64,000 bases of DNA from Prevotella aff. ruminicola Tc2-24 (GTDB lineage: Bacteria > Bacteroidota > Bacteroidia > Bacteroidales > Bacteroidaceae), in assembly GCF_900110895.1 (NCBI RefSeq), contig NZ_FOIQ01000001.1:434001-498000 (forward strand), written 5' to 3'. This document shows, piece by piece, positions 1 to 64,000 of this stretch (the stretch's first letter is position 1; every line of letters begins with the position of its first letter). The translations under genes were made by a program, and so were the position numbers. The notes below the pieces were generated by a model. It had not been told where the DNA came from. It saw only the letters and a list, made by a program, of their open reading frames with translations, and did not search any database.

Positions 1-79
1 CAAGAACGTATTTCTTATCCTTTTCTGAAAAAGAATTTTTTACTATCCAGAACTCACTACCTAATTCTTTAAAAGCCAT
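1..79 (-). CDS. 5' end of an unidentified gene running off the left edge
   Basis: Reading leftward from an ATG at 77-79, 26 codons stay open to the window edge. The peptide starts MAFKELGSEFW. A purine-rich GAAG lies about 7 bases upstream of the ATG. The gap to the preceding sugar-transferase stop at 165 is 85 bases, so it is probably the next gene of the same operon. The GSEFW start is reminiscent of PLP-dependent, aminotransferase-like proteins seen in Bacteroidota polysaccharide loci. That resemblance is weak and from memory, so I assign no function. Confidence 0.5.
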   Translation of the reverse strand, partial: MAFKELGSEFWIVKNSFSEKDKKYVL

Positions 80-164
80 ATGTCTACTTCCGCTGCTAAT
101 ATTCCTTTCATTACTCGTGAACTGGATGAACAAGCATAGTCATTTTGTTAACTTGAATCAACTG

Positions 165-851
165 TCAAAGAGACAATCCCATTCGTTCAACTTCTGCTCT
201 TGCGTGATCTATCAGGTCTTGTCTACCAGCCTTACGCCATTCCTCTTCACGTACATCATAAAAGTTTACCGTGCCACTGGTTTCTACGCCTACATCTGAA
301 CGCTTCAACACTTTATAGATAGTGAGCAAGAATATCTTCATGTCAAGAATAAACGACAAATGCTCGACATACTCCACGTCATAAGCCAGTTTCTGCTGCC
401 ACGTCAAACTCGTGCGCCCATTCAATTGAGCTAAGCCAGTAATGCCTGGTAAAACATCAAAACGACGTAGCTCTGTTTTGTTATAATATGGATTGTAAGA
501 CAACGGCAATGGCCTCGGACCAATCAAGGCCATGTCCCCTTTCAAAACATTGAAGAATTGAGGTAGCTCATCAATACTTGTAGAGCGTACAAATCTACCA
601 ACTTTTGTCAATCTCTTTGCGTCAGGTAACAGATCTCCATTATCATCCCGCTCATCAGTCATTGACTTGAATTTATAAATTGTAAAGGTTCTACAGTTCT
701 TGCCGACTCGCTCCTGAAAGAAGAAAGCGCCAGCCCCTTTGTTGGCATAATGCAGCCATATAGTTACAATCAGTAATAACGGCGATAAACATATTATCGC
801 AACTAGAGAAATGCAGAAATCCAGCATCCGTTTTAGGAAATGTATATACAT
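165..851 (-). CDS. Initiating sugar-phosphate transferase (bacterial sugar transferase family)
   Basis: Predicted to move a sugar 1-phosphate from a nucleotide sugar to undecaprenyl phosphate, the first membrane step of surface-polysaccharide repeat-unit assembly. The 228 residues match the short catalytic form of the family. One N-terminal membrane segment (about residues 10-32) is followed by FQERVG (45-50), the KFKSM stretch, IDELPQ (93-98), GPRPL (111-115) and ITGLAQLNGR (137-146), all hallmark motifs. It lies in the leftward glycan operon downstream of dapA. The sugar is not readable from sequence. AT-rich like the neighbouring genes. Family call is firm; the specific substrate is unknown. 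Confidence 0.93.
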   Translation of the reverse strand: MYIHFLKRMLDFCISLVAIICLSPLLLIVTIWLHYANKGAGAFFFQERVGKNCRTFTIYKFKSMTDERDDNGDLLPDAKRLTKVGRFVRSTSIDELPQFFNVLKGDMALIGPRPLPLSYNPYYNKTELRRFDVLPGITGLAQLNGRTSLTWQQKLAYDVEYVEHLSFILDMKIFLLTIYKVLKRSDVGVETSGTVNFYDVREEEWRKAGRQDLIDHARAEVERMGLSL

Positions 852-897
852 ATCAAAATATTGAAAAGAAAAATTTTATCACATTATGGCTCACCAC

Positions 898-1785
898 CTA
901 TTTCAACAAATTGTACTTACGTAGGATTTCTTTAAGATATTCCTCATTTTGGGGTATCAATTCACAAAGTGGCATCCTAGGCTCTCCTATATTATAGCCC
1001 ATCATATTCATGGCCGCTTTGATAGGCATAGGGTTGGTCTCAATAAATAATGCCCTTACCAATTCGTATGCATCAATTTGCATTTTAGCAGCTTTCTTAT
1101 AATTTCCCTCCATACAAGCATTTGTCAATTCTGCCACTTCTAAAGGAGCGATATTTGCCCAAACAGATATTACCCCCTTGGCTCCTAAAGCCATCATTGG
1201 AACAATTTCTGTATCATTACCACTCCAAATATTCAGATTATCACCACACGCAGCAAAAGTTGCCAATAGTTTTTCGAAATCACTATTAGCATCTTTAAGA
1301 CCGTTAATATTGGGATGTTCTGACAATATCTTTAAAGACTCTACACTTATGGACATTCCTGTCCTGCTTGGTACGCTATAGAGAATTATGGGTGCACAGA
1401 CAGAATCTGCGACCTGCAGATAGTGTTTTATAAGCCCATGCTGAGAAGTCTTGTTATAATATGGTGTAACAACGAGTAAACCATCTGCGCCAACATCTAC
1501 TGCAGCTTTACTCAAGAAAATAGCATGATCAGTTTCATTACTTCCTGTACCTGCTATTACTTTTATACGTCCATTGACAAACTCAACACATTTTCCGATA
1601 AGTTCAATATGTTCCTTATCTGAAAGCGTTGAGCTCTCACCAGTTGTACCTGCAACGGTTATTGCAGCAGTTCCATTTGCAACATGAAATTCAATTAGTT
1701 CCTTAAACTTGTTATAGTCTATCGCTCCATTCTTGAATGGAGTCACAATAGCCACTGATGAACCTTCAAATAGTGCTTTTTTCAT
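898..1785 (-). CDS. dapA: 4-hydroxy-tetrahydrodipicolinate synthase family protein (DapA)
   Basis: Class I aldolase-type lyase of 295 residues, the normal family length. DapA condenses pyruvate with aspartate semialdehyde in the cytoplasm on the way to diaminopimelate and lysine. Visible are GTTGE (46-50), Tyr136 and Arg141 in YSVPSRTG, and the Schiff-base Lys164 in NGLKDA. The carboxylate-binding Arg typical of true DapA is present. It sits within a glycan operon next to two ATP-grasp proteins and an opine-dehydrogenase-like protein and shares their AT-rich composition. It may therefore be a recruited copy supplying a glycan-linked amino acid rather than the housekeeping enzyme. Other members of the superfamily, such as N-acetylneuraminate lyase, are less likely given the motif set. 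Confidence 0.88.
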   Translation of the reverse strand: MKKALFEGSSVAIVTPFKNGAIDYNKFKELIEFHVANGTAAITVAGTTGESSTLSDKEHIELIGKCVEFVNGRIKVIAGTGSNETDHAIFLSKAAVDVGADGLLVVTPYYNKTSQHGLIKHYLQVADSVCAPIILYSVPSRTGMSISVESLKILSEHPNINGLKDANSDFEKLLATFAACGDNLNIWSGNDTEIVPMMALGAKGVISVWANIAPLEVAELTNACMEGNYKKAAKMQIDAYELVRALFIETNPMPIKAAMNMMGYNIGEPRMPLCELIPQNEEYLKEILRKYNLLK

Positions 1786-1889
1786 ACTTTACTCTCAATA
1801 TGATCTTTTTGATTTATGCTAGCAGAACACCTGAAGAAACAACTTTTACTACAGCAAATCCTGTTTATTCATTATCCGAATTTTAACCG

Positions 1890-3023
1890 CTAATAGCCAA
1901 ATGCATAATCATTGCGCTTGCTATAAGATGTTTTTTTCATTTTTTTTATCCATTGTAAAACTTCTGCCGTATGTTCTCCAAAAGCAGGAACTCCATGAGT
2001 CATCTGTATTGCATAAATTGTACCATTGAATATATTACATTCTATTAAAACAGGTTCTCCAACTCTATCAATTGTAAAATCCCAGTAAACCATTCCGACC
2101 TGTGGCATCATTTGATGCATACGGATGGCTGAGCTACACACTTTATAAAAATTATCAATTTTATGCCCTTTGAAAACCAAACCTGAATCAGGATGAGATA
2201 GTATACATGTTTTGTATGGCATTACAGCTTTTTCTGTTAAAGTTCCATCTGCGTGAACACCTAAGAACATGCCTCCTGCTGCACCATTATCAACCACAGC
2301 ACCTCCCTGTCCTACTCGCATAAAGACCGGCAATTGACGGAACTCGTCCTTCCAACGATATGTAATCACACGAAATGTATTGACTGATTTTGAATATATC
2401 TTAGCAATAGATTCGTGACATTGTATCTTTTCTTGAATTACAAAATTTGAGCCTAAACCATTCAATATTTTCATTGGCGGTTCTTTGGTGTCCTCAAAAT
2501 CTATCACAAAACAATTTCTGCCGCCATAAGAGCCTGTTGATAATTTACAAAAAACTTCCCCTTTTGCGGTTAAGATCTCCAGTGCTTTCTTATCGTTTAC
2601 TATTCGGCTATCCCCATCTCGCATTATTCCGCATGTCTTTGAAAGAATCGTCTGTGGCATTTTTATACCAGCACATGAAGCTATATAAGGCAACACATTT
2701 TTATCTTCAAACACAAAAGCATAATGGCGATTCATGTTTATATAATGCTCAAAATATGGATGAAGCAGAAGATTTGGGAAATAACGTGGATCAAAAACCC
2801 CAGAGTGGGCAGAAAAGTATTGATGCCATATATAAGGAATCCTTTCGCCATAGTTGGTCGTATAGAATTCATCTATGGCTTCCTTGTTTTCTTTAGTAAG
2901 GATATAAGAATTGGCTATTTCAAGAAAACGAGGGTCTTTAATATGATGAAATTCTCTACGAACGTTCTTTCTCTCACGCAGGCAATCGTACACCCCATGC
3001 CATATTAAGTTACTTATGTTCAT
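1890..3023 (-). CDS. Sugar-transfer-associated ATP-grasp protein
   Basis: A 377-residue ATP-grasp-fold protein resembling the family found with polysaccharide genes. ATP-grasp enzymes activate a carboxylate as acyl phosphate and join it to an amine or thiol. The glycine-rich ATP-covering loop is around 162-169 (STGSYGGR). The metal-binding end of the fold is the YWDFTID...ECN region in the last fifth. FRVITYR at about 217-223 fits the central strand. No signal peptide or membrane span, so cytoplasmic. It lies between dapA and the opine-dehydrogenase-like gene in the same orientation. I infer that it links an amino acid or similar group to a sugar precursor. The substrate pair is unknown. Confidence 0.75.
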   Translation of the reverse strand: MNISNLIWHGVYDCLRERKNVRREFHHIKDPRFLEIANSYILTKENKEAIDEFYTTNYGERIPYIWHQYFSAHSGVFDPRYFPNLLLHPYFEHYINMNRHYAFVFEDKNVLPYIASCAGIKMPQTILSKTCGIMRDGDSRIVNDKKALEILTAKGEVFCKLSTGSYGGRNCFVIDFEDTKEPPMKILNGLGSNFVIQEKIQCHESIAKIYSKSVNTFRVITYRWKDEFRQLPVFMRVGQGGAVVDNGAAGGMFLGVHADGTLTEKAVMPYKTCILSHPDSGLVFKGHKIDNFYKVCSSAIRMHQMMPQVGMVYWDFTIDRVGEPVLIECNIFNGTIYAIQMTHGVPAFGEHTAEVLQWIKKMKKTSYSKRNDYAFGY

Positions 3024-3051
3024 ACATTTTTAAGTTTAATGTAAAACATTA

Positions 3052-4260
3052 TCAATCAATACAATCCTCTATTGAATTAAAACCATAAACCACAGGAATA
3101 CCGGTTTTTAAAGGTTGTAGAAGATCTGACCCAAGAACCAGATGATTACTATCATCAATAATTGTTTCACCTCTCATTATTTGCGCCCATCGAAGTATCT
3201 CATCAATTGTTGGTGTTTCTATCCTCAACTGCTCTGCCATCCACTTCGCAACACAATTTCCATAATAAATATCGTCAAGGAAAAACCGGTAGTTCTTATC
3301 AATCTCCCACTTTCCCCTCTCATTTTGAACAACAGGCGTCGCAATAGAGTCCAAGGTGCCAAAATCTGTAAATGAAGCCTTTATATCATGTATCTCCGAA
3401 TTATAGCCGAACCGCTCCAACTCCATGTAGTCACGCATATATGAATAGTCCTTCTCTGGATACTTATTCTTAATAGCATTCTTTATAGCTGTATATTCAG
3501 CGTCAACATCCTTCAGTATATCAGCAGATAAATCATCCCAGTCCTTATAGAACCAAGGTACGTCTTCCTTCTTATCCCATTCATTTCCATAAACCTTATA
3601 AAGGCCAAGGCATCTGGATGTATGGATAATCTGATTATCTGCTGACAAAGTAAGCGATAAGAAGTTTGGACTTTGTTCTACTTGCTCATTAACTATCTTG
3701 TTATGACAAATAGGAACTATCAATTCTTCTGAAACTTGGCTAAAATAATGCTGGGGATAAACCGCTGCAAAGTTTGCAATTTTAGATACACCAAAGACAA
3801 TACCCTTATGACCATATTCTTTAATACGGCAAATCCAAGGTATTAGTCCAAACGCAAAGGTTACGACATTCTGTAAACCGAACTTCTGCTTAACCTCATT
3901 TACCATCCAGTTCCATCCGCCCTGACTATATAGAGTACAAAGAAATACGTCTTTTTCCTTATTCAAATATGGTGCAATGTCATGCAATGCCACGCGGTAT
4001 TTATGTACGGGCATACAAAAAACCACGTAATCTGCATCCTGAAACAGTTCTGAAGCATTATTCGATGCCGCTACAATTTCTCCATAATAGGAATCAAGAC
4101 ATTTTCCTGTCGCATCCTGCCATTCCAGTTCGATAGTCTTTGACCACTGTTCAGGGCGAGACGTATAGACATATACATCAAATATAGAATCTCTCAGAAA
4201 AGGAATTAGTATGTGTGAACTATTACCGCCACCACATACAACAAGTTTCTTTCTCTCCAT
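3052..4260 (-). CDS. NAD/NADP octopine/nopaline (opine) dehydrogenase-like protein
   Basis: 402 residues with an N-terminal Rossmann fold beginning CGGGNSSH (about 9-16), a pattern typical of the opine dehydrogenase family. The all-helical C-terminal half contains RFFLDDIYYGNCVAKW and ETPTIDEI, matching the octopine-dehydrogenase-type catalytic domain. Family members reductively condense the amino group of an amino acid with a 2-oxo acid such as pyruvate. Only 3 bases separate it from the upstream ATP-grasp gene, so the two are probably translationally coupled. With dapA and two ligases adjacent, I infer that it makes an N-(carboxyalkyl) amino acid for attachment to the glycan. A plain 2-hydroxy-acid or ketopantoate-type reductase is the main alternative. 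Confidence 0.72.
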   Translation of the reverse strand: MERKKLVVCGGGNSSHILIPFLRDSIFDVYVYTSRPEQWSKTIELEWQDATGKCLDSYYGEIVAASNNASELFQDADYVVFCMPVHKYRVALHDIAPYLNKEKDVFLCTLYSQGGWNWMVNEVKQKFGLQNVVTFAFGLIPWICRIKEYGHKGIVFGVSKIANFAAVYPQHYFSQVSEELIVPICHNKIVNEQVEQSPNFLSLTLSADNQIIHTSRCLGLYKVYGNEWDKKEDVPWFYKDWDDLSADILKDVDAEYTAIKNAIKNKYPEKDYSYMRDYMELERFGYNSEIHDIKASFTDFGTLDSIATPVVQNERGKWEIDKNYRFFLDDIYYGNCVAKWMAEQLRIETPTIDEILRWAQIMRGETIIDDSNHLVLGSDLLQPLKTGIPVVYGFNSIEDCID

Positions 4261-4263
4261 ATA

Positions 4264-5550
4264 CTAATCCTTAAATAATTCTTCAGGTTCCAGTTTAGTT
4301 ATAAGCAGTGACTCACCTTCTTCATTCAGAACATCAAAAGTCTTATTCAGATAGTTGACTTTTTCTATCACCTCCTCGCGCGAATTACATACGATTTCTA
4401 CATCAACTACGCACTTATCGACGGTACGGTCTTTCACATAATGATAACCTACGTCATGGAACTGTTGAATCTCGACAACACAACTCATCTTCCTAATTTC
4501 TTCAAGACCAACAATTTGGGCGATTGTTTCGTCTGATCCCTTCAGAAGATAGTCACAATCCAACGCATATTTACCTTTATATTTTGCAATGTCCGTTGGT
4601 ATTGACTGTATTTCTTCGGTCATAATTCCTTTTAATGCATAACGTACAACCATATCTATAGCGTTATGGCCAAGGCAAGCGCGCTGATGATTATAATAGC
4701 TTCCTCCCAATCTACATCCCATCTCGAAGAACGTTATTTTATTACCATCAAAGTAGCCCTGCATAAACAACACTCCATCCTTAAAGCCTAGTCCCTTGAA
4801 CATAGCAATGACTTTATCATTGATTTCAGCAAGATACTTGTCTATAGCTTTTGAAGGCGTCATGCTTATATTAGAATAGTTCACGGCACTTCCTCTATCG
4901 GGGGTCATATACCTATCGAACATGGATAGAAGCCTGAACTCGCCATCCACAGCAATATAATCAAGGAGGAACTCTCGTCCTGTAATATAGTCCTCAATGA
5001 TTGCATTGTGCGATACGGAATAGCTCAGAGCCTCCTCGAAACGAGCGTCTAACTCTTCTCTGTTATAACATACTCCGGCACCTCTGGAACCGCTACTGTC
5101 AAGAGGTTTTACAAATACAGGATAACTAATCTTCTGATAGATTTCTTCAGTAATCTCACCTCCCACCAAATATGTCTGTGGAACAGGAACTCCATATTTG
5201 TTACACTCCGTCTTGAATTCCACTTTATTCGTGCTAACCTCTATCATCTTTGGGGTCATATAGCAAGGCAGTCCCAAACGATGACAGAGTTCGTAACACG
5301 GTTTTAGCAATATATCAACAAAACCGGTTGTCACACCGTCAACACCTTCCTCACGACAGAATTTTTCCAGCGCATCTATATCCAATATGCTGATTAAGGC
5401 GAACTTGTCAGCTACATCTTTAGCAGGGCTTTCAGGATTATAATCTGCGACAATAACACATGCTCCCAGATTCTGGGCAGCACGAACAATGTCACAGGCC
5501 AGTGTAAATCCCCCCAATACCAATAATTTTTTTCCTTCGAACTCTTTCAT
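4264..5550 (-). CDS. ATP-grasp carboxylate-amine ligase
   Basis: 428 residues. The N-terminal Rossmann-like pre-ATP-grasp domain starts at KKLLVLGGF. An ATP-grasp domain follows: NKVEFK (about 117-122), YPVFVKPLDSSGSRGAGV in the ATP-binding strand-loop, EDYITGREF, and the metal-binding FFEMGCRLGG. This layout matches cytoplasmic ligases of the PurT/carbamoyl-phosphate-synthase-like type that form amide bonds. Overlap-like spacing with the opine-dehydrogenase gene suggests that they share a substrate. I infer a role in joining an amino acid or opine to a sugar acid or carrier. The true substrate is not readable. A 108-base spacer separates it from the upstream GNAT gene. Confidence 0.78.
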   Translation of the reverse strand: MKEFEGKKLLVLGGFTLACDIVRAAQNLGACVIVADYNPESPAKDVADKFALISILDIDALEKFCREEGVDGVTTGFVDILLKPCYELCHRLGLPCYMTPKMIEVSTNKVEFKTECNKYGVPVPQTYLVGGEITEEIYQKISYPVFVKPLDSSGSRGAGVCYNREELDARFEEALSYSVSHNAIIEDYITGREFLLDYIAVDGEFRLLSMFDRYMTPDRGSAVNYSNISMTPSKAIDKYLAEINDKVIAMFKGLGFKDGVLFMQGYFDGNKITFFEMGCRLGGSYYNHQRACLGHNAIDMVVRYALKGIMTEEIQSIPTDIAKYKGKYALDCDYLLKGSDETIAQIVGLEEIRKMSCVVEIQQFHDVGYHYVKDRTVDKCVVDVEIVCNSREEVIEKVNYLNKTFDVLNEEGESLLITKLEPEELFKD

Positions 5551-5658
5551 ATTTCACAGTTCTATCACATTATCTAAAATCTCTTCACTTTCTAGGATAA
5601 TCGGCTCAACCATTAGACATATGACCAGTTAAAAAGATACCCATAAAATTGGTACAAG

Positions 5659-6777
5659 TTAACTGATTTGATGCGGAGTCTGACCATAAATGATTGTATT
5701 ACAACTTCCATAGCGGATTCGCCACAAATTGATGTTACCAATATCATCATACTTCTTTTTCTTATCATAAATAGCCATTTGTAATATTCCATGCCTTAAA
5801 AAGCCCATTTTTTTTAACATCTTGGCTGTTTTTGTTTCAGTTGTAACTGTCAGAACAAGAAATATTTTCGGTGAAAAAGAATATAATGCTAAAAGATTAA
5901 TATCCGCCTCACTCAACACATCAGGATCAACCGTCCCCCATTCTACAATCGTTCCGCGCAATACATTATGATAACGTCCGGCTTTTTCTTCGAATCTTTC
6001 TTTTGTCATAAAGAAACCGACAGGTTTCCCCGATTTATCAGTAATTGTATAAAAAGACTGTTTGTCATCTGGATAACCATTCATGTTATAGTCAAGATTC
6101 CATTGAAGCCATTTCTTATCATGCAATTCCATATATTTATGGCTATCATTAGAAGCTATTTCGCCTGCCCATTCTGGCACTTCAGTAACTTTCCGAACTA
6201 CGAACTTCTTAAGTAATTTCCTCCTTTTGGTTTTATTAATAACATCCATCAAACGGATGGGCAGATTCGCTATCGTTCCACATACATTTAATGGAATACC
6301 TTTCAAACCGACAGATGCGAACATGGGGGTTAAATCTCGCAAAATCCCATACTGAGGGATCTCAAATATGATGTATTTCAACCGGAGCAACATCGGTACT
6401 ATCATTTTTGAGAATAGAGAGTTGATTTTAAAGTCATATTCATCAGATTTCTTTGATGCAAACAAAAGAGAAGCACCCACGCCTAAAGGCCTATATTTTT
6501 CTTCAACATATGTACTTCCACCTGTTTGGGCAGAAACAATCTCACCGTCAGCCTTCAGTTTTGTACCAAATTGCAACACTCTACCCACAGCCACATTACC
6601 ATCTGTAGCAATATACAATGCGGTCTTACTCTTATCCTCGTTATTCGGACAGGCTAACATTGTTTCTCGAAGATGGTCGGTCATGAAAGCAACAATTTCG
6701 TATGGGTCATCGAAACTTTTGTACTTGAATTCACTTAACTCTTTATATGAGACTCTTTGAATTGCTAATTCTGACAT
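5659..6777 (-). CDS. GNAT-fold acyltransferase candidate
   Basis: 372 residues. YRPLGVGASLL at about 96-106 resembles the acyl-CoA pyrophosphate-binding R-x-x-G-x-G/A motif of GNAT proteins. A second GNAT-like half appears in the C-terminus (PVGFFMTKERF, then TKTAKMLKKMGFLRHG near 335), where the final loop looks like the GNAT motif B helix-strand. No signal peptide or membrane segment, so cytoplasmic. It is placed between the ATP-grasp block and the acyl-ACP-building block. I infer that it moves an acyl group, possibly made on the adjacent ACP, onto an amino sugar. Strongly AT-rich, unlike the GC-rich gene immediately upstream. Family call moderate, function inferred. Confidence 0.6.
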   Translation of the reverse strand: MSELAIQRVSYKELSEFKYKSFDDPYEIVAFMTDHLRETMLACPNNEDKSKTALYIATDGNVAVGRVLQFGTKLKADGEIVSAQTGGSTYVEEKYRPLGVGASLLFASKKSDEYDFKINSLFSKMIVPMLLRLKYIIFEIPQYGILRDLTPMFASVGLKGIPLNVCGTIANLPIRLMDVINKTKRRKLLKKFVVRKVTEVPEWAGEIASNDSHKYMELHDKKWLQWNLDYNMNGYPDDKQSFYTITDKSGKPVGFFMTKERFEEKAGRYHNVLRGTIVEWGTVDPDVLSEADINLLALYSFSPKIFLVLTVTTETKTAKMLKKMGFLRHGILQMAIYDKKKKYDDIGNINLWRIRYGSCNTIIYGQTPHQIS

Positions 6778-6818
6778 ATCTCACTATTATTTTCACCAGT
6801 ATCCACTAGACAAATATT

Positions 6819-7877
6819 TTACAATACCACCATCTCCGGCACCACCATCGGCTTGGTCTTCAGGAGCATCGTGCCCCAGCTCAGACCGAGACCGAAGGAA
6901 GAGCCAAGGATCGTGGTCTCTTCTTTTCTCAGTTTATCGGCAATACGCGTCACCATCAGCGACGGGATGCTGGCACCTCCGAGGTTACCGAACTCCTCGA
7001 GGTTATAAGGACATTTCTCCTGTGGCAGCTTCAGCTTCTTCACCACCCTATCGACAATCATCTTATTGGCCTGATGGATCAGGAAATAGTCGATATCGGT
7101 ATTCCTGTCGATATGATGATCCGCCAGGAACTGCTCCACTGACTTCGGGGGACGGCTGATGGCAAAGGAAAACACGTTCATGCCATTGATCATCGTATGG
7201 ATGGGGGCACGGACAATGCCATTGCCGAAGTCCTCGTACTCGAAGCTCTCAGGGGTGGCCGGATGGCGGAAACCGCCATGAGGCGTCATCAGGGCCTCAT
7301 AGCCCTTACCTAAGGTATGGAAGTCGATGATGATATCATGGGCGGTCTCGTCATACTCCAGGGCGATGGCCGTACCACCGTCACCGAACAAGGGCACACG
7401 GCTCTTGTCCTTCATGGAGCCCATGCGCAGGGCGGTATCACCGACCAACAGCAGGGCACGACGGATCTGTCCTGTGGTCAGCAGGTTGCCTGCCACCGTG
7501 ATGGCATACATACAACCGCAGCATCCCATCGGGATATCCACACAAAAACAGTCTTCCGACAGGCCCATGCGGTACTGTAACAGACAGGAGGTAGGCGGTG
7601 TGCGATAGTCGCCGGTCACCGACTCGAAGATCAGCGCATCGATACTGTCCTTCTCCCACCCTAATTCCTCTAATAGTTTCTCACCTGCCGCCTGGCACAT
7701 GTCCGAGGCGCACATCGTATCGGGGGCGATATGACGCGACTTGATGCCGACGGTCTTGTCGAAGACCTCTGCCTCTTCTGCCGTGAACAGGTCTATATCT
7801 GCCGTCTTCACCGTGTGTTCCGGTACGGCCATGGCCACACCGGCGATGTTGACGTTCTTAATTTCCCACTTAGCCAT
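6819..7877 (-). CDS. Beta-ketoacyl-ACP synthase III (FabH-like), first paralogue
   Basis: Condensing enzyme of 352 residues with a full KAS III triad: Cys119 in GCCG, His268 in HQAN and Asn298 in FGN. The family joins an acyl-CoA or acyl-ACP to malonyl-ACP. It is GC-rich like the next three genes upstream. A 49-base spacer made of an octamer repeat array separates it from the ACP gene at 7927. With ACP, AMP-ligase and SDR it forms a dedicated acyl-building set inside a glycan operon, so I infer that it makes a short or modified acyl group for sugar decoration, not bulk fatty acid. GCCG replaces the more usual GCSG around the nucleophile. The substrate is unknown. Confidence 0.88.
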   Translation of the reverse strand: MAKWEIKNVNIAGVAMAVPEHTVKTADIDLFTAEEAEVFDKTVGIKSRHIAPDTMCASDMCQAAGEKLLEELGWEKDSIDALIFESVTGDYRTPPTSCLLQYRMGLSEDCFCVDIPMGCCGCMYAITVAGNLLTTGQIRRALLLVGDTALRMGSMKDKSRVPLFGDGGTAIALEYDETAHDIIIDFHTLGKGYEALMTPHGGFRHPATPESFEYEDFGNGIVRAPIHTMINGMNVFSFAISRPPKSVEQFLADHHIDRNTDIDYFLIHQANKMIVDRVVKKLKLPQEKCPYNLEEFGNLGGASIPSLMVTRIADKLRKEETTILGSSFGLGLSWGTMLLKTKPMVVPEMVVL

Positions 7878-7885
7878 CTATAAAA

Positions 7886-7925
7886 ATTGAAGGATTGAAA
7901 GATTGAAAAATTGAAGGATTGAAGA
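7886..7925. repeat. Octamer tandem array in the KAS III / ACP spacer
   Basis: Five consecutive 8-base units on the plus strand: attgaagg, attgaaag, attgaaaa, attgaagg, attgaaga. The array fills nearly all of the spacer between the ACP stop (7927) and the KAS III start (7877). Confidence 0.9.
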
Positions 7926-7926
7926 A

Positions 7927-8166
7927 TTACAATTCTACTTCGTATTTCTGGAGGAGGGCCTTGCCATTGGCATAGGAGGTCATCTCCATGATATCCTCGG
8001 GATCGAACATGATGTCGAAAGCATCCTCCATCTGTGAGATCAGACTCAGCTGATGTACGGAGTCCCACTCTGCTACGGTCTCTTTGCTGTAGCTGTCATT
8101 CAACTCTTCGGCCTTGGCGCCGAACACTTCTATAAATGCTTGGTTGTACTTTTCTAAATTTTCCAT
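7927..8166 (-). CDS. Acyl carrier protein, first paralogue
   Basis: 79 residues, normal ACP length, very acidic, four-helix pattern. The phosphopantetheine attachment Ser36 lies in WDSVHQL, a DSx-type motif where DSL is usual. Predicted to carry the acyl intermediate as a thioester in the cytoplasm. It is flanked by the AMP-ligase (upstream in transcription) and a KAS III gene, so it is probably loaded by the ligase. Not the housekeeping ACP, judging by sequence and location. Confidence 0.9.
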   Translation of the reverse strand: MENLEKYNQAFIEVFGAKAEELNDSYSKETVAEWDSVHQLSLISQMEDAFDIMFDPEDIMEMTSYANGKALLQKYEVEL

Positions 8167-8220
8167 TATTTTATTTTGTGTTTTTTGTTTTTTCTTTGTG
8201 GTATTCCCTTCGATGCTTTA

Positions 8221-8290
8221 TCCGCGGTTTCCCCTTCTTGGACGAGCCAAGCGACCAGAGGTCGATTACGACAGGCTCAGGGACCGTGGA
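8221..8290. repeat. Intergenic repeat element (CGACAGGCTCAGGGACCG type), copy 1
   Basis: The 130-base spacer between the ACP and AMP-ligase genes ends in ACGACAGGCTCAGGGACCG (8268-8286). Bases 8269-8286 recur exactly at 16803-16820. The left end TCCGCGG at 8221 is close to an inverted copy of the right end CCGTGGA. I recall the core as a common dispersed intergenic repeat in Bacteroidota genomes. That is from memory and has not been searched. Confidence 0.65.
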
Positions 8291-8296
8291 AGGAGG

Positions 8297-9700
8297 TTAT
8301 TGATTACTTAATTGGGCATAGAGGGTTTTGCCGGCCTCGTTCTTGGGGATGGCGGGGATGATGCGGACCTCGAAGGAGGTGGCAACGAGCTTCAGGCGGT
8401 TGACCAGCTCCTCTTTCACCCGATCCTTGTAGCTCTCGTCGGTGAGATAGACCAGCATCTTCTCATCGGTGCCGACACAGGCACACTCCAGTCCGGGGAA
8501 CGCGCCCTTCACGATACGCTCACACTCATCGAGGCCGACACGCATACCAAAGAGCTTCAGGAAACGCCCCATACGACCGACAATATAGTAACAGCCATCC
8601 TCATCGAAATAAGCGAGGTCGCCCGTACGGATAAAGCCATGACGCTCGTCACCTAAGAGCAGATCGTCACGCTTGCGGGCATAGCCCATCGTCACGTTCT
8701 TACCCCGGTAGCACATCTCTCCCTCGGTATGAGGGGTGGTGATGGGCTGACCATCCATATCGATGAGCGAGAGCTCACCATTGGGCACGGCGATACCGAT
8801 GCTACCCACCTTCTCGACGGCCCATTTAGCGGGCAACCAGGCCATACGAGCCGTACACTCCGACTGGCCGTAAGTAGCTATCCACCGCTTGCCGTTGTCA
8901 CGGCAGAACTCCGCGAACTTCAGGTTCAGTTCCTTGGTCATCCGGCCCCCACCCTGTGTCAGAAGGGTCAGGTCGGGCAGATCCATGCGGAAGAACCGCA
9001 TGAGGTTCAATATCTCAAAGCTATAGGGCACACCCGTAAAGCTCGTGGCATGCTCCTCTTTCATGAACCGCCAGAAGTTCCGGTCGGTCATGCTCTGATT
9101 GGTAATCAAGATGGTTGCTCCGACATAGAGATGACTGAACACCATCGACAGCCCCATCGTGTAATACAACGGCAGCACCATCAACGGGCGGTCATTCTCT
9201 GTCAGTTCGAAGAACGTGGAGATATTCAAGGCTGCCGCCTCGATATTCGCGTATTGGTGGCGCACCAGCTTCGGACTGCCCGTAGAACCACTCGTCGGCA
9301 ACAGGTGAGACAGATCCTCATGCAACGGACACGCCTCACAACCTGTCTTCATCAGCGTATAACCGAAACACGTCAAGACGACCTCATAGTCGAACCGCTC
9401 GGCCATCGCCTCAGGCATACAGACGAAAGGCGGCTGATAGAGCTCAAAGAGACTCTTATATAATCCTTCGTCCAGATGTGCGTTCAGAATGAGCGGCACG
9501 TTCCCTGCACAGATATTCCCGATGGTCCATGCGATGCCCCCCACATTGTTCTCCACCAACAGGAAGAACAACGACCGGGCCGGCATCAGCATCCCGGCTT
9601 GTACCGCAAAGTCACGCAGTCCGCCATACGTCAGTTGGCTACCCTGCGCATCGATGGCAGCCACCGCCTCATGCTGCCATTTATCTAAATTTAAAATCAT
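8297..9700 (-). CDS. AMP-dependent acyl/aryl synthetase (acyl-ACP ligase candidate)
   Basis: 467-residue ANL-superfamily adenylating enzyme. P-loop PTSGSTGSPK is at about 135-144, then YGQSECTARM, RTGDLAYFDEDG, the hinge region GRMGRFLKLFGMRV, and the C-terminal PKNEAGK with the likely catalytic Lys. It activates a carboxylic acid as the adenylate and transfers it to a thiol. At 467 residues it is shorter than typical CoA ligases (about 500-550). With an ACP gene directly downstream I infer loading onto that ACP. GC-rich. The acid substrate cannot be read from sequence. Confidence 0.85.
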   Translation of the reverse strand: MILNLDKWQHEAVAAIDAQGSQLTYGGLRDFAVQAGMLMPARSLFFLLVENNVGGIAWTIGNICAGNVPLILNAHLDEGLYKSLFELYQPPFVCMPEAMAERFDYEVVLTCFGYTLMKTGCEACPLHEDLSHLLPTSGSTGSPKLVRHQYANIEAAALNISTFFELTENDRPLMVLPLYYTMGLSMVFSHLYVGATILITNQSMTDRNFWRFMKEEHATSFTGVPYSFEILNLMRFFRMDLPDLTLLTQGGGRMTKELNLKFAEFCRDNGKRWIATYGQSECTARMAWLPAKWAVEKVGSIGIAVPNGELSLIDMDGQPITTPHTEGEMCYRGKNVTMGYARKRDDLLLGDERHGFIRTGDLAYFDEDGCYYIVGRMGRFLKLFGMRVGLDECERIVKGAFPGLECACVGTDEKMLVYLTDESYKDRVKEELVNRLKLVATSFEVRIIPAIPKNEAGKTLYAQLSNQ

Positions 9701-9714
9701 CTATCAACAAACCA

Positions 9715-10473
9715 TTAGATTGAGGCGCATCCGTCAACGCCCAGGATCTGACCCGAGATATACGACGCACGGTCGGAGGCCAGGAACGCACAGGCATTGG
9801 CGATATCCTCAGGTGTACCCAGTCTGCCAAGACCAATCCGTGAGATACGCTGGTCGATCTTCGCCCCGTCGCTCTCATAGAGCTCGGCGAAGCGCTCCGT
9901 CTTCACGATGCCCGGTGCCACGGCATTCACACGGACACCCTGCGATGCCAGTTCCTTGGCGGCCGACTTCGTGAACGACATGATAGCCCCTTTCGTGGCC
10001 GAATAAGCCGACTGTCCTGGAGAACCGAGCACAGCCGTCACCGAGGCAATGTTCACAATCGAGCCACCACCCGTCCGAGCCATCAGACGAGAGCACAACT
10101 GTACCAGTTCGATGACCGCAATCACGTTGATGCGGAACATCAGCTCCGTCTCCTGACGCACGATCATACCAATCTTCTTGTTGAACACCACGCCAGCGTT
10201 GTTCACCAACGCATCGATGCGCTTCTCAGCCTTGAAGATCGCCATCAGGGCATTCTTCACGGCCGGCGCATCCGCCACGTCGAAATACATCGGGATGACA
10301 CGGGTGTTGTTCTGCTCCGAGCACACCTTCGCCCACTCGTCCATGCTGCCCTCACGGAGATCACAGGCATAGACGATGGCACCATCAGCGGCAAACCGCT
10401 CTGCGATGCCCTTACCGATACCCTGCGCCGCACCCGTGATGATGCAAACCTTATTCTCTAAAAGTCTTTCCAT
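9715..10473 (-). CDS. Short-chain dehydrogenase/reductase (FabG-like)
   Basis: 252 residues from the ATG at 10471-10473. An in-frame ATG at 10521 exists, but it lies inside the preceding gene and adds a non-homologous stretch, so I chose the later start, which overlaps the upstream stop as TAATG. Nucleotide-binding TGAAQGIGKG begins at 13, then NNAG (91-94), Ser144, Tyr157 and Lys161 complete the SDR active site. The C-terminal ISGQILGVDGCASI fits 3-oxoacyl-ACP reductases. Probably reduces the KAS III product. Base composition changes sharply at its start: this gene is GC-rich, while the one it overlaps is AT-rich. Confidence 0.88.
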   Translation of the reverse strand: MERLLENKVCIITGAAQGIGKGIAERFAADGAIVYACDLREGSMDEWAKVCSEQNNTRVIPMYFDVADAPAVKNALMAIFKAEKRIDALVNNAGVVFNKKIGMIVRQETELMFRINVIAVIELVQLCSRLMARTGGGSIVNIASVTAVLGSPGQSAYSATKGAIMSFTKSAAKELASQGVRVNAVAPGIVKTERFAELYESDGAKIDQRISRIGLGRLGTPEDIANACAFLASDRASYISGQILGVDGCASI

Positions 10474-11225
10474 TATATTGTTAAACCTCCATCTATAACT
10501 AAAGCATGTCCCGTCAACCATGATGAAGCATCAGAAAGCAAGTAGATAATACCATACGCAATATCTGCAGGCTCACCATAACGCTTCAAAGGATACTTCT
10601 CCATGTCAAGTTTATGCTGCTCCTCAGAAATAACTCCACCATGAATAAGGTTGGTATTAACCATTCCTGGATTGACACTATTTACCCTGATCTTTTTCGC
10701 AGCCAACTCACGGGCACAGAATTTCATTGTAGAATTAAGTGCTGCTTTAGAAGCGCCATACACCCCATTACCTAGATTAAACGAAGTATTTCCTCCAACA
10801 GAGGAAACAAAAACGACAGAGGATTCTTTTGCTGTCTTCTTCTTTTTAACCAATAGTCTGAGTAACTCAACAGGAGCAAAGAAGTTCACATCGAAAACCT
10901 CATCATATTTTTCTCTTGTACAAAAAGGGAAAGGCAAAGTCATTCCTTTGCCAGCACACAAGACAATACCATCAAGAACAGGCAGACTGTCAACTAAAGA
11001 CATGACTTGCTCCGGGTCTGTCAATTCTGCCAGGATCTGTATATGTCCAGAGCCCTCTAACTGACGGTATGTTTCGTTCAAGCGCTCCTCATTCCTTGCA
11101 GTCAAAACCACTGTGGCCCCTAACTTTGAACACTGTATTGCTGTTTCCCTACCTATACCAGAAGATGCTCCTGTGATAAGGACTGTTTTACCCTCTAATG
11201 AAAACGGGTTGTAATACGCACTCAT
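10473..11225 (-). CDS. Short-chain dehydrogenase/reductase, second in the acyl block
   Basis: 250-residue classical SDR. TGASSGIGRE begins at 18, catalytic Ser141/Ser142, Tyr156 and Lys160 in YGASK, and the C-terminal GHALVIDGG is usual for the fold. NAD(P)-dependent cytoplasmic oxidoreductase. It follows the second KAS III gene with a single base between them and overlaps the next SDR by one base (TAATG), so coupled translation is likely. I infer that it reduces a 3-oxoacyl intermediate made by the neighbouring synthase. AT-rich, in contrast to the following SDR. Confidence 0.86.
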   Translation of the reverse strand: MSAYYNPFSLEGKTVLITGASSGIGRETAIQCSKLGATVVLTARNEERLNETYRQLEGSGHIQILAELTDPEQVMSLVDSLPVLDGIVLCAGKGMTLPFPFCTREKYDEVFDVNFFAPVELLRLLVKKKKTAKESSVVFVSSVGGNTSFNLGNGVYGASKAALNSTMKFCARELAAKKIRVNSVNPGMVNTNLIHGGVISEEQHKLDMEKYPLKRYGEPADIAYGIIYLLSDASSWLTGHALVIDGGLTI

Positions 11226-11226
11226 C

Positions 11227-12267
11227 CTACAATTCTACTAAATCAGAAATCACCAGTCCATCTGTCCTGAAAGAAACTGTTCCCCATGACAAGCCGACAC
11301 CAAACCCACAAGCAATATAACTTATTGGTTTGGATTCCACCTTCCCCTTCAGTTGGGTAACGATGGAGAGCGGTATTGAGGCCATGGAAGTATTTCCGAA
11401 CTCATGGAGACTATAAGGCACCTGTTCTGGCTTTGCCTTAATCTTCTTGCGGATCATCTCATTAATCATCGTATTCGCCTGATGAAGAACGAAATAATCA
11501 TAGTCTTCTGCTGTTTTCTTCTCCTCAGCCATCAGTTTCTTAATGGATTTAGGAACTATTGATATGGAAAAAGAGAAGACATCCATACCTTTCATTCGTG
11601 CCTGCATACGATGCATCATTTTACCATCTACCTCTTCCATCTTAAAGGAATCAACAGTGGCAGGATTCCGGCTACCGCCATCCGGTATGATAAGGGCATC
11701 ATAGCCACTACCATCTGTTCCTAAATGGAAGCGCATCACGTCCTCTTCAAGCCCTGTATATTCTAATGCGGTAACAGTTCCTGCAAAGCCGAACAATGGG
11801 TCAAAATCGCACTTTGCACGTTTGCGGGCATCGCCAGCCAACAACAGGGCACGTTTCATACCATGACCAGCCAAAACAGAAGAAGCTGCATTCAGTCCAT
11901 AAACCCATCCGGAGCAACCGAGAGAGATGTCCATCGCATAGCACTCCTTGCTGAGTCCCATTCGTTCCTGTAGTATACAAGATGTTGCAGGCAAGATATA
12001 GTCAGGATGCTGGGATACAAAGAAGATTCCCTCTACAGAGTCCTTTTCCCAACCGAGATCCTGAAGCAGTTTCTCTGCTGCCGCAAGGCAAAGATCAGAG
12101 GCTGCGAAATCATCAGATACATGAACCTCCTTAATACCTGTCTTTTCTATAAACTCAGAAGCATCATAGTCGGAAGAATTGATTGAATCAATCTTTGAGA
12201 CTATTTGCTTAGGAACACCTGCTGAAAAGCCAGCAATCCGGACTCCTTTTACTGTCAGCAAAGACAT
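11227..12267 (-). CDS. Beta-ketoacyl-ACP synthase III (FabH-like), second paralogue
   Basis: 346 residues with the complete triad: Cys118 in GCSG, His262 in HQAN, Asn292 in GNTS. Clearly paralogous to the gene at 6819-7877: same length class, similar HPATxxSF and MxVFSFxI regions. It is AT-rich where the other is GC-rich, so the two were probably acquired separately. Its start overlaps the end of the second ACP gene by one base. Predicted to extend a primer with malonyl-ACP for a specialised acyl group. Substrate unknown. Confidence 0.88.
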   Translation of the reverse strand: MSLLTVKGVRIAGFSAGVPKQIVSKIDSINSSDYDASEFIEKTGIKEVHVSDDFAASDLCLAAAEKLLQDLGWEKDSVEGIFFVSQHPDYILPATSCILQERMGLSKECYAMDISLGCSGWVYGLNAASSVLAGHGMKRALLLAGDARKRAKCDFDPLFGFAGTVTALEYTGLEEDVMRFHLGTDGSGYDALIIPDGGSRNPATVDSFKMEEVDGKMMHRMQARMKGMDVFSFSISIVPKSIKKLMAEEKKTAEDYDYFVLHQANTMINEMIRKKIKAKPEQVPYSLHEFGNTSMASIPLSIVTQLKGKVESKPISYIACGFGVGLSWGTVSFRTDGLVISDLVEL

Positions 12268-12497
12268 TAAAGTTTACCCTTTACGATTTGATAGAGCTCT
12301 TCAATGGTATTGGCAGCACGAATATCTTCACCTTGCAGGGTTACATCGTATTCCTCGTCCACCATAGCTATAATAGAAAGAGCAATCAGAGAGCTCCACT
12401 CATCAAGCTCCTTAAACACTGTTTCTGCCTTAATCTCACTTGCATCAGTATCATCGAACTGAGCCGCAAAATTCTCAATAAAATCTTTTAGTTCCAT
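12267..12497 (-). CDS. Acyl carrier protein, second paralogue
   Basis: 76 residues, acidic, ACP-like helices. The attachment site reads DEWSSL, so the Asp that normally precedes the modified Ser (DSL) is replaced by Ser, with Ser36 still in place. It overlaps the upstream flippase gene end by 23 bases and the downstream KAS III start by one base, a tightly coupled arrangement. Likely partner of the second KAS III and SDR. Recognition by the phosphopantetheinyl transferase is assumed. Confidence 0.85.
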   Translation of the reverse strand: MELKDFIENFAAQFDDTDASEIKAETVFKELDEWSSLIALSIIAMVDEEYDVTLQGEDIRAANTIEELYQIVKGKL

Positions 12498-13953
12498 TTT
12501 TTAATTTGCAAATAAATAAATTGAATAATACATTTTGATATACTTTAGCACTTTCAAACTTCAACATACTGGTAATCAACAAATACAATGACACAAACAA
12601 TAGTATCTGAATGAACATCACAATATATTGTTGAAGTGGTAATATCTGCCCTATAAAGTAAATCAGAACGCCTAACGCTAGGGCTATGGCTACTATTTCC
12701 TTAATATCATACAGCTGCCTCTTGATGCCATAACCTATCATCTTTTTATTTATAAATCCGTTAATAAGAAAATCGATATAAAATGTTATAGCAACAGAGG
12801 CTACCACCCCGATTACGCCGAAAGAAATACCACAAAATATCATGAAGATACCAATCAATCGCTTTGTCATCTGCATAGTTAAATACACTTTTCCTTTTCC
12901 AAGTGACTTAATAACATTCAAATTCAAACAATTAATGATATATACAACACCTGAAAGACATAAGATTTGAAAATACAAAACAGAAGCACCCCATTGAGGA
13001 CCATATAAGAGATATATAAGTGGTTTAGCTATGACAATAAGCAAAAAACACATTGGGACGCTCAGATAGGATATCGACTTAATACTCTTACTCACTCCAT
13101 TTCTCAACTTTGTCTTTTCCTCATTTAGCATAGAAAAAACAGGAAATGCGACTTGGCCGACAATCATTGATAACGCACTTGTAGGAACCTGCTCTAGTTT
13201 TCGGGCTTGTGTATAATAACCTAAGTCCTGAGGGGTAAACCATTTACCTATAATCAAACCCTGAACATTAGTATATAGAGTCTCAACAAATGATGATAAA
13301 GCCATCAATCCTCCAAAGGAGAACAAAGACTTCAATGACTGCATACTAAACTCCAAGGTAGGTCGCCATTCACTCATCTTCCAGAGAAGTATTACACTAG
13401 ATAAACTCATCACAAGTGACAAGGCCACAAGACTCCAGATGCCATATCCCATAAAAGCCATGATAATTGAAACCGTTACTCCACATAATGCAGAAACGAT
13501 ACCTCTAACAGAAAATTCCTTGAATCTTAACTGCTTTTGTAACTGAGTGGTTTGAACTAACGAGAAGGCACCAATGATCAAAGAAAGACTTTGTATCCTA
13601 AAGACTTCGCACAATAATGGCATATTGTAAAAATCAGCAATTAAGGGAGCTGATAAATACAAAATAAAATATAATATAATCGCAACAAATAAATTCCAAT
13701 AAAATACTGATGTATAATCCAAATGAGTAGGATTCTTCTTTTGTATCAAAGCTGCACCAAATCCTCCAATAATCAGGACGTCAGATAAAGCAATAAAGAT
13801 ATATAGCATACCTATATATCCGAAATCTTGAGGAGAAAGCAAACGGGCCAAAACCATATTTGACACAAATGATATCCCCAAGGTTCCGAATCTGCCAACG
13901 GCACTCCATAACATAGAAGATATCGTTTGGGTCTTTATATTTTCATTTTCCAT
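12475..13953 (-). CDS. wzx: Wzx-like polysaccharide flippase (MOP superfamily)
   Basis: 492 residues, hydrophobic throughout, with roughly 12-14 predicted membrane segments. The N-terminus has the ARLLSPQDFGYIG pattern typical of MOP-family exporters. Predicted to flip the undecaprenyl-linked repeat unit across the inner membrane. It sits between the Wzy-like polymerase (11-base overlap) and the ACP gene. This supports a Wzx/Wzy-dependent pathway. AT-rich. Family firm, substrate unknown. Confidence 0.88.
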   Translation of the reverse strand: MENENIKTQTISSMLWSAVGRFGTLGISFVSNMVLARLLSPQDFGYIGMLYIFIALSDVLIIGGFGAALIQKKNPTHLDYTSVFYWNLFVAIILYFILYLSAPLIADFYNMPLLCEVFRIQSLSLIIGAFSLVQTTQLQKQLRFKEFSVRGIVSALCGVTVSIIMAFMGYGIWSLVALSLVMSLSSVILLWKMSEWRPTLEFSMQSLKSLFSFGGLMALSSFVETLYTNVQGLIIGKWFTPQDLGYYTQARKLEQVPTSALSMIVGQVAFPVFSMLNEEKTKLRNGVSKSIKSISYLSVPMCFLLIVIAKPLIYLLYGPQWGASVLYFQILCLSGVVYIINCLNLNVIKSLGKGKVYLTMQMTKRLIGIFMIFCGISFGVIGVVASVAITFYIDFLINGFINKKMIGYGIKRQLYDIKEIVAIALALGVLIYFIGQILPLQQYIVMFIQILLFVSLYLLITSMLKFESAKVYQNVLFNLFICKLKNGTKRFY

Positions 13954-15262
13954 TAGAATGATATCGGTATAAATGCTGGGGAGATGTCGTTACAACTGCC
14001 AGCATAGAAAGAAAATAAACATAAGGATAGTATAACATCCATGAACGATGCATCATAATCAAAACGAAAGTCATTAACAAAGAACATGCCATAGCTTTGC
14101 GACTACCCCGAATAAGAAACAGATAAGAGAAAATGGACAGAACCATGCCGATCCATCCGATGGCCATAATCATTCCACGATAATCAGAAAGGCAATAAGC
14201 AGAGTCATAAGCTCCAACACCTACCATCATCTCATTAAAGGACATCTTATTGTAAATGGCCAAAGGAAGATCACTGGCACGCTCATCCAATGCTTCATTA
14301 ATAGAGGAAGAAGAAGCCAATATGTCCATCACTTTCTCAAGATTGCGACCATATATGAGATAATATATCTGATCTTGAATATCAGATGGCAAGAATAGAT
14401 ATATAATATAGATGGCGAATATTGCTATTAAAACCCATTTCACTATTTTCTTCACATTCTTTATCCTAAATATGTTATGAAGCTCTGTAAAAAGGGCTAT
14501 CAAAATAAAGTTCGATGAGAAAGTCAATATGCCACATAAAACAAGCCATAAGTTAATCTTCTGGCCTTGATATCGGTCTATCAGATATATAAAACCTAGA
14601 ATGACAGCAAAATGGCCAGGTTCTTTCATCATTCCACACGCTCTATAGATAAGCATCTGGGCGGGATCCTGAATAGTGACAAACAGCCCATATACATAAT
14701 AGACATATCCTAACCTTTCATGCAAGGCTTCCTGCGGAGGAACGACGAAATGAGGAATAGATGAAATCAAGCCTACCAGACTTAATATAGATACAATGGA
14801 AGCTCCTATTGCAAAGAAAACAACAACCTTCTTGATAATTGTATAAGAACCGGTTAACAAATCTTTCGACCAGAATAAAAGAAATAATACTGGTGCAAAT
14901 ACACATATTTGCTTTACGAAATTACCAAGATTACTGGTTAAGCATATCAATAACCATATTAAATAACATAGCATTAAAATAGAGAGAAGACGATACTTCC
15001 GTACATACGAAACAGACTTAGAAAGCATCGATCCCCAAATAACACCTAATGCTGCAAATATATGTATGATAGAAGTAAAAGGGTTCCAAACAAAGATAGA
15101 GTCTATACAGACAAAGAACCATACCGCCGCAATTAAGGGCAAGACCTTGTCAATATCTCTCACATTCACTGTTGTCATTGAAGATGACGGAAAAGTTATG
15201 CTATTTGTTGTTTGTGTCATTAACGGGTAATGATATCCTTCACAAAGGATCTCATGATTCAA
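13943..15262 (-). CDS. wzy: Wzy-like O-antigen/exopolysaccharide polymerase
   Basis: Up to 439 residues with about 10-12 predicted membrane segments and a large loop around residues 185-215, the usual layout of O-antigen ligase/polymerase-like proteins. EPGHFAVIL at about 212-220 recalls the periplasmic loop of such proteins. Start uncertain: ATGs at 15262, 15220 and 15178 are all possible, and the first 28 residues look non-conserved. It overlaps the flippase by 11 bases. The role is assigned from topology and place in the locus, since polymerases are poorly conserved. Confidence 0.75.
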   Translation of the reverse strand: MNHEILCEGYHYPLMTQTTNSITFPSSSMTTVNVRDIDKVLPLIAAVWFFVCIDSIFVWNPFTSIIHIFAALGVIWGSMLSKSVSYVRKYRLLSILMLCYLIWLLICLTSNLGNFVKQICVFAPVLFLLFWSKDLLTGSYTIIKKVVVFFAIGASIVSILSLVGLISSIPHFVVPPQEALHERLGYVYYVYGLFVTIQDPAQMLIYRACGMMKEPGHFAVILGFIYLIDRYQGQKINLWLVLCGILTFSSNFILIALFTELHNIFRIKNVKKIVKWVLIAIFAIYIIYLFLPSDIQDQIYYLIYGRNLEKVMDILASSSSINEALDERASDLPLAIYNKMSFNEMMVGVGAYDSAYCLSDYRGMIMAIGWIGMVLSIFSYLFLIRGSRKAMACSLLMTFVLIMMHRSWMLYYPYVYFLSMLAVVTTSPQHLYRYHSNGK

Positions 15263-15459
15263 ATCTTCATTGGATAACCTATTACTCTCGATTTAACAGA
15301 TAGCCACACTCAACTCGCATTGGCCTAAAAACTTCAATTAGCCACATCATCATTAGTATAGTAATGCGACTCAGGCTTAGAACTGACGTTCAAAATAGCA
15401 AAGAGTGTTAGGATTCGTTGCGAGCAATAATCGAATCAGCGACAGCTGCGTGATCGCCA

Positions 15460-16539
15460 TTAACTCAGACCTAATAAGGGCTTGAGCTGGTTCTCCTTGT
15501 GGAGAATCCAGACTGAGGTGCCGAGGAAAGCCAGGAAGAGCCAGATAAGCACAATCTTAGCGCGATGGGGACCGGCCTTCTTGACGGGTACCGTAGCACT
15601 CTGCAACGTGGTGAAGGCCGGGGTCTCCTGCTGCACCTTCGCCTCGGCGGCGATGAGCTGGGCAGAGGCGGTGTTATAGGCATTGTACTGAAGCTGCATC
15701 TCATTCTCCAGATCGGTCTGCTTAGCACGGACGCTCTCGAGGATCAAGGCCTGGTTGGCATCGACGAACTCTACATAGAGCTGACGGGCATGGACATAGC
15801 GCTCACGGGCCTCACGGGCGAGCTTCTTGTTATACTCGAGATCAACACGGGCCTTCTGGGTGCGGTAGTCGGTGATAAACTTCTGCAGGCGTTCCTTCAC
15901 GCTGTCGGCCATCAAAGCACAGACCAGGGGATCCTGGTCAATCACATCGATGGTGATGACCATGGTCTTCTTGTCGACATCGCACGACACTTTCTTGTCA
16001 AGGAACTTCGCTATACGGGTCTGCTCCTTCGTGAGCTCGAAGGTGTTGATGGTGTCGGGCTGCTCCTCCTGACTGCGAAGCAGACTGAAGAGGCCACGGA
16101 CGGCCGACGACCACCAAGGACGACGCTGGCGGTCCTTCAGGTAGTCGTAGTACGAGATGCACTCGGTGCTGTCTTTCTGACGGACCTTCACGGGGAAGAG
16201 CGAGGTCTTGAAATCGACGGAGTTCATCAGGTCGGGATAGAGCGTCGGGAACAGGGCCTCAGAGCCATTACCCAAGGCACCACCAAGATTGATTCCGAAC
16301 GAGCTGGCTAAAGAGGCCAAACCTCCGACATTCTTGGTGCTGGAGAGCTCTGGGGAAAGCTTCACCGTGCAACTGTAGTAGTTGGGGATGCTGAACAAAA
16401 AGAAACAGGCGACTATGAAGGTTGCTGGGAGCACCTTATAGTAGAGACGCTTGTGTTTCTTCAAAGCTTCCCAGATCTTTGAAAAGTCGATTGAACTCTC
16501 TTCTTCAAAGTTCAATTCTTTGTTTTTATTTTCTTCCAT
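15460..16539 (-). CDS. Wzz-like chain-length determinant protein
   Basis: 359 residues. Cytoplasmic N-terminus, first membrane segment at about 35-52 (VLPATFIVACFFLF), a large periplasmic part rich in coiled coil (about 200-300), and a second membrane segment near 328-345. This is the Wzz/polysaccharide co-polymerase topology with no attached kinase domain. It sets polymer length by binding the Wzy polymerase. A 197-base spacer (15,263-15,459) to the polymerase gene contains no clear promoter. Confidence 0.86.
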   Translation of the reverse strand: MEENKNKELNFEEESSIDFSKIWEALKKHKRLYYKVLPATFIVACFFLFSIPNYYSCTVKLSPELSSTKNVGGLASLASSFGINLGGALGNGSEALFPTLYPDLMNSVDFKTSLFPVKVRQKDSTECISYYDYLKDRQRRPWWSSAVRGLFSLLRSQEEQPDTINTFELTKEQTRIAKFLDKKVSCDVDKKTMVITIDVIDQDPLVCALMADSVKERLQKFITDYRTQKARVDLEYNKKLAREARERYVHARQLYVEFVDANQALILESVRAKQTDLENEMQLQYNAYNTASAQLIAAEAKVQQETPAFTTLQSATVPVKKAGPHRAKIVLIWLFLAFLGTSVWILHKENQLKPLLGLS

Positions 16540-16858
16540 TAAAGAAAAGTTTTAAGAAAATTCTTTTTATTTGCAGGGTTGCACCCTGCAGGTTCACCAA
16601 CAACCCCAACCCCTTCTTGTCCTTAAGAAGGGACTTCGAACCACTCCCCAAACCCCTCGCCAATCATTGTCAAGGGGCTTAACCGCTCCTCCTGTCGCTC
16701 TTACATTAAGGTAAGCTGAGACCATCACAGGTCCCGCTTGTCGCTCTCGGCTGCGCATTGATGATGGTGCAGCACCCGCAATGCCTTTACGCTTCTGTCC
16801 TTCGACAGGCTCAGGGACCGCGGAGGGGGGAGTGCCCGGAGGGGGCACGAACCTCATG
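16540..16858. repeat. Gene-free spacer built of inverted repeats plus repeat element copy 2
   Basis: The 319-base spacer between the Wza-like stop and the Wzz-like start has no credible gene. It holds a perfect 8-bp hairpin (16572-16579 with 16583-16590, arms tgcagggt), a second 8-bp hairpin with arms cccttctt / aagaaggg (about 16611-16632), and an imperfect one around cccct...aagggg near 16653-16677. It also holds a second copy of the CGACAGGCTCAGGGACCG element at 16803-16820. The mixture looks like accumulated dispersed repeats. Whether it attenuates transcription between the two genes is unknown. Confidence 0.7.
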
Positions 16859-19351
16859 CTATTTGATGAGGTTCGTGACGGTGGCAATCATGGTGACCAT
16901 GGTTGCAAATGAGGAAGCCATGCCGGTAATCATCGAGATGGTCTCCTGTGCAGTGTTGGTACGGCTCGGGACGATGATCTCACAGCCAGGCTCTACCTTG
17001 CCCTTGCTGGCCTTGGACACCATACCGTTGGCATAGACGATGAAGGTGCGGCTCTTCTTGGAATGGGCACCGAAGCCACCGCCCTGGTTGACGTACCACT
17101 TCCAGCTCTTGCCGGTGCTGAAGGCCACGGTGTTGGGGAACATCACGTTGCCGTTGATCTTCACAGTACCGTTGTACTCGGGGATGATAATCTTATCGCC
17201 TTCACGGAGCACGACATCATAGTCGGAACCGGGGTTGGCCAGGGCCTTGTCGAGCTCGATACCGACGGAGTAACGTACCTCGGCGGAGTCGATCTGCTCT
17301 TCCTCGAAGCCCATGTTCTCCTTCTGCTGCTCAACGAGCTTGAGCACCTGCTTGTTACGGAACTTCTCGGCTTCGGTCATCAGGCGCTCGATACGGGCAC
17401 CACGGAGGTAGGCCTCGTCGGTGACACCACCGGCGGCCTTGACAATCTCGGAGATGCGCTGGTTCTTATGGGTCATGGTGTAGGATCCACGGAAGAGCAC
17501 CTCACCATCGATGGATACCTCGCGCTGAATCTGATAGCCGGGACTGCGGTGAACGGTCACGACATCGTAGGGCTGGAGGGTGAACGAACGGTCGCCATCG
17601 ACCACAAGACCGTCCTTCAACTGGAAGGTGTAGGTCTTGGCGATCTCCTTGGACTGACCGGTGGCCTTCGGATCGACGATACGACGGGCGACATCGACCT
17701 GGGCCATGGAGGCGGCATCGGTGAGACCGCCGGCACGGACGATGAGGTCCTCGATGGTCTCGTCGGCTGAGTACTCGAGCTCACCGCCCTGGTACACCTC
17801 ACCACGGATGGCCACGGTGTAGGCACCGGTGCGCTGGGCGTTGGAGGCGATGATCAGCTCGTCCTCGTTCTCGAGGGGGATATCGGCGGTGGTGCCGGAC
17901 ATGATACCGTCGAGATCGACGGAGATGGTACGGCGGGTGCGGTCGGCGTTCATACGACGGATGACGGCACGACCGGTGAAGGCATACTCATTGAGTCCAC
18001 CGGCAGCCTCGATGAGGGAGCGCACGGTGTTGACGCCATTGCCGAGGTCGTAGTTACCGGGATAGAACACATCGCCGGTGACGGTGACGGTGTTCTCGTA
18101 GCGCAGCGGTGTGGAGCTGACAGTGACGGAGTCGCCATCCTGGACCTTGAACGTGGTCATATCGAACTCCTGGATATTATAGCCGGAGTGCTTGTCGCCA
18201 CTGGTACGGTTGAGCTGGACGGCCTTGGTATAGGCGTCGCCCGTGAAACCGCCGGCATACTTGATCAGGGAGGCGACACTCTCGCCTTTCTTCATCTCGT
18301 AGAGCATCGGGCGCTTCACCTTACCGGCGACCTCGACGATGCAGTCGTAAGGACCGACGACGATGACGTCGTTGTCGGCCAGGCGTACATTACCGGTGAG
18401 ACGGCCGTTGAGGATATAGTCGTAGACGTCGACCACGGTGAGCTGACGACCACCACGGTAAACCTTGATGCTACGCAGCGTACCGATAGCGTTGACACCA
18501 CCTGCCATATACAGGGCGTGGAACACCGAGGCGAAGGCTGAGAGCGTATAGGTACCGGGGGCGGCGACCTCGCCCATCACGTTGACCTGGATGGTGCGGG
18601 TCTGACCGACGGTCATGCGGATCTTCGAACTGCTATAGCGCTGACCGAGCTGCTGACGGATCTTGGCCTGGGCGGCGGCAACCGTCAGACCGGCCACCTG
18701 GATGGGACCGTAGCCTGTCACGGTGACTGTTCCCTCGGGAGAGACAGAGAGGGTCTCGCTCTTCTGAGAGGCACCATAGACATCGATGACGATCTGGTCG
18801 CCCGGGCCGATGATGTAGTTGGTCGGCGTGGCGATGTTCATATTCGGCTCGAACGACAGGGTACGCTTGTTGAAGATGTCACGACCGAAGACGGGCTTGC
18901 CGTTGACGGTGTTATCCACCATGTCGGGGATATATACGTTGGGACGGCTGTCGAGATCGCTCATGTCGGTTGACATGAAGCCGTTCGTGGACGAGTAAAG
19001 CGGATTACCCTCCTCGTCGACCATCACCGATCCATTGTTCTGACGCAGTGCCGTAGAGGTGGCGGCAGAAGAACGGCTGGACGAGAAGCCCTTCAACAGG
19101 GATGACGACGAAGCGGAGGCGCCGTCGAGATCGGACACGCTGCCGCCGGCCTTCTCGTACTGGTTACGCAGGCGCTGGATCTGCTGAACGGTGGCACCTT
19201 TCTGCATCAGCTTGACAACGATCTGTGACTGACTCGTTCCAGCTTTCATCTCGCGTTGGACGTACTGGAGCACCTGACTGTCACTCATGCTCTGGGCAGA
19301 GCCCGTCAGGGCCAAGACCAGAAACGACAGGGAAAAAAGTATTCGTTTCAT
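16859..19351 (-). CDS. Wza-like polysaccharide export protein with multiple SLBB domains
   Basis: 830 residues, far longer than E. coli Wza (about 380), as is usual for Bacteroidota versions. Signal peptide MKRILFSLSFLVLALTGSAQ, then a low-complexity Ser/Ala region to about 110, a polysaccharide export domain starting near YIIGPGDQIVIDVYG, and a series of beta-grasp SLBB repeats (VNVMGEVAAPGTY, VEVAGKVKRPM, VTGDVFYPGNY, VAIRGEVYQGG, VSIDGEVLFRG, VKINGNVMFPN). A C-terminal hydrophobic stretch may anchor it. Predicted outer-membrane/periplasmic channel for the finished polymer. First gene of the leftward operon. Confidence 0.9.
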   Translation of the reverse strand: MKRILFSLSFLVLALTGSAQSMSDSQVLQYVQREMKAGTSQSQIVVKLMQKGATVQQIQRLRNQYEKAGGSVSDLDGASASSSSLLKGFSSSRSSAATSTALRQNNGSVMVDEEGNPLYSSTNGFMSTDMSDLDSRPNVYIPDMVDNTVNGKPVFGRDIFNKRTLSFEPNMNIATPTNYIIGPGDQIVIDVYGASQKSETLSVSPEGTVTVTGYGPIQVAGLTVAAAQAKIRQQLGQRYSSSKIRMTVGQTRTIQVNVMGEVAAPGTYTLSAFASVFHALYMAGGVNAIGTLRSIKVYRGGRQLTVVDVYDYILNGRLTGNVRLADNDVIVVGPYDCIVEVAGKVKRPMLYEMKKGESVASLIKYAGGFTGDAYTKAVQLNRTSGDKHSGYNIQEFDMTTFKVQDGDSVTVSSTPLRYENTVTVTGDVFYPGNYDLGNGVNTVRSLIEAAGGLNEYAFTGRAVIRRMNADRTRRTISVDLDGIMSGTTADIPLENEDELIIASNAQRTGAYTVAIRGEVYQGGELEYSADETIEDLIVRAGGLTDAASMAQVDVARRIVDPKATGQSKEIAKTYTFQLKDGLVVDGDRSFTLQPYDVVTVHRSPGYQIQREVSIDGEVLFRGSYTMTHKNQRISEIVKAAGGVTDEAYLRGARIERLMTEAEKFRNKQVLKLVEQQKENMGFEEEQIDSAEVRYSVGIELDKALANPGSDYDVVLREGDKIIIPEYNGTVKINGNVMFPNTVAFSTGKSWKWYVNQGGGFGAHSKKSRTFIVYANGMVSKASKGKVEPGCEIIVPSRTNTAQETISMITGMASSFATMVTMIATVTNLIK

Positions 19352-19553
19352 ATTGTTTAAAAATTATAAAAGACAAAGGAGAGGGTCACCCAACCTGATG
19401 GTGGGGCGCACAAAACAGTGATACAGTTGGCACGATTCGGTGAATTTGTACTGACATACAGCGACAAATAAGCCTATCGCAAACGCCTGACACTCATTTG
19501 ATTGAAAGGCACGAAGCCCATTTCTTCGAAATGAATGGCGCATGACTTGGTTG
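19352..19553 (-). promoter_or_regulatory. Long 5' leader of the glycan operon
   Basis: About 195 bases separate the inferred start point (near 19,548) from the Wza-like ATG at 19351. No gene is credible here. A short inverted repeat, catttc-ttc-gaaatg (about 19519-19533), is visible. A leader of this length could host attenuation or antitermination, but no known motif was recognised. Confidence 0.45.
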
Positions 19554-19584
19554 CAAAAATACGACATTTTATCCATTCAACCAA
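19554..19584 (-). promoter_or_regulatory. Promoter of the glycan operon
   Basis: On the minus strand TATTTTTG (19554-19561) matches TAnnTTTG, and TTGG (19581-19584) lies 19 bases upstream as the -33 element. This is the best-formed promoter for the leftward operon. Confidence 0.7.
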
Positions 19585-19642
19585 GGAAAAATGGTTAATT
19601 TTCGTATTTTGAAAGATTTTGATATAGGATGATTGAAACACA

Positions 19643-19676
19643 AAAAGAGCAGACACCCGGAGATGTCTGCTCTTTT
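19643..19676 (-). terminator. Rho-independent terminator after the PpiD-like gene
   Basis: Perfect 13-bp stem (arms 19643-19655 and 19664-19676, aaaagagcagaca) with an 8-base loop and a T-run on the minus strand. It lies 28 bases past the stop at 19704. Confidence 0.9.
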
Positions 19677-19703
19677 ATATGACAAATTTAATACTTTTCT
19701 CGC

Positions 19704-21839
19704 TTAGAAGAACAGGTAGCGGTTGTCAACCACACCGGCCTTCTGATAGAGCTCCTGGATGAAGCGACCAGCGGCCTGCATGGCCTTCTGCTGGAGTTGC
19801 TTTTCCATGACAGCAGCGTCGAACTTAGCATCCTGACGGTTGCCCTTCTTCAGCACCTGGAACAGGTAGGCTCCACCGTTACCCTTGACGGGTGTCTTAC
19901 TGAATGCGCCCTGCTTGCTGGCAGCGACAGCACCTGCGAGAGCAGGCTCACTGGCACCTGTTGCCTGTACGAAGACAGGCGCAGAGAAGGTGATCTGGTT
20001 GACGGTATCGATACGGGCACCCTTTGCCTTGGCGGCAGCGATGTCGGCCACACCGGCAAACTTCTCCTTAATCTGGTCAAATTTCTTGTCACGTGTCACC
20101 TCCTGACGGACGGCATCCTTCACGTCGTCGAGTGAACGATAACCGACAGGATGAATCTTGGTGAGAGCTACCACGAGGAGGTTGTCGTTGTTACCGCACT
20201 CATAGAGCGGGCTCACCTGTCCCTCCTTGGCGTCGAAGATCCACTTCATGGCCTCACGGGTGGCGCGGACGCCAGCCACATTGTGCTCTGAGTTGAAGAG
20301 GTCCTTGCGCTCCTGCACCTGGAAACCGCTCTTGGCGGCGTTCTTCTCGAGGTCGGCCAGGGTCTTGTTCTCGCTGACATACTGGCTGAACTTATTATAG
20401 GCATCAGAATAGGTGCCCTTAGAGAAGTCGATGGTATGCTTGATGACAGCCACGTCGTACTTCTCGACCATAGCCTTACGGGCGGTCACCTGGATGACGA
20501 TGTTACCCTGAGAGAACTCGAGGTTCTTCAGCTCACCGGCACCGAGGTTGTTGATGGCGTTGAGGTAGTTCTTCGACTCCTCGTCCATCGTGGTGGCGTT
20601 CTCATACATCGCAGAGGTAAGCCACTGCTTAGCGGCGGTCTGACCGTACTTCTTGGCGAGCGCCTCGAAGTCGGCACCTGCCTTAAGGGCGTTGTAGATG
20701 CTGTCGGCGGTCTTACGGGCGGCCTCGGCGGTAGCACCACCTACCTGGATCTGACGATACTCGATGCTGTCGGGCATCATCGTCTTGGAGATGAGCTTCA
20801 CCACGTTAAGGGTGTTATCGAGCTTGGTCTCGAAGGGGGCTGTGGTCTGACCCACAGCCATCGAATCGAGCTTAGCGGCGATATCTGAGGGGTAAGCACG
20901 CTTGGTAGCGGCAATGCCCGTGTAGGGGAACTGCGACTGGGCCTTGCGGACGACCTCGGCGGGGTTGGCACCACTCTGGAGTTTGTTAGAAGCCTCCTGC
21001 ATGGTGGTCATCAGACCCTGACGGTCGGCGGCAGATGCGACAACCTGGAAGCTGACATACTTGATGTCGCGGGTCTCGACGCTCTGCTTGAACATCTCCT
21101 TCTCGGCATTGTACTTTGCCTTGAGGTCGCTCTCGTCGATCTTCACGTCGTTATCATTGATGCTCGAATAAGCGACAGAAGCCAGCAGGATATCACTCTC
21201 CTGGTTCTGACCCTCGAAGGCCATCTTTGCGGATACGGGGTTAGAGAGCAGACTGTTGGCCATGAGTGCCTGATACTTACGTGACAGGGTCTGCTGGCGG
21301 AGCTGCTTCTCGATGAACTGCCAGTACTTGTAGATCTTCTGATAGGACTCAGTGAGCTGCGGGTTGGTGGCGTTCTTCTTATAGTCGGCCAGGAACTTCG
21401 TGAGCATGGTCACGTCGAAACGGCCGGTCTGCTGGTTCACGAACGGTGAGCGCAGCAGCATGGGGTCGCGACCCTCCTTCATGATCGTCTGCATCTCCTC
21501 GTCGGTGACGGTGAGACCGATCTGCTCGGCTTCGTGGTTGATGATCTGCTCGCTGACATACGAGTTCCATACCTCGTCCTTGATGCTGTTGAGCTGATCC
21601 TCAGAGAAGTTGTCGATGCCCTGGGTCATCTTCAACACATCCTGATACTCATCGACAAGTGCCTGAAAATCCTGCACGTTGACCTTCTTACCAAGTACCT
21701 CACCGATCTGCTGGCGCTGCTGGTTCTTGGTTGCTTCGCAAGAACGGAACGCCTCTTCGGCAATGAAGGCAAACAGGCCAAGACCAATAATGATCACGAG
21801 GGTGATTCCCCTCTTTCTAATTTTTCCTAATGCTGCCAT
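19704..21839 (-). CDS. ppiD: PpiD-like periplasmic peptidyl-prolyl isomerase / foldase
   Basis: 711 residues. Short cytoplasmic N-terminus, one membrane anchor at about 12-30 (TLVIIIGLGLFAFIA), a SurA/PpiD-type N-terminal chaperone region (about 35-190), parvulin-like PpiC segments (about 250-460, including IEYRQIQVGG near 360) and a long C-terminal part. Expected to help fold outer-membrane and secreted proteins. Own promoter at 21889 and a strong terminator downstream, so probably monocistronic. Family firm; isomerase activity itself cannot be judged. Confidence 0.88.
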   Translation of the reverse strand: MAALGKIRKRGITLVIIIGLGLFAFIAEEAFRSCEATKNQQRQQIGEVLGKKVNVQDFQALVDEYQDVLKMTQGIDNFSEDQLNSIKDEVWNSYVSEQIINHEAEQIGLTVTDEEMQTIMKEGRDPMLLRSPFVNQQTGRFDVTMLTKFLADYKKNATNPQLTESYQKIYKYWQFIEKQLRQQTLSRKYQALMANSLLSNPVSAKMAFEGQNQESDILLASVAYSSINDNDVKIDESDLKAKYNAEKEMFKQSVETRDIKYVSFQVVASAADRQGLMTTMQEASNKLQSGANPAEVVRKAQSQFPYTGIAATKRAYPSDIAAKLDSMAVGQTTAPFETKLDNTLNVVKLISKTMMPDSIEYRQIQVGGATAEAARKTADSIYNALKAGADFEALAKKYGQTAAKQWLTSAMYENATTMDEESKNYLNAINNLGAGELKNLEFSQGNIVIQVTARKAMVEKYDVAVIKHTIDFSKGTYSDAYNKFSQYVSENKTLADLEKNAAKSGFQVQERKDLFNSEHNVAGVRATREAMKWIFDAKEGQVSPLYECGNNDNLLVVALTKIHPVGYRSLDDVKDAVRQEVTRDKKFDQIKEKFAGVADIAAAKAKGARIDTVNQITFSAPVFVQATGASEPALAGAVAASKQGAFSKTPVKGNGGAYLFQVLKKGNRQDAKFDAAVMEKQLQQKAMQAAGRFIQELYQKAGVVDNRYLFF

Positions 21840-21888
21840 TTTCTAATATTTTAATTTTAAATTTTTAATTCTGTAAAACAAACGTGTG

Positions 21889-21896
21889 CAAAATTA
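21889..21896 (-). promoter_or_regulatory. -7 element for the PpiD-like gene
   Basis: TAATTTTG on the minus strand, about 50 bases upstream of the ATG at 21839. Confidence 0.6.
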
Positions 21897-21938
21897 CAAA
21901 AAAGGAATGAAACGGCGAAATTTTTCATTAAAATTATT

Positions 21939-23231
21939 CTATTCCATCACCTTTAGTCGCACTAACTCTATCTTAGTAGCTGTATTCTTCAGGATTTTAA
22001 ACTCGTAGCGCCCTACCCTGACGACCTCGTTGAGCTTCGGGAACGACTGGTACTCATGGAGGATAAGACCACCGAGGGTCATATAATCGTCGCTCTCGGG
22101 CAGGTCGAGGTCGTAGAGCTCGTTGACGCGCTCGATCTCCAGACGGGCCGAGAGGATATACTCGTCGGGGCCCAACTGCTTCGCCTCGAGGGCACTATCG
22201 GTATCGTGCTCGTCTTCGATCTCACCGGTAATCTCTTCCATGAGGTCCTCGAGGGATACCAGACCGCTCGTGCCGCCGAACTCGTCGACGACGATGGCCA
22301 ACGAGCGTTTCATCTGCATGAGCAGTTTCATGAGCTTCGAGGCGAGCATCGTCTCGGGCACGAAGTTCAGCTCACGGATGGAGAGCTGACCACGGAGCGA
22401 TGTCAGGGACTTGTCGGCCACGGCCACGGCATCGAGCCGGAAGAGGTCGGAGGAGTGGACATAGCCGATGATATGGTCGATATCCTCGTGATAGACGATA
22501 ATCTTACTGTGACCGCTCTCGATGAAGATCTGACGGAGGGTCTCGAGGGTGGCGGTATCTTCGACGGCATCGATCTCGGTACGGGGCACCATACAGTCGC
22601 GCACCTTCGTCTCAGAGAAGTCGAGGGCGTTCTGGAAGATACGTACCTCCTCACCGATCTCGTCTTCATTGCCGGCACTGTCGATGCTGGTCTGCACGAG
22701 GTAGTCGAGATCGACCTTCGTGAACTCGTGTTCCGCGTCTTGACGACTCATGCGGATGCCGAAGAGGCGGAGCAGGCCCTTGGCCAACAGGGTGGCCAGG
22801 CGGGATATCGGATAGAGGATGACATAGCACACGTAGGCCGGAATGGCGAAGACGGTGAGCAGGGTGTTGGGGTTATTCTTAAAGATGGTCTTCGGCAGGA
22901 ACTCACCCGTGAAGAGCACGACCACCGTGGAGAGCAGGGTGTCGGCCATCACACGGAGTCCGTCGCTGAGCGGTGCAAACAGGGTGGCATCGAAGAGACG
23001 GGCGAAGAGGATGCCGTAGATGACTAAGGCGATATTATTGCCCACCAGCATCGTCGACACAAAGTTGTTGGGATGCTGGTAGAACACTGCCAGGGCCTTC
23101 TGCGACAGGCCGTTCTTCTCACGGTCCATCTCGGCCAACAGGCGGTTACTGGACACGAAGGCGATCTCCATGCCTGAGAAGAACGCGGAGAGGAGCATCG
23201 AGATGATGAGGGAGATGAGCAGGACGGTCAT
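21939..23231 (-). CDS. CNNM/CorC (HlyC)-type membrane protein, GldE-like
   Basis: 430 residues: an N-terminal DUF21/CNNM membrane domain (about 1-135), a CBS pair (about 200-320, RDCMVPRTEIDAVE) and a C-terminal CorC/HlyC domain (about 335-428). Family members act in divalent-cation transport or tolerance. In gliding Bacteroidota the related GldE is needed for motility, but no gliding genes are seen here. The start overlaps the LptC-like stop by one base (TAATG), so the two are coupled. Function beyond the family is uncertain. Confidence 0.86.
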   Translation of the reverse strand: MTVLLISLIISMLLSAFFSGMEIAFVSSNRLLAEMDREKNGLSQKALAVFYQHPNNFVSTMLVGNNIALVIYGILFARLFDATLFAPLSDGLRVMADTLLSTVVVLFTGEFLPKTIFKNNPNTLLTVFAIPAYVCYVILYPISRLATLLAKGLLRLFGIRMSRQDAEHEFTKVDLDYLVQTSIDSAGNEDEIGEEVRIFQNALDFSETKVRDCMVPRTEIDAVEDTATLETLRQIFIESGHSKIIVYHEDIDHIIGYVHSSDLFRLDAVAVADKSLTSLRGQLSIRELNFVPETMLASKLMKLLMQMKRSLAIVVDEFGGTSGLVSLEDLMEEITGEIEDEHDTDSALEAKQLGPDEYILSARLEIERVNELYDLDLPESDDYMTLGGLILHEYQSFPKLNEVVRVGRYEFKILKNTATKIELVRLKVME

Positions 23232-23884
23232 TACTGGCGCTTGGCGTGTTTGGTGAGTTGAGGGCGCTGGGGAGCAAGGTGCTGCGCGGTGTCGGCGGGA
23301 GCGGCGCCCTTCGACGCCTCGTCCTTCGTCTCGCCTGTCATGTCCTCACGCTCGAAAGAGCCCTTGGAGTTGCTGACCGTATAGTGGGTCATCTTCTCGT
23401 CGCTGAGGAAGTAGGTGCCTTCCATCGTGCGCTCGGGGGTGGTGACCCGCGAGAAGACGTTAGAATAGAACTCATGGCTTATGCCGTCCCAGTAGAGCTC
23501 CTCGCTCTCATAGAGCATACCGTTGACATTACGGATGCGGACACGACCACGCAGATGCCAGAGCTTCTTCTGGTCGTAGTACCAGGCGGTGTCGGCCTGG
23601 ATGTAGCCTTGTACATGGAACTTCTCGTCGAACTGCTCAAAGAACACGCCTTTCTCGAACGACCAGCGTGAGGGGTTCTTCGCCGTGTTCACATCCCAAC
23701 GCTCGGTGACGATGCGGTATTTGATGACACCGGAGTCGCTGATCAGGGTGTTCACGCCATAGGAGGTCATCACCGACACGGAATCGCGGTCGTGGACGGC
23801 CGGGGCGGTATGCTCTTGTACGTCGCTACAGGCGACCACGAGCAGCACGATGGCAGCGAGAGGGAGGGTTCTTTTATTGAACAT
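23231..23884 (-). CDS. lptC: LptC-like LPS export lipoprotein
   Basis: 217 residues. The signal ends in VVAC, a lipobox-like cleavage site with Cys19, so it may be lipid-anchored rather than single-pass as in E. coli. The beta-jellyroll-type LptC fold is suggested by SYGVNTLISDSGVIKYRI and GYIQADTAWYYDQKKLWHLRG-like strands. It would pass lipopolysaccharide from the LptBFG transporter to LptA across the periplasm. The C-terminus is a charged Ala/Pro tail. It lies between an outer-membrane protein gene and the CNNM gene on one transcript. Confidence is good, but LptC proteins diverge strongly. Confidence 0.78.
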   Translation of the reverse strand: MFNKRTLPLAAIVLLVVACSDVQEHTAPAVHDRDSVSVMTSYGVNTLISDSGVIKYRIVTERWDVNTAKNPSRWSFEKGVFFEQFDEKFHVQGYIQADTAWYYDQKKLWHLRGRVRIRNVNGMLYESEELYWDGISHEFYSNVFSRVTTPERTMEGTYFLSDEKMTHYTVSNSKGSFEREDMTGETKDEASKGAAPADTAQHLAPQRPQLTKHAKRQ

Positions 23885-23890
23885 GGATGT

Positions 23891-25171
23891 TTACTCTACT
23901 TTCCACTTAGAGAACCAGCGCTCGTTGAAGGTCAGACCGATGTTGATACGGAAGGTGTTCTCCGTAATCAGATTATCGGCTGAACGGTGCGACCACTGAC
24001 CACTGATATTCAGGAAGGAACGGTTGTTATAGGCATTCATGATGGGAATACCGAAACCGAGACTGAGGCTCAGTTCCTTAGGACCGTCCTGACCGTTTAT
24101 ATTATAATAAGGTGTGGCATAGCCGGCACCGATACGATAGCGCACATGACTCAGGACATGACGGGTGCTCTGGGGGTTGGGAATCCACTCGGCACCGAGG
24201 TTGGCACGGTAACTATCTTTCAGCAGACCGCTCCGCAGGGCATAGGTGCCACCCTCGTCGGAGGGCATATCGACAGAACCCCACTTCTGCACCTGAAGGT
24301 CGGCACCCACACGCAGCTTGTCATGATGGCTGTAGGCCAGACCGAAACCATAGGCGGTGGGCAAAGACAGACCGTCGTGCACCACATAAGAGGTGGTATC
24401 GTTCTGACTCGCAGAGGTGTTGACACTGATGATACGACAGGTGGGATCGGTCTTGAGACTGTGACCGGGACTATAGGTAGCTCCCAGCGTCAGCAGATCA
24501 CCTTTGCCAAGCTTCTGCTCGTACTGCATACCGAAGTCGAGCTTGTAGTTCCTGACGGATGCGGAATACTGTTTCACCAGGTATTTCGCCGAGCTGATGC
24601 TGGTGACTCCGGTAAACGAGCGGTCGAACTCGCCCCAGAGATAGGCGGCATTGAAACCGACCGACAGGGGCTTGAAGATGCGGAAACCGGCACCCAGGAA
24701 CAGCTGATGCATGCCGCCGTCGCCCTCGTAGGTGCTGGACTGTATGGCCTGCGACCCGGGGATGGACGACGTGGTGCTATACTTATAACCGACATTAGAA
24801 TAAGGCAGGACACCGAACGACACGCCTAAGTTCTTGGCAGCACGGAGCAGACCCACGACATAGTCGAAGCCAGCCCCCTTGCCACTGAAACGGGTGCTGC
24901 CCTCCTTGAAGTTCGTGATCTGACCCGACAGACCGGCATCGAAGATCATCGTGAGGGAATCGGCAGCGGAATAGGAAGCCGGATTCAGGGGGTTCACCTC
25001 GTTTCCCTTACGGAAAGCCAGGCCGACTCCATTCATACCTTTATTGAAACCGACGCCCTGATCGGTCAGATCGCCATAGCCGAACTGACTATACGGGGAG
25101 TTGGTACTACTCTGTGCGAAGGCGGTTGCGGTGATGGCCGACAAGACCAGACCACCTATGATTCTATTCAT
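23891..25171 (-). CDS. Outer-membrane beta-barrel protein, unknown function
   Basis: 426 residues with signal peptide MNRIIGGLVLSAITATAFAQ. The mature part starts SSTNSPYSQFGYGDL and is rich in alternating aromatic/glycine strands, as in FadL/PorV-like barrels. NPASYSAADSLTMIFDAGLSG is typical of Bacteroidota FadL-related transport proteins. It is the first gene of a transcript with the LptC-like and CNNM genes (promoter at 25211). Ligand unknown; a fatty-acid or other hydrophobic-compound channel is only a guess. Confidence 0.75.
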   Translation of the reverse strand: MNRIIGGLVLSAITATAFAQSSTNSPYSQFGYGDLTDQGVGFNKGMNGVGLAFRKGNEVNPLNPASYSAADSLTMIFDAGLSGQITNFKEGSTRFSGKGAGFDYVVGLLRAAKNLGVSFGVLPYSNVGYKYSTTSSIPGSQAIQSSTYEGDGGMHQLFLGAGFRIFKPLSVGFNAAYLWGEFDRSFTGVTSISSAKYLVKQYSASVRNYKLDFGMQYEQKLGKGDLLTLGATYSPGHSLKTDPTCRIISVNTSASQNDTTSYVVHDGLSLPTAYGFGLAYSHHDKLRVGADLQVQKWGSVDMPSDEGGTYALRSGLLKDSYRANLGAEWIPNPQSTRHVLSHVRYRIGAGYATPYYNINGQDGPKELSLSLGFGIPIMNAYNNRSFLNISGQWSHRSADNLITENTFRINIGLTFNERWFSKWKVE

Positions 25172-25210
25172 GTCTTTTATGTTTATTCTGTTGAAAATCT
25201 ATTCAGCGTG

Positions 25211-25218
25211 CAAAATTA
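25211..25218 (-). promoter_or_regulatory. -7 element for the outer-membrane protein operon
   Basis: TAATTTTG on the minus strand, about 40 bases before the ATG at 25171. It is divergent from the promoter at 25264. Confidence 0.6.
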
Positions 25219-25263
25219 TTGAAAAAAAATGGAATAAATGGCTTTTTACTGCAAAATATAAGC

Positions 25264-25271
25264 TATTTTTG
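25264..25271 (+). promoter_or_regulatory. -7 element placing a leaderless-type GTG start
   Basis: TATTTTTG, with its last G five bases before a GTG at 25276. The expected transcription start falls at or next to the start codon. The same geometry occurs at 54211. Confidence 0.6.
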
Positions 25272-25275
25272 CATC

Positions 25276-26460
25276 GTGAAACATTTCAGAAAGGATTTTT
25301 GTACATTTTTAGGCATCATTCTGATGATGTCGGCCTCCGTCGTACAGGCACAGACCGTGTCGGCTGACGGGGATGTCATCGACAAGCACCCCATGGACTC
25401 CGTGGAGGTCAGTCTACTGACCTGCTCGCCGCATGAGGAGATATACAGTCTGTACGGTCATGCCGCCATCAGATGGCACGACCAACGGAACGACACCGAC
25501 CTGGCGTTCAACTGGGGGATGTTCAACTTCAAGAAGCCTTATTTCGCCCTGCGGTTCGTGTTCGGACTGACCGACTATGAGCTGGGCGTGGTGCCCTACC
25601 AGTATTTCCTCGAAGAATACAGACAATGTGGCAGTAGTGTCACCGAACAGGTGCTCGACCTGACAGCCGAGGAGAAGGAGGCGATGTATCTGGCTCTGTC
25701 GGAGAATATGCAGCCGGAGAACCGTGTGTACCGGTATAACTTCTTCTTCGACAACTGTTCGACACGGCCTCGGGACATCATTGAGAAATGCTTAAACGGA
25801 AAAATAGAATATGCTCAGCGTGAAGACTATACACCATCGCATCGGGATATGATCAGTGTGTGTACGAGGAACCATCCCTGGGCTACCTTCGGCAATGATA
25901 TGCTGTTGGGCGTGAAGGCCGACCGAAGGACGACACTCCGGGAACAGGAGTTCCTGCCGGGCAACCTGATGTACGACTTCGACAGGGCTCAGATCGTGAG
26001 CGACGGTAGCCGTCGGCCCTTGGTCAAGGAGCGTCGGATGGCGGTCAAACCGGGGGTACAGGTGATTGAGGAGGATTTCCCGCTGTCGCCGACCGCCTGC
26101 GCCTATGTGCTACTGGTGCTCTCACTGGTCATCGTAGCGATGGAATGGCGCAGAAAGAAGACATTTAAGTACTGGGATGCCCTGTTGATGACGGTTCAAG
26201 GACTGGCGGGCTGTGTGCTCTTCGTCATGATCTTCTCACAGCACCCGACCACGAGTCTCAACCTGCAGATCCTGTTGCTGAACCCGTTGCCACTGTTCTT
26301 CCTGCCAGCCGTTCTCAGACGGCGTCGCACGCACTGGTGGACTCTCCTGATCGTGATGGTCGTGCTGTTTGCCGTAGGACGGTTTTTCCAGCACTATGCC
26401 GAGGGAATGATGATTGTGGCACTATGTTTGCTGTTAAGGGGGCTAGTGAATGAAAAATAA
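25276..26460 (+). CDS. DUF4105 membrane protein (Lnb N-terminal-like)
   Basis: 394 residues from GTG at 25276. An upstream ATG at 25219 lies before the promoter, and the ATG at 25324 would cut the signal sequence, so I chose the GTG. A signal-like start (HFRKDFCTFLGIILMMSASVVQAQ region, cleaved after QA) is followed by a DUF4105 domain with SLYGHAAIRW and NFFFDNCSTRPRD. The C-terminal third has about five membrane segments. The family is common in Bacteroidota; a thiol-protease-like role has been suggested from His and Cys conservation, and its function is otherwise unknown. It overlaps the next gene by 11 bases. Confidence 0.82.
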   Translation: MKHFRKDFCTFLGIILMMSASVVQAQTVSADGDVIDKHPMDSVEVSLLTCSPHEEIYSLYGHAAIRWHDQRNDTDLAFNWGMFNFKKPYFALRFVFGLTDYELGVVPYQYFLEEYRQCGSSVTEQVLDLTAEEKEAMYLALSENMQPENRVYRYNFFFDNCSTRPRDIIEKCLNGKIEYAQREDYTPSHRDMISVCTRNHPWATFGNDMLLGVKADRRTTLREQEFLPGNLMYDFDRAQIVSDGSRRPLVKERRMAVKPGVQVIEEDFPLSPTACAYVLLVLSLVIVAMEWRRKKTFKYWDALLMTVQGLAGCVLFVMIFSQHPTTSLNLQILLLNPLPLFFLPAVLRRRRTHWWTLLIVMVVLFAVGRFFQHYAEGMMIVALCLLLRGLVNEK

Positions 26461-27979
26461 ATATATTTATATCACACTACTGGCGGTAGTTGGCTGGCAT
26501 GCCGAGGCACTGGCGCAGGACGGTGCCCGACAGGCACCGCGGCTCGTGGTGAGCATCACCATCGACCAGCTGCGCAGTGACTACCTGGAGACCTTCGCCC
26601 CACTCTACGGGCCGAATGGTTTCAAGAAGCTGTTGGCGGAGGGTGTGGTCTATGAGAATGCCACCTATCCGTTCTTCGAGCCCGACAGGGCCTCTGCCAT
26701 ATCGTCAGTCGTCACAGGTACTACCCCTTATTACCATAGTATCGTCGGTACACGGTGGTTGGACAAGGCCACCCTGCGACCGGTGCTCTGCACGGACAGT
26801 CAGAAGCAGGACAGTGTGCCCTCGCCCGTGCAGATGGCCGTGTCGACGATGGGCGACGAACTGAAGGTGGCCACGCACGGGGAGGCGAAGGTGTTTGCCG
26901 TCGCCCCGTTTGAGGATGCCGCCATCCTATCGGCCGGTCATGCCGCCGACGGGGCGGTGTGGCTGGACACCCAGACTGGGCGCTGGACAACATCGCAGTA
27001 TTACATGAATGAAGTGCCGCAATGGCTATTGTCGTTCAATGAGTTATATTCTTACGAAGATAAGAGCAGGAAGCGGGAATGGAAGCCATTGATTGTTCAA
27101 CAGAAGCCCGACTTCCGTTATACGTTCAAGGGCGACCGACGGCATCAGGACTACCAGACATCGGGACTGATCAATGCCGACATCACGGAGCTGGCGCTGC
27201 ATAGTCAGTCGAACCTCGCCATGGGGTATGACGGTGTGACCGACCTGTTATGTCTGACCTATTATGCCGGTACCTACGGGCACCGACCGGTGTCGGTCAG
27301 TCAGAAGGAGCTACAAGACACTTACCTGCGTCTGGACAGAGAGATCGCCACACTGGTGGCACAACTGGAAACCAGGATCGGCCAAGGACAGGTTATGTTC
27401 GTCGTCACCAGCACCGGCTACAGTGATCCGGAAGAGACCGACTACACGGCTTATCGCATCCCTACGGGTACCTTTTATATCAATCGTACAGCCAGTCTGC
27501 TGAACATGTATTTCGGCGCACTCTGGGGACAGGGGCGCTACGTGGAGGGCTGCTACGGACGACAGTTATTCTTCAACCACCAACTGCTGGAGTCGAAGCG
27601 TATCAGCATGACCGATGCCACCCAACGGGCTCAGGAGTTCGTGGCACAGATGGCCGGCGTGAGGAACGTCTATACTCGTCTGCAGCTGTTGGGCAGCTAC
27701 CACGAGCAGATTGCCAAGATACGCAACAGCTTCAACCCGCAGCGCAACGGCGACCTGTTGATCGAGGTGGCTCCGGGTTGGCACCTACAGAATGAAGAGA
27801 CCGGCGAGGACCTGCTGTCGCAGGCCTCGGCCATCACCTTCCCTATCCTTATCTACGGCAACGGGCTTACCGCCCAACGTGTGCAGACGCCTGTCACCGT
27901 CGACAGGATCGCCCCGACCGTGGCTAAGACCATCCGCATTCGCGCACCCAATGCCTGTGCTTCGGAACCATTGTTCTGA
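26450..27979 (+). CDS. Alkaline-phosphatase-superfamily protein with an altered nucleophile region
   Basis: 509 residues with signal peptide MKNKYIYITLLAVVGWHAEALAQ. The fold starts VVSITIDQLRSDYL with metal-ligand Asp39. TGTTPYYHSIVG at about 89-100 is the conserved stretch after the active-site nucleophile. The preceding segment reads FFEPDRASAISSVV, not the Thr-containing pattern of PafA-type phosphatases. The C-terminal PVTVDRIAPTVAKTI matches the end of the fold. Periplasmic phosphohydrolase or a non-catalytic relative. Translationally coupled to the DUF4105 gene. Confidence 0.75.
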   Translation: MKNKYIYITLLAVVGWHAEALAQDGARQAPRLVVSITIDQLRSDYLETFAPLYGPNGFKKLLAEGVVYENATYPFFEPDRASAISSVVTGTTPYYHSIVGTRWLDKATLRPVLCTDSQKQDSVPSPVQMAVSTMGDELKVATHGEAKVFAVAPFEDAAILSAGHAADGAVWLDTQTGRWTTSQYYMNEVPQWLLSFNELYSYEDKSRKREWKPLIVQQKPDFRYTFKGDRRHQDYQTSGLINADITELALHSQSNLAMGYDGVTDLLCLTYYAGTYGHRPVSVSQKELQDTYLRLDREIATLVAQLETRIGQGQVMFVVTSTGYSDPEETDYTAYRIPTGTFYINRTASLLNMYFGALWGQGRYVEGCYGRQLFFNHQLLESKRISMTDATQRAQEFVAQMAGVRNVYTRLQLLGSYHEQIAKIRNSFNPQRNGDLLIEVAPGWHLQNEETGEDLLSQASAITFPILIYGNGLTAQRVQTPVTVDRIAPTVAKTIRIRAPNACASEPLF

Positions 27980-28017
27980 AGCACAGACCGTCTGTTTGAC
28001 AGATTTATATCAAGACC

Positions 28018-28049
28018 TTTGGCAATTACAAATAAAATTTGTACCTTTG
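28018..28049 (+). promoter_or_regulatory. Promoter of secA
   Basis: TTTG (28018-28021) and TACCTTTG (28042-28049) with 20 bases between, matching the -33/-7 arrangement. The ATG is at 28103. Confidence 0.7.
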
Positions 28050-28102
28050 CCGACGTTTTTTACTACAAATCATATTGCGAATAATTAATAACAAATATCA
28101 TC

Positions 28103-31100
28103 ATGAATTTCAACAAGATTCTGAAGACATTGTTCGGTGACAAGTCGACCCGTGACATGAAGCTCATCCTGCCCTTCGTGGAGAAGGTGAAGGCCGTGTC
28201 ACCACAGATCGAGTCGCTCGACAATGATGCGCTGCGCCAGCGTACGAAGACGCTGCAGCAGCAGGTACAAGACTCTGCCAATGAGCAGAAGGCAAAGATC
28301 GCCGCACTGAAGGCCACCATAGAGGACACGCCCATCGACGAACGTGCCGACATCTTCGCACAGATCGATAAGATCGAGAAGGAGGTGCTCGACATCTATG
28401 AGAAGGCACTCGACGAGGTGATGCCGGAGGTGTTCGCCATCGTGAAGGAGACCGCACGTCGCTTTGCACAGAACGAGGAGACCGTCGTCACGGCGACTGA
28501 TTTCGACCGTGAGTTGGCCGCCGATCCGAAGAAGGACTTTATCACCATCGACGGTGACAAGGCCATCTATCATAACCACTGGACTGCCGGTGGTAACGAT
28601 CTGAAATGGGAGATGGTACACTACGACGTACAGTTGTTCGGTGGTGTCGTGCTCCATCAGGGAAAGATTGCGGAGATGGCTACCGGTGAGGGTAAGACCC
28701 TCGTGGCTACCCTGCCCGTGTTTCTGAACGCCCTGACCGGTAACGGTGTGCACGTGGTGACGGTGAACGACTATCTGGCCAAGCGTGACTCCGAGTGGAT
28801 GGGTCCGTTGTATATGTTCCATGGCCTGAGCGTCGACTGTATCGACAAGCACCAGCCTAACAGTGAGGCACGACGGAAGGCCTATCAGGCCGATATCACC
28901 TTCGGTACGAACAACGAGTTCGGTTTCGACTACCTGCGTGATAACATGGCTATCTCGCCACAGGATCTCGTGCAGCGCGCCCATAACTACGCCATCGTCG
29001 ACGAGGTGGACTCGGTGTTGATCGACGATGCCCGTACACCGCTGATCATCTCTGGTCCTATCCCCAAGGGCGACGACCAGATGTTCGAGGAGTACCAGCC
29101 ACTGGTGGAGAAGCTGGTAGGCGTACAGCGCCAGTTGGCCACCCAGTACCTGGCTGATGCCAAGACCCTGATTACCGAGGGTAACCGACTGATTGAGGAA
29201 GGTAACAAGAAAGACGGTCAGGAGAAGCTCGACCAGGGCTTCCTGTCACTGTACCGCTCGCATAAGGCCCTGCCGAAGAACAAGCCGCTCATCAAGTACC
29301 TCTCTGAGGAGGGTATCAAGGCCGGCATGCTCAAGACCGAGGAGATCTACATGGAGAACAACAACCGTCGTATGCCGGAGTGTATCGAGCCGTTGTACTT
29401 CGTGGTGGACGAGAAGCTGAACTCCTGCGACCTGACCGATAAGGGTACGGGATGGTTGGCCAAGCAGGTGAACGACGCGGAGCTGTTCGTGCTGCCCGAC
29501 ATCACCTCGGAGCTCTCAGCCCTGGAGGCGGAGGCCGGACTCACCGATCAGGAGCGTCTCGACAAGAAAGACGAACTGTTGAACCACTACGCCATCCAGA
29601 GTGAGCGTGTACACACCCTCCAGCAGCTGCTGAAGGCCTACTGTATGTTCAACAAGGACGACGAGTACGTGGTCATCGACGGTGAGGTGAAGATCGTGGA
29701 CGAGCAGACAGGCCGTATCATGGAGGGTCGTCGCTGGAGCGACGGTCTGCACCAGGCTGTGGAGGCCAAGGAGCACGTGAAGGTGGAGGCGGCCACACAG
29801 ACGTTCGCCACCATCACCCTGCAGAACTATTTCCGTATGTATCATAAGTTGGCCGGTATGACCGGTACCGCCTCGACCGAGGCCGGTGAGTTCTGGGATA
29901 TCTACAAGCTCGACGTGGTGGAGATTCCTACGAACCGTCCTGTGATCCGTAACGACCAGGATGACCGTGTGTACAAGACCGCCCGAGAGAAATACAAGGC
30001 CGTGATCGAGGAGATCGTGAAGATGCGCAATGCCGGAAGACCGACGCTGATCGGTACCACCTCGGTGGAGATATCTGAGCTGCTCTCCCGTATGCTCGAC
30101 ATGTATGTGGATCCCGAGACCGGTAAGCGTGAGGGTATCCCCCATCAGGTGCTGAACGCCAAGCTGCACCAGAAAGAGGCCGACATCGTGGCACTGGCCG
30201 GACAGTCGACCAACGGCAAGGGTGCCGTGACCATCGCTACGAACATGGCCGGTCGTGGTACCGATATCAAGCTGTCGCCGGAGGTGAAGGCCGCAGGCGG
30301 TCTGGCCATCATCGGTACAGAGCGTCATGAGAGCCGTCGTGTGGACCGTCAGCTGCGTGGTCGTGCCGGTCGTCAGGGTGACCCGGGAAGCTCTGTCTTC
30401 TACGTGTCGCTCGAGGACAAGCTGATGCGTCTGTTCGCCTCGGAGCGTATCGCCTCCGTCATGGACCGTCTGGGCTTCAAGGACGGTGAGATGATCGAGA
30501 GTCCGATGATCTCGAGGAGCATCGAGCGCGCCCAGAAGAAGGTCGAAGAGAACAACTTCGGTGTGCGTAAGCGACTCATCGAGTACGACGATGTGATGAA
30601 CAAACAGCGTACCGTCATCTACGAGAAGCGTCGTCACGCCCTCATGGGAGAGCGTATCGGCATGGATATCGCCAATATCATCTGGGACCGTGTGGTGAAC
30701 ATCATCGAGAACGCGGCCGACTACCAGAGTTGTAAGGAGGAGTTCCTCCATATCCTGTCGATGGAGGTGCCCTTCACCGAAGAGGAGTTTATCGACCAGC
30801 CTCGTGACGTGCTCACCGAGAACGCCTTCCAGGCTGCCATCGGTAACTTCAACCGTAAGACGGAGCGCATACAGACCGTGGCTGCACCGATCATCAAACA
30901 GGTATATGAGAACCAAGGACAGATGTACGAGCGTATCATGGTGCCCATCACCGACGGTCGTCGGATGTATAATATCCCCTGTAACCTGAAGGAGGCCTAC
31001 GAGACTGAGTCGAAGTCGGTAGTGAAGGAGTTCGAGAAGTCGATCCTCCTGCATATCATCGATGACTCGTGGAAGGAGAACCTGCGCCAGCTCGACGAGC

Positions 31101-31492
31101 TGAAGCACTCCGTACAGAACGCCTCGTACGAGCAGAAGGATCCGCTCCTGATCTTCAAGCTGGAGAGCGCCAAGGTGTGGGATGACATGATCAACGAGAT
31201 GTACAACCGTATCTGTTCGATCCTGACTCGCGGTCAGATTCCTGAGATGCAGCAGGTACAGGAGGCTGCTCCCGAGCAGCGCACCCAGCGTCAGCAGTAC
31301 ACGGAGAGCAAACAACAGCTCAACGAGGAGCAGTTGACGGACCCGAACCAGGCTGCCGCCGCCGCTCACGACACACGCGCCCAGCAGCCGCACAGTCCGA
31401 TTGTCAAGGATAAGTTGCCTGGTCGCAATGATCCTTGTCCCTGTGGAAGTGGTAAGAAGTTCAAGAACTGCCACGGAAAGGGGATTGTGTAG
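28103..31492 (+). CDS. secA: Preprotein translocase ATPase SecA
   Basis: 1129 residues, long for SecA (E. coli 901) but usual in Bacteroidota. Walker A MATGEGKT is at about 192-199, the [19 protein letters not shown] segment is near 300, [10 protein letters not shown] and the [10 protein letters not shown] helicase motifs follow, and the C-terminal [15 protein letters not shown] is a zinc-binding SEC-C tail that also binds SecB or ribosomes. An extra N-terminal insert (about 45-85) and a longer region around 345-430 account for much of the added length. Drives protein export through SecYEG. Own promoter, ATG at 28103. Essential gene; call secure. Confidence 0.98.
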
Positions 31493-31576
31493 GAGTTAAG
31501 AGTTAAGAGTTAAGAGTTAAGAGTTAAGAATTAAGAATTAAGAATTAAGAGTTAGGAGTTCTGAATAGAGAGTTAT
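31493..31576 (+). repeat. Heptamer tandem array filling the secA / ABC spacer
   Basis: Twelve consecutive 7-base units run from the base after the secA stop into the ABC start codon: five gagttaa, three gaattaa, then gagttag, gagttct, gaataga and gagttat, whose last two bases belong to ATG 31575-31577. No separate ribosome-binding site is present. Confidence 0.93.
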
Positions 31577-32303
31577 GATTACTATAAAGGATCTGAAGAA
31601 GGTGTTTGGAGAGACGGTGGCCAGTGACATTCCGTCGCTGACCATCAACGACGGGGATATCCTCGGACTGGTAGGTAACAATGGTGCTGGTAAGACCACG
31701 CTCTTCCGAATGCTGCTCGACCTGCTGAAGGCCGACGAGGGAGAGGTGACACTCTCCTGCCCCGCTACCACTGAGAGTGAGGCTGTTGCCGTGAACCCTG
31801 CCCTTTCGGAACAATGGAAGGAATGGACGGGTGCCTATATCGACGACGGGTTCCTGATCGACTTCCTGACGCCGGAGGAATACTTCGCTTTCATCGGGAA
31901 GATCACGAACATGACGACAGAGGAGGTCGACAACCGTATGAAGGATTTCGAGCGTCTGGCTGGCGGTGAGATCTTCGGACAGAAGAAACTCATCCGTAAC
32001 CTCTCGGCTGGTAACAAACAGAAGGTGGGCATCATGTCGGCCCTGTTTAACAGGCCACAGCTGGTCATCCTCGACGAGCCGTTCAACTTCCTCGACCCAT
32101 CGAGTCAGAACACCCTGAAGCATGAGCTGGTGGAATATAACCGACAGACGGGTGCCACCATCCTCATCTCCAGTCATAACCTGGCACATACCATCGATAT
32201 CTCCACACGTATCACGTTGTTGGAGAAGGGACGTATCATCAAGGATATGCCCAACAGTAACGGTAGTGCCCAGACGGAGCTGGAGGATTATTTCGGGAGT
32301 TAA
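31575..32303 (+). CDS. ABC transporter ATP-binding protein without a partner permease
   Basis: 242 residues, single nucleotide-binding domain. Walker A GNNGAGKT is at about 35-42, Q-loop region AYIDDGF, signature LSAGNKQK, Walker B LVILDEPF, and switch His in ISSHN. All ATPase residues look intact. It resembles the ATPase of exporter-type systems (CcmA/NatA-like). No membrane subunit lies next to it; the following genes are the FkbH cassette. Either the permease is elsewhere or the ATPase serves an unlinked system. It is flanked by two tandem-repeat arrays. Confidence 0.88.
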   Translation: MITIKDLKKVFGETVASDIPSLTINDGDILGLVGNNGAGKTTLFRMLLDLLKADEGEVTLSCPATTESEAVAVNPALSEQWKEWTGAYIDDGFLIDFLTPEEYFAFIGKITNMTTEEVDNRMKDFERLAGGEIFGQKKLIRNLSAGNKQKVGIMSALFNRPQLVILDEPFNFLDPSSQNTLKHELVEYNRQTGATILISSHNLAHTIDISTRITLLEKGRIIKDMPNSNGSAQTELEDYFGS

Positions 32304-32358
32304 TTGACGGGAGTTAATGGGAGTTAGCGGGAGTTAATGGACATTTGTGGACATTAAT
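32295..32358 (+). repeat. Decamer-type repeat array between the ABC and FkbH-like genes
   Basis: gggagttaat (contains the ABC stop codon), spacer tgac, gggagttaat, gggagttagc, gggagttaat, ggacatttgt, ggacattaat. The unit length is 10, different from the heptamers on the other side of the ABC gene. A GGAGG at 32379-32383 then serves the next gene. Confidence 0.85.
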
Positions 32359-32391
32359 GAACGTAGGTTGAATAACATGGAGGATTGAAAT

Positions 32392-34128
32392 ATGAGGGAG
32401 TTTAATGAACTGAAAAGAATGCTGAAGAAGATGCCCGAGGGACTACCGGCATGTAAGGTGGCGCTCGTCGGAGACACAGCGACACAGTTCCTGGCAACCG
32501 CCATCCGTGGGGTCGGTCTGGAGCGTGGTTACGATATCCACCTCTATGAGGCAGAATACAACCAGGTGGAACGACAGTTCCTGGATCCCGGGAGTGATCT
32601 GTATCAGTTTGATGCCGATTTCATCGTCGTCTTCCAGTCAACCCATAAGCTCGGAGAGAAGCACAGTATGCTGGACACAGTCCAGCAGGAGTCGTTGGCC
32701 GACGACCGGTTGGCTTTCATCGCCTCGATCTGTGAGAACCCCGCACTTGCCAATAAGAAGATCATCTACTTCAACTACCCCGAGATCGAGGATACGGTCT
32801 TCGGCAGCTACGCCAATAAGGTGCGGAGCTCGCTGACCTACCAAGTGAGGAAGTTGAACACGGCCCTGATGGACCTGTCGCAGCAGTATGCGAACCTGTT
32901 TATCTGTGACATCGCCGCCCTGCAGAACAAGCTGGGGCGCGACTTCCTGTTCTCGACCAATATCTACGTCAGTACGGAGATGGTGCTCAGCGTGGATGCC
33001 CTGCCCCATGTGGCCTCGCGGGTGATGGATATCGTGTGTGCCATCAAGGGACAGTTTAAGAAATGTCTCATCCTCGACCTGGACAACACCGTCTGGGGAG
33101 GTGTCATCGGTGATGACGGACTGGAGGGTATCCAGTTAGGACATGGACTGGGCATCGGGAAGGCCTTCACGGAGTTCCAGATGTGGGTAAAGAAACTGAA
33201 GCAGCGTGGTATCATCATCTGCGTGGCCTCGAAGAACAACGAGGACACTGCCAAGGAGCCCTTCGAGAAGCATCCCGACATGGTGCTGAAGCTCGATGAT
33301 ATCGCTGTGTTCCAGGCCAACTGGGAGACGAAGGTCGATAATATCCGTACCATCCAGAGTATCCTGAATATCGGCTTCGACTCGATGGTGTTCCTCGATG
33401 ACAATCCCTTCGAACGGAATATCGTCCGAGAGAACATCCCCGGCATCACCGTGCCGGAGCTGCCGGAAGATCCCGGTGACTATCTGGAGTTCCTCTATTC
33501 GCAGAACCTCTTCGAGACGGCCTCCTACAGCAATGCCGACAAAGACCGTACAAAGCAGTACCAGGTGGAGGCCAAGCGCGTATCGCTGCAGAAGACCTTC
33601 GCCAACGAGGCTGACTTCCTGAAGTCATTGGATATGGTCTCGACGGTGAGCGGTTTCACGAAGTTCAATACGCCCCGTGTGGCACAGTTGTCACAGCGCA
33701 GTAACCAGTTTAACCTACGTACGGTGAGATATACCGAGGCCGACATCGAGGCACTGGCACAGGATCCTGAGGTCATCGACCTGAGCTTCACACTCGAGGA
33801 TAAGTTCGGTGACAACGGACTGATCGCGGTCATCATCATGAGGAAGCAGGATGCAGAGACCCTGTTCGTCGACACCTGGCTGATGAGTTGTCGTGTGTTG
33901 AAGCGCGGCATGGAGAACTTCACACTGAACACGATGGTGGAACGTGCCAAGGCGGCAGGCTATAAGCGTATCATCGGTGAGTACTTGCCCACCCCGAAGA
34001 ACAAGATGGTGGAGCAGCACTATCCCGATCTCGGCTTCCAAGTGGTGACGGGTGCAACGACCGCCCAGTACGTGTTGGATGTAGAGACTTACCAGCCCAA
34101 AGAGTGTTATATCGAGGTTAAGAAATGA
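32392..34128 (+). CDS. FkbH-like HAD-IIIC protein (acyl/glyceryl-ACP loading)
   Basis: 578 residues. N-terminal SGNH-like region (about 15-205), then a HAD domain with the DLDNT motif at 229-233 followed by WGGVIGDDG, KNN near 280 and FLDDNPFER near 335, and a C-terminal GNAT-like region (about 430-575). FkbH-type enzymes take 1,3-bisphosphoglycerate, remove phosphate and load a glyceryl unit on an ACP. An ACP gene lies three genes downstream. A good ribosome-binding site (GGAGG, 8 bases before ATG) is present. It overlaps the MaoC-like gene by 4 bases (ATGA). Strong family call; the glyceryl substrate is inferred. Confidence 0.88.
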   Translation: MREFNELKRMLKKMPEGLPACKVALVGDTATQFLATAIRGVGLERGYDIHLYEAEYNQVERQFLDPGSDLYQFDADFIVVFQSTHKLGEKHSMLDTVQQESLADDRLAFIASICENPALANKKIIYFNYPEIEDTVFGSYANKVRSSLTYQVRKLNTALMDLSQQYANLFICDIAALQNKLGRDFLFSTNIYVSTEMVLSVDALPHVASRVMDIVCAIKGQFKKCLILDLDNTVWGGVIGDDGLEGIQLGHGLGIGKAFTEFQMWVKKLKQRGIIICVASKNNEDTAKEPFEKHPDMVLKLDDIAVFQANWETKVDNIRTIQSILNIGFDSMVFLDDNPFERNIVRENIPGITVPELPEDPGDYLEFLYSQNLFETASYSNADKDRTKQYQVEAKRVSLQKTFANEADFLKSLDMVSTVSGFTKFNTPRVAQLSQRSNQFNLRTVRYTEADIEALAQDPEVIDLSFTLEDKFGDNGLIAVIIMRKQDAETLFVDTWLMSCRVLKRGMENFTLNTMVERAKAAGYKRIIGEYLPTPKNKMVEQHYPDLGFQVVTGATTAQYVLDVETYQPKECYIEVKK

Positions 34129-34547
34129 CGATTACAGAACTAGCAGAACAGACCACCCAGCTGTCGCATGTCTATCATGTGACGCCAGTGGTATATGACA
34201 GTTTCCAACGGTGCAGTGAGGATATGAACCCATTGCATACGGATGAATCGTTTGCCCGTGAGAAGGGATTCCCGGGCTGTGTGATGTACGGGAATATCCT
34301 CAATGCATTCATCTCCCATTTCGTGGGGATGTGTCTGCCGACACCGCATGTCATGATCCAGTCGCAGGACATCAGTTTCCATCAACCGGTGTTCCTGAAC
34401 GACGAGATCACCCTGCAGGCCAGCGTCGACACCGTATCCGAAGCCGTGAACATCATCAATTACAAACTGAAGTTCTACAAGACCGTTGAAACCGGCAGAA
34501 AACTGGTTGCCAAGGGTCATGTGCAGATAGGACTCTTACCCCATTAA
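34125..34547 (+). CDS. MaoC-like hot-dog hydratase/dehydratase
   Basis: 140 residues, a single hot-dog fold. The active-site pattern DMNPLH (Asp33, His38) with a following small-residue/Gly region (GFPGCVMYGN) matches R-specific enoyl hydratases and hydroxyacyl dehydratases. Acts on CoA- or ACP-bound acyl chains in the cytoplasm. Overlaps FkbH and precedes the SDR by 4 bases. Suggests that the ACP-bound unit is dehydrated or hydrated, which goes beyond plain glyceryl transfer. Confidence 0.85.
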   Translation: MTITELAEQTTQLSHVYHVTPVVYDSFQRCSEDMNPLHTDESFAREKGFPGCVMYGNILNAFISHFVGMCLPTPHVMIQSQDISFHQPVFLNDEITLQASVDTVSEAVNIINYKLKFYKTVETGRKLVAKGHVQIGLLPH

Positions 34548-34551
34548 GCCT

Positions 34552-35271
34552 ATGAGACTATTGATAACAGGAGGATCCTCAGGATTAGGGAAGGCGTTGG
34601 TAGAGACCTGTGCCGCCAATGCGGACGACCAGATACTCTTTACCTATTGCCGACATGAAGACGAGGCACAGGCACTCGTCGGCAGGTTCCAGAACGTAGA
34701 GGCCGTACAGGTGGACTTCTGCGACGAGGACAGTGTGGACCGCTTTGTCGAGCGTCTGGAGAACGAGACTGTTGATGTGCTCATCAACAACGCCTATGCC
34801 GGCAGTGCGCAGGGTACCCATTTCTACAAGACAGAGCCGGAGGCCTTTGCCGAGGCTTTCCGTTGTAATGTCATGCCGATGGTCAAGATCACCCAGGCCT
34901 GTGTGAAGGGCATGCGGAAGCGGAAGTTCGGTAAGATCATCAACATCATCACCTCGTATGTGATCGACGTGCCGCCGACAGGTTTCTCTGTATATACCGC
35001 CACGAAGGCCTACATCCGACAGTTGTCGAAGAGCATCAGTAAGGAGCTGGGACGGTTTCATATCACATCGAACTGTATCCTACCCGACTATATGCAGACA
35101 GACTTCGGGAAGGTGGAGGATTTCCAGTTGGAGCAGATGAAGGAAGTACATCCGCTGAAAGAACTGCTGAAGCCCCAGGAGGTGGCAGAGGTGGTGTGCC
35201 AGTTGCTGAAAGTCAGTCAGCAGTTGAACGGTGCTGAGATTCCCATCAATGCAGCTCAGCATATACTATAA
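34552..35271 (+). CDS. Short-chain dehydrogenase/reductase of the FkbH cassette
   Basis: 239-residue classical SDR: ITGGSSGLGKA from residue 5, NNAYAG (79-84) in place of NNAG, Ser135, Tyr148 and Lys152 of the active site. NAD(P)-dependent. Placed between MaoC and ACP, it probably reduces a 3-oxo group on the same ACP-bound intermediate. The C-terminus (LNGAEIPINAAQHIL) departs from the usual VDGG ending, so substrate binding may differ from the SDRs of the leftward operon. Confidence 0.86.
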   Translation: MRLLITGGSSGLGKALVETCAANADDQILFTYCRHEDEAQALVGRFQNVEAVQVDFCDEDSVDRFVERLENETVDVLINNAYAGSAQGTHFYKTEPEAFAEAFRCNVMPMVKITQACVKGMRKRKFGKIINIITSYVIDVPPTGFSVYTATKAYIRQLSKSISKELGRFHITSNCILPDYMQTDFGKVEDFQLEQMKEVHPLKELLKPQEVAEVVCQLLKVSQQLNGAEIPINAAQHIL

Positions 35272-35316
35272 TAGACTTGAAAAAACAAATCATAAGATAG
35301 AATATATCAACACATT

Positions 35317-35559
35317 ATGGAAAGAAAAGAAATATTTAGCAAGCTGAATGAGATTTTTATCGACGTGCTCGATCTGGACGAGGTAGAGCTGACCGACGAG
35401 ACGAGTGCCAACGATATTGAGGAGTGGGACTCACTGAGTCATATCCAACTGATTGTAGCCATCGAGAAGACCTTCGGCATCAAGTTCACGTCACTGGAGA
35501 TCATGAAGTGGAAGAATGTCGGTGAAATGGTCGATTCCATGGAGGAAAAGCTGAAATAA
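35317..35559 (+). CDS. Acyl carrier protein of the FkbH cassette
   Basis: 80 residues, acidic. The attachment site is Ser39 in EEWDSLSHIQL, a canonical DSL. Expected to receive the unit loaded by the FkbH-like protein and to hand it to the MBOAT protein. A 45-base spacer precedes it and 4 bases separate it from the MBOAT gene. Confidence 0.92.
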   Translation: MERKEIFSKLNEIFIDVLDLDEVELTDETSANDIEEWDSLSHIQLIVAIEKTFGIKFTSLEIMKWKNVGEMVDSMEEKLK

Positions 35560-35563
35560 CACC

Positions 35564-37030
35564 ATGGTCGTCAACTCCTTCAGTTTCCTGCTGTTCTTTA
35601 TAGTCGTTTTCATCGGCTATTACCTGCCGGTATGTAAGCATCATCCGCGATACCAGAACACCTGGTTGTTACTGGCCAGTTACTTCTTCTATGCCTATGC
35701 CGACCTGCGGATGATCCCGCTGCTGTTGGGATCGACGGTGGTGTTCTGGCTACTGGGACTCTGGCTGCACCGTGAGATGGAGAAAGGACACATGGAGAAA
35801 GCGTCTCGGATCACGACGCTGGCCGTTGTTCTCGGCATCGGTGTCCTGTTGTATTTCAAGTACCTGAACTTCTTCGCCGAATCGTTTGCCAGTCTGTTGC
35901 AGTCGGTGGGCTTCCATGTCAGTTGGAGCACGCTCCATATCATCCTGCCCATCGGTGTGAGCTTCTTTACGTTCAAGCTGATCAGTTATGTGATTGAGAT
36001 ACACCGGGAGCATATCACACCCTCCCGTGACCTGACGGAGTTTGCGGCGTATATCGCCTTCTTCCCCACCATTCTATCGGGACCTATCGACCGTCCTAAC
36101 AAGTTTCTGCCACAGATGCAGCGTGTGCACACCCTCGACTACAGTCTGGCCGCCGACGGTTGTCGTCAGATCCTCTGGGGTATGTTCACGAAGATGTGCA
36201 TCGCAGACAACCTGGCCGTGATCACCAATCAGGCATGGGGCGGCTATGACACACTGCCGACGACCATGCTGGTAGCAGCTGCCCTGCTCTACCCCATACA
36301 GCTTTATGCCGACTTCGACGGTTATTCGAATATGGCCATCGGTGTGGGTAAGATTCTCGGGTTCCAGGTGACCCGGAACTTCAACCGTCCGTTCCTGGCC
36401 CGTAACATGGCAGAGTTCTGGCGCAGATGGCATATCTCACTGACGGGTTGGATCACCGACTACGTGTATATGCCCCTGAATATCGCCTTCAGGAATATCG
36501 GACAATGGGGTATCATCCTGGCAGCGATGATCAACCTGATCCTCATCGGTCTGTGGCACGGTGCCAACTGGACCTTCGGTCTGTTCGGACTATACCACGG
36601 TCTGCTGTTCATCCCCCTGGTTCTCTCCGGTAGTATCGGGAAGAACAAGAAACTCAAGGCCAACGATCACGGTCTACCGTTCCTCAAGGACTTCCGTAAG
36701 ATGGTGGCCACCTATCTGCTGGTGTGTCTCGGACTGGTCGTCTTCCGTGCCGACAACATCGGACAGGCCTTCGGCTTCCTCCGGGCGATGGTAACGAACG
36801 GGGTTGACGGCACATCGATCATCGACCGCTACGGTATCCTGTATATCCTCTTCGGACTGCTGCTGCTGACGATCGACTGGATACAGCGGCAGAAGGAGCA
36901 TGCCCTGCAGTTGGAGGCCTTCCCCCTGCTGCGCAACCAGTACCTCAGGTTCGGGCTCTATCTGTTCATCATCCTGATGATCATCACCTTCACGGGCAAG
37001 AGTCAGGCGTTCATCTATTTCCAATTCTGA
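35564..37030 (+). CDS. MBOAT-family membrane acyltransferase (DltB/AlgI-like)
   Basis: 488 residues with about 10-12 membrane segments. The family motifs WRRWHISLTGWITDYVYMPL (around 286-305) and LWHGANWTFGLFGLYHG (near 330-345, with the catalytic His) are present. MBOAT proteins of this type carry acyl groups from a cytoplasmic carrier across the membrane to an extracellular polymer. Downstream is an SGNH protein, as in DltB-DltD and AlgI-AlgX pairs. I infer O-acylation of a surface polysaccharide with the group assembled on the adjacent ACP. Confidence 0.92.
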   Translation: MVVNSFSFLLFFIVVFIGYYLPVCKHHPRYQNTWLLLASYFFYAYADLRMIPLLLGSTVVFWLLGLWLHREMEKGHMEKASRITTLAVVLGIGVLLYFKYLNFFAESFASLLQSVGFHVSWSTLHIILPIGVSFFTFKLISYVIEIHREHITPSRDLTEFAAYIAFFPTILSGPIDRPNKFLPQMQRVHTLDYSLAADGCRQILWGMFTKMCIADNLAVITNQAWGGYDTLPTTMLVAAALLYPIQLYADFDGYSNMAIGVGKILGFQVTRNFNRPFLARNMAEFWRRWHISLTGWITDYVYMPLNIAFRNIGQWGIILAAMINLILIGLWHGANWTFGLFGLYHGLLFIPLVLSGSIGKNKKLKANDHGLPFLKDFRKMVATYLLVCLGLVVFRADNIGQAFGFLRAMVTNGVDGTSIIDRYGILYILFGLLLLTIDWIQRQKEHALQLEAFPLLRNQYLRFGLYLFIILMIITFTGKSQAFIYFQF

Positions 37031-37031
37031 T

Positions 37032-37964
37032 ATGAAGCAATTTCTCACGACGATAGCGAAATTCGGCGTACTGCTGCTGATCATGTGTGCCATCATTGAG
37101 GTGGCGCTGTTGTTCAGACCGAACATCTACGCCTATAAGAGTCAGTATATGGAGGAGCACTACAAGGAGATCAAGGTGCTTCTGTTGGGTAGCTCGCACA
37201 TCGAGGAGGCGGTGAAGCCGCAACTTGTGGGCGAAGGCACCTTCAACCTGGCGATCTCGGCCCGTCTGAGGCGCTTCGACGTGGCCCTGGCAGAGATGTA
37301 CGTGCCGAAGATGGACAGTCTGAAAGCCCTCGTGATGCCGGTGGACTACACGAACTTCTTCTTCGAGCGACAGTACGAGAACCCGAACACGAAATCGGTG
37401 GCAGAGGACCTGTCGGGCACCTGTCGTTGCATGCACATGAAATACATGGGGGTACGGGTGGATCCGTTGTGGTACTGGCCCGAGATCCTCAACTCCAAGC
37501 TGAACTTCATGCAACGGTTCTGGAACGACCGGGAGACCCTGCAGGAATGCGACTCTTTGGGTTACGTGAAGCTCGACATCCAGAAACGTCCTGCCGACTG
37601 GGACATGCGGGCTATCCCTGCCCTGATAGACAGTACGAAGGTGATCGACCAAGAACAGTATGACAAGGCCTTCGACCAGTTTGAACGAGTGGCGAAGGTG
37701 ACCTATGAGAAAGGGGTGCGACTCGTACTTGTGGCACCGCCCGTATACAAGACGTACCAACAATATATCAACCCTGTGGTACTGAACGACATCCACATGT
37801 TCGTGGCAAAGCTACAGGCTAAGTATCCGAACGTGGAGTACCATGAGAGTCTCTTCGCCGAAGGCTTCGAGGCCAGTGACTTCCAGGACGCAAGTCACCT
37901 CAATGATGCCGGTGCGGAGAAATACTCGCGGATGCTCGCGGACATCATCTATCCTCATTTGTAG
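37032..37964 (+). CDS. SGNH/DltD-like exported acyl-transfer partner
   Basis: 310 residues. N-terminal membrane anchor at about 8-27, then an extracytoplasmic SGNH-type domain: GSSH (53-56, Ser54 as likely nucleophile) and C-terminal DASHLN with Asp286 and His289 completing a triad. The start follows the MBOAT stop by one base. By analogy with DltD, AlgX and PatB it probably transfers the group delivered by the MBOAT protein to the polymer, or removes it. Overall similarity to named members is low, so the family call rests on motifs and context. Confidence 0.75.
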   Translation: MKQFLTTIAKFGVLLLIMCAIIEVALLFRPNIYAYKSQYMEEHYKEIKVLLLGSSHIEEAVKPQLVGEGTFNLAISARLRRFDVALAEMYVPKMDSLKALVMPVDYTNFFFERQYENPNTKSVAEDLSGTCRCMHMKYMGVRVDPLWYWPEILNSKLNFMQRFWNDRETLQECDSLGYVKLDIQKRPADWDMRAIPALIDSTKVIDQEQYDKAFDQFERVAKVTYEKGVRLVLVAPPVYKTYQQYINPVVLNDIHMFVAKLQAKYPNVEYHESLFAEGFEASDFQDASHLNDAGAEKYSRMLADIIYPHL

Positions 37965-37990
37965 GTATTTATCGCGACTTGTGACCAGAT

Positions 37991-38005
37991 GCAACCCGGT
38001 TGCAA
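37991..38005. promoter_or_regulatory. 15-bp palindrome upstream of feoAB
   Basis: TGCAACCCGGTTGCA, perfect 7+1+7 inverted repeat, 13 bases before the -7 element. It is followed by a nine-T run at 38008-38016, so it could be an operator for feoAB or part of a weak terminator for the preceding cassette. Confidence 0.5.
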
Positions 38006-38018
38006 GTTTTTTTTTCGT

Positions 38019-38026
38019 ATCTTTGC
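38019..38026 (+). promoter_or_regulatory. -7 element of feoAB
   Basis: TATCTTTG, 36 bases before ATG 38063. TTG at 38001-38003 is a possible -33, with a shorter than usual spacing of 15. Confidence 0.6.
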
Positions 38027-38062
38027 AGCCGTTTAGAAGACAAGAAGAAAGAAAACGAAAAC

Positions 38063-40483
38063 ATGAGATTATCAGAACTGAAGACTGGTGAGAAAGGCGT
38101 GATCGTCAAGGTGTACGGTCACGGCGGATTCCGGAAACGTATCATCGAGATGGGATTCATCAAAGGCAAAGAGGTGGAGGTGCTGTTGAACGCCCCCCTA
38201 CAAGATCCCGTGAAATACAAACTGATGGGCTATGAGGTATCGTTACGCCATCAGGAGGCCGACATGATCGAAGTGGTGACGGCCGAGGAAGCCCGTCGGC
38301 ACGGTCAGCAGCAGACAGAGCTGGAACCGCAGATCGTGGCCTCGGAGCATGAGGACGACTATATACAGCACGTGGCCCTGAAGGAGCGCCGTACGATCAA
38401 CGTGGCCCTGGTGGGTAATCCTAACTGCGGTAAGACCTCACTCTTCAACTTCGCCAGTGGTGCCCATGGTCATGTGGGCAACTACTCGGGCGTGACGGTG
38501 GATGCCTCGGAGGCTCATGCCTCGTTCTTCGGCTATGAGTTCAACCTCACTGACCTGCCCGGCACCTATAGTCTCAGTTGCTACTCACCGGAGGAGCTCT
38601 ATGTGAGAGAGCATCTGACAGAGAAGATGCCCGACGTGGTGATCAACGTGATCGACGCCTCGAACCTGGAGCGTAACCTCTACCTGACCACCCAGTTGGT
38701 GGACATGAACGTGCGGATGGTATGCGCACTGAATATGTTTGACGACTTCAAGCGTCGTGGTGACCATGTGAACCTGGACACGCTGAGCACCCTGTTCGGT
38801 ATCCCGATGATTCCCACCTCGTTCAAGAACGGTGACGGTGTGAAGGACCTGTTCAAGGCAGTGATCCAGGTGTATGAGGGCACCAGTAAGTCGTCGCGCC
38901 ACCTGCATATCAACTACGGACATGAGATCGAGGACGGCATCGCCCATATCCAGAAATACCTGAAGGCCGACGAGCATATCCGTCAGCACTACTCCACCCG
39001 ATACCTCGCCCTGAAGCTGTTGGAACACGACTCTCAGGTGCTTGACTATCTGGGTAAGCACATGGCATCGGAAGACCGTATGAAAGACTTCCACGAACTG
39101 ACGCAGGCGCGTGATATGGCGTCGGCCCGTGTCAAGGAGGAGACGGACAGCGACTCAGAGACAGCCATTATGGACGCGAAGTACGGCTTTATCAACGGTG
39201 CCCTGAAGGAGGCAGAGTTCAAGACAGGTACGAAGAAAGACACGTACCGCACCTCGCATATGATCGACGCCATCCTGTCGCATAAATACCTGGGCTTCCC
39301 GATCTTCTTCCTGTTGCTCTACATCATGTTCGAGACGACGTTCTCGCTTGGACAGTATCCGATGGACTGGATCGAGGAAGGTATCGCCTGGTTGGGTGAG
39401 AAGGTCAGCACGAACATGACCGACGGTCCGCTGAAGGCCATGCTGACCGACGGTGTCATCGGTGGTGTGGGTAGCGTCATCGTGTTCCTGCCGCAGATCC
39501 TCATCCTGTATTTCTTCATCTCACTGATGGAGGACTCTGGCTATATGGCGCGCGCCGCCTTTATCATGGACAAGCTGATGCATAAGATGGGACTACACGG
39601 AAAATCGTTCATCCCCCTGATCATGGGCTTTGGATGTAATGTACCGGCCGTGATGGCCACACGAACCATCGAGAGTCGCCGGTCCAGACTTATCACGATG
39701 ATGGTGCTACCGTTCATGAGCTGTTCGGCCCGACTGCCTATCTATATCATGATTGCAGGTACCTTCTTCTCGCTTCAATACCGCTCGTGGGTACTCCTGT
39801 CGCTCTATGCCATCGGCATCCTGATGTCGGTGATCGTCAGTAAACTCCTCTCGACGATCGTGATCAAAGGTGAAGACACACCATTCGTGATGGAACTACC
39901 ACCCTACCGTTGGCCGACACCGAAGGCCATCTGGCGACACACGTGGGAAAAAGGTAAGGAGTATCTGAAGAAGATGGGAGGCATCATCCTTGTAGCCAGT
40001 GTGATCGTATGGGCGCTGGGGTATTTCCCCCACCATGAGGAGCTCAGTCGGGAACAGCAACAGGAACAGAGCTATATCGGACGTATGGGTAAGGCCATCG
40101 AACCGATCTTCATGCCCCAGGGATTTAACTGGAAACTCGATGTGAGTCTGTTGGCTGGTGTAGGCGCAAAAGAGATTGTGGCATCTACCATCGGTGTACT
40201 TTACTCAGGCGATGATTCTTTTGGCGACGACGATAGTTTCAGTGACGATACAGAGAAATATACGCATCTGCGACAGTTGATGCTCCAAGAGGGCATCACC
40301 CCGTTGACAGCCTATGCCTATCTACTCTTTATCCTCCTCTACTTCCCTTGTATCGCCACCATTGCGGCCATCAAGAACGAGACGGGATCATGGCGGTGGG
40401 CACTGTTTGCCGCAGGATACACCACAGCAGTCGCATGGATCGTTTCGGCGCTGGTCTATCAGGTAGGCTGTATGATGGCATAA
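38063..40483 (+). CDS. feoB: FeoA-FeoB fusion ferrous iron transporter
   Basis: 806 residues from ATG 38063. A longer frame from 38000 would begin upstream of the promoter, so I rejected it. FeoA SH3-like domain (1-75), linker with His/Asp/Glu (76-105), G-protein domain with G1 GNPNCGKT at 118-125, G3 DLPGT and G4-like NMFD. Then gate and core transmembrane regions (about 415-800) follow. It moves Fe2+ across the inner membrane. An FeoA-FeoB fusion is usual in Bacteroidota. A strong terminator follows. Confidence 0.96.
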   Translation: MRLSELKTGEKGVIVKVYGHGGFRKRIIEMGFIKGKEVEVLLNAPLQDPVKYKLMGYEVSLRHQEADMIEVVTAEEARRHGQQQTELEPQIVASEHEDDYIQHVALKERRTINVALVGNPNCGKTSLFNFASGAHGHVGNYSGVTVDASEAHASFFGYEFNLTDLPGTYSLSCYSPEELYVREHLTEKMPDVVINVIDASNLERNLYLTTQLVDMNVRMVCALNMFDDFKRRGDHVNLDTLSTLFGIPMIPTSFKNGDGVKDLFKAVIQVYEGTSKSSRHLHINYGHEIEDGIAHIQKYLKADEHIRQHYSTRYLALKLLEHDSQVLDYLGKHMASEDRMKDFHELTQARDMASARVKEETDSDSETAIMDAKYGFINGALKEAEFKTGTKKDTYRTSHMIDAILSHKYLGFPIFFLLLYIMFETTFSLGQYPMDWIEEGIAWLGEKVSTNMTDGPLKAMLTDGVIGGVGSVIVFLPQILILYFFISLMEDSGYMARAAFIMDKLMHKMGLHGKSFIPLIMGFGCNVPAVMATRTIESRRSRLITMMVLPFMSCSARLPIYIMIAGTFFSLQYRSWVLLSLYAIGILMSVIVSKLLSTIVIKGEDTPFVMELPPYRWPTPKAIWRHTWEKGKEYLKKMGGIILVASVIVWALGYFPHHEELSREQQQEQSYIGRMGKAIEPIFMPQGFNWKLDVSLLAGVGAKEIVASTIGVLYSGDDSFGDDDSFSDDTEKYTHLRQLMLQEGITPLTAYAYLLFILLYFPCIATIAAIKNETGSWRWALFAAGYTTAVAWIVSALVYQVGCMMA

Positions 40484-40503
40484 CCCCACACAGTCAACTG
40501 TAT

Positions 40504-40547
40504 ATGAATAAGGAAAAAGTAATATTTTAAACTTTTTCCTTATTCAT
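40504..40547 (+). terminator. Terminator after feoAB
   Basis: Perfect 17-bp stem (40504-40520 with 40531-40547, arms atgaataaggaaaaagt) and a 10-base loop, followed by TTT. It also isolates the next promoter. Confidence 0.9.
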
Positions 40548-40570
40548 TTTATTATCATCGATATAATTCG

Positions 40571-40578
40571 TATCTTTG
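40571..40578 (+). promoter_or_regulatory. -7 element for the 44-residue peptide gene
   Basis: TATCTTTG, 32 bases before ATG 40610. Confidence 0.6.
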
Positions 40579-40609
40579 CACTCAAATCAACAAAACAGAA
40601 CGTTCTTTT

Positions 40610-40744
40610 ATGAAACAAAAACTAAAGTATGAGAAACCTTCGATGAAGGCCTATCAGTTTAATCAACAACAGCCACTTCTGACTGGCAGCGGAGAAGCCC
40701 CAGACATGCCGTATGGCTGGAATGGTAATCCTCTAGAATTCTAA
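40610..40744 (+). CDS. 44-residue peptide with a leader/tail-like layout, unknown
   Basis: Complete small gene of 44 codons with its own promoter, 17 bases before the fimbrillin-like lipoprotein gene. Residues 1-24 are basic and polar (starts MKQKLKYEKPSMKAYQF) and end in LL. TGSG (25-28) follows, then an acidic/aromatic tail of 16 residues with Met, Pro, Trp and a C-terminal Phe. No signal peptide. I recall similar short proteins with a P-S-M-K start and an L-L-x-G-S block in Prevotella and Bacteroides, often next to fimbrillin-like lipoproteins or secreted proteases. The layout invites a precursor-peptide reading, but that is inference. Confidence 0.7.
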   Translation: MKQKLKYEKPSMKAYQFNQQQPLLTGSGEAPDMPYGWNGNPLEF

Positions 40745-40761
40745 CTAAAAACGCTCGAAAG

Positions 40762-41769
40762 ATGAAACGCATAATCACTATCCTCACAATGACAGCCTTT
40801 GCGGTCGTGTTTCTGAACAGTTGTCAGGACTCGCAGATTCCTGAGGAGAAAAAAGGTACCCCGCTGACCATCCACGCATCTATAGATACACCGCAAAACA
40901 CCAGAACCGCTTACAAACTTACATCTACTGGCATGACTATCTCCTGGAACGAAGAAGAAGCCATCACAGTGATATCCTTCAATGAAAACGGCATCACGGC
41001 CGTAGATAAGTTTTTTTCCACAGGAGAGCAGGGCCGTAAGAAGGCGGACTTTTCCGGAACGTGGACAGGAAATGAGGGCGACCAGATCATCTGCCTCTAT
41101 CCGGACATCGATAGTTACGCAGGAACTTCACTCTTTGGCAATGTGGTTGTCGACTCTCCGTCTATCATTCTGAATCAACTTTCTATAGCTCTTGGGCCAC
41201 TGGAGCATGAGAATCCAAGCACCCTTAAAGACGCTGACGTGATGGTTGGCGAGGTGACCATCCATGGAGATTACGCCTCCGTGAACCTGAAGCACCAGAT
41301 CAGCATATTCGAGATAGAGGCTACCTGCAAGAACCTGGGTTGGAGTGATAGAAGTGAAAAAATCAATACAATCAAGATTTCTGCCAAGCCCAATGACGAC
41401 GAAGAAGATGATGATAATGATGTGGTATTTGCCAGGAGAGGCATGCTCCATGTAACGACCGAAGCATACACCGGGAATTTCATCGCGACGGAATTTGGCT
41501 CTTTGGACTATTATCTTAACGATAGTGGACACAATAGTGATTTCAATATGTCGGATGGTGAGATCACGCAGACTTTCTATGCTCCCGTCTTCTTCGAAGG
41601 AGATCTTGAAGAAGGTTATACGCTGAAGTTCCAGTTCGGAGGCAACGCTTATATAGAGGACAGAAGGGAGCAAATAAATGTCTTTGAAGTGGGCGACAAG
41701 GCCATAAAACTGACAGAAAAATATCCACTTGAAAGAGGCAAGATCTACCGTTTCAAGGTGACTATATAA
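40762..41769 (+). CDS. Fimbrillin-like lipoprotein
   Basis: 335 residues. Signal peptide with lipobox LNSC (Cys21). The mature part begins with a short linker, then LTIHASIDTPQNTRTAYKL and a WNEEEAITVI block, typical of the N-terminal domain of Bacteroidota fimbrillin (Mfa/FimA) relatives. Beta-rich throughout with an acidic run EEDDDND near 214. Expected on the outer surface. No anchor or accessory fimbrial genes flank it. It follows the 44-residue peptide gene and precedes ruvC by 3 bases. Family by pattern; function uncertain. Confidence 0.7.
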   Translation: MKRIITILTMTAFAVVFLNSCQDSQIPEEKKGTPLTIHASIDTPQNTRTAYKLTSTGMTISWNEEEAITVISFNENGITAVDKFFSTGEQGRKKADFSGTWTGNEGDQIICLYPDIDSYAGTSLFGNVVVDSPSIILNQLSIALGPLEHENPSTLKDADVMVGEVTIHGDYASVNLKHQISIFEIEATCKNLGWSDRSEKINTIKISAKPNDDEEDDDNDVVFARRGMLHVTTEAYTGNFIATEFGSLDYYLNDSGHNSDFNMSDGEITQTFYAPVFFEGDLEEGYTLKFQFGGNAYIEDRREQINVFEVGDKAIKLTEKYPLERGKIYRFKVTI

Positions 41770-41772
41770 CCC

Positions 41773-42351
41773 ATGGAGAAAGTGATATTAGGTATCGATC
41801 CCGGCACAACGATCATGGGATACGGTCTGCTGAAGGTGGTGGACGGAAAGGCGCAGATGATGACCATGGGTGTCATCGACCTGCGTAAGTTCCCTGATGC
41901 CTACCTGAAACTCGGCCATATCTTTGAGCGCGTGACCAGCATCATCGACGGTTACCTGCCAGACGAGATGGCCATCGAAGCTCCCTTCTTCGGGAAAAAC
42001 GTGCAGTCGATGCTGAAGCTAGGACGTGCCCAAGGCACTGCCATCGCCGCTGCGATCCATCACGGAGTGCCCATCCATGAGTATGCACCAATGAAGATCA
42101 AGATGGCCCTGACCGGTAATGGCGGCGCCTCGAAGGAGCAAGTGGCGGGGATGCTTCAACGGTTGTTGAAGATTCCTCAGGAGGAGATGGGAAAATTCAT
42201 GGACGCCACCGACGCGCTGGCTGCCGCCTACTGCCACTACCTGCAGATGGGGCGCCCGGAGAGTGACGTGAAGTACCGGGGATGGAAGGATTTCGTCAAC
42301 AAGAACCAAGAAAAAGTATCGAAGCGAAAAACCAAGGATGAGAACGATTGA
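41773..42351 (+). CDS. ruvC: Holliday-junction resolvase RuvC
   Basis: 192 residues. Catalytic acidic residues are visible: Asp9 in LGIDPGTT, Glu in IEAPFFGKN (about 69), and the C-terminal MDATDALA pair (about 142-145). Cleaves Holliday junctions with RuvAB in recombination repair. It starts 3 bases after the lipoprotein stop and overlaps the following ABC gene by 14 bases. A charged C-terminal tail extends past the usual end. Confidence 0.96.
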
Positions 42352-43801
42352 TATCAAGGATGCCAGAGCCCGGAAGCCTGAGTGGTCGATGGCCGAGCCC
42401 GTGAACTTCTCTCTGGAAGCGGGAGAGCATATCGCCATCGTGGGCAGGAATGGGGCTGGTAAGAGTATGCTCGTGGATCTCATCACCGGACGCCATCCCG
42501 CCTTTCCCAACATGGTGAGCTATGCCTTTCCAGAGCCTTATAACAACCTGAAGCATATCTCCTTCCGTGACACCTACGGTGGTGATAACGACCGTACCTA
42601 TTTCCTTCAGCAACGTTGGAACCAGATGGAGATCGACGAGGAGACACCGACGGTCGGTCAGAGACTGGAGGAGGCCTACCGACTGGCTGGTGAGGACACC
42701 CCGGAACGGCGACGCCTGCAGCAGCATATCTATGAGCTGTTTCATCTAGACAGTCTGCTTGATAAATACATCATCCTGCTGTCGAGTGGAGAGCTACGCA
42801 AATACAAGCTTGCCGCCTCGCTCTTCACCAATCCACGTGTCCTGATCATGGAGAACCCGTTCATCGGTCTGGATGCCCAGACACGCGACCAGCTGAAGAC
42901 ACTGCTTACCACGCTCTCCCAAGAGCAACAGCTACAGATTATCCTCGTGCTGTCCAAGACTGACGAGATACCCGACTTCATCACCCATGTCGTGGAGGTG
43001 AAAGAGAAGCATGTACTGCCAAAGGTAGCGCTAGATGATTACCTGAGGCATCGCGAGCCCTTCCCCACCCGTGTTCTCTCGCCAGAGAAGGAAGCGGCCC
43101 TCCTCCGACTGCCAAGTGATGCCGACGGACAGCATGCCGATGAGGTCATTCGTTTCAATGAAGTCAGCATACGATATGGCAGTCGTACCATCCTAAAAGA
43201 CCTGAGCTGGACCGTGAGACAAGGAGAGCGCTGGTCGTTGTCGGGACAGAACGGTAGCGGTAAGTCGACCCTGCTATCCCTGGTGTGTGCAGACAATCCA
43301 CAAGGTTATGCCTGTAACATTTCGCTCTTCGGCCATCAACGAGGTTCCGGCGAGAGTATCTGGGACATCAAGCGACACATCGGTTATGTGTCGCCAGAGA
43401 TGCACCGTAGCTACAAGCAGGACATCCCAGCCATCCGTATCGTTGCCAGTGGACTGAAAGACTCCGTGGGACTCTATGTCAAGCCCCGTCAGGAAGAATA
43501 CGAGATCTGTCGCTGGTGGATGGACATCTTCGGCATCAGTCATCTGGCCGACCGTACTTTCCTGAAGATGTCAAGCGGAGAACAGCGTCTGGTGCTTCTT
43601 GCCAGAGCCTTCGTGAAAGACCCGTCGCTGCTGATCCTTGACGAACCACTCCATGGTCTGGACAATACCAACCGCCGACTGGTGAAAGATATCATCGAGA
43701 CCTTCTGTCGACGGCAGAACAAGACACTGATCTTCGTGACCCACTATCAGGAAGAGCTACCCAATGTCGTTGATCACTCCCTCTTCCTCGAGCGCCATTA
43801 A
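42338..43801 (+). CDS. Tandem ABC ATPase (ModF/PhrA-like)
   Basis: 487 residues with two nucleotide-binding domains and no membrane part. Domain 1: Walker A GRNGAGKS (36-43), signature LSSGE (148-152), but Walker B reads VLIMEN, with Asp-Glu replaced by Glu172-Asn173. Domain 2: [15 protein letters not shown] and LLILDEP are all canonical. Proteins of this shape are annotated as molybdenum-transport-like ATPases, yet usually lack a permease, as here. One site is therefore likely inactive. Function unknown. Ends just before a bidirectional terminator. Confidence 0.85.
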
Positions 43802-43807
43802 ATAAAA

Positions 43808-43830
43808 GAGCCCTCCCGACGGGAGAGCTC
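43808..43830. terminator. Terminator between convergent genes
   Basis: 10-base arms gagccctccc / gggagagctc with one mismatch and a 3-base loop, flanked by A- and T-rich runs. Shared by the ABC gene (+) and the Crp/Fnr gene (-). Confidence 0.75.
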
Positions 43831-43850
43831 TCAATCTCTTTCTTATACTT

Positions 43851-44453
43851 TTATTTTCCTTCCAGCAGGGCAGCCGTACGTACGCGCGACAAGGTCTCGG
43901 GCGTCATCTGCAGATAGCTGGCGATATAGACCAATGGTGCGCGAAGGACGAGCTGAGGCTGGTCTTTCACCAGTTTCTGATAGCGATCCTGAGCGCTCTC
44001 GAAGCGGAGCATGTCGGCATGATGCTGACTGAGGATCAGGCTCTCCTCCAGGATTTTCCTGAAAAGAATCTGGATGTTCACGCTCTTCATGGCCACAGCC
44101 TCCAGATCAGCCTTCGGCATGGCTATCAGGATCGTAGGCTCCAGGGCCTTGATCTGCAATTTCGCAGGCTGCTCCCGGAACAGGCTCTCAATGCACATCA
44201 CGATGCTATTCTCGGTTGCCATATACTCTGTCAGCTCTTTCTCGTTCTTATAATAGAACTGACGAACGAGTCCTTTCACAACCCAATATATATTAGTACA
44301 GATCTCACCTTCTTTCAGGATCATCTCGTTCTTGGCGAACTTCATAGGCACGAGGATGCTCTCCAGGAGATCCAGCTCGTCGTGTGTCATCGTACTGTAA
44401 CGACGTGCAAGTTCGCGTGCCACGTCTCTCGTCGTAATACTAATGTTTGGCAT
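43851..44453 (-). CDS. Crp/Fnr-family transcription regulator
   Basis: 200 residues: cyclic-nucleotide-binding-type beta barrel (about 20-135), dimer helix and a short C-terminal region (PLVYIASYLQMTPETLSRVR) that fits the HTH of this family. No Cys cluster for an Fe-S centre, so not an oxygen-sensing Fnr. The ligand is unknown. A strong purine-rich AAGGAGG (44465-44471, minus strand) precedes the ATG with an 11-base spacer; Shine-Dalgarno sites this good are rare in Bacteroidota. Probably read from the lepA transcript, 64 bases upstream. Confidence 0.88.
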   Translation of the reverse strand: MPNISITTRDVARELARRYSTMTHDELDLLESILVPMKFAKNEMILKEGEICTNIYWVVKGLVRQFYYKNEKELTEYMATENSIVMCIESLFREQPAKLQIKALEPTILIAMPKADLEAVAMKSVNIQILFRKILEESLILSQHHADMLRFESAQDRYQKLVKDQPQLVLRAPLVYIASYLQMTPETLSRVRTAALLEGK

Positions 44454-44464
44454 AATATCTTTAT

Positions 44465-44471
44465 CCTCCTT
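44465..44471 (-). promoter_or_regulatory. Unusually strong ribosome-binding site of the Crp/Fnr gene
   Basis: AAGGAGG on the minus strand, 11 bases before the ATG at 44453. Confidence 0.6.
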
Positions 44472-44517
44472 AATTAATGGGACCTTTAGTTTATAGTTAA
44501 GTGAAGTGCCGACTGCA

Positions 44518-46299
44518 TCAGTCGAGCTTCAGAACGGCCAGGAAGGCTTTCTGAGGCACCTCCACATTACCGATCTGTTTCATACGTTTCTTTCCTCTTT
44601 TCTGTTTCTCCAGCAGCTTACGCTTACGACTAACATCACCGCCATAACACTTGGCCGTGACATCCTTACGTACCTGTTTTACCGTCTCACGGGCAATGAT
44701 CTTCGCTCCAATAGCGGCCTGGATGGCGATATCAAACTGCTGGCGCGGAATCAGTTCCTTGAGTTTCTCACACATCCGTCGTCCGAAGGCAACGGCATTG
44801 TCCTGATGGGTCAGCGTAGACAAGGCATCGACAGGCTCACCGTTGAGCAGGATATCCAACTTCGCCAGTTTCGAAGGCCGGAAACCGTCGACATGATAGT
44901 CGAACGAGGCATAGCCTTTCGAGATGGACTTCAGCTTGTCGTAGAAGTCTATGACGATCTCACCCAGCGGCAGCATGAAATGAAGCTCCACACGATTGCC
45001 CGACACATACTGCTGGTCGATCAGTTCACCACGCTTATCCAGGCACAGAGTCATGATCGGTCCGATATAGTCGGCGGCTGTAATGATCGATGCCCGGATA
45101 TAAGGTTCCTCGATATGCTCGATCATCGTCAGGTCGGGCAGTCCCGAGGGGTTATGCACCTCTTTCACCTCACCCTGCTTCGTATAGCAGAGATAAGATA
45201 CGTTGGGTACTGTTGTGATCACGTCCATGTCGAACTCACGGTCAAGACGCTCCTGGATGATCTCCATGTGGAGCAAACCGAGAAAGCCGCAACGGAAGCC
45301 AAAGCCCAGTGCTACGGAGCTCTCTGGCATGAATGTCAGTGAGGCATCGTTAAGCTGTAGTTTCTCCAGTGAGGCACGCAGGTTCTCATAGTCGGTCGGG
45401 TCTATCGGATAGACACCAGCGAACACCATCGGTTTCACCTCCTGGAAGCCCTCAATGGCCTCATTGCAGGGGTTGGCGACATGCGTGATCGTATCACCGA
45501 CCTTCACCTCCTTGGAGTTCTTGATACCACTGATAATATATCCCACATCACCTGTACGCAGTTCCTTCCGAGGGATCATGTCCATCTTCAGGACACCGAT
45601 CTCGTCGGCATCATACTCCATGCCAGTATTGAAAAACTTGACATGGTCGCCTGTGCGGATGACGCCATTGGTAATCTTAAAATAGGCGATGATGCCACGG
45701 AACGAGTTAAACACAGAGTCAAAGATCAGGGCCTGTAGAGGTGCTTTGTCATCACCCACAGGATGAGGTATCCGTTCAACGACAGCATCGAGGATCTGCT
45801 CTACACCCTCACCAGTCTTTCCCGAGGCACGGATAATATCCGAGCGGTCGCAACCGATCAGGTCGATAATCTCGTCCTCCACCTCATCGGGCATAGCCGA
45901 CGGCATATCAATCTTATTGATGACAGGGATAATCTCCAGATTATGGTCGATAGCCATATAGAGATTAGAGATGGTCTGAGCCTGTACGCCCTGTGTGGCA
46001 TCCACCACCAGCAAGGCGCCTTCACACGCCGCAATAGAACGGCTGACCTCATAGGAGAAGTCAACATGTCCCGGGGTGTCAATGAGATTCAGAATATATT
46101 TTTGTCCTTGATGCGTGTATTCCATCTGGATGGCATGACTCTTGATGGTGATGCCACGTTCACGTTCGAGATCCATATCATCAAGCATCTGACCCTCAGT
46201 AACTTGAATCGTCTTGGTGAATTCAAGCATACGATCGGCTAAGGTTGACTTGCCGTGGTCAATATGTGCGATGATACAGAAATTTCTTATATGGTCCAT
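44518..46299 (-). CDS. lepA: Elongation factor 4 (LepA)
   Basis: 593 residues from ATG 46297-46299 (MDHIRNFC). An in-frame ATG at 46326 would overlap the -7 element, so I rejected it. G1 [25 protein letters not shown], and the LepA-specific C-terminal domain with [17 protein letters not shown]. Back-translocating GTPase on ribosomes under stress. Length is as expected (about 595). Confidence 0.97.
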
Positions 46300-46323
46300 G
46301 TTTTTTACGTGTACTTTGAAATG

Positions 46324-46331
46324 CAAAGTTA
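46324..46331 (-). promoter_or_regulatory. -7 element of lepA
   Basis: TAACTTTG on the minus strand, about 25 bases before the ATG at 46299. Divergent from 46373. Confidence 0.65.
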
Positions 46332-46372
46332 CAAAAAAATCATCTGGAAATGAATAATTTTACTTTTTTTTG

Positions 46373-46380
46373 TATCTTTG
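46373..46380 (+). promoter_or_regulatory. -7 element of the small lipoprotein gene
   Basis: TATCTTTG, 23 bases before ATG 46403. Confidence 0.65.
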
Positions 46381-46402
46381 TACCCCAAAAATAGCATTCA
46401 TT

Positions 46403-46792
46403 ATGAAAAAACTATGTGGATTATGCCTGATGGTTCTCATGCTGTCTGCCTGTCAGGAATCATTGGAAGACAGATGCATGCGCGAAGCAAGAGAATACAC
46501 GAAAAAGAACTGTCCTGTGAAATTGGATGACAACACGACGCTTGACAGTCTGACCTTCGAGCGGGACAGTCATACCCTACACTATTATTATAAACTGACT
46601 GGTGTTGCCGACCAGGAAGGACTACTCAACGGCACGGAGGTGACGAAGGCCCTGAAGGTGGAATTAAAGAACACCACATCCATGAAGGTCTACAAGGACA
46701 ACAAATACAAATTTGCCTATACCTTCTGTTCTGAGAAGGACCCGAAGAAGGTGCTATACGAAGCAACGTTGACTGAGAAGGACTATCAATAA
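46403..46792 (+). CDS. Small lipoprotein, unknown function
   Basis: 129 residues from ATG 46403, chosen because the earlier in-frame ATG at 46370 lies before the promoter. Signal peptide with lipobox LSAC (Cys17). The rest is acidic/basic and soluble, with two more Cys (EDRCMREA and KKNCPV). It reads as a stand-alone gene with its own promoter and terminator. I do not recognise a named family. Confidence 0.75.
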   Translation: MKKLCGLCLMVLMLSACQESLEDRCMREAREYTKKNCPVKLDDNTTLDSLTFERDSHTLHYYYKLTGVADQEGLLNGTEVTKALKVELKNTTSMKVYKDNKYKFAYTFCSEKDPKKVLYEATLTEKDYQ

Positions 46793-46795
46793 GAA

Positions 46796-46823
46796 AAGCG
46801 CCTCACCGATTGGTGAGGCGCTT
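46796..46823. terminator. Terminator between convergent lipoprotein and yebC genes
   Basis: Perfect 12-bp stem (aagcgcctcacc at 46796-46807 with 46812-46823) and a 4-base loop. Confidence 0.9.
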
Positions 46824-46827
46824 GCTA

Positions 46828-47553
46828 TTACTCGGGCTTCATATTCGTGTAAACCGTCTGCACATCGTCGAAGTCTTCCAACTTCTCCACCATCTTATCG
46901 ATGGTCTCACGCTGCTCGGCGGTCACATCCTTCAGATCGTTCGGGATTCGGGTGAACTCCGCGCCAGTCACCTCAAAGCCATTCTCCTCGAGGTGCTTCT
47001 GGATAGCACCAAATGAAGAGGGATCGCCATAGATGGTGATGCTGTTCTCCTCCTCGTCCTCGTCGAACTCATCTTCCACTCCATAGTCAATCAGATCGAG
47101 GATCATCTCATCCATGTCGAGACCATCCTTCTTCTTAAAGGTGAAGACAGCCTTGTGATCGAACAAGAACGACAGTGAACCCTGTGTACCCAGGTTACCA
47201 TTAAACTTGTTGAAGACAGAACGGACGTCACCCACCGTACGAGTGGTGTTGTCGGTCAGGGTCTCAACGAAGATGGCGATTCCATGAGGACCATATCCCT
47301 CATATGTCACCTCCTTATAATCGCTCTGGTCCTTACCCATTGCGTTCTTAATGGCACGCTCGATATTATCCTTCGGCATGTTCTCGCGCTTAGCATTAGC
47401 AATGATAGCACGCAATGCCGGGTTGTTCTCGGGTTCCGGACCGCCAGCCTTCACGGCAATGGCTATCTGTTTTCCGATCTTCGTAAATGTCTTGGCCATA
47501 TGGCCCCACCGCTTCAGCTTCGTTGCTTTACGGTACTCAAATGCTCTTCCCAT
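46828..47553 (-). CDS. yebC: YebC/PmpR-family protein
   Basis: 241 residues, usual length for the family. Start MGRAFEYRKATKLKRWGHMAKTF; conserved NMPKDNIERAI and YEGYGPHGIAI blocks follow. YebC proteins have been described as transcription regulators, and some relatives help ribosomes through proline stretches. It follows pheT by 38 bases on the same strand, probably one transcript, with three heptamer-like units in the spacer. Terminator downstream. Confidence 0.95.
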   Translation of the reverse strand: MGRAFEYRKATKLKRWGHMAKTFTKIGKQIAIAVKAGGPEPENNPALRAIIANAKRENMPKDNIERAIKNAMGKDQSDYKEVTYEGYGPHGIAIFVETLTDNTTRTVGDVRSVFNKFNGNLGTQGSLSFLFDHKAVFTFKKKDGLDMDEMILDLIDYGVEDEFDEDEEENSITIYGDPSSFGAIQKHLEENGFEVTGAEFTRIPNDLKDVTAEQRETIDKMVEKLEDFDDVQTVYTNMKPE

Positions 47554-47568
47554 ATCTTGTACAATTTT

Positions 47569-47589
47569 GAATTAACAGTTAAGAATAAT
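47569..47589 (+). repeat. Short heptamer run in the pheT-yebC spacer
   Basis: Three 7-base units on the plus strand (gaattaa, cagttaa, gaataat), matching the consensus of the array at 31493. Confidence 0.55.
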
Positions 47590-47591
47590 CA

Positions 47592-50039
47592 TTACCTGAG
47601 TTCGGCATTCAGATTCTTCTTGATATTTGCGATGAGCTTCTGCATGATCGCATCAATCTGCTTGTCGCCCATGGTCTTTTCCTCATCCTGAAGGATGAAG
47701 TTCACGGCGTAGCTCTTCTTACCGGCAGGGAGCTTATCTCCCTCATAGACATCGAAGAGTTCAACCTTCTTCAGCAGTTTTTTCTCCGTCTGACGAGCGA
47801 CCTGCTCAATCTGGGCAAACTCCACGTTCTTATCGACCAACAAGGCCAGGTCGCGACTCACGGCGGGGAACTTAGAAATCTCCGTATAGAGCACCTGGTT
47901 CTTCTTGATGACCTTCATCAGAGCCGTCCAGTTGATCTCGGCATAATAGACAGGATTATCGAGGCCGAACTGCTTCTGCAGTTTCTTGGCAATAATACCC
48001 ATCTCTGCTATCTTCTTACCGCCACGGTTCTCAATGGTGAGTGCATCGGAGAAGATAGCATTATCAGACTTCTTACGAACCAATACACCTGCTTTCACAC
48101 CAACACGACGTAGAATATTCTCCACATAGGCACTCAGTTCATAGAACGTGGCGTCCTCGTTCTGGTGTGCCCATGAGCCCTCGACACGCTTACCAGTCAC
48201 CCAAAGACCCAGATGATACTGTTCCTTATAGGCCTGCATCGGATCCTCGTCGTTCTGTTTCTCGGGCGAGAATGTATATACATTACCGAATTCGAAGAAA
48301 CGGAGGTTCTGGCGCTTGCGGTTCACATTGTGCTGGATGCTTTCCATACCACCGAACAACAATGTCTGTCGCATGACATTCAGATCAGTTGACAAGGGGT
48401 TCATAATATGCACGAGGGTATCGTTCTCGCCATAGTAAGCACCCTTGGTCAGGGAGTTGTTCAGAATCTCATTGAAGCCCTCACCAACCAGTTGCTCACT
48501 CACAAGGTTAGCCAGTTTATGCTTCTGATCCTCGTCGCCCTTGATCACGAGCGAGCCCTTCAGTTGGGTGGGAATCTCCACATTGTTGTATCCATAAATA
48601 CGCAGGATATCCTCCACAACATCGCAGGGACGCTGTACGTCGACGCGGTAGGCAGGAATCTCGAGCGTGAGAGCCTCAGCGGTCTCTGAGAGCACCTGCA
48701 TCTCCAGACTCTCGCAGATGGATTTGATGGTGTCGGCAGGGATATCCTTACCGATAAGGTTGTTTACATAGTCGAAACGCAACTCGACCACAGGGTTCTT
48801 GAGTGGTTCTGGATAGACATCACAGATCTCCATGCCCACCTTACCACCGGCTAACTCCTGACAGAGGATAGCAGCCTGCTGCAAGGCATAGATAGTCCCA
48901 TTAGGATCGACGCCACGCTCAAAACGGAAGGAGGCATCGGTAGAGAGACCGTGACGACGGGCACTCTTACGGATCCATGTCGGATGGAAGTAAGCACTCT
49001 CGAGCACAACATTCTTCGTCGTCTCATAAGTGCCGCTACCCTTACCACCGAACACGCCGGCGATACACATCGGTTCTTCGGCATTACAGATAGCGAGATC
49101 GCGATCAGACAGTTTATGCTCCTCCCCATCGAGGGTCTGGAACGGTGTTCCCTCCGGCATCGTCTTAACCACGATCTTATGTCCCTTTACCATGTCGGCA
49201 TCAAAGCAGTGCAAAGGCTGTCCGTATGCCATCATGATATAGTTGGTGATATCCACAATATTATTGATCGGACGCAAGCCGATAGTAGACAGCCTGTTCT
49301 TCAGCCATTCGGGAGACTCCTTCACCTCGCAATCGGAGATGCTCACACAAGCATAGCGCTTGCAAGCCTCTTGATTCTCGATGACCACATCGATAGGCAG
49401 ATTGCAATGATCAACCTTGAACTTCGAGCAGTCTGGACGATGCAGAGAGGTCTGATAACCATTCCGTTTCAACCATGCATAGAGATCACGGGCAACACCC
49501 CAGTGACTCAACGCGTCGGCACGGTTGGCCGTGATGTCAACCTCAATAAGCCAGTCACTCTCCAAGTGATAATATTCTGCTGCAGGTGTACCCACCACGG
49601 CATCCTCCGGTAATACGATGATACCATCATGAGATGAACCCACGCCGATCTCATCCTCAGCACAAATCATACCATTCGACTCGACGCCGCGCAACTTTGA
49701 CTTCTTGATCACGAATTCCTGATCACCATCATAAAGCACACATCCCAGATCAGCCACAATCACCTTCTGACCAGCTGCCACGTTAGGTGCGCCACAAACG
49801 ATCTGTGAAGGCTCGCCTTTACCCAGATCCACCGTCGTTACATGCAGGTGGTCGGAATTAGGATGTGCCTCACAAGTAAGGACCTTACCAACATAAAGAC
49901 CTTTCAGGCCACCCTTGATGGTCTGTACTTCCTCCAAAGCGTCGACTTCCAGACCTGTCGATGTCAGTGCATCACACACTTGCTGAGCGGTCAGGTCGAA
50001 ATCAACGTATTCCTTCAACCATTTATAGGAAATATTCAT
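47592..50039 (-). CDS. pheT: Phenylalanyl-tRNA synthetase beta subunit
   Basis: 815 residues, the expected size. N-terminal B1/tRNA-binding OB domain (about 40-150, VGKVLTCEAHPNSDHLHV), B3/B4 editing region, B5, the class II core-like region and the C-terminal FDX-anticodon-binding domain (ISKFPAVSRDLALLVD). Partner of PheS, which is not in the window. Own promoter at 50084. Call secure. Confidence 0.97.
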   Translation of the reverse strand: MNISYKWLKEYVDFDLTAQQVCDALTSTGLEVDALEEVQTIKGGLKGLYVGKVLTCEAHPNSDHLHVTTVDLGKGEPSQIVCGAPNVAAGQKVIVADLGCVLYDGDQEFVIKKSKLRGVESNGMICAEDEIGVGSSHDGIIVLPEDAVVGTPAAEYYHLESDWLIEVDITANRADALSHWGVARDLYAWLKRNGYQTSLHRPDCSKFKVDHCNLPIDVVIENQEACKRYACVSISDCEVKESPEWLKNRLSTIGLRPINNIVDITNYIMMAYGQPLHCFDADMVKGHKIVVKTMPEGTPFQTLDGEEHKLSDRDLAICNAEEPMCIAGVFGGKGSGTYETTKNVVLESAYFHPTWIRKSARRHGLSTDASFRFERGVDPNGTIYALQQAAILCQELAGGKVGMEICDVYPEPLKNPVVELRFDYVNNLIGKDIPADTIKSICESLEMQVLSETAEALTLEIPAYRVDVQRPCDVVEDILRIYGYNNVEIPTQLKGSLVIKGDEDQKHKLANLVSEQLVGEGFNEILNNSLTKGAYYGENDTLVHIMNPLSTDLNVMRQTLLFGGMESIQHNVNRKRQNLRFFEFGNVYTFSPEKQNDEDPMQAYKEQYHLGLWVTGKRVEGSWAHQNEDATFYELSAYVENILRRVGVKAGVLVRKKSDNAIFSDALTIENRGGKKIAEMGIIAKKLQKQFGLDNPVYYAEINWTALMKVIKKNQVLYTEISKFPAVSRDLALLVDKNVEFAQIEQVARQTEKKLLKKVELFDVYEGDKLPAGKKSYAVNFILQDEEKTMGDKQIDAIMQKLIANIKKNLNAELR

Positions 50040-50083
50040 TATACCGATTCTTTAGTAATTACTGTCTTTTGAAATTTCGACCG

Positions 50084-50091
50084 CAAAGGTA
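50084..50091 (-). promoter_or_regulatory. -7 element of pheT
   Basis: TACCTTTG on the minus strand, about 45 bases before the ATG at 50039. Confidence 0.65.
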
Positions 50092-50130
50092 CTAAAAAAT
50101 CGGTATATACACAAATTTTTCATTTAAAAA

Positions 50131-50751
50131 CTACTCGATACACTTCATTAGGAAGTCAACGGCTCCATTCACGCCAAACTTACGCACATCTATCGCAATG
50201 TCATAGTTACGGGCATCGGTCCAGTCTTTCCCCGTAAAGGTCTTGGTATAGAGCTCACGGCTGTAGTCATTATCGACCACCATCGCTGCAGCATCGCGCA
50301 GGTCAAGTCCATACCTCTCAGCAATACGGTGTTTTCTACACTCCGCAGAGGAATGAATAAAAATCTTTAGTGCATTCGGGTGATCAGCAAAGATATGGAA
50401 ACCACAGCGTCCCACAATCACGCACGACTCCTTCGCTGCAATGGAACGGATGGCTTCAGCCTGAGCATTGAACAAGGCATGCGAGGTCTGACTATGCTCT
50501 GCGCCATCATACTCTGCCTTACTCATGTAATTCCGATAGAAATCCGTAAAATCATCGCGCCATAGCGGATTCCGTGTCTCAATCTTTTCCATGGCCTCCT
50601 CCACCACATGGGTACGCTTAGCCACCTCATTCAGAATCTGCTTATCGAGCAGTTTGACATTCAACCGTCGTGCCAATTCTGCTCCAATCTCATGTCCGCC
50701 CGTACCGAACTGGCGACTGATCGTAATAACGAATTGTTCCTCCCTGTTCAT
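50131..50751 (-). CDS. Cytidylate kinase-like protein
   Basis: 206 residues from ATG 50749-50751 (MNREEQ). A longer frame from 50790 would run into the promoter. SRQFGTGGHEIG (about 12-23) is the phosphate-binding loop of the cytidylate-kinase-like AAA group; DKQILNE and RKHRIAERYG follow. Predicted nucleoside-monophosphate kinase. Distinct from the canonical Cmk, so the natural substrate is not certain. It lies downstream of the FAD-protein gene (gap of 87 bases) but has its own -7 element. Confidence 0.8.
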   Translation of the reverse strand: MNREEQFVITISRQFGTGGHEIGAELARRLNVKLLDKQILNEVAKRTHVVEEAMEKIETRNPLWRDDFTDFYRNYMSKAEYDGAEHSQTSHALFNAQAEAIRSIAAKESCVIVGRCGFHIFADHPNALKIFIHSSAECRKHRIAERYGLDLRDAAAMVVDNDYSRELYTKTFTGKDWTDARNYDIAIDVRKFGVNGAVDFLMKCIE

Positions 50752-50787
50752 AGTGCGCCATTTATTAGTTAAACATTTTTCCTTTGG

Positions 50788-50795
50788 CAAAGATA
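50788..50795 (-). promoter_or_regulatory. -7 element of the cytidylate-kinase-like gene
   Basis: TATCTTTG on the minus strand, about 37 bases before the ATG at 50751. Confidence 0.6.
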
Positions 50796-50838
50796 AAAAA
50801 AAGAATCGGAAAATCCAAGAAATGAAAGAAATATTAGC

Positions 50839-52473
50839 TTAGCATATGAAACTTTTAACATACTCAGCAGCCATCTCCGCACACCGTTCACCATCCACGC
50901 CAGCCGAGACGATACCCCCCGCATAGCCTGCGCCCTCACCACATGGGAAAAGACCTTGGATACGAATATGTTGCAGTCGGTCTTTGTCACGAACAATACG
51001 AACGGGAGAGGATGTTCGTGTCTCCACGGCTATCAGCACTGCCTCGTTTGTCAAAAAACCATGCGCATTCCGACCAAACACCTTAAAACCTTCTTGCAGA
51101 CGGGTGGAGATCATCTTTGGCAACCAGAAGTGCAACGGACTGGATATCAATCCCGGCGCATACGAAGACTTCGGCAGATCGCTACTCAACCTTCCGTTTA
51201 CAAAGTCCGTCATCCTTTGAGCCGGTGCCGTCTGACGCATATTTCCTTGTTGCCAGCACATTTTCTCCAGTTCTTCTTGGAAACGGAGGACTTTCAATTG
51301 AGAACTGAGCGTTGAGCATTGAGAGTTCGTGCTTGGCTCGTCGGATTGTCTATAATCCACTGACTCAATGTCTTCAGGGCGTACTTCGACAACCATACCG
51401 GAATTGCTCCAACGCGTACCTCGGTTGGCCGGACTCATGCCGTTAACAACGATCTGTTCCTTATCGGTAGCGGCAGGAATAACAAAACCCCCCGGACACA
51501 TACAGAAGGAGTAGACCCCCCGTCCAGCGACCTGCGTTACAAACGAATATTCCGCCGCCGGTAGGAAGCGTCCTCTGCCTTGTTTGGAATGATACTGTAT
51601 CTGATCGATCAACGCAGAAGGATGCTCCAGTCTCACACCCACGGCAATACCCTTTCCTTCTATTTCAATCTTTGCTTCAGCAAGATATCTGTAAACATCT
51701 CTGGCAGAGTGACCTGTAGCGAGAATAACAGGTCCCTTATATTGCTGCTGACTATTGGTCGTCGGCTGTTGACTGACAGCCTCAACACCAACCACTCGGT
51801 CACCCTCCAGGATTAACCGCGTCATCTTTGTCTGGAAATGCACCTCACCACCACAGTTGATGATGGTATTGCGCATAGCCTCAATCACCTGGGGGAGTCT
51901 GTCGGTACCGATATGCGGATGAGCGTCGGCGAGAATGGCCGTTGATGCACCATGCTGACAGAACACATTCAGGATCTTATCGATATTTCCTCGTTTCTTG
52001 CTCCTGGTGTACAACTTACCATCGGAGTAGGCACCTGCCCCTCCCTCACCGAAACAGTAGTTACTCTCCGCATCCACCTGTTGAGTCCTTGAGATATCTG
52101 CCAGATCCTTCTTACGATCGTGGACATTCTTACCTCGCTCCAGGACAACAGGTCGCAAGCCAAGTTCTATCAGTCGCAAGGCAGCAAACAGACCACCAGG
52201 TCCAGCCCCCACGACAATCACCTGAGGTCGTCCCTCAACATGGGGATACTCGGTTCTCACATATTCGTCGTCACTGGGCTGTTCATTCACATATACCCGC
52301 ACCTTCAAGTTTACATAGATCTGACGTTGACGGGCATCGATACTGCGTTTCAAGATACGCACACCACTGATGGCCTTGACATCAAGTCCATGCTCGTCTG
52401 CAAGCCATCCCTTCAGTCGGTCCTCCTGTGCAGCAACCTCAGGTATTACCCTTATCTGGTATTCGTTTACCAT
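50839..52473 (-). CDS. FAD-dependent dehydrogenase (COG2509-type)
   Basis: 544 residues. Dinucleotide-binding VVGAGPGGLFAALRL near 86, a Gly-rich GEGGAGAYSDGKLYTR, and the C-terminal GEGAGYAGGIVSAGVDG, all typical of this uncharacterised FAD dehydrogenase family. Two short Ser/Thr/Asn/Gln-rich stretches, QQPTTNSQQQ and EPSTNSQCSTLSSQL, look inserted between conserved blocks. Both are encoded by heptamer-like DNA (51741-51775 and 51297-51331). In a run of same-strand genes with maf, kdsC and the nitroreductase. Physiological role unknown. Confidence 0.85.
   Translation of the reverse strand: MVNEYQIRVIPEVAAQEDRLKGWLADEHGLDVKAISGVRILKRSIDARQRQIYVNLKVRVYVNEQPSDDEYVRTEYPHVEGRPQVIVVGAGPGGLFAALRLIELGLRPVVLERGKNVHDRKKDLADISRTQQVDAESNYCFGEGGAGAYSDGKLYTRSKKRGNIDKILNVFCQHGASTAILADAHPHIGTDRLPQVIEAMRNTIINCGGEVHFQTKMTRLILEGDRVVGVEAVSQQPTTNSQQQYKGPVILATGHSARDVYRYLAEAKIEIEGKGIAVGVRLEHPSALIDQIQYHSKQGRGRFLPAAEYSFVTQVAGRGVYSFCMCPGGFVIPAATDKEQIVVNGMSPANRGTRWSNSGMVVEVRPEDIESVDYRQSDEPSTNSQCSTLSSQLKVLRFQEELEKMCWQQGNMRQTAPAQRMTDFVNGRLSSDLPKSSYAPGLISSPLHFWLPKMISTRLQEGFKVFGRNAHGFLTNEAVLIAVETRTSSPVRIVRDKDRLQHIRIQGLFPCGEGAGYAGGIVSAGVDGERCAEMAAEYVKSFIC
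51297..51331 (+). repeat. Heptamer array inside the FAD-dehydrogenase gene
   Basis: Five 7-base units on the plus strand: attgaga, actgagc, gttgagc, attgaga, gttcgtg. They encode the Ser/Gln-rich stretch NSQCSTLSSQL in frame on the minus strand. Confidence 0.7.
51741..51775 (+). repeat. Degenerate heptamer run inside the FAD-dehydrogenase gene
   Basis: Units attgctg, ctgacta, ttggtcg, tcggctg, ttgactg. Encodes the second TNSQ-containing stretch. More diverged than the run at 51297. Confidence 0.5.
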
Positions 52474-52482
52474 CTTAATCTC

Positions 52483-53064
52483 CTAAAACTTGAGAAGTTC
52501 GTTATAGATACGTTGCACGGGTAAGCCCATGACATTATAATAGCTACCATGAAGTCCCGTCACACCGATATATCCAATCCACTCCTGAATACCATAGGCA
52601 CCAGCCTTGTCGAACGGATGATAATGAGTGATATAATAATCAATCTCTTCGTCTGTCAGACTCTTAAAAGACACGTCAGTCGTCACCGAAAAACGAGACT
52701 CCTGATCAAGAGAACACAGACAGACACCTGTCGTCACCTGATGCGTGCGTCCACTGAGCAGACGAAGCATCCGTTCCGCATCGTGCTCATCAGAAGGTTT
52801 TCCAAGAATCTCATCCCCTACAATCACAACAGTGTCTGCAGTGATAATAAGCTCATCGGAAGACATTGCGCCACGATAAGCCTCTGCTTTCTTGCCTGCG
52901 ATATAAAGAGCCACCTCGTCGACAGGCAAACCTGAGGGATATGACTCATCGATGCCTTGCATAACGCGTACCTCAAAAGAGAGACCGAGACCGGCCAGGA
53001 GTTCCTTTCGGCGCGGAGAATTACTTGCCAGTACAATCCTATATTTATCAAGATTCTTCATCAT
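52483..53064 (-). CDS. maf: Maf-like nucleotide pyrophosphatase
   Basis: 193 residues, family length. N-terminal LASNSPRRKELL is the Maf phosphate-binding motif, and ITADTVV with KPSDEHDAERML completes the site. Hydrolyses non-canonical or methylated NTPs to monophosphates and may affect septum formation. Start ATG at 53064 or 53061. Ten bases separate it from the FAD gene and 20 from kdsC, so probably one operon. Confidence 0.93.
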   Translation of the reverse strand: MMKNLDKYRIVLASNSPRRKELLAGLGLSFEVRVMQGIDESYPSGLPVDEVALYIAGKKAEAYRGAMSSDELIITADTVVIVGDEILGKPSDEHDAERMLRLLSGRTHQVTTGVCLCSLDQESRFSVTTDVSFKSLTDEEIDYYITHYHPFDKAGAYGIQEWIGYIGVTGLHGSYYNVMGLPVQRIYNELLKF

Positions 53065-53084
53065 GCATCAAAAGCATATATCGA

Positions 53085-53603
53085 CTACCAGCCAAAAGCC
53101 TTGGCGTTCATCACCCACTTACCCTGGGCACGAAGTACCTGTTCTATCACATCACGACCACAGCCATAGCCTCCCTTTCTATCGCTGACATACAGGCTCA
53201 CCTCCTTGATCTCCGGACATGCGTCCTTCGGACAGACCGGGCAGCCTACGCAACGCATGATCTCAAGATCAGGGATATCATCACCCATATACATCACCTC
53301 CTCGTCAGTCAGACCATATTGTTTCAGGAGTTGACGGTAGGTCTCGATCTTCACCGAGCAACCCAAATAGATATCCTCTACTCCCAGTCCCTCATATCGT
53401 ACCCGGACACTAGGAGTGGTTGCACCCGTGAGGATCACGATACGAAGGCCGAGTTTCATAGCCAGTTGTATAGCGTAGCCGTCTTTGATATTCACAGTAC
53501 GCAGTGGCACCCCATCTGCACTAAGTGTAATCGTCTCGGCACTGAGCACACCATCAATATCAAAGATTATTGCCCGAATCTTATTAAGATCGTATTGAAT
53601 CAT
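53085..53603 (-). CDS. kdsC: KdsC-like 3-deoxy-manno-octulosonate-8-phosphate phosphatase
   Basis: 172 residues, tetrameric HAD type without a cap domain. FDIDGVLS holds the two catalytic Asp, LTGATTPSVRVR is motif II-like, and MGDDIPDLEIM is motif IV. Removes phosphate from KDO-8-P on the way to LPS inner core. Length and motifs are as usual for KdsC. Confidence 0.92.
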   Translation of the reverse strand: MIQYDLNKIRAIIFDIDGVLSAETITLSADGVPLRTVNIKDGYAIQLAMKLGLRIVILTGATTPSVRVRYEGLGVEDIYLGCSVKIETYRQLLKQYGLTDEEVMYMGDDIPDLEIMRCVGCPVCPKDACPEIKEVSLYVSDRKGGYGCGRDVIEQVLRAQGKWVMNAKAFGW

Positions 53604-53609
53604 CTGTTG

Positions 53610-54137
53610 TCAGAATTTATTAAGATGTACATTCTCCCATTTCAGACGGTCCTCCGCCTGAGGCTTACGCTCATCCGTCCAATGCCCTACAGCAAGAACA
53701 CACAAGCAATTGAGATTTTCCGGGATATCGAGAATTCCGCGGATCACCGTATCGGCAGTAGTACCATCAGCAAGTCCGCGTCCTCTCATCTGAATCCAAC
53801 AAGTACCCAGTCCAAGATCCTCGGCTTGATACTGCATGGAAATAGCGGCTATTGATCCGTCCTCAACCCAGCAATCATTCTGCATGGGATCACCCAAGAC
53901 AACGATTGCGACCGGGGCACCTTTGAGGAACTGACTACCAAGATCCTTGGCATCCGCCAGTTTCTCTATATCCAATTTATCTTCCACCACGACGAACTGC
54001 CAAGCACGCTGTCCTTTCGATGTGGGCGACATCAGAGCAGCCCTGAGAATCAGTTTCAGGTCTTCTGCGTCGATCTCCTCGTCTGTGAACTTCCGATGAC
54101 TACGACGCTTCTGCGCCAAATCTTTAAAATCCTTCAT
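53610..54137 (-). CDS. Nitroreductase-family flavoprotein
   Basis: 175 residues, FMN-dependent fold. RRSHRKFTDEEID at the start and LMSPTSKGQRAWQFVVVED carry the FMN-phosphate-binding residues; GLGTCWIQMRG and AVGHW are usual C-terminal parts. NAD(P)H-dependent reductase of unknown substrate. First gene of a leftward run through kdsC, maf and the FAD protein, with a promoter at 54161. Confidence 0.9.
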   Translation of the reverse strand: MKDFKDLAQKRRSHRKFTDEEIDAEDLKLILRAALMSPTSKGQRAWQFVVVEDKLDIEKLADAKDLGSQFLKGAPVAIVVLGDPMQNDCWVEDGSIAAISMQYQAEDLGLGTCWIQMRGRGLADGTTADTVIRGILDIPENLNCLCVLAVGHWTDERKPQAEDRLKWENVHLNKF

Positions 54138-54160
54138 TGTCGATATGCGTTATTTTGCTG

Positions 54161-54168
54161 CAAAGTTA
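54161..54168 (-). promoter_or_regulatory. -7 element of the nitroreductase operon
   Basis: TAACTTTG on the minus strand, 24 bases before the ATG at 54137. Divergent from 54211. Confidence 0.65.
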
Positions 54169-54210
54169 GTGAAATTCTGCTAAAAAAAGCACTTTTATTA
54201 AAATAATTCG

Positions 54211-54218
54211 TATTTTTG
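54211..54218 (+). promoter_or_regulatory. -7 element placing a leaderless-type ATG start
   Basis: TATTTTTG with its last G five bases before ATG 54223, the same spacing as at 25264. Confidence 0.65.
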
Positions 54219-54222
54219 CGGC

Positions 54223-55200
54223 ATGAAAGGACTGACGACAACCATCTACCGTACCAGCAGTGAACTACCTGTTCTGGAGGAAAAGAATTTCTTCCATAGT
54301 CGTCAGTTATTTGAGATTCTAGAACAGACACCGCGCCAGAAGCCTTACATGGTTGTCACCTCTGACGAAAACGGGAAAATCCTCAGTCATTTGTTGGGTA
54401 TCGTACGTATCCGTCCTATATGGCTACCGCCGTTTCTGCTCATCCATTGTCGTATCATCGGCGAAGGTGTCTATGAAGAGAATGAACATCGGCGAGATGA
54501 ATTGCTCGGAGAGATGTTGAAGGCCATCACCCGACTCATGAATAAGCGTGTATTCTATATCGAGATAAGTAATCTCAGTCAGAAGATGTTTGGTTACCGG
54601 CAGCTTCGCCAGTTGGGCTACTACCCCGTTCACTGGATGAGTATACACAATTCTCTACATAGTCATGCGCCGGAAGAACGCATCACGCCGAAGATGCTCA
54701 GACGTATACAACATGTCCATCAGAAAGGTGTCACAACAGTGGAGGTAGACAACGAAGAAGACTTTAGGGCATTTTCCAAACTGCTACGCAAGCACCATAT
54801 TCTAAAGCCCAAGCGCTATATCCCCGACGACATGTTCTTCCATCAGCTCATGGAGGGCGATAGTGGTCGACTGTTTGTTACAAAATATAAGGGGAAAGTC
54901 GTCGGCTGTTCTGCGTGTGTGTACAGTGAAGGGAATGCCTATCTTTGGTATTCTGCTTTCAGACGAAAGACCTACCTGACCCTCCACCCTGACGACGTAA
55001 CAGTATGGGATGCCATGAAGGATGCCTATGAGAGAGGTTATCAGCACATGTGCTTTATGGATGTCGGACTTCCATTTTCAAAGAATCCATTCCGCGAGTT
55101 CATCCTCCATTTTGGCGGAAAAGAAGTCAGCACCTACCGATGGTTCCGTTTTTCCATCAAGTGGGTCAATGCACTGTTATCATGGATCTACAGGGAGTGA
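54223..55200 (+). CDS. FemAB/GNAT-like acyltransferase candidate
   Basis: 325 residues without signal peptide. GRLFVTKYKGKVVGCSACVYSEGNAYLWYSAF (about 223-255) resembles the core of GNAT/FemAB-fold proteins, followed by TVWDAMKDAYERGYQHMCFMDVG. The N-terminal half (about 1-130) may be a second degenerate GNAT lobe, as in FemAB proteins that add amino acids to peptidoglycan. The donor is unknown. It is the only plausible start, five bases after the -7 element. Convergent with the lipoprotein at 55208. Confidence 0.65.
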   Translation: MKGLTTTIYRTSSELPVLEEKNFFHSRQLFEILEQTPRQKPYMVVTSDENGKILSHLLGIVRIRPIWLPPFLLIHCRIIGEGVYEENEHRRDELLGEMLKAITRLMNKRVFYIEISNLSQKMFGYRQLRQLGYYPVHWMSIHNSLHSHAPEERITPKMLRRIQHVHQKGVTTVEVDNEEDFRAFSKLLRKHHILKPKRYIPDDMFFHQLMEGDSGRLFVTKYKGKVVGCSACVYSEGNAYLWYSAFRRKTYLTLHPDDVTVWDAMKDAYERGYQHMCFMDVGLPFSKNPFREFILHFGGKEVSTYRWFRFSIKWVNALLSWIYRE

Positions 55201-55207
55201 GCACCAT

Positions 55208-55486
55208 TCAATAGCTGAATTCCTCATCACGCTTTCCCATCATCATCTTCTTCAGTTCGTAGTCGTTGGCAGTCATGTCAACACCACGATCATCAGGGAT
55301 ATCGGGAATAGCGACCAGACCATCGTCATCTGCTCCCAATACCAAAGAGTCGCCATCCATTCCAGGAATATCATTAGCTGCCGCCGTGTCTACCGGTACT
55401 CGCACATACTGGATTGTCCGGTGGCGACGACATCCAGTCGTAATAAGCAGCAAAAATGTCAAAGTCAGGTATAATAGTCGTTTCAT
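55208..55486 (-). CDS. Small acidic lipoprotein, unknown function
   Basis: 92 residues. Signal peptide ending ITTGC (Cys19 as lipid anchor) followed by RRHR and an Asp-rich mature part. It follows the RelA/SpoT gene by 20 bases on the same strand, so probably one transcript. No named family recognised. It ends 7 bases from the convergent acyltransferase stop. Confidence 0.72.
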   Translation of the reverse strand: MKRLLYLTLTFLLLITTGCRRHRTIQYVRVPVDTAAANDIPGMDGDSLVLGADDDGLVAIPDIPDDRGVDMTANDYELKKMMMGKRDEEFSY

Positions 55487-55506
55487 ATAAGTTGGATATG
55501 TTAGGA

Positions 55507-57603
55507 TTATATTCGCTCCACCTGTTTAACGCCTTTTACAGTGCGTAGTTTCTTGATCAGACTTTCCAGTCTGGAGGTATCCTCAAGCATCACCACGATA
55601 TTCCCACTAAAGAGACCATCGTGCGAATCAATATTGATCGAGCGCAAGACCAGTCTTTCGTCCTTAGAGATAATGCTCGTCAGATTGTTTACGATACCGA
55701 TATCGTCGGTTCCAACCACACGAAGCGTGATGGAATACTGCGACGAACCTTTTCCACTCCATCTCGCCTTAACGACGCGATATCCATAACGTCTGCGGAG
55801 TTCCGGAGCATTAGGACAGTCGGTACGATGAATCTTGATGCCTCCGTTAATTGTCACAAACCCGAAAATAGGATCTCCATAAATCGGGGTACAGCAACGA
55901 GCCAATTGGTAGTCGAGTCCTTTCAGATTACGGTCGATGACCAACACATCATCATTATACTGAGTGTTTAATCCGGCTATCTTCGAGTCGTCAAGTTCGA
56001 ATTCGCTGGCAGAACGTGCAATATTATCGCCTGTCACCGTCTTCTCGCCCTCCTTAACCTCTATATATTTCTCGATAACAGCATTTACGTCAATCACACC
56101 ATCTGCTACCTGCTTATAGAAATCACTAACCTCCTTAAATCCCATCTTCTTGATGGTGTGCATCATCAACGACTCATCCTGTTCAATCTTACGATTCTTG
56201 AACTTACGTTCCAACATCTCCTTGGCGAAGAGCCCTTCCTTGACTTGTGTCTCCTTTAATGCTAATCGTATCTTCGATTTGGCACGTGAAGTCTTCACAA
56301 TATTCAACCACTCCTGCCTAGGCTTCTGGTTAGCAGAGGTTAATATCTCCACCTGATCACCACTCTTCAGAAGCTGGCGGATACTGACAACACGTCCGTT
56401 GATACGTCCACCCGTGCATTGATTGCCGAGTTTGGAATGAATATGATAAGCAAAGTCAAGAATAGTGGCGCCTACGGGGAACTTATAGAGATCGCCTCTT
56501 GGGGTAAAGACGAACACCTCATCCTCATAAAGATCCATCTTGAACTGATCCATCGCCTCCATCCCTTCCGCGTTCTCCAGCATATTCCGGATTCCCGTCA
56601 GCCACTCGTCAAGACCTGTCTCACCCTTAACACCTTTATAGCGCCAATGGGCGGCAACACCCCTTTCTGCGATCTCATCCATACGTTCAGTACGGATCTG
56701 TACTTCAACCCATTTCTGTTCAGGTCCTAACACGGTGATATGAAGGCTCTCATAACCATTACTTTTCGGCACACTGAGCCAGTCGCGCAGGCGCTTAGGG
56801 TTAGGCTGATACATATCGGTCACGATCGAATAGGCCTGCCAGCACTGCATCACCTCACGGGTATGAGTCTGGCGTTCAGTGCCTTCGTCTTCACATTCGA
56901 TGATGATGCGGATGGCAAACAGGTCGTAGATGCCCTCGAACCCACACTTCTGTTTCTTCATCTTCTCCCAGATAGAATGGATAGACTTCGTACGGCCTTT
57001 CATGTGGAACTTCAAGCCTGCCGCCTTCAGTTTCTCCTCAATAGGTCCTATAAAAGCCTGGATATACGCATCACGAGCAGCCTTCGTTGCATTGAGTTTC
57101 TCACGAATCATATAATATGCATCGTGCTCCATGTACTTCAGCGACAGATCCTCCAGTTCGCTTTTCAGTTTATAGAGTCCCAATTTATGAGCCAACGGCG
57201 CATAGAGGTAGGCAGCTTCCTGACTAACTGCCATCTTTGCCTCGGTATTGTCCGTATCACGGATCTGACGCATGAGATTCACACGATCGGCAATCATAAT
57301 CAGGATCACCCTCATGTCCTCTGCAAAAGAAAGCAGCAGATTGCGGAAGTTTTCACTCTCGACAACAGGGTTTTTCTGATAGAGTTGCTGTATACGGTTC
57401 AAACCGTGCAAGATACGAGCCACCTGATCTCCATATTGCTCCTTGACTTGGTCAACGGACAGATGTCCCTCCTCTATCTCAGGTATCAAGTGTACAGCCT
57501 GGATAGCATCGCCCTTTAATCCGGTTTCCTTTTCAAGGATCTCTGCCGTCTGGGCAGCCATCCGCTTTTTTTCTTCGTATGTGAATGTAAACAGATCAGC
57601 CAT
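55507..57603 (-). CDS. relA: RelA/SpoT-homologue with degenerate hydrolase motif
   Basis: 698 residues from ATG 57601-57603 (MADLFTF). An ATG at 57654 would lie upstream of the promoter. HD-like region (about 10-130), synthetase domain (GRTKSIHSIWEKM then YDLFAIRIIIECE), TGS domain (DEVFVFTPRGDLYKFPVG near 385-425) and a C-terminal ACT domain. In the HD region the expected His-Asp...Glu-Asp reads HLIPEIEE (38-45), so ppGpp hydrolysis is probably lost and this is a synthetase-type protein. It makes (p)ppGpp in the stringent response. A functional hydrolase must be encoded elsewhere. Confidence 0.93.
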   Translation of the reverse strand: MADLFTFTYEEKKRMAAQTAEILEKETGLKGDAIQAVHLIPEIEEGHLSVDQVKEQYGDQVARILHGLNRIQQLYQKNPVVESENFRNLLLSFAEDMRVILIMIADRVNLMRQIRDTDNTEAKMAVSQEAAYLYAPLAHKLGLYKLKSELEDLSLKYMEHDAYYMIREKLNATKAARDAYIQAFIGPIEEKLKAAGLKFHMKGRTKSIHSIWEKMKKQKCGFEGIYDLFAIRIIIECEDEGTERQTHTREVMQCWQAYSIVTDMYQPNPKRLRDWLSVPKSNGYESLHITVLGPEQKWVEVQIRTERMDEIAERGVAAHWRYKGVKGETGLDEWLTGIRNMLENAEGMEAMDQFKMDLYEDEVFVFTPRGDLYKFPVGATILDFAYHIHSKLGNQCTGGRINGRVVSIRQLLKSGDQVEILTSANQKPRQEWLNIVKTSRAKSKIRLALKETQVKEGLFAKEMLERKFKNRKIEQDESLMMHTIKKMGFKEVSDFYKQVADGVIDVNAVIEKYIEVKEGEKTVTGDNIARSASEFELDDSKIAGLNTQYNDDVLVIDRNLKGLDYQLARCCTPIYGDPIFGFVTINGGIKIHRTDCPNAPELRRRYGYRVVKARWSGKGSSQYSITLRVVGTDDIGIVNNLTSIISKDERLVLRSINIDSHDGLFSGNIVVMLEDTSRLESLIKKLRTVKGVKQVERI

Positions 57604-57623
57604 AATACGTCGTGTTGATGGGA

Positions 57624-57631
57624 CAAAGATA
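57624..57631 (-). promoter_or_regulatory. -7 element of relA
   Basis: TATCTTTG on the minus strand, 21 bases before the ATG at 57603. Confidence 0.65.
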
Positions 57632-57757
57632 CGATTTTCCGCTGACAAAAACATCTTTTTAAATAAAAGATATCTTTAAAAAAACAAAAACCTTGATAAT
57701 TTAAAAGAAGAGTCAACATACAGCTAATAATCAGAAACCTTTTTTAGGGTTATTTCC

Positions 57758-57786
57758 TTGTATCTCGTTTTTTTGTTGTAACTTTG
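57758..57786 (+). promoter_or_regulatory. Promoter of the DUF4301 gene
   Basis: TTG (57758-57760) and TAACTTTG (57779-57786) with 18 bases between. ATG at 57819. Confidence 0.65.
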
Positions 57787-57818
57787 CATGCAGAAAAGAC
57801 AAATACACCTTATATAAT

Positions 57819-59318
57819 ATGTTATCACAGCAAGATCTGCAGCAAATCGCTCAAAAGGGTATCACCCAAGAGCAAATAGAAAACCAACTCAACGAGTTTA
57901 TAACCGGATTCCCTTTCCTGAAACTGGAGACAGCCGCCGGCATTGGTCACGGCATCATCGCCCCTAATGCCGAAAAGCGCAAGCAGTATGAAGCCATATG
58001 GAAGGCCTACAAGGCAGAAGGAAAGAAGATCGTGAAGTTCGTACCTGCCTCCGGTGCAGCCAGTCGCATGTTCAAGAACATGTTTGCCTTTGTAGATGCA
58101 GACTATACCATACCGACAACGGATTTCGAGAAGGACTACTTCGCCTCCATCGAGAAGTTTGCCTTTTACGAAGCGCTCGATGCCGTCTGTCAGAAAAACG
58201 AGGGAAAAGACATCAAGAGTTTAATCGCCGATGGCAATTATAAGGCCGTAGCCGCCAACATGTTAAGGACTGAGGGACTCAATTACGGTCAGCTCCCTAA
58301 AGGCCTCCTACTCTTCCACAAATACGCTGATGGTGCCAGAACGCCGATGGAGGAGCATCTGGTAGAAGGCGCGCTCTATGCCGCCTCAAACGGTGAGGCT
58401 CATGTTCATTTCACTGTCTCCCATGAGCATATGGCCCTTTTCAAGTCAAAGGTTACTGAGAAAGCCGACTCCTATGCAAAGAAATATGGCATCCAATATG
58501 ATATTACTTTCTCTGAACAGAAACCATCTACCGATACGATTGCTGCCAACCCCGACAACACACCTTTCCGTAATGACGACGGTTCGTTACTCTTCCGTCC
58601 GGGAGGACATGGTGCGCTCATCGAGAACCTCAATGAGATAGATGGCGACATCATCTTCATCAAGAATATCGACAACGTGGTGCCTGATCGTCTGAAACCG
58701 GAGATCGTCGAGTGGAAACAGGTTATTGCCGGTATACTTGTCTCTTTGCAGAAGCAAGCTTTTGAGTATCTCCGCATCCTTGACGGCAATCCCACGGATG
58801 AACAAGTCGGACAGATTGCCAAGTTCGTTGAGGAAGAACTCTGTATCGACGCTAAAGGCAACAAAGTGGATGTCGATTATCTCAGAAAGAAACTGAACCG
58901 TCCGATGCGTGTCTGTGGTGTTGTAAAGAATGTCGGTGAGCCTGGCGGCGGTCCGTTCCTAACCTACAACCAAGATGGTACTGTCTCACCCCAGATTCTC
59001 GAAAGTAGTCAGATCGATACAAAGAACGAGGAATACATGAAGATGTTCTCGAATGGTACACACTTCAACCCTGTGGATCTTGTCTGTGCTGTTAAGGACT
59101 ACCAAGGTAAGCCATTCAACCTGCCAGATTTCGTTGATAAGACAACAGGCTTTATCTCCTCCAAGTCAAAAGCGGGAAAAGAGCTGAAAGCATTAGAGTT
59201 GCCAGGTCTGTGGAATGGAGCCATGAGCGACTGGGCCACCATCTTTGTTGAGGTGCCACTTGGCACATTCAACCCCGTCAAGACTGTTAATGACCTGTTG
59301 CGCGAACAGCATCAATAA
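57819..59318 (+). CDS. DUF4301 family protein
   Basis: 499 residues, no signal peptide. VPASGAASRMFKNM (about 75-88) and LFRPGGHGALIENLNEID (about 257-274) are conserved landmarks that I associate with the DUF4301 family of Bacteroidota. Weak similarity to nucleotidyltransferase-type folds is possible, judging by the Gly-rich motifs, but the function is unknown. Own promoter and terminator, single-gene transcript. Confidence 0.82.
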   Translation: MLSQQDLQQIAQKGITQEQIENQLNEFITGFPFLKLETAAGIGHGIIAPNAEKRKQYEAIWKAYKAEGKKIVKFVPASGAASRMFKNMFAFVDADYTIPTTDFEKDYFASIEKFAFYEALDAVCQKNEGKDIKSLIADGNYKAVAANMLRTEGLNYGQLPKGLLLFHKYADGARTPMEEHLVEGALYAASNGEAHVHFTVSHEHMALFKSKVTEKADSYAKKYGIQYDITFSEQKPSTDTIAANPDNTPFRNDDGSLLFRPGGHGALIENLNEIDGDIIFIKNIDNVVPDRLKPEIVEWKQVIAGILVSLQKQAFEYLRILDGNPTDEQVGQIAKFVEEELCIDAKGNKVDVDYLRKKLNRPMRVCGVVKNVGEPGGGPFLTYNQDGTVSPQILESSQIDTKNEEYMKMFSNGTHFNPVDLVCAVKDYQGKPFNLPDFVDKTTGFISSKSKAGKELKALELPGLWNGAMSDWATIFVEVPLGTFNPVKTVNDLLREQHQ

Positions 59319-59323
59319 AAACT

Positions 59324-59357
59324 AAAGAATCCCTGCCAAATACGACAGGGATTCTTT
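59324..59357. terminator. Terminator between convergent DUF4301 and TetR genes
   Basis: Perfect 12-bp stem (arms aaagaatccctg, 59324-59335 with 59346-59357) and a 10-base loop with T-runs. Confidence 0.9.
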
Positions 59358-59362
59358 TTATC

Positions 59363-59989
59363 CTAACCGATGATACGATCCAGTGCAACCACACCTTTCT
59401 CGGTACAGATACCACGTAAAGACACAAAGATAATATTCTTAAAGATATCCTCGATGGTGTATCGCCGATAGAGTTGATTCATCATCACATATTCGCCCAA
59501 AGCGTCGAAAAGGTGCATTGTCAATGCTTCATCCACATCTTCTCTAAAAAAACCTTCACTGACACCCCTCTGAATAAACTTCTGCATTTCTGTATGAATA
59601 TACTGATTCTGCTGGTGAAGGAAGCGGGCAACCTTTGGATATTTAACCAGATCGGCATAGAACAGAGGATTCGTCTGACGGAATTCTTCCACCTTTATCC
59701 GATAGACAGTCAGTAGGATTTCCATCACGTTCCCGCAGTTCTTGGTTTTTTCTTTGATCAGTATCTGTCGTTGCTCATTGTACACTTTCACGCCCTCAAA
59801 AAGCAACTGTTCCTTATTATCATAGAGCTCATAGAGCGTCCTTTTGGATATGCCAAGCTCCACTGCGACATCATCCATTTTCACAGCACGGATGCCTTTC
59901 TCACCAAAAGCATTCATTGCCGTTTCGAGAATCTTTCCTCTTAATCCTTGCTTATACGCTGAAATCTCTTTGGTTTCTTGCATATTCAT
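59363..59989 (-). CDS. TetR/AcrR-family transcription regulator
   Basis: 208 residues from ATG 59987-59989 (MNMQETKE; the Met two codons on is also possible). An upstream extension to 60115 would pass through the promoter, so I rejected it. N-terminal HTH: KILETAMNAFGEKGIRAVKMDDVAVELGISKRTLYELY. A ligand-binding C-terminal helical domain follows. It is divergent from maeB, about 110 bases away, so it may control maeB or itself. Confidence 0.9.
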   Translation of the reverse strand: MNMQETKEISAYKQGLRGKILETAMNAFGEKGIRAVKMDDVAVELGISKRTLYELYDNKEQLLFEGVKVYNEQRQILIKEKTKNCGNVMEILLTVYRIKVEEFRQTNPLFYADLVKYPKVARFLHQQNQYIHTEMQKFIQRGVSEGFFREDVDEALTMHLFDALGEYVMMNQLYRRYTIEDIFKNIIFVSLRGICTEKGVVALDRIIG

Positions 59990-60002
59990 ACATTTTCGAC
60001 TG

Positions 60003-60010
60003 CAAAGATA
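60003..60010 (-). promoter_or_regulatory. -7 element of the TetR gene
   Basis: TATCTTTG on the minus strand, 14 bases before the ATG at 59989, giving a very short leader. Confidence 0.6.
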
Positions 60011-60052
60011 CAAAAAAACAAAAAAAACGAAATGATTTTCGACGGTTTTTTG

Positions 60053-60060
60053 TAATTTTG
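60053..60060 (+). promoter_or_regulatory. -7 element of maeB
   Basis: TAATTTTG, 42 bases before ATG 60102. No clear -33 element. Confidence 0.55.
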
Positions 60061-60101
60061 CGAGCGAATTTTCAAAAAGACATCTAAACAAATAATACAC
60101 T

Positions 60102-62405
60102 ATGGTCAAAATCACGAAAGAAGCCGCCTTAGAATATCATGAGAGCGGACGCCCTGGCAAAATCGAAGTTAAGCCAACCAAGGCATATCGAACGCAAACC
60201 GATCTGAGTCTTGCCTACTCCCCTGGTGTTGCCTATCCCTGTCTTGAGATTCAGGAGAATCCCGATGCAGCCTATAAGTATACCGACAAAGGCAACCTCG
60301 TAGCAGTCATCTCTAATGGTACAGCCGTACTCGGTCTGGGTGACATCGGTGCAATGAGCGGTAAGCCTGTTATGGAAGGAAAGGGTCTTCTTTTTAAGAT
60401 TTATGGTGGTATCGATGTCTTTGATATTGAAGTTGCCGAAAAAGACCCCGAGAAATTCTGTGAAGCAGTTGAGAGGATTGCACCCACATTCGGAGGTATC
60501 AACCTTGAAGACATCAAGGCTCCTGAATGTTTCTATATTGAAGAGCGCTTAAAGAAAACGCTTGACATCCCTGTTATGCATGATGACCAACACGGTACTG
60601 CCATCATCTCTGCTGCCGGTCTGAAGAATGCCATGGAAGTAATCGGGAAGGATATCCGTCAGGTTAAGATCGTCGTCAACGGTGCTGGTGCTGCCGCCAT
60701 CTCCTGTACCAAACTTTATATGGCCATCGGTGCACAGAAAGAGAATATCGTTATGCTTGACTCAAAGGGAGTGATCAGCACGACCCGCCAGGATCTGAAC
60801 GAGCAGAAGAAATTCTTTGCAACCAGTCGTACGGACATTCATACATTGGAAGAAGCCATCAAGGGAGCCGACGTTTTTGTCGGTCTGTCTAAGGGTAACG
60901 TACTCTCAAAGGATATGGTCAAGAGCATGGCTAAGAACCCTGTGATCTTTGCGCTCGCCAACCCTGTACCGGAAATCTCTTACGAGGACGCCATGGAGGC
61001 CCGTCCAGACGTACTGATGTCAACAGGTCGAACCGACTATCCTAACCAGATTAATAATGTGATTGGTTTCCCTTACATCTTCCGCGGAGCACTCGACGTA
61101 CACGCCACTGCCATCAACGAGGAGATGAAGTTGGCCGCCGTACACGCCATCGCTGATCTGGCTAAACAACCGGTCCCCGATGTCGTAAACGATGTATACA
61201 AGGTGAACAACCTGACTTTCGGACGTGAGTATTTCATACCAAAGCCCGTTGACCCACGACTTATCACGGAGGTGTCGGCAGCTGTCGCAAAAGCAGCCAT
61301 CGAGAGTGGTGTAGCCCGCAAGAATATTGAAGACTGGGATGAATATAAAGACTCATTGTCTGTGCTTCTCGGTCAGGAGACCAAACTCACACAAAAGCTT
61401 TATGCTACCGCAGCCGCTCATCCACAACGTGTGGTATTCGCCGAGGCGGTTCACCCCACCATGCTGAAGGCTGCCGTCCAGGCTAAGGCTGAGGGCATCT
61501 GTCAACCCATCCTGCTCGGTAACGACGAGGTAATTATGAAACTCGCTAAGAGCCTTGACCTATCACTGGAAGGTATCGAGATCGTCAACCTGCGTCACCC
61601 CAACGAGCAGGAGCGCCGCGAACGCTATGCTCGTATCCTGACGGAAAAGCGTCAACGTGACGGTTACACCTTCCAAGAGGCCAATGATAAGATGTTCGAG
61701 CGCAACTACTTTGGAATGATGATGGTTGAGACTGGTGAGGCAGATGCCTTCATTACCGGTCTTTACACCAAGTACTCGAACACCATCAAAGTGGCTAAAG
61801 AAGTTATCGGAATCCGTCCGGAATACAATCATTTCGGAACAATGCATATCGTCAACTCACCCAAAGGAACTTATTACCTCGCCGATACGCTGGTCAATGA
61901 GAATCCCGACAAAGATACGCTTAAGGATATCGCCAAACTGGCTGCGACTGCAGTACGCTTCTTTAACGAGAAGCCCGTCATTGCACTGGTAAGTCATTCC
62001 AATTTCGGAAGTAATCGGAGCGAAGGCGCACAAAAGGTCAGATATGCCGTTGAGGAGATGCAAAACGAGTATCCGGAACTCCCCATCGATGGTGAGATGC
62101 AGCTTGACTGTGCTCTTGACAATGAATTGCGCGACGAGCAGTATCCCTTTACACGCGTAAAGGGTAAGAAAGTGAATACGCTTGTATTCCCCAACCTGAC
62201 TTCTGCTCGTTCCTCATATAAGATGCTCCAGATGCTTGGCTCTGATGCTGAGGTCATCGGCCCGATCCAAATGGGTCTGAACAAGCCTATCCACTTCATT
62301 GACTTTGGTGCATCAGTTCGAGACGTCGTAAACATCACTGCGATTGCGACTATTGATGCATACGTAGGTCAGATTAAGGATCGCCTCTCTGCCATCGGCA
62401 AGTAA
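60102..62405 (+). CDS. maeB: NADP-dependent malic enzyme with phosphotransacetylase-like domain
   Basis: 767 residues, the long MaeB form. N-terminal malic domain (about 1-160, [21 protein letters not shown]), NAD(P)-binding domain (about 160-430, with [12 protein letters not shown]) and a C-terminal phosphate acetyl/butyryltransferase-like domain (about 430-767) thought to be regulatory. Decarboxylates malate to pyruvate, producing NADPH. Monocistronic, followed by a strong terminator. Confidence 0.96.
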
Positions 62406-62424
62406 CAATTGGCTGAAGCTTTAT

Positions 62425-62457
62425 AATCCCCAGCCTAAAAAGGCTGGGGATTTTTTT
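62425..62457 (+). terminator. Terminator after maeB
   Basis: Perfect 12-bp stem aatccccagcct / aggctggggatt with an AAAA loop, then a run of seven T. Confidence 0.93.
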
Positions 62458-62491
62458 ATTTTCATCACCAACTAGACACTATTACAACACA

Positions 62492-63418
62492 ATGAAAGCT
62501 TTTATCGTATATTGCCATCCATCAGAAGACTCATTCACCAGTCATGTGCGTGACGCCTTCATCAAAGGCATCGAAGACTCAGGGAACGAATACATTCTTT
62601 CCGATCTCTACCAGATGGATTTCAAGACTGACATGTCGGAGAAAGAATACCTCAGAGACGCTCATTATTCGACCAAGCCCTGTTTAGAGGCCGACGTGCT
62701 TGCTGAACAAGCGAAGATCAATGCTGCCGATGCCATTATATTCATTTACCCCGTATTCTGGACTGAAGCACCAGCCAAACTTATAGGTTGGTTCGACAGG
62801 GTACTTACCTACGGTTTTGCTTATGGTCCAAAAACCATGAAAGTGCTCGAGAAAGGTCTCATCCTTTGCACGGCAGGCAACACGACAGATAAACTTGAGC
62901 AGTTCGGCCTACTGCCCAGCATGAAAAAAATCATGTTTGGCGATCGTCTGTTCAATCGTGTCAAGTACACTGATTTTGTGGTCTTCGGTGGCATGACCAG
63001 AGCCTGTCCATTAAGATGCACCGACTGGGACAAGAATCTTACTACCGCCTACAACCGAGGACTGACTCTGTTCAGTCCTACAGAAACTGTATTCTCTCTT
63101 GATGGGCGGCATTTTGTGGCTATAGACAATTCTGATACTGGCGAAGTTTCTATCCAGACCGTGTTCTGCTATCATCAGAAGGACAATATCATTTGGGCCG
63201 AATATTCGGGTGGGAACATTATTAAAGGGTTCCTCGTTGGTACGATTGATACGGATAACGAACTTCAATTCACCTACCAACACATCAACACCTGTGGCGA
63301 ATTGAAGACAGGCTCATGTCACTCTGTACCTAGAACCGAAAACGGCAAACTAAGGTTTTATGAATCATGGCAATGGACATCCGGCCCATCAGGTACCTCT
63401 ATTATAGAGGAAATCTGA
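62492..63418 (+). CDS. Flavodoxin-fold NAD(P)H oxidoreductase fused to a second domain
   Basis: 308 residues. Residues 1-195 are a flavodoxin_2/NQO-type fold: MKAFIVYCHP at the start, IYPVFWTEAPAKLIGWFDRVLTYGFAYG in the middle. From about 200 a separate small beta-rich domain begins (LDGRHFVAIDNSDTGEVSIQ, then GGNIIKGFLVG, GELKTGSC, WQWTSG). I recall this as a stand-alone protein of about 110 residues in other bacteria, often mislabelled as an acetylglutamate synthase. The fusion suggests that the second domain senses or presents a substrate for the reductase. No clear promoter found in the short spacer. Confidence 0.78.
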   Translation: MKAFIVYCHPSEDSFTSHVRDAFIKGIEDSGNEYILSDLYQMDFKTDMSEKEYLRDAHYSTKPCLEADVLAEQAKINAADAIIFIYPVFWTEAPAKLIGWFDRVLTYGFAYGPKTMKVLEKGLILCTAGNTTDKLEQFGLLPSMKKIMFGDRLFNRVKYTDFVVFGGMTRACPLRCTDWDKNLTTAYNRGLTLFSPTETVFSLDGRHFVAIDNSDTGEVSIQTVFCYHQKDNIIWAEYSGGNIIKGFLVGTIDTDNELQFTYQHINTCGELKTGSCHSVPRTENGKLRFYESWQWTSGPSGTSIIEEI

Positions 63419-63564
63419 TACGGCTGCATGGAGCAGACAATTCACCTATATTAATATATAGGCATAAAACGGGAAGCATACGGATAATGGGCAACAAGGA
63501 GCAAACAGCAACTTGTTATCGAACACATAATAAATGTATATAAATAACTTTTTGGCTTGACGTA

Positions 63565-63611
63565 TATCAATTATGTGACAAAAAGAAAGATTTTCAATAA
63601 AATAATTGATA
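63565..63611. promoter_or_regulatory. Spaced inverted repeat upstream of gdhA
   Basis: tatcaattat (63565-63574) and ataattgata (63602-63611), perfect 10-base arms separated by 27 bases, ending 5 bases before the -33 element. A possible operator. The rest of the 292-base spacer (63,419-63,710) has a 7-bp AT-rich hairpin at 63445-63462 and nothing else recognised. Confidence 0.45.
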
Positions 63612-63616
63612 AAATG

Positions 63617-63647
63617 TTTGGTATTTCAGATTTTTGATGTAATTTTG
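63617..63647 (+). promoter_or_regulatory. Promoter of gdhA
   Basis: TTTG (63617-63620) and TAATTTTG (63640-63647) with 19 bases between. Leader of about 58 bases to ATG 63711. Confidence 0.7.
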
Positions 63648-63710
63648 CAAGCGTAATCAACGAAATCATTAATTTTAATCATTATAACAACCAAAAAAAG
63701 TAAGAAGATT

Positions 63711-64000
63711 ATGAATGCAGCACAAGTTGTTGAGAATCTGAAGCAGAGATTCCCCAATGAGCCGGAGTACATCCAGGCAGTATCTCAGGTACTTCCCACC
63801 ATCGAAGAGGAGTACAACAAACACCCCGAGTTTGAGAAGGCCAACCTTATCGAGCGCCTCTGCATCCCCGATCGTGTTTGTGAGTTCCGCATCACTTGGG
63901 TAGACGACAAGGGTAACGTACAGACGAACATGGGTTACCGTATCCAGCACAACAACGCTATTGGCCCGTACAAAGGTGGTCTCCGTTATCACAAGAGTGT
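63711..64000 (+). CDS. gdhA: Glutamate dehydrogenase, 5' part (runs off the right edge)
   Basis: 96 codons open to the window end. The peptide starts MNAAQVVENLKQRFPNEPEY, includes RVCEFRITWVDDKGNVQTNMGYRIQHN and ends at GPYKGGLRYHKSV, the conserved substrate-binding stretch of hexameric NADP-type glutamate dehydrogenases. It assimilates ammonia with 2-oxoglutarate. Promoter with good -33 and -7 elements, preceded by an inverted repeat. About four fifths of the gene lies beyond the window. Confidence 0.93.
   Translation, partial: MNAAQVVENLKQRFPNEPEYIQAVSQVLPTIEEEYNKHPEFEKANLIERLCIPDRVCEFRITWVDDKGNVQTNMGYRIQHNNAIGPYKGGLRYHKS

Follow-up and report, generated by a model that had tools for sequence, protein, structure and literature searches.

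A Prevotella gene cassette for candidate Dlt-like, carrier-dependent surface-polymer acylation with an FkbH-type loader

A cassette of six genes found in the stretch of 64,000 nucleotides analysed here (the window) associates an FkbH-type enzyme with a dedicated acyl carrier protein (ACP), a DltB-like MBOAT and a DltD-like SGNH protein. It is quite probable that a short C3 acid is built on the ACP and exported through the MBOAT-SGNH pair to a surface polymer. The fuller explanation, also likely, is that the whole cassette carries out a Dlt-like, carrier-dependent acylation of a surface polymer in a Gram-negative, with FkbH in place of DltA. Judging from gene content across relatives, what is conserved is the set FkbH-ACP-MBOAT-SGNH; the six genes of the window are one variant of a wider family.

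The cassette and its borders

The preliminary description had placed six genes on the forward strand (32392-37964), with overlaps or gaps of 45 bases or less, and the open reading frames are indeed found at these positions:

32392-34128, + strand: FkbH-type glyceryl-ACP synthase (predicted), 578 aa
34125-34547, + strand: MaoC hydratase/dehydratase (first part of the swappable tailoring module), 140 aa; 4-base overlap with FkbH
34552-35271, + strand: SDR reductase (second part of the swappable tailoring module), 239 aa; 4-base gap before it
35317-35559, + strand: dedicated ACP, 80 aa; 45-base gap before it
35564-37030, + strand: DltB-like MBOAT, 488 aa; 4-base gap before it
37032-37964, + strand: membrane-anchored DltD-like SGNH protein, 310 aa; 1-base gap before it
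37990-38012, + strand: terminator-like hairpin and T run at the cassette end; between cassette and FeoAB the terminator-like site is placed at 37990-38004

The cassette is flanked by a SecA-ABC pair on one side and by feoAB on the other (likely start, the ATG at 38064). Since merely about 107 bases lie between ABC and feoAB in one relative (G064), the cassette looks like an insertion. Sites of the sigma-70 type were no more frequent than in shuffled sequence, and the Bacteroidetes-type promoter pattern has a match before SecA (28018) and none before FkbH. A viral origin was also considered and discarded, no relative having appeared among viral contigs.

It had been suggested that the cassette may act on the glycan made by the leftward operon. 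This coupling was rejected as unsupported, in view of a relative (G020) in which the cassette occupies the same chromosomal site and no Wza-type operon lies beside SurA. Neither the cassette nor a Wza-type operon is present at those sites in G064, and the leftward capsule operon has acyl-activating genes of its own.

Gene products and their catalytic residues

The family searches bore out the identities proposed for FkbH, MaoC, SDR, ACP and MBOAT, while that of the SGNH protein was borne out by its motifs and by a predicted fold with DltD as the top PDB match. The FkbH protein matches FkbH_N (PF21211, E=2e-87) and TIGR01686 (E=1.3e-91), both above the cut-off, and consists of the N-terminal FkbH_N domain, a HAD-IIIC phosphatase domain and a C-terminal acyl-transfer part with Cys500. 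The two aspartates of the DxD motif (Asp229 and Asp231) and Cys500, within MSCRV, are invariant in all 106 aligned relatives. The features that define a glyceryl-ACP synthase (FkbH_N, the HAD-IIIC DxD, the conserved Cys and an ACP partner) are all found in the cassette. The FkbH protein matches the solved structure 3SLR (B. fragilis BF1531) with E=2e-176; none of the open-access papers searched mentions BF1531. In tetronate pathways FkbH makes glyceryl-ACP from 1,3-BPG (PMC7489565). The gene is rare: among good genomes, 9 of the 169 from the family carry it and 13 of the 389 from the phylum.

The ACP (PF00550, 9e-10) has an EEWDSLSH motif in which Ser39 is the phosphopantetheine site, kept in 102 of 102 relatives. 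By sequence, the nearest solved ACP is 2LML (E=2e-17), which we take to be GmACP3 of Geobacter metallireducens. The title of the GmACP3 structure paper (cited in PMC4847154) gives a proposed role in lipopolysaccharide biosynthesis.

The usual substrates of the MaoC and SDR families are 3-hydroxyacyl and 3-oxoacyl thioesters. The MaoC protein (PF01575, 2e-13) retains D33, N35 and H38 in all 24 sequences compared, and its PDB matches include 3-hydroxyacyl-thioester dehydratase 2 and an R-specific enoyl-CoA hydratase. The SDR (PF00106, 6e-34) resembles FabG-type ketoreductases; TGxxxGxG, Tyr148 and Lys152 are present in 22 of 22, with the catalytic Ser135 aligned in only 13 of them.

As for the export pair, the MBOAT (PF03062, 1e-14) matches the DltB model TIGR04091 (5e-57) and the DltB structure 6bug (E=6e-34). 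Its TIGR04091 score of 193.7 bits stands against an equivalog cut-off of 375, so we regard it as a relative of DltB and not DltB itself. The catalytic residue is His332, and the protein ends in the hexapeptide FIYFQF (residues 483-488), which contains Tyr485. The Tyr of such FXYXXF motifs is the proven acyl-Tyr shuttle in PatA and DltX (PMC12148441). The motif lies near the C terminus in 88 of 88 FkbH-linked MBOATs; His332 and Tyr485 are kept in 87 of 87, and His290 is also invariant. The sequence features of bacterial MBOAT-SGNH polymer acyltransferases are present: a catalytic His in the MBOAT, FXYXXF at its C-terminal end and an SGNH gene paired with it. The SGNH protein has no Pfam match. 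Its GSSH and DASH motifs carry Ser55 and Asp286/His289, with Ser55 and His289 invariant in 23 relatives. A model predicted from these 23 relatives (pLDDT 86) gave in Foldseek DltD as the top PDB match (3bma/7dxm/6pfx, E=1.5e-5, TM about 0.4), followed by PatB (7tlv), and given these modest TM-scores the protein is better called DltD-like than DltD.

A conserved core with exchangeable tailoring genes

When genome contigs were scanned with the FkbH protein, 80 loci were obtained, and all of their open reading frames were then profile-searched. These loci come mostly from rumen and gut Prevotella-type bacteria, and include Mucilaginibacter, Flavobacterium, Dysgonomonas, Chryseobacterium, Chitinophagaceae and one Fibrobacteria MAG. 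An ACP lies near FkbH in 77 loci; the corresponding figures are 72 for the MBOAT and 70 for the SGNH gene. The complete set of six genes to which the preliminary description pointed is present in only 14 of the 80 loci, and the four core genes FkbH-ACP-MBOAT-SGNH in 66. The most common order was FkbH-ACP-MBOAT-SGNH itself (22 loci); in nine others FkbH-VOC is accompanied by SGNH-MBOAT-ACP on the opposite strand, and the order of the window (FkbH-MaoC-SDR-ACP-MBOAT-SGNH) was seen in seven. As gene order and strand vary, the linkage of FkbH to the core is not just frozen synteny. A chance adjacency of the cassette genes was likewise rejected, with the core recurring in distant relatives in other orders and orientations. 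In a separate sample, obtained by FkbH-domain searches, 25 of 26 loci had an ACP and 15 an MBOAT, most of those lacking the MBOAT having a distant FkbH. A point against the proposal is that some FkbH loci (L064, L072 and L090) have an ACP and no MBOAT within the sequence examined, several such loci being at contig ends.

The phylogeny of the MBOATs (163 sequences, FastTree) agrees with a specific association with the ACP. A single clade with support of 100 contains 76 sequences, all of them ACP-adjacent, and its sister clade of 21 sequences, which includes second MBOATs of the same loci, has none that are ACP-adjacent. The DltA-linked MBOATs form a separate lineage outside both. A few FkbH-linked MBOATs (L091, L097, L098, L132 and L134) do not group with the main clade and suggest that recruitment took place more than once. 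Among 76 MBOAT open reading frames typed in 60 related genomes, only five adjoin an ACP apart from those of the FkbH cassettes. Three of these belong to DltA-type operons (AMP ligase-ACP-MBOAT-SGNH; L237, L240 and L242) of the same genus. The remaining two, L142 (this genome) and L243 (G032), both within the main clade, are ACP-MBOAT-SGNH sets with no adjacent loader. The association is further supported by the confinement of ACP-clade MBOATs to four of the 60 relatives, three of which (G000, G020 and G035) have a strong FkbH match. In the fourth, G032, the partner is only a distant FkbH-domain protein, a case that counts against the association.

The genes located between loader and exporter are much less constant. 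None was found in 33 of the 80 loci, a VOC/methylmalonyl-epimerase-like gene in 26 and MaoC in 21, accompanied by the SDR in 18 of these 21. VOC and MaoC never co-occurred in the 80 loci (naive probability 5e-5, a figure that ignores relatedness). Further additions were a methyltransferase (6 loci) and a split transketolase-like pair (5 loci, all five with MaoC). Along the FkbH tree the state of the tailoring module switches at least 28 times, and near-identical FkbH proteins can be found with unlike modules (MaoC and SDR in L024 vs VOC in L026). At the chromosomal site of the window itself, three loci (L022, L023 and L053) carry the cassette without MaoC and SDR. These patterns indicate that MaoC and SDR are a module exchanged for a VOC protein or for nothing.

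The same core of loader, carrier and exporter also occurs in some Alphaproteobacteria. Rhodobacteraceae SC52 has ACP-FkbH-MBOAT (FIYFNF)-SGNH-like (GSSR, DAAH)-VOC, and the pSymB of Sinorhizobium meliloti a VOC gene, an MBOAT (FLYQGF), a protein of unknown family, an ACP and FkbH, the FkbH match in the record of strain 1021 being split over two frames near residue 361. On a Subdoligranulum (Bacillota) plasmid, FkbH-ACP-MaoC-SDR precedes an apparent GNAT, with no MBOAT in the stretch read. This indicates that the substrate of MaoC and SDR is the FkbH/ACP product, whether or not it is exported.

Proposed route and comparison with known systems

Evidence from families, residues, fold, phylogeny and co-occurrence favours the original proposal that a short acyl group is loaded by FkbH, carried by the ACP and handed to the MBOAT-SGNH pair. 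As expected from the function of its family, FkbH would transfer D-glycerate from glycolytic 1,3-bisphosphoglycerate to the ACP. MaoC would then dehydrate glyceryl-ACP at C2-C3 to enol-pyruvyl/pyruvyl-ACP, which the SDR would reduce to lactyl-ACP. In other variants the glyceryl group may be kept, epimerised at C2 by the VOC protein, methylated to O-methylglycerate or extended. From the ACP the acyl group would pass across the membrane to Tyr485 of the FIYFQF motif, and Ser55 of the SGNH protein would accept it and esterify a surface glycan. No glycosyltransferase lies beside the window cassette.

Lactyl is a tentative assignment for the window variant, to which we would give slightly less than an even chance. 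The usual substrates of the MaoC and SDR families and the incomplete conservation of the SDR Ser135 speak against it. The bryostatin loading module, where FkbH with KR and DH domains would yield D-lactate, is a lead in its favour, and a table entry lists D-lactate-ACP for FkbH (PMC7901079). For the methylated variant, FkbH-OMT modules are thought to yield O-methylglycerate in some aeruginosins (PMC10143770). The same export could instead serve glyceryl, with MaoC and SDR acting elsewhere, or an (R)-3-hydroxyacyl group (3-hydroxybutyryl, for example) built on the ACP by reduction and hydration steps of the fatty-acid type. This is a serious contender that still falls somewhat short of even: the likeness of MaoC to R-specific enoyl-CoA hydratases and of the SDR to FabG-type ketoreductases suits it, as does the prevalence of the plain four-gene form, but a ketosynthase is found between loader and exporter in none of the 80 loci, the constant partner is FkbH, a loader of a C3 unit, and MaoC-SDR joins FkbH-ACP even where the exporter is missing.

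Two other explanations would dispense with the export of an ACP-borne acyl group. ACP and FkbH might feed the N-acylation of a nucleotide sugar in the cytoplasm, beside an MBOAT-SGNH pair that is an ordinary acetyl-CoA O-acetyltransferase and a neighbour by accident. FkbH-ACP does occur elsewhere with apparent GNAT or WcbI-type transferases and no MBOAT, and the same genera have related MBOATs without an ACP. However, the cassette has no transferase of either type, the ACP-linked MBOAT clade leaves out the ACP-less MBOATs even of the same locus, and ACP-MBOAT-SGNH hold together apart from FkbH (L047-type loci, L142 and L243), which makes this explanation improbable. That the product is a small molecule, tetronate or polyketide-like, would match the polyketide and peptide pathways from which the characterised FkbH enzymes come (PMC7489565, PMC10143770), but is very hard to reconcile with an export pair as constant partner and with the lack of PKS, NRPS or FabH-like ring-forming genes in or beside the cassette, both in the window and in the 80 loci as typed.

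The preliminary description knew of no system with such a set. No paper in the open-access search links FkbH to polymer acylation by MBOAT/SGNH; most subscription journals lie outside that search, and an earlier description is possible. The sole paper in the search with both FkbH and MBOAT deals with aeruginosins, which the two modify at separate places of the peptide. We see about even chances that the cassettes are an undescribed class of carrier-dependent surface acylation in Bacteroidota and Alphaproteobacteria, in which C3 acids drawn from glycolysis by FkbH would be diversified on the ACP by an interchangeable VOC epimerase, dehydratase plus reductase (lactyl), methyltransferase or transketolase-like extension. 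If so, surface polymers would bear a combinatorial set of small hydroxy-acids, and the swappable tailoring genes would allow the small acid on the surface of each strain to be predicted. This would be relevant to the surface chemistry of gut bacteria, to phage and host recognition and to the enzymes behind glycerate and lactate esters of polysaccharides. The model is open to experiment, because cultured strains carry the cassette, among them Prevotella sp. khp7 and tf2-5 and Chryseobacterium defluvii.

Every step has a known analogue; the cassette family would join the logic of Dlt to loading by FkbH, to a shuttle motif within the MBOAT itself and to tailoring genes that can be exchanged. The Dlt pathway (DltA-DltC-DltB-DltX-DltD) is responsible for the D-alanylation of teichoic acids. 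It shares with the cassette a dedicated carrier and an SGNH protein of the DltD type, the MBOAT of the cassette being a relative of DltB, and the logic in common would be cytosolic loading, an acyl-Tyr shuttle and extracellular transfer. The Dlt loader is the AMP-forming DltA, whereas the cassette has no AMP-binding gene and in that place FkbH, a HAD-type enzyme with an expected phosphoglycerate donor. There is also no small gene corresponding to DltX, the FXYXXF motif being at the end of the MBOAT, and the hosts are Gram-negative, with tailoring enzymes predicted to act on the ACP-bound acyl group. PatAB, AlgI-AlgJ-AlgX and WssHI resemble the cassette in having an MBOAT with its own C-terminal FXYXXF and an SGNH protein, but their donor is acetyl-CoA with no carrier. 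MBOAT/SGNH pathways other than Dlt are in fact said to have no carrier protein (PMC12148441), a model to which this family appears as a Gram-negative counter-case, keeping the PatA/AlgI-type motif and yet using a carrier and a phosphoglycerate-type loader with no adenylation. Finally, the FkbH/ACP glycerate operons (tetronates, methoxymalonyl-ACP) have, like the cassette, FkbH and a stand-alone ACP with glyceryl-ACP as the expected product, and a methyltransferase as in some of the variants. Their acyl unit goes to a PKS or to a ring-forming enzyme of the FabH-like kind, while the acyl group of the cassette appears to be exported by MBOAT-SGNH.

The leftward polysaccharide operon

165-19351, (-) strand: capsule/exopolysaccharide operon
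7927-8166, (-) strand: small ACP of this operon

This operon contains genes for a Wza-like SLBB protein, Wzx, two KAS III, an AMP-binding enzyme, two SDRs and the small ACP, together with DHDPS-like, ATP-grasp and octopine-dehydrogenase-like genes. Judged from its gene content, the product looks like an unusual sugar, N-acylated or amino-acid-decorated.

Loaders and exporters

Another ACP-MBOAT-SGNH set is found in the genome of the window (L142, G000:C8:752523-755131), without an adjacent FkbH and surrounded by glycosyltransferase-like and AT3-like genes. Its MBOAT belongs to the same clade as that of the window cassette. A single FkbH may charge two ACPs, which would supply two exporters. 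At two other loci (L085, L099) a single FkbH cassette is surrounded by two or three MBOAT genes, only some of which have their own ACP; these are putative exporter arrays with one common loader.

Other cassettes and apparent Dlt-type operons

A split transketolase (TPP enzyme) adjoins MaoC in five FkbH cassettes (L041, L042, L043, L068, L076), which suggests carbon-chain extension of the ACP-bound unit. Outside Bacteroidota, a Bacillota plasmid (L267:5899-10374) encodes FkbH-ACP-MaoC-SDR and an apparent GNAT transferase, apparently a cytoplasmic consumer of the same acyl-ACP. In Sinorhizobium meliloti 1021 pSymB (L270:9209-11091) two frames share the FkbH match, with a break near residue 361, whereas the match is unbroken in other S. 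meliloti strains. Within the genus, three loci of other genomes (L237, L240, L242) are operons of DltA-like ligase-ACP-MBOAT-SGNH, their MBOATs ending in FWYGAF, FFYGNF and FIYIQF; they apparently represent Dlt-type acylation in Bacteroidota.
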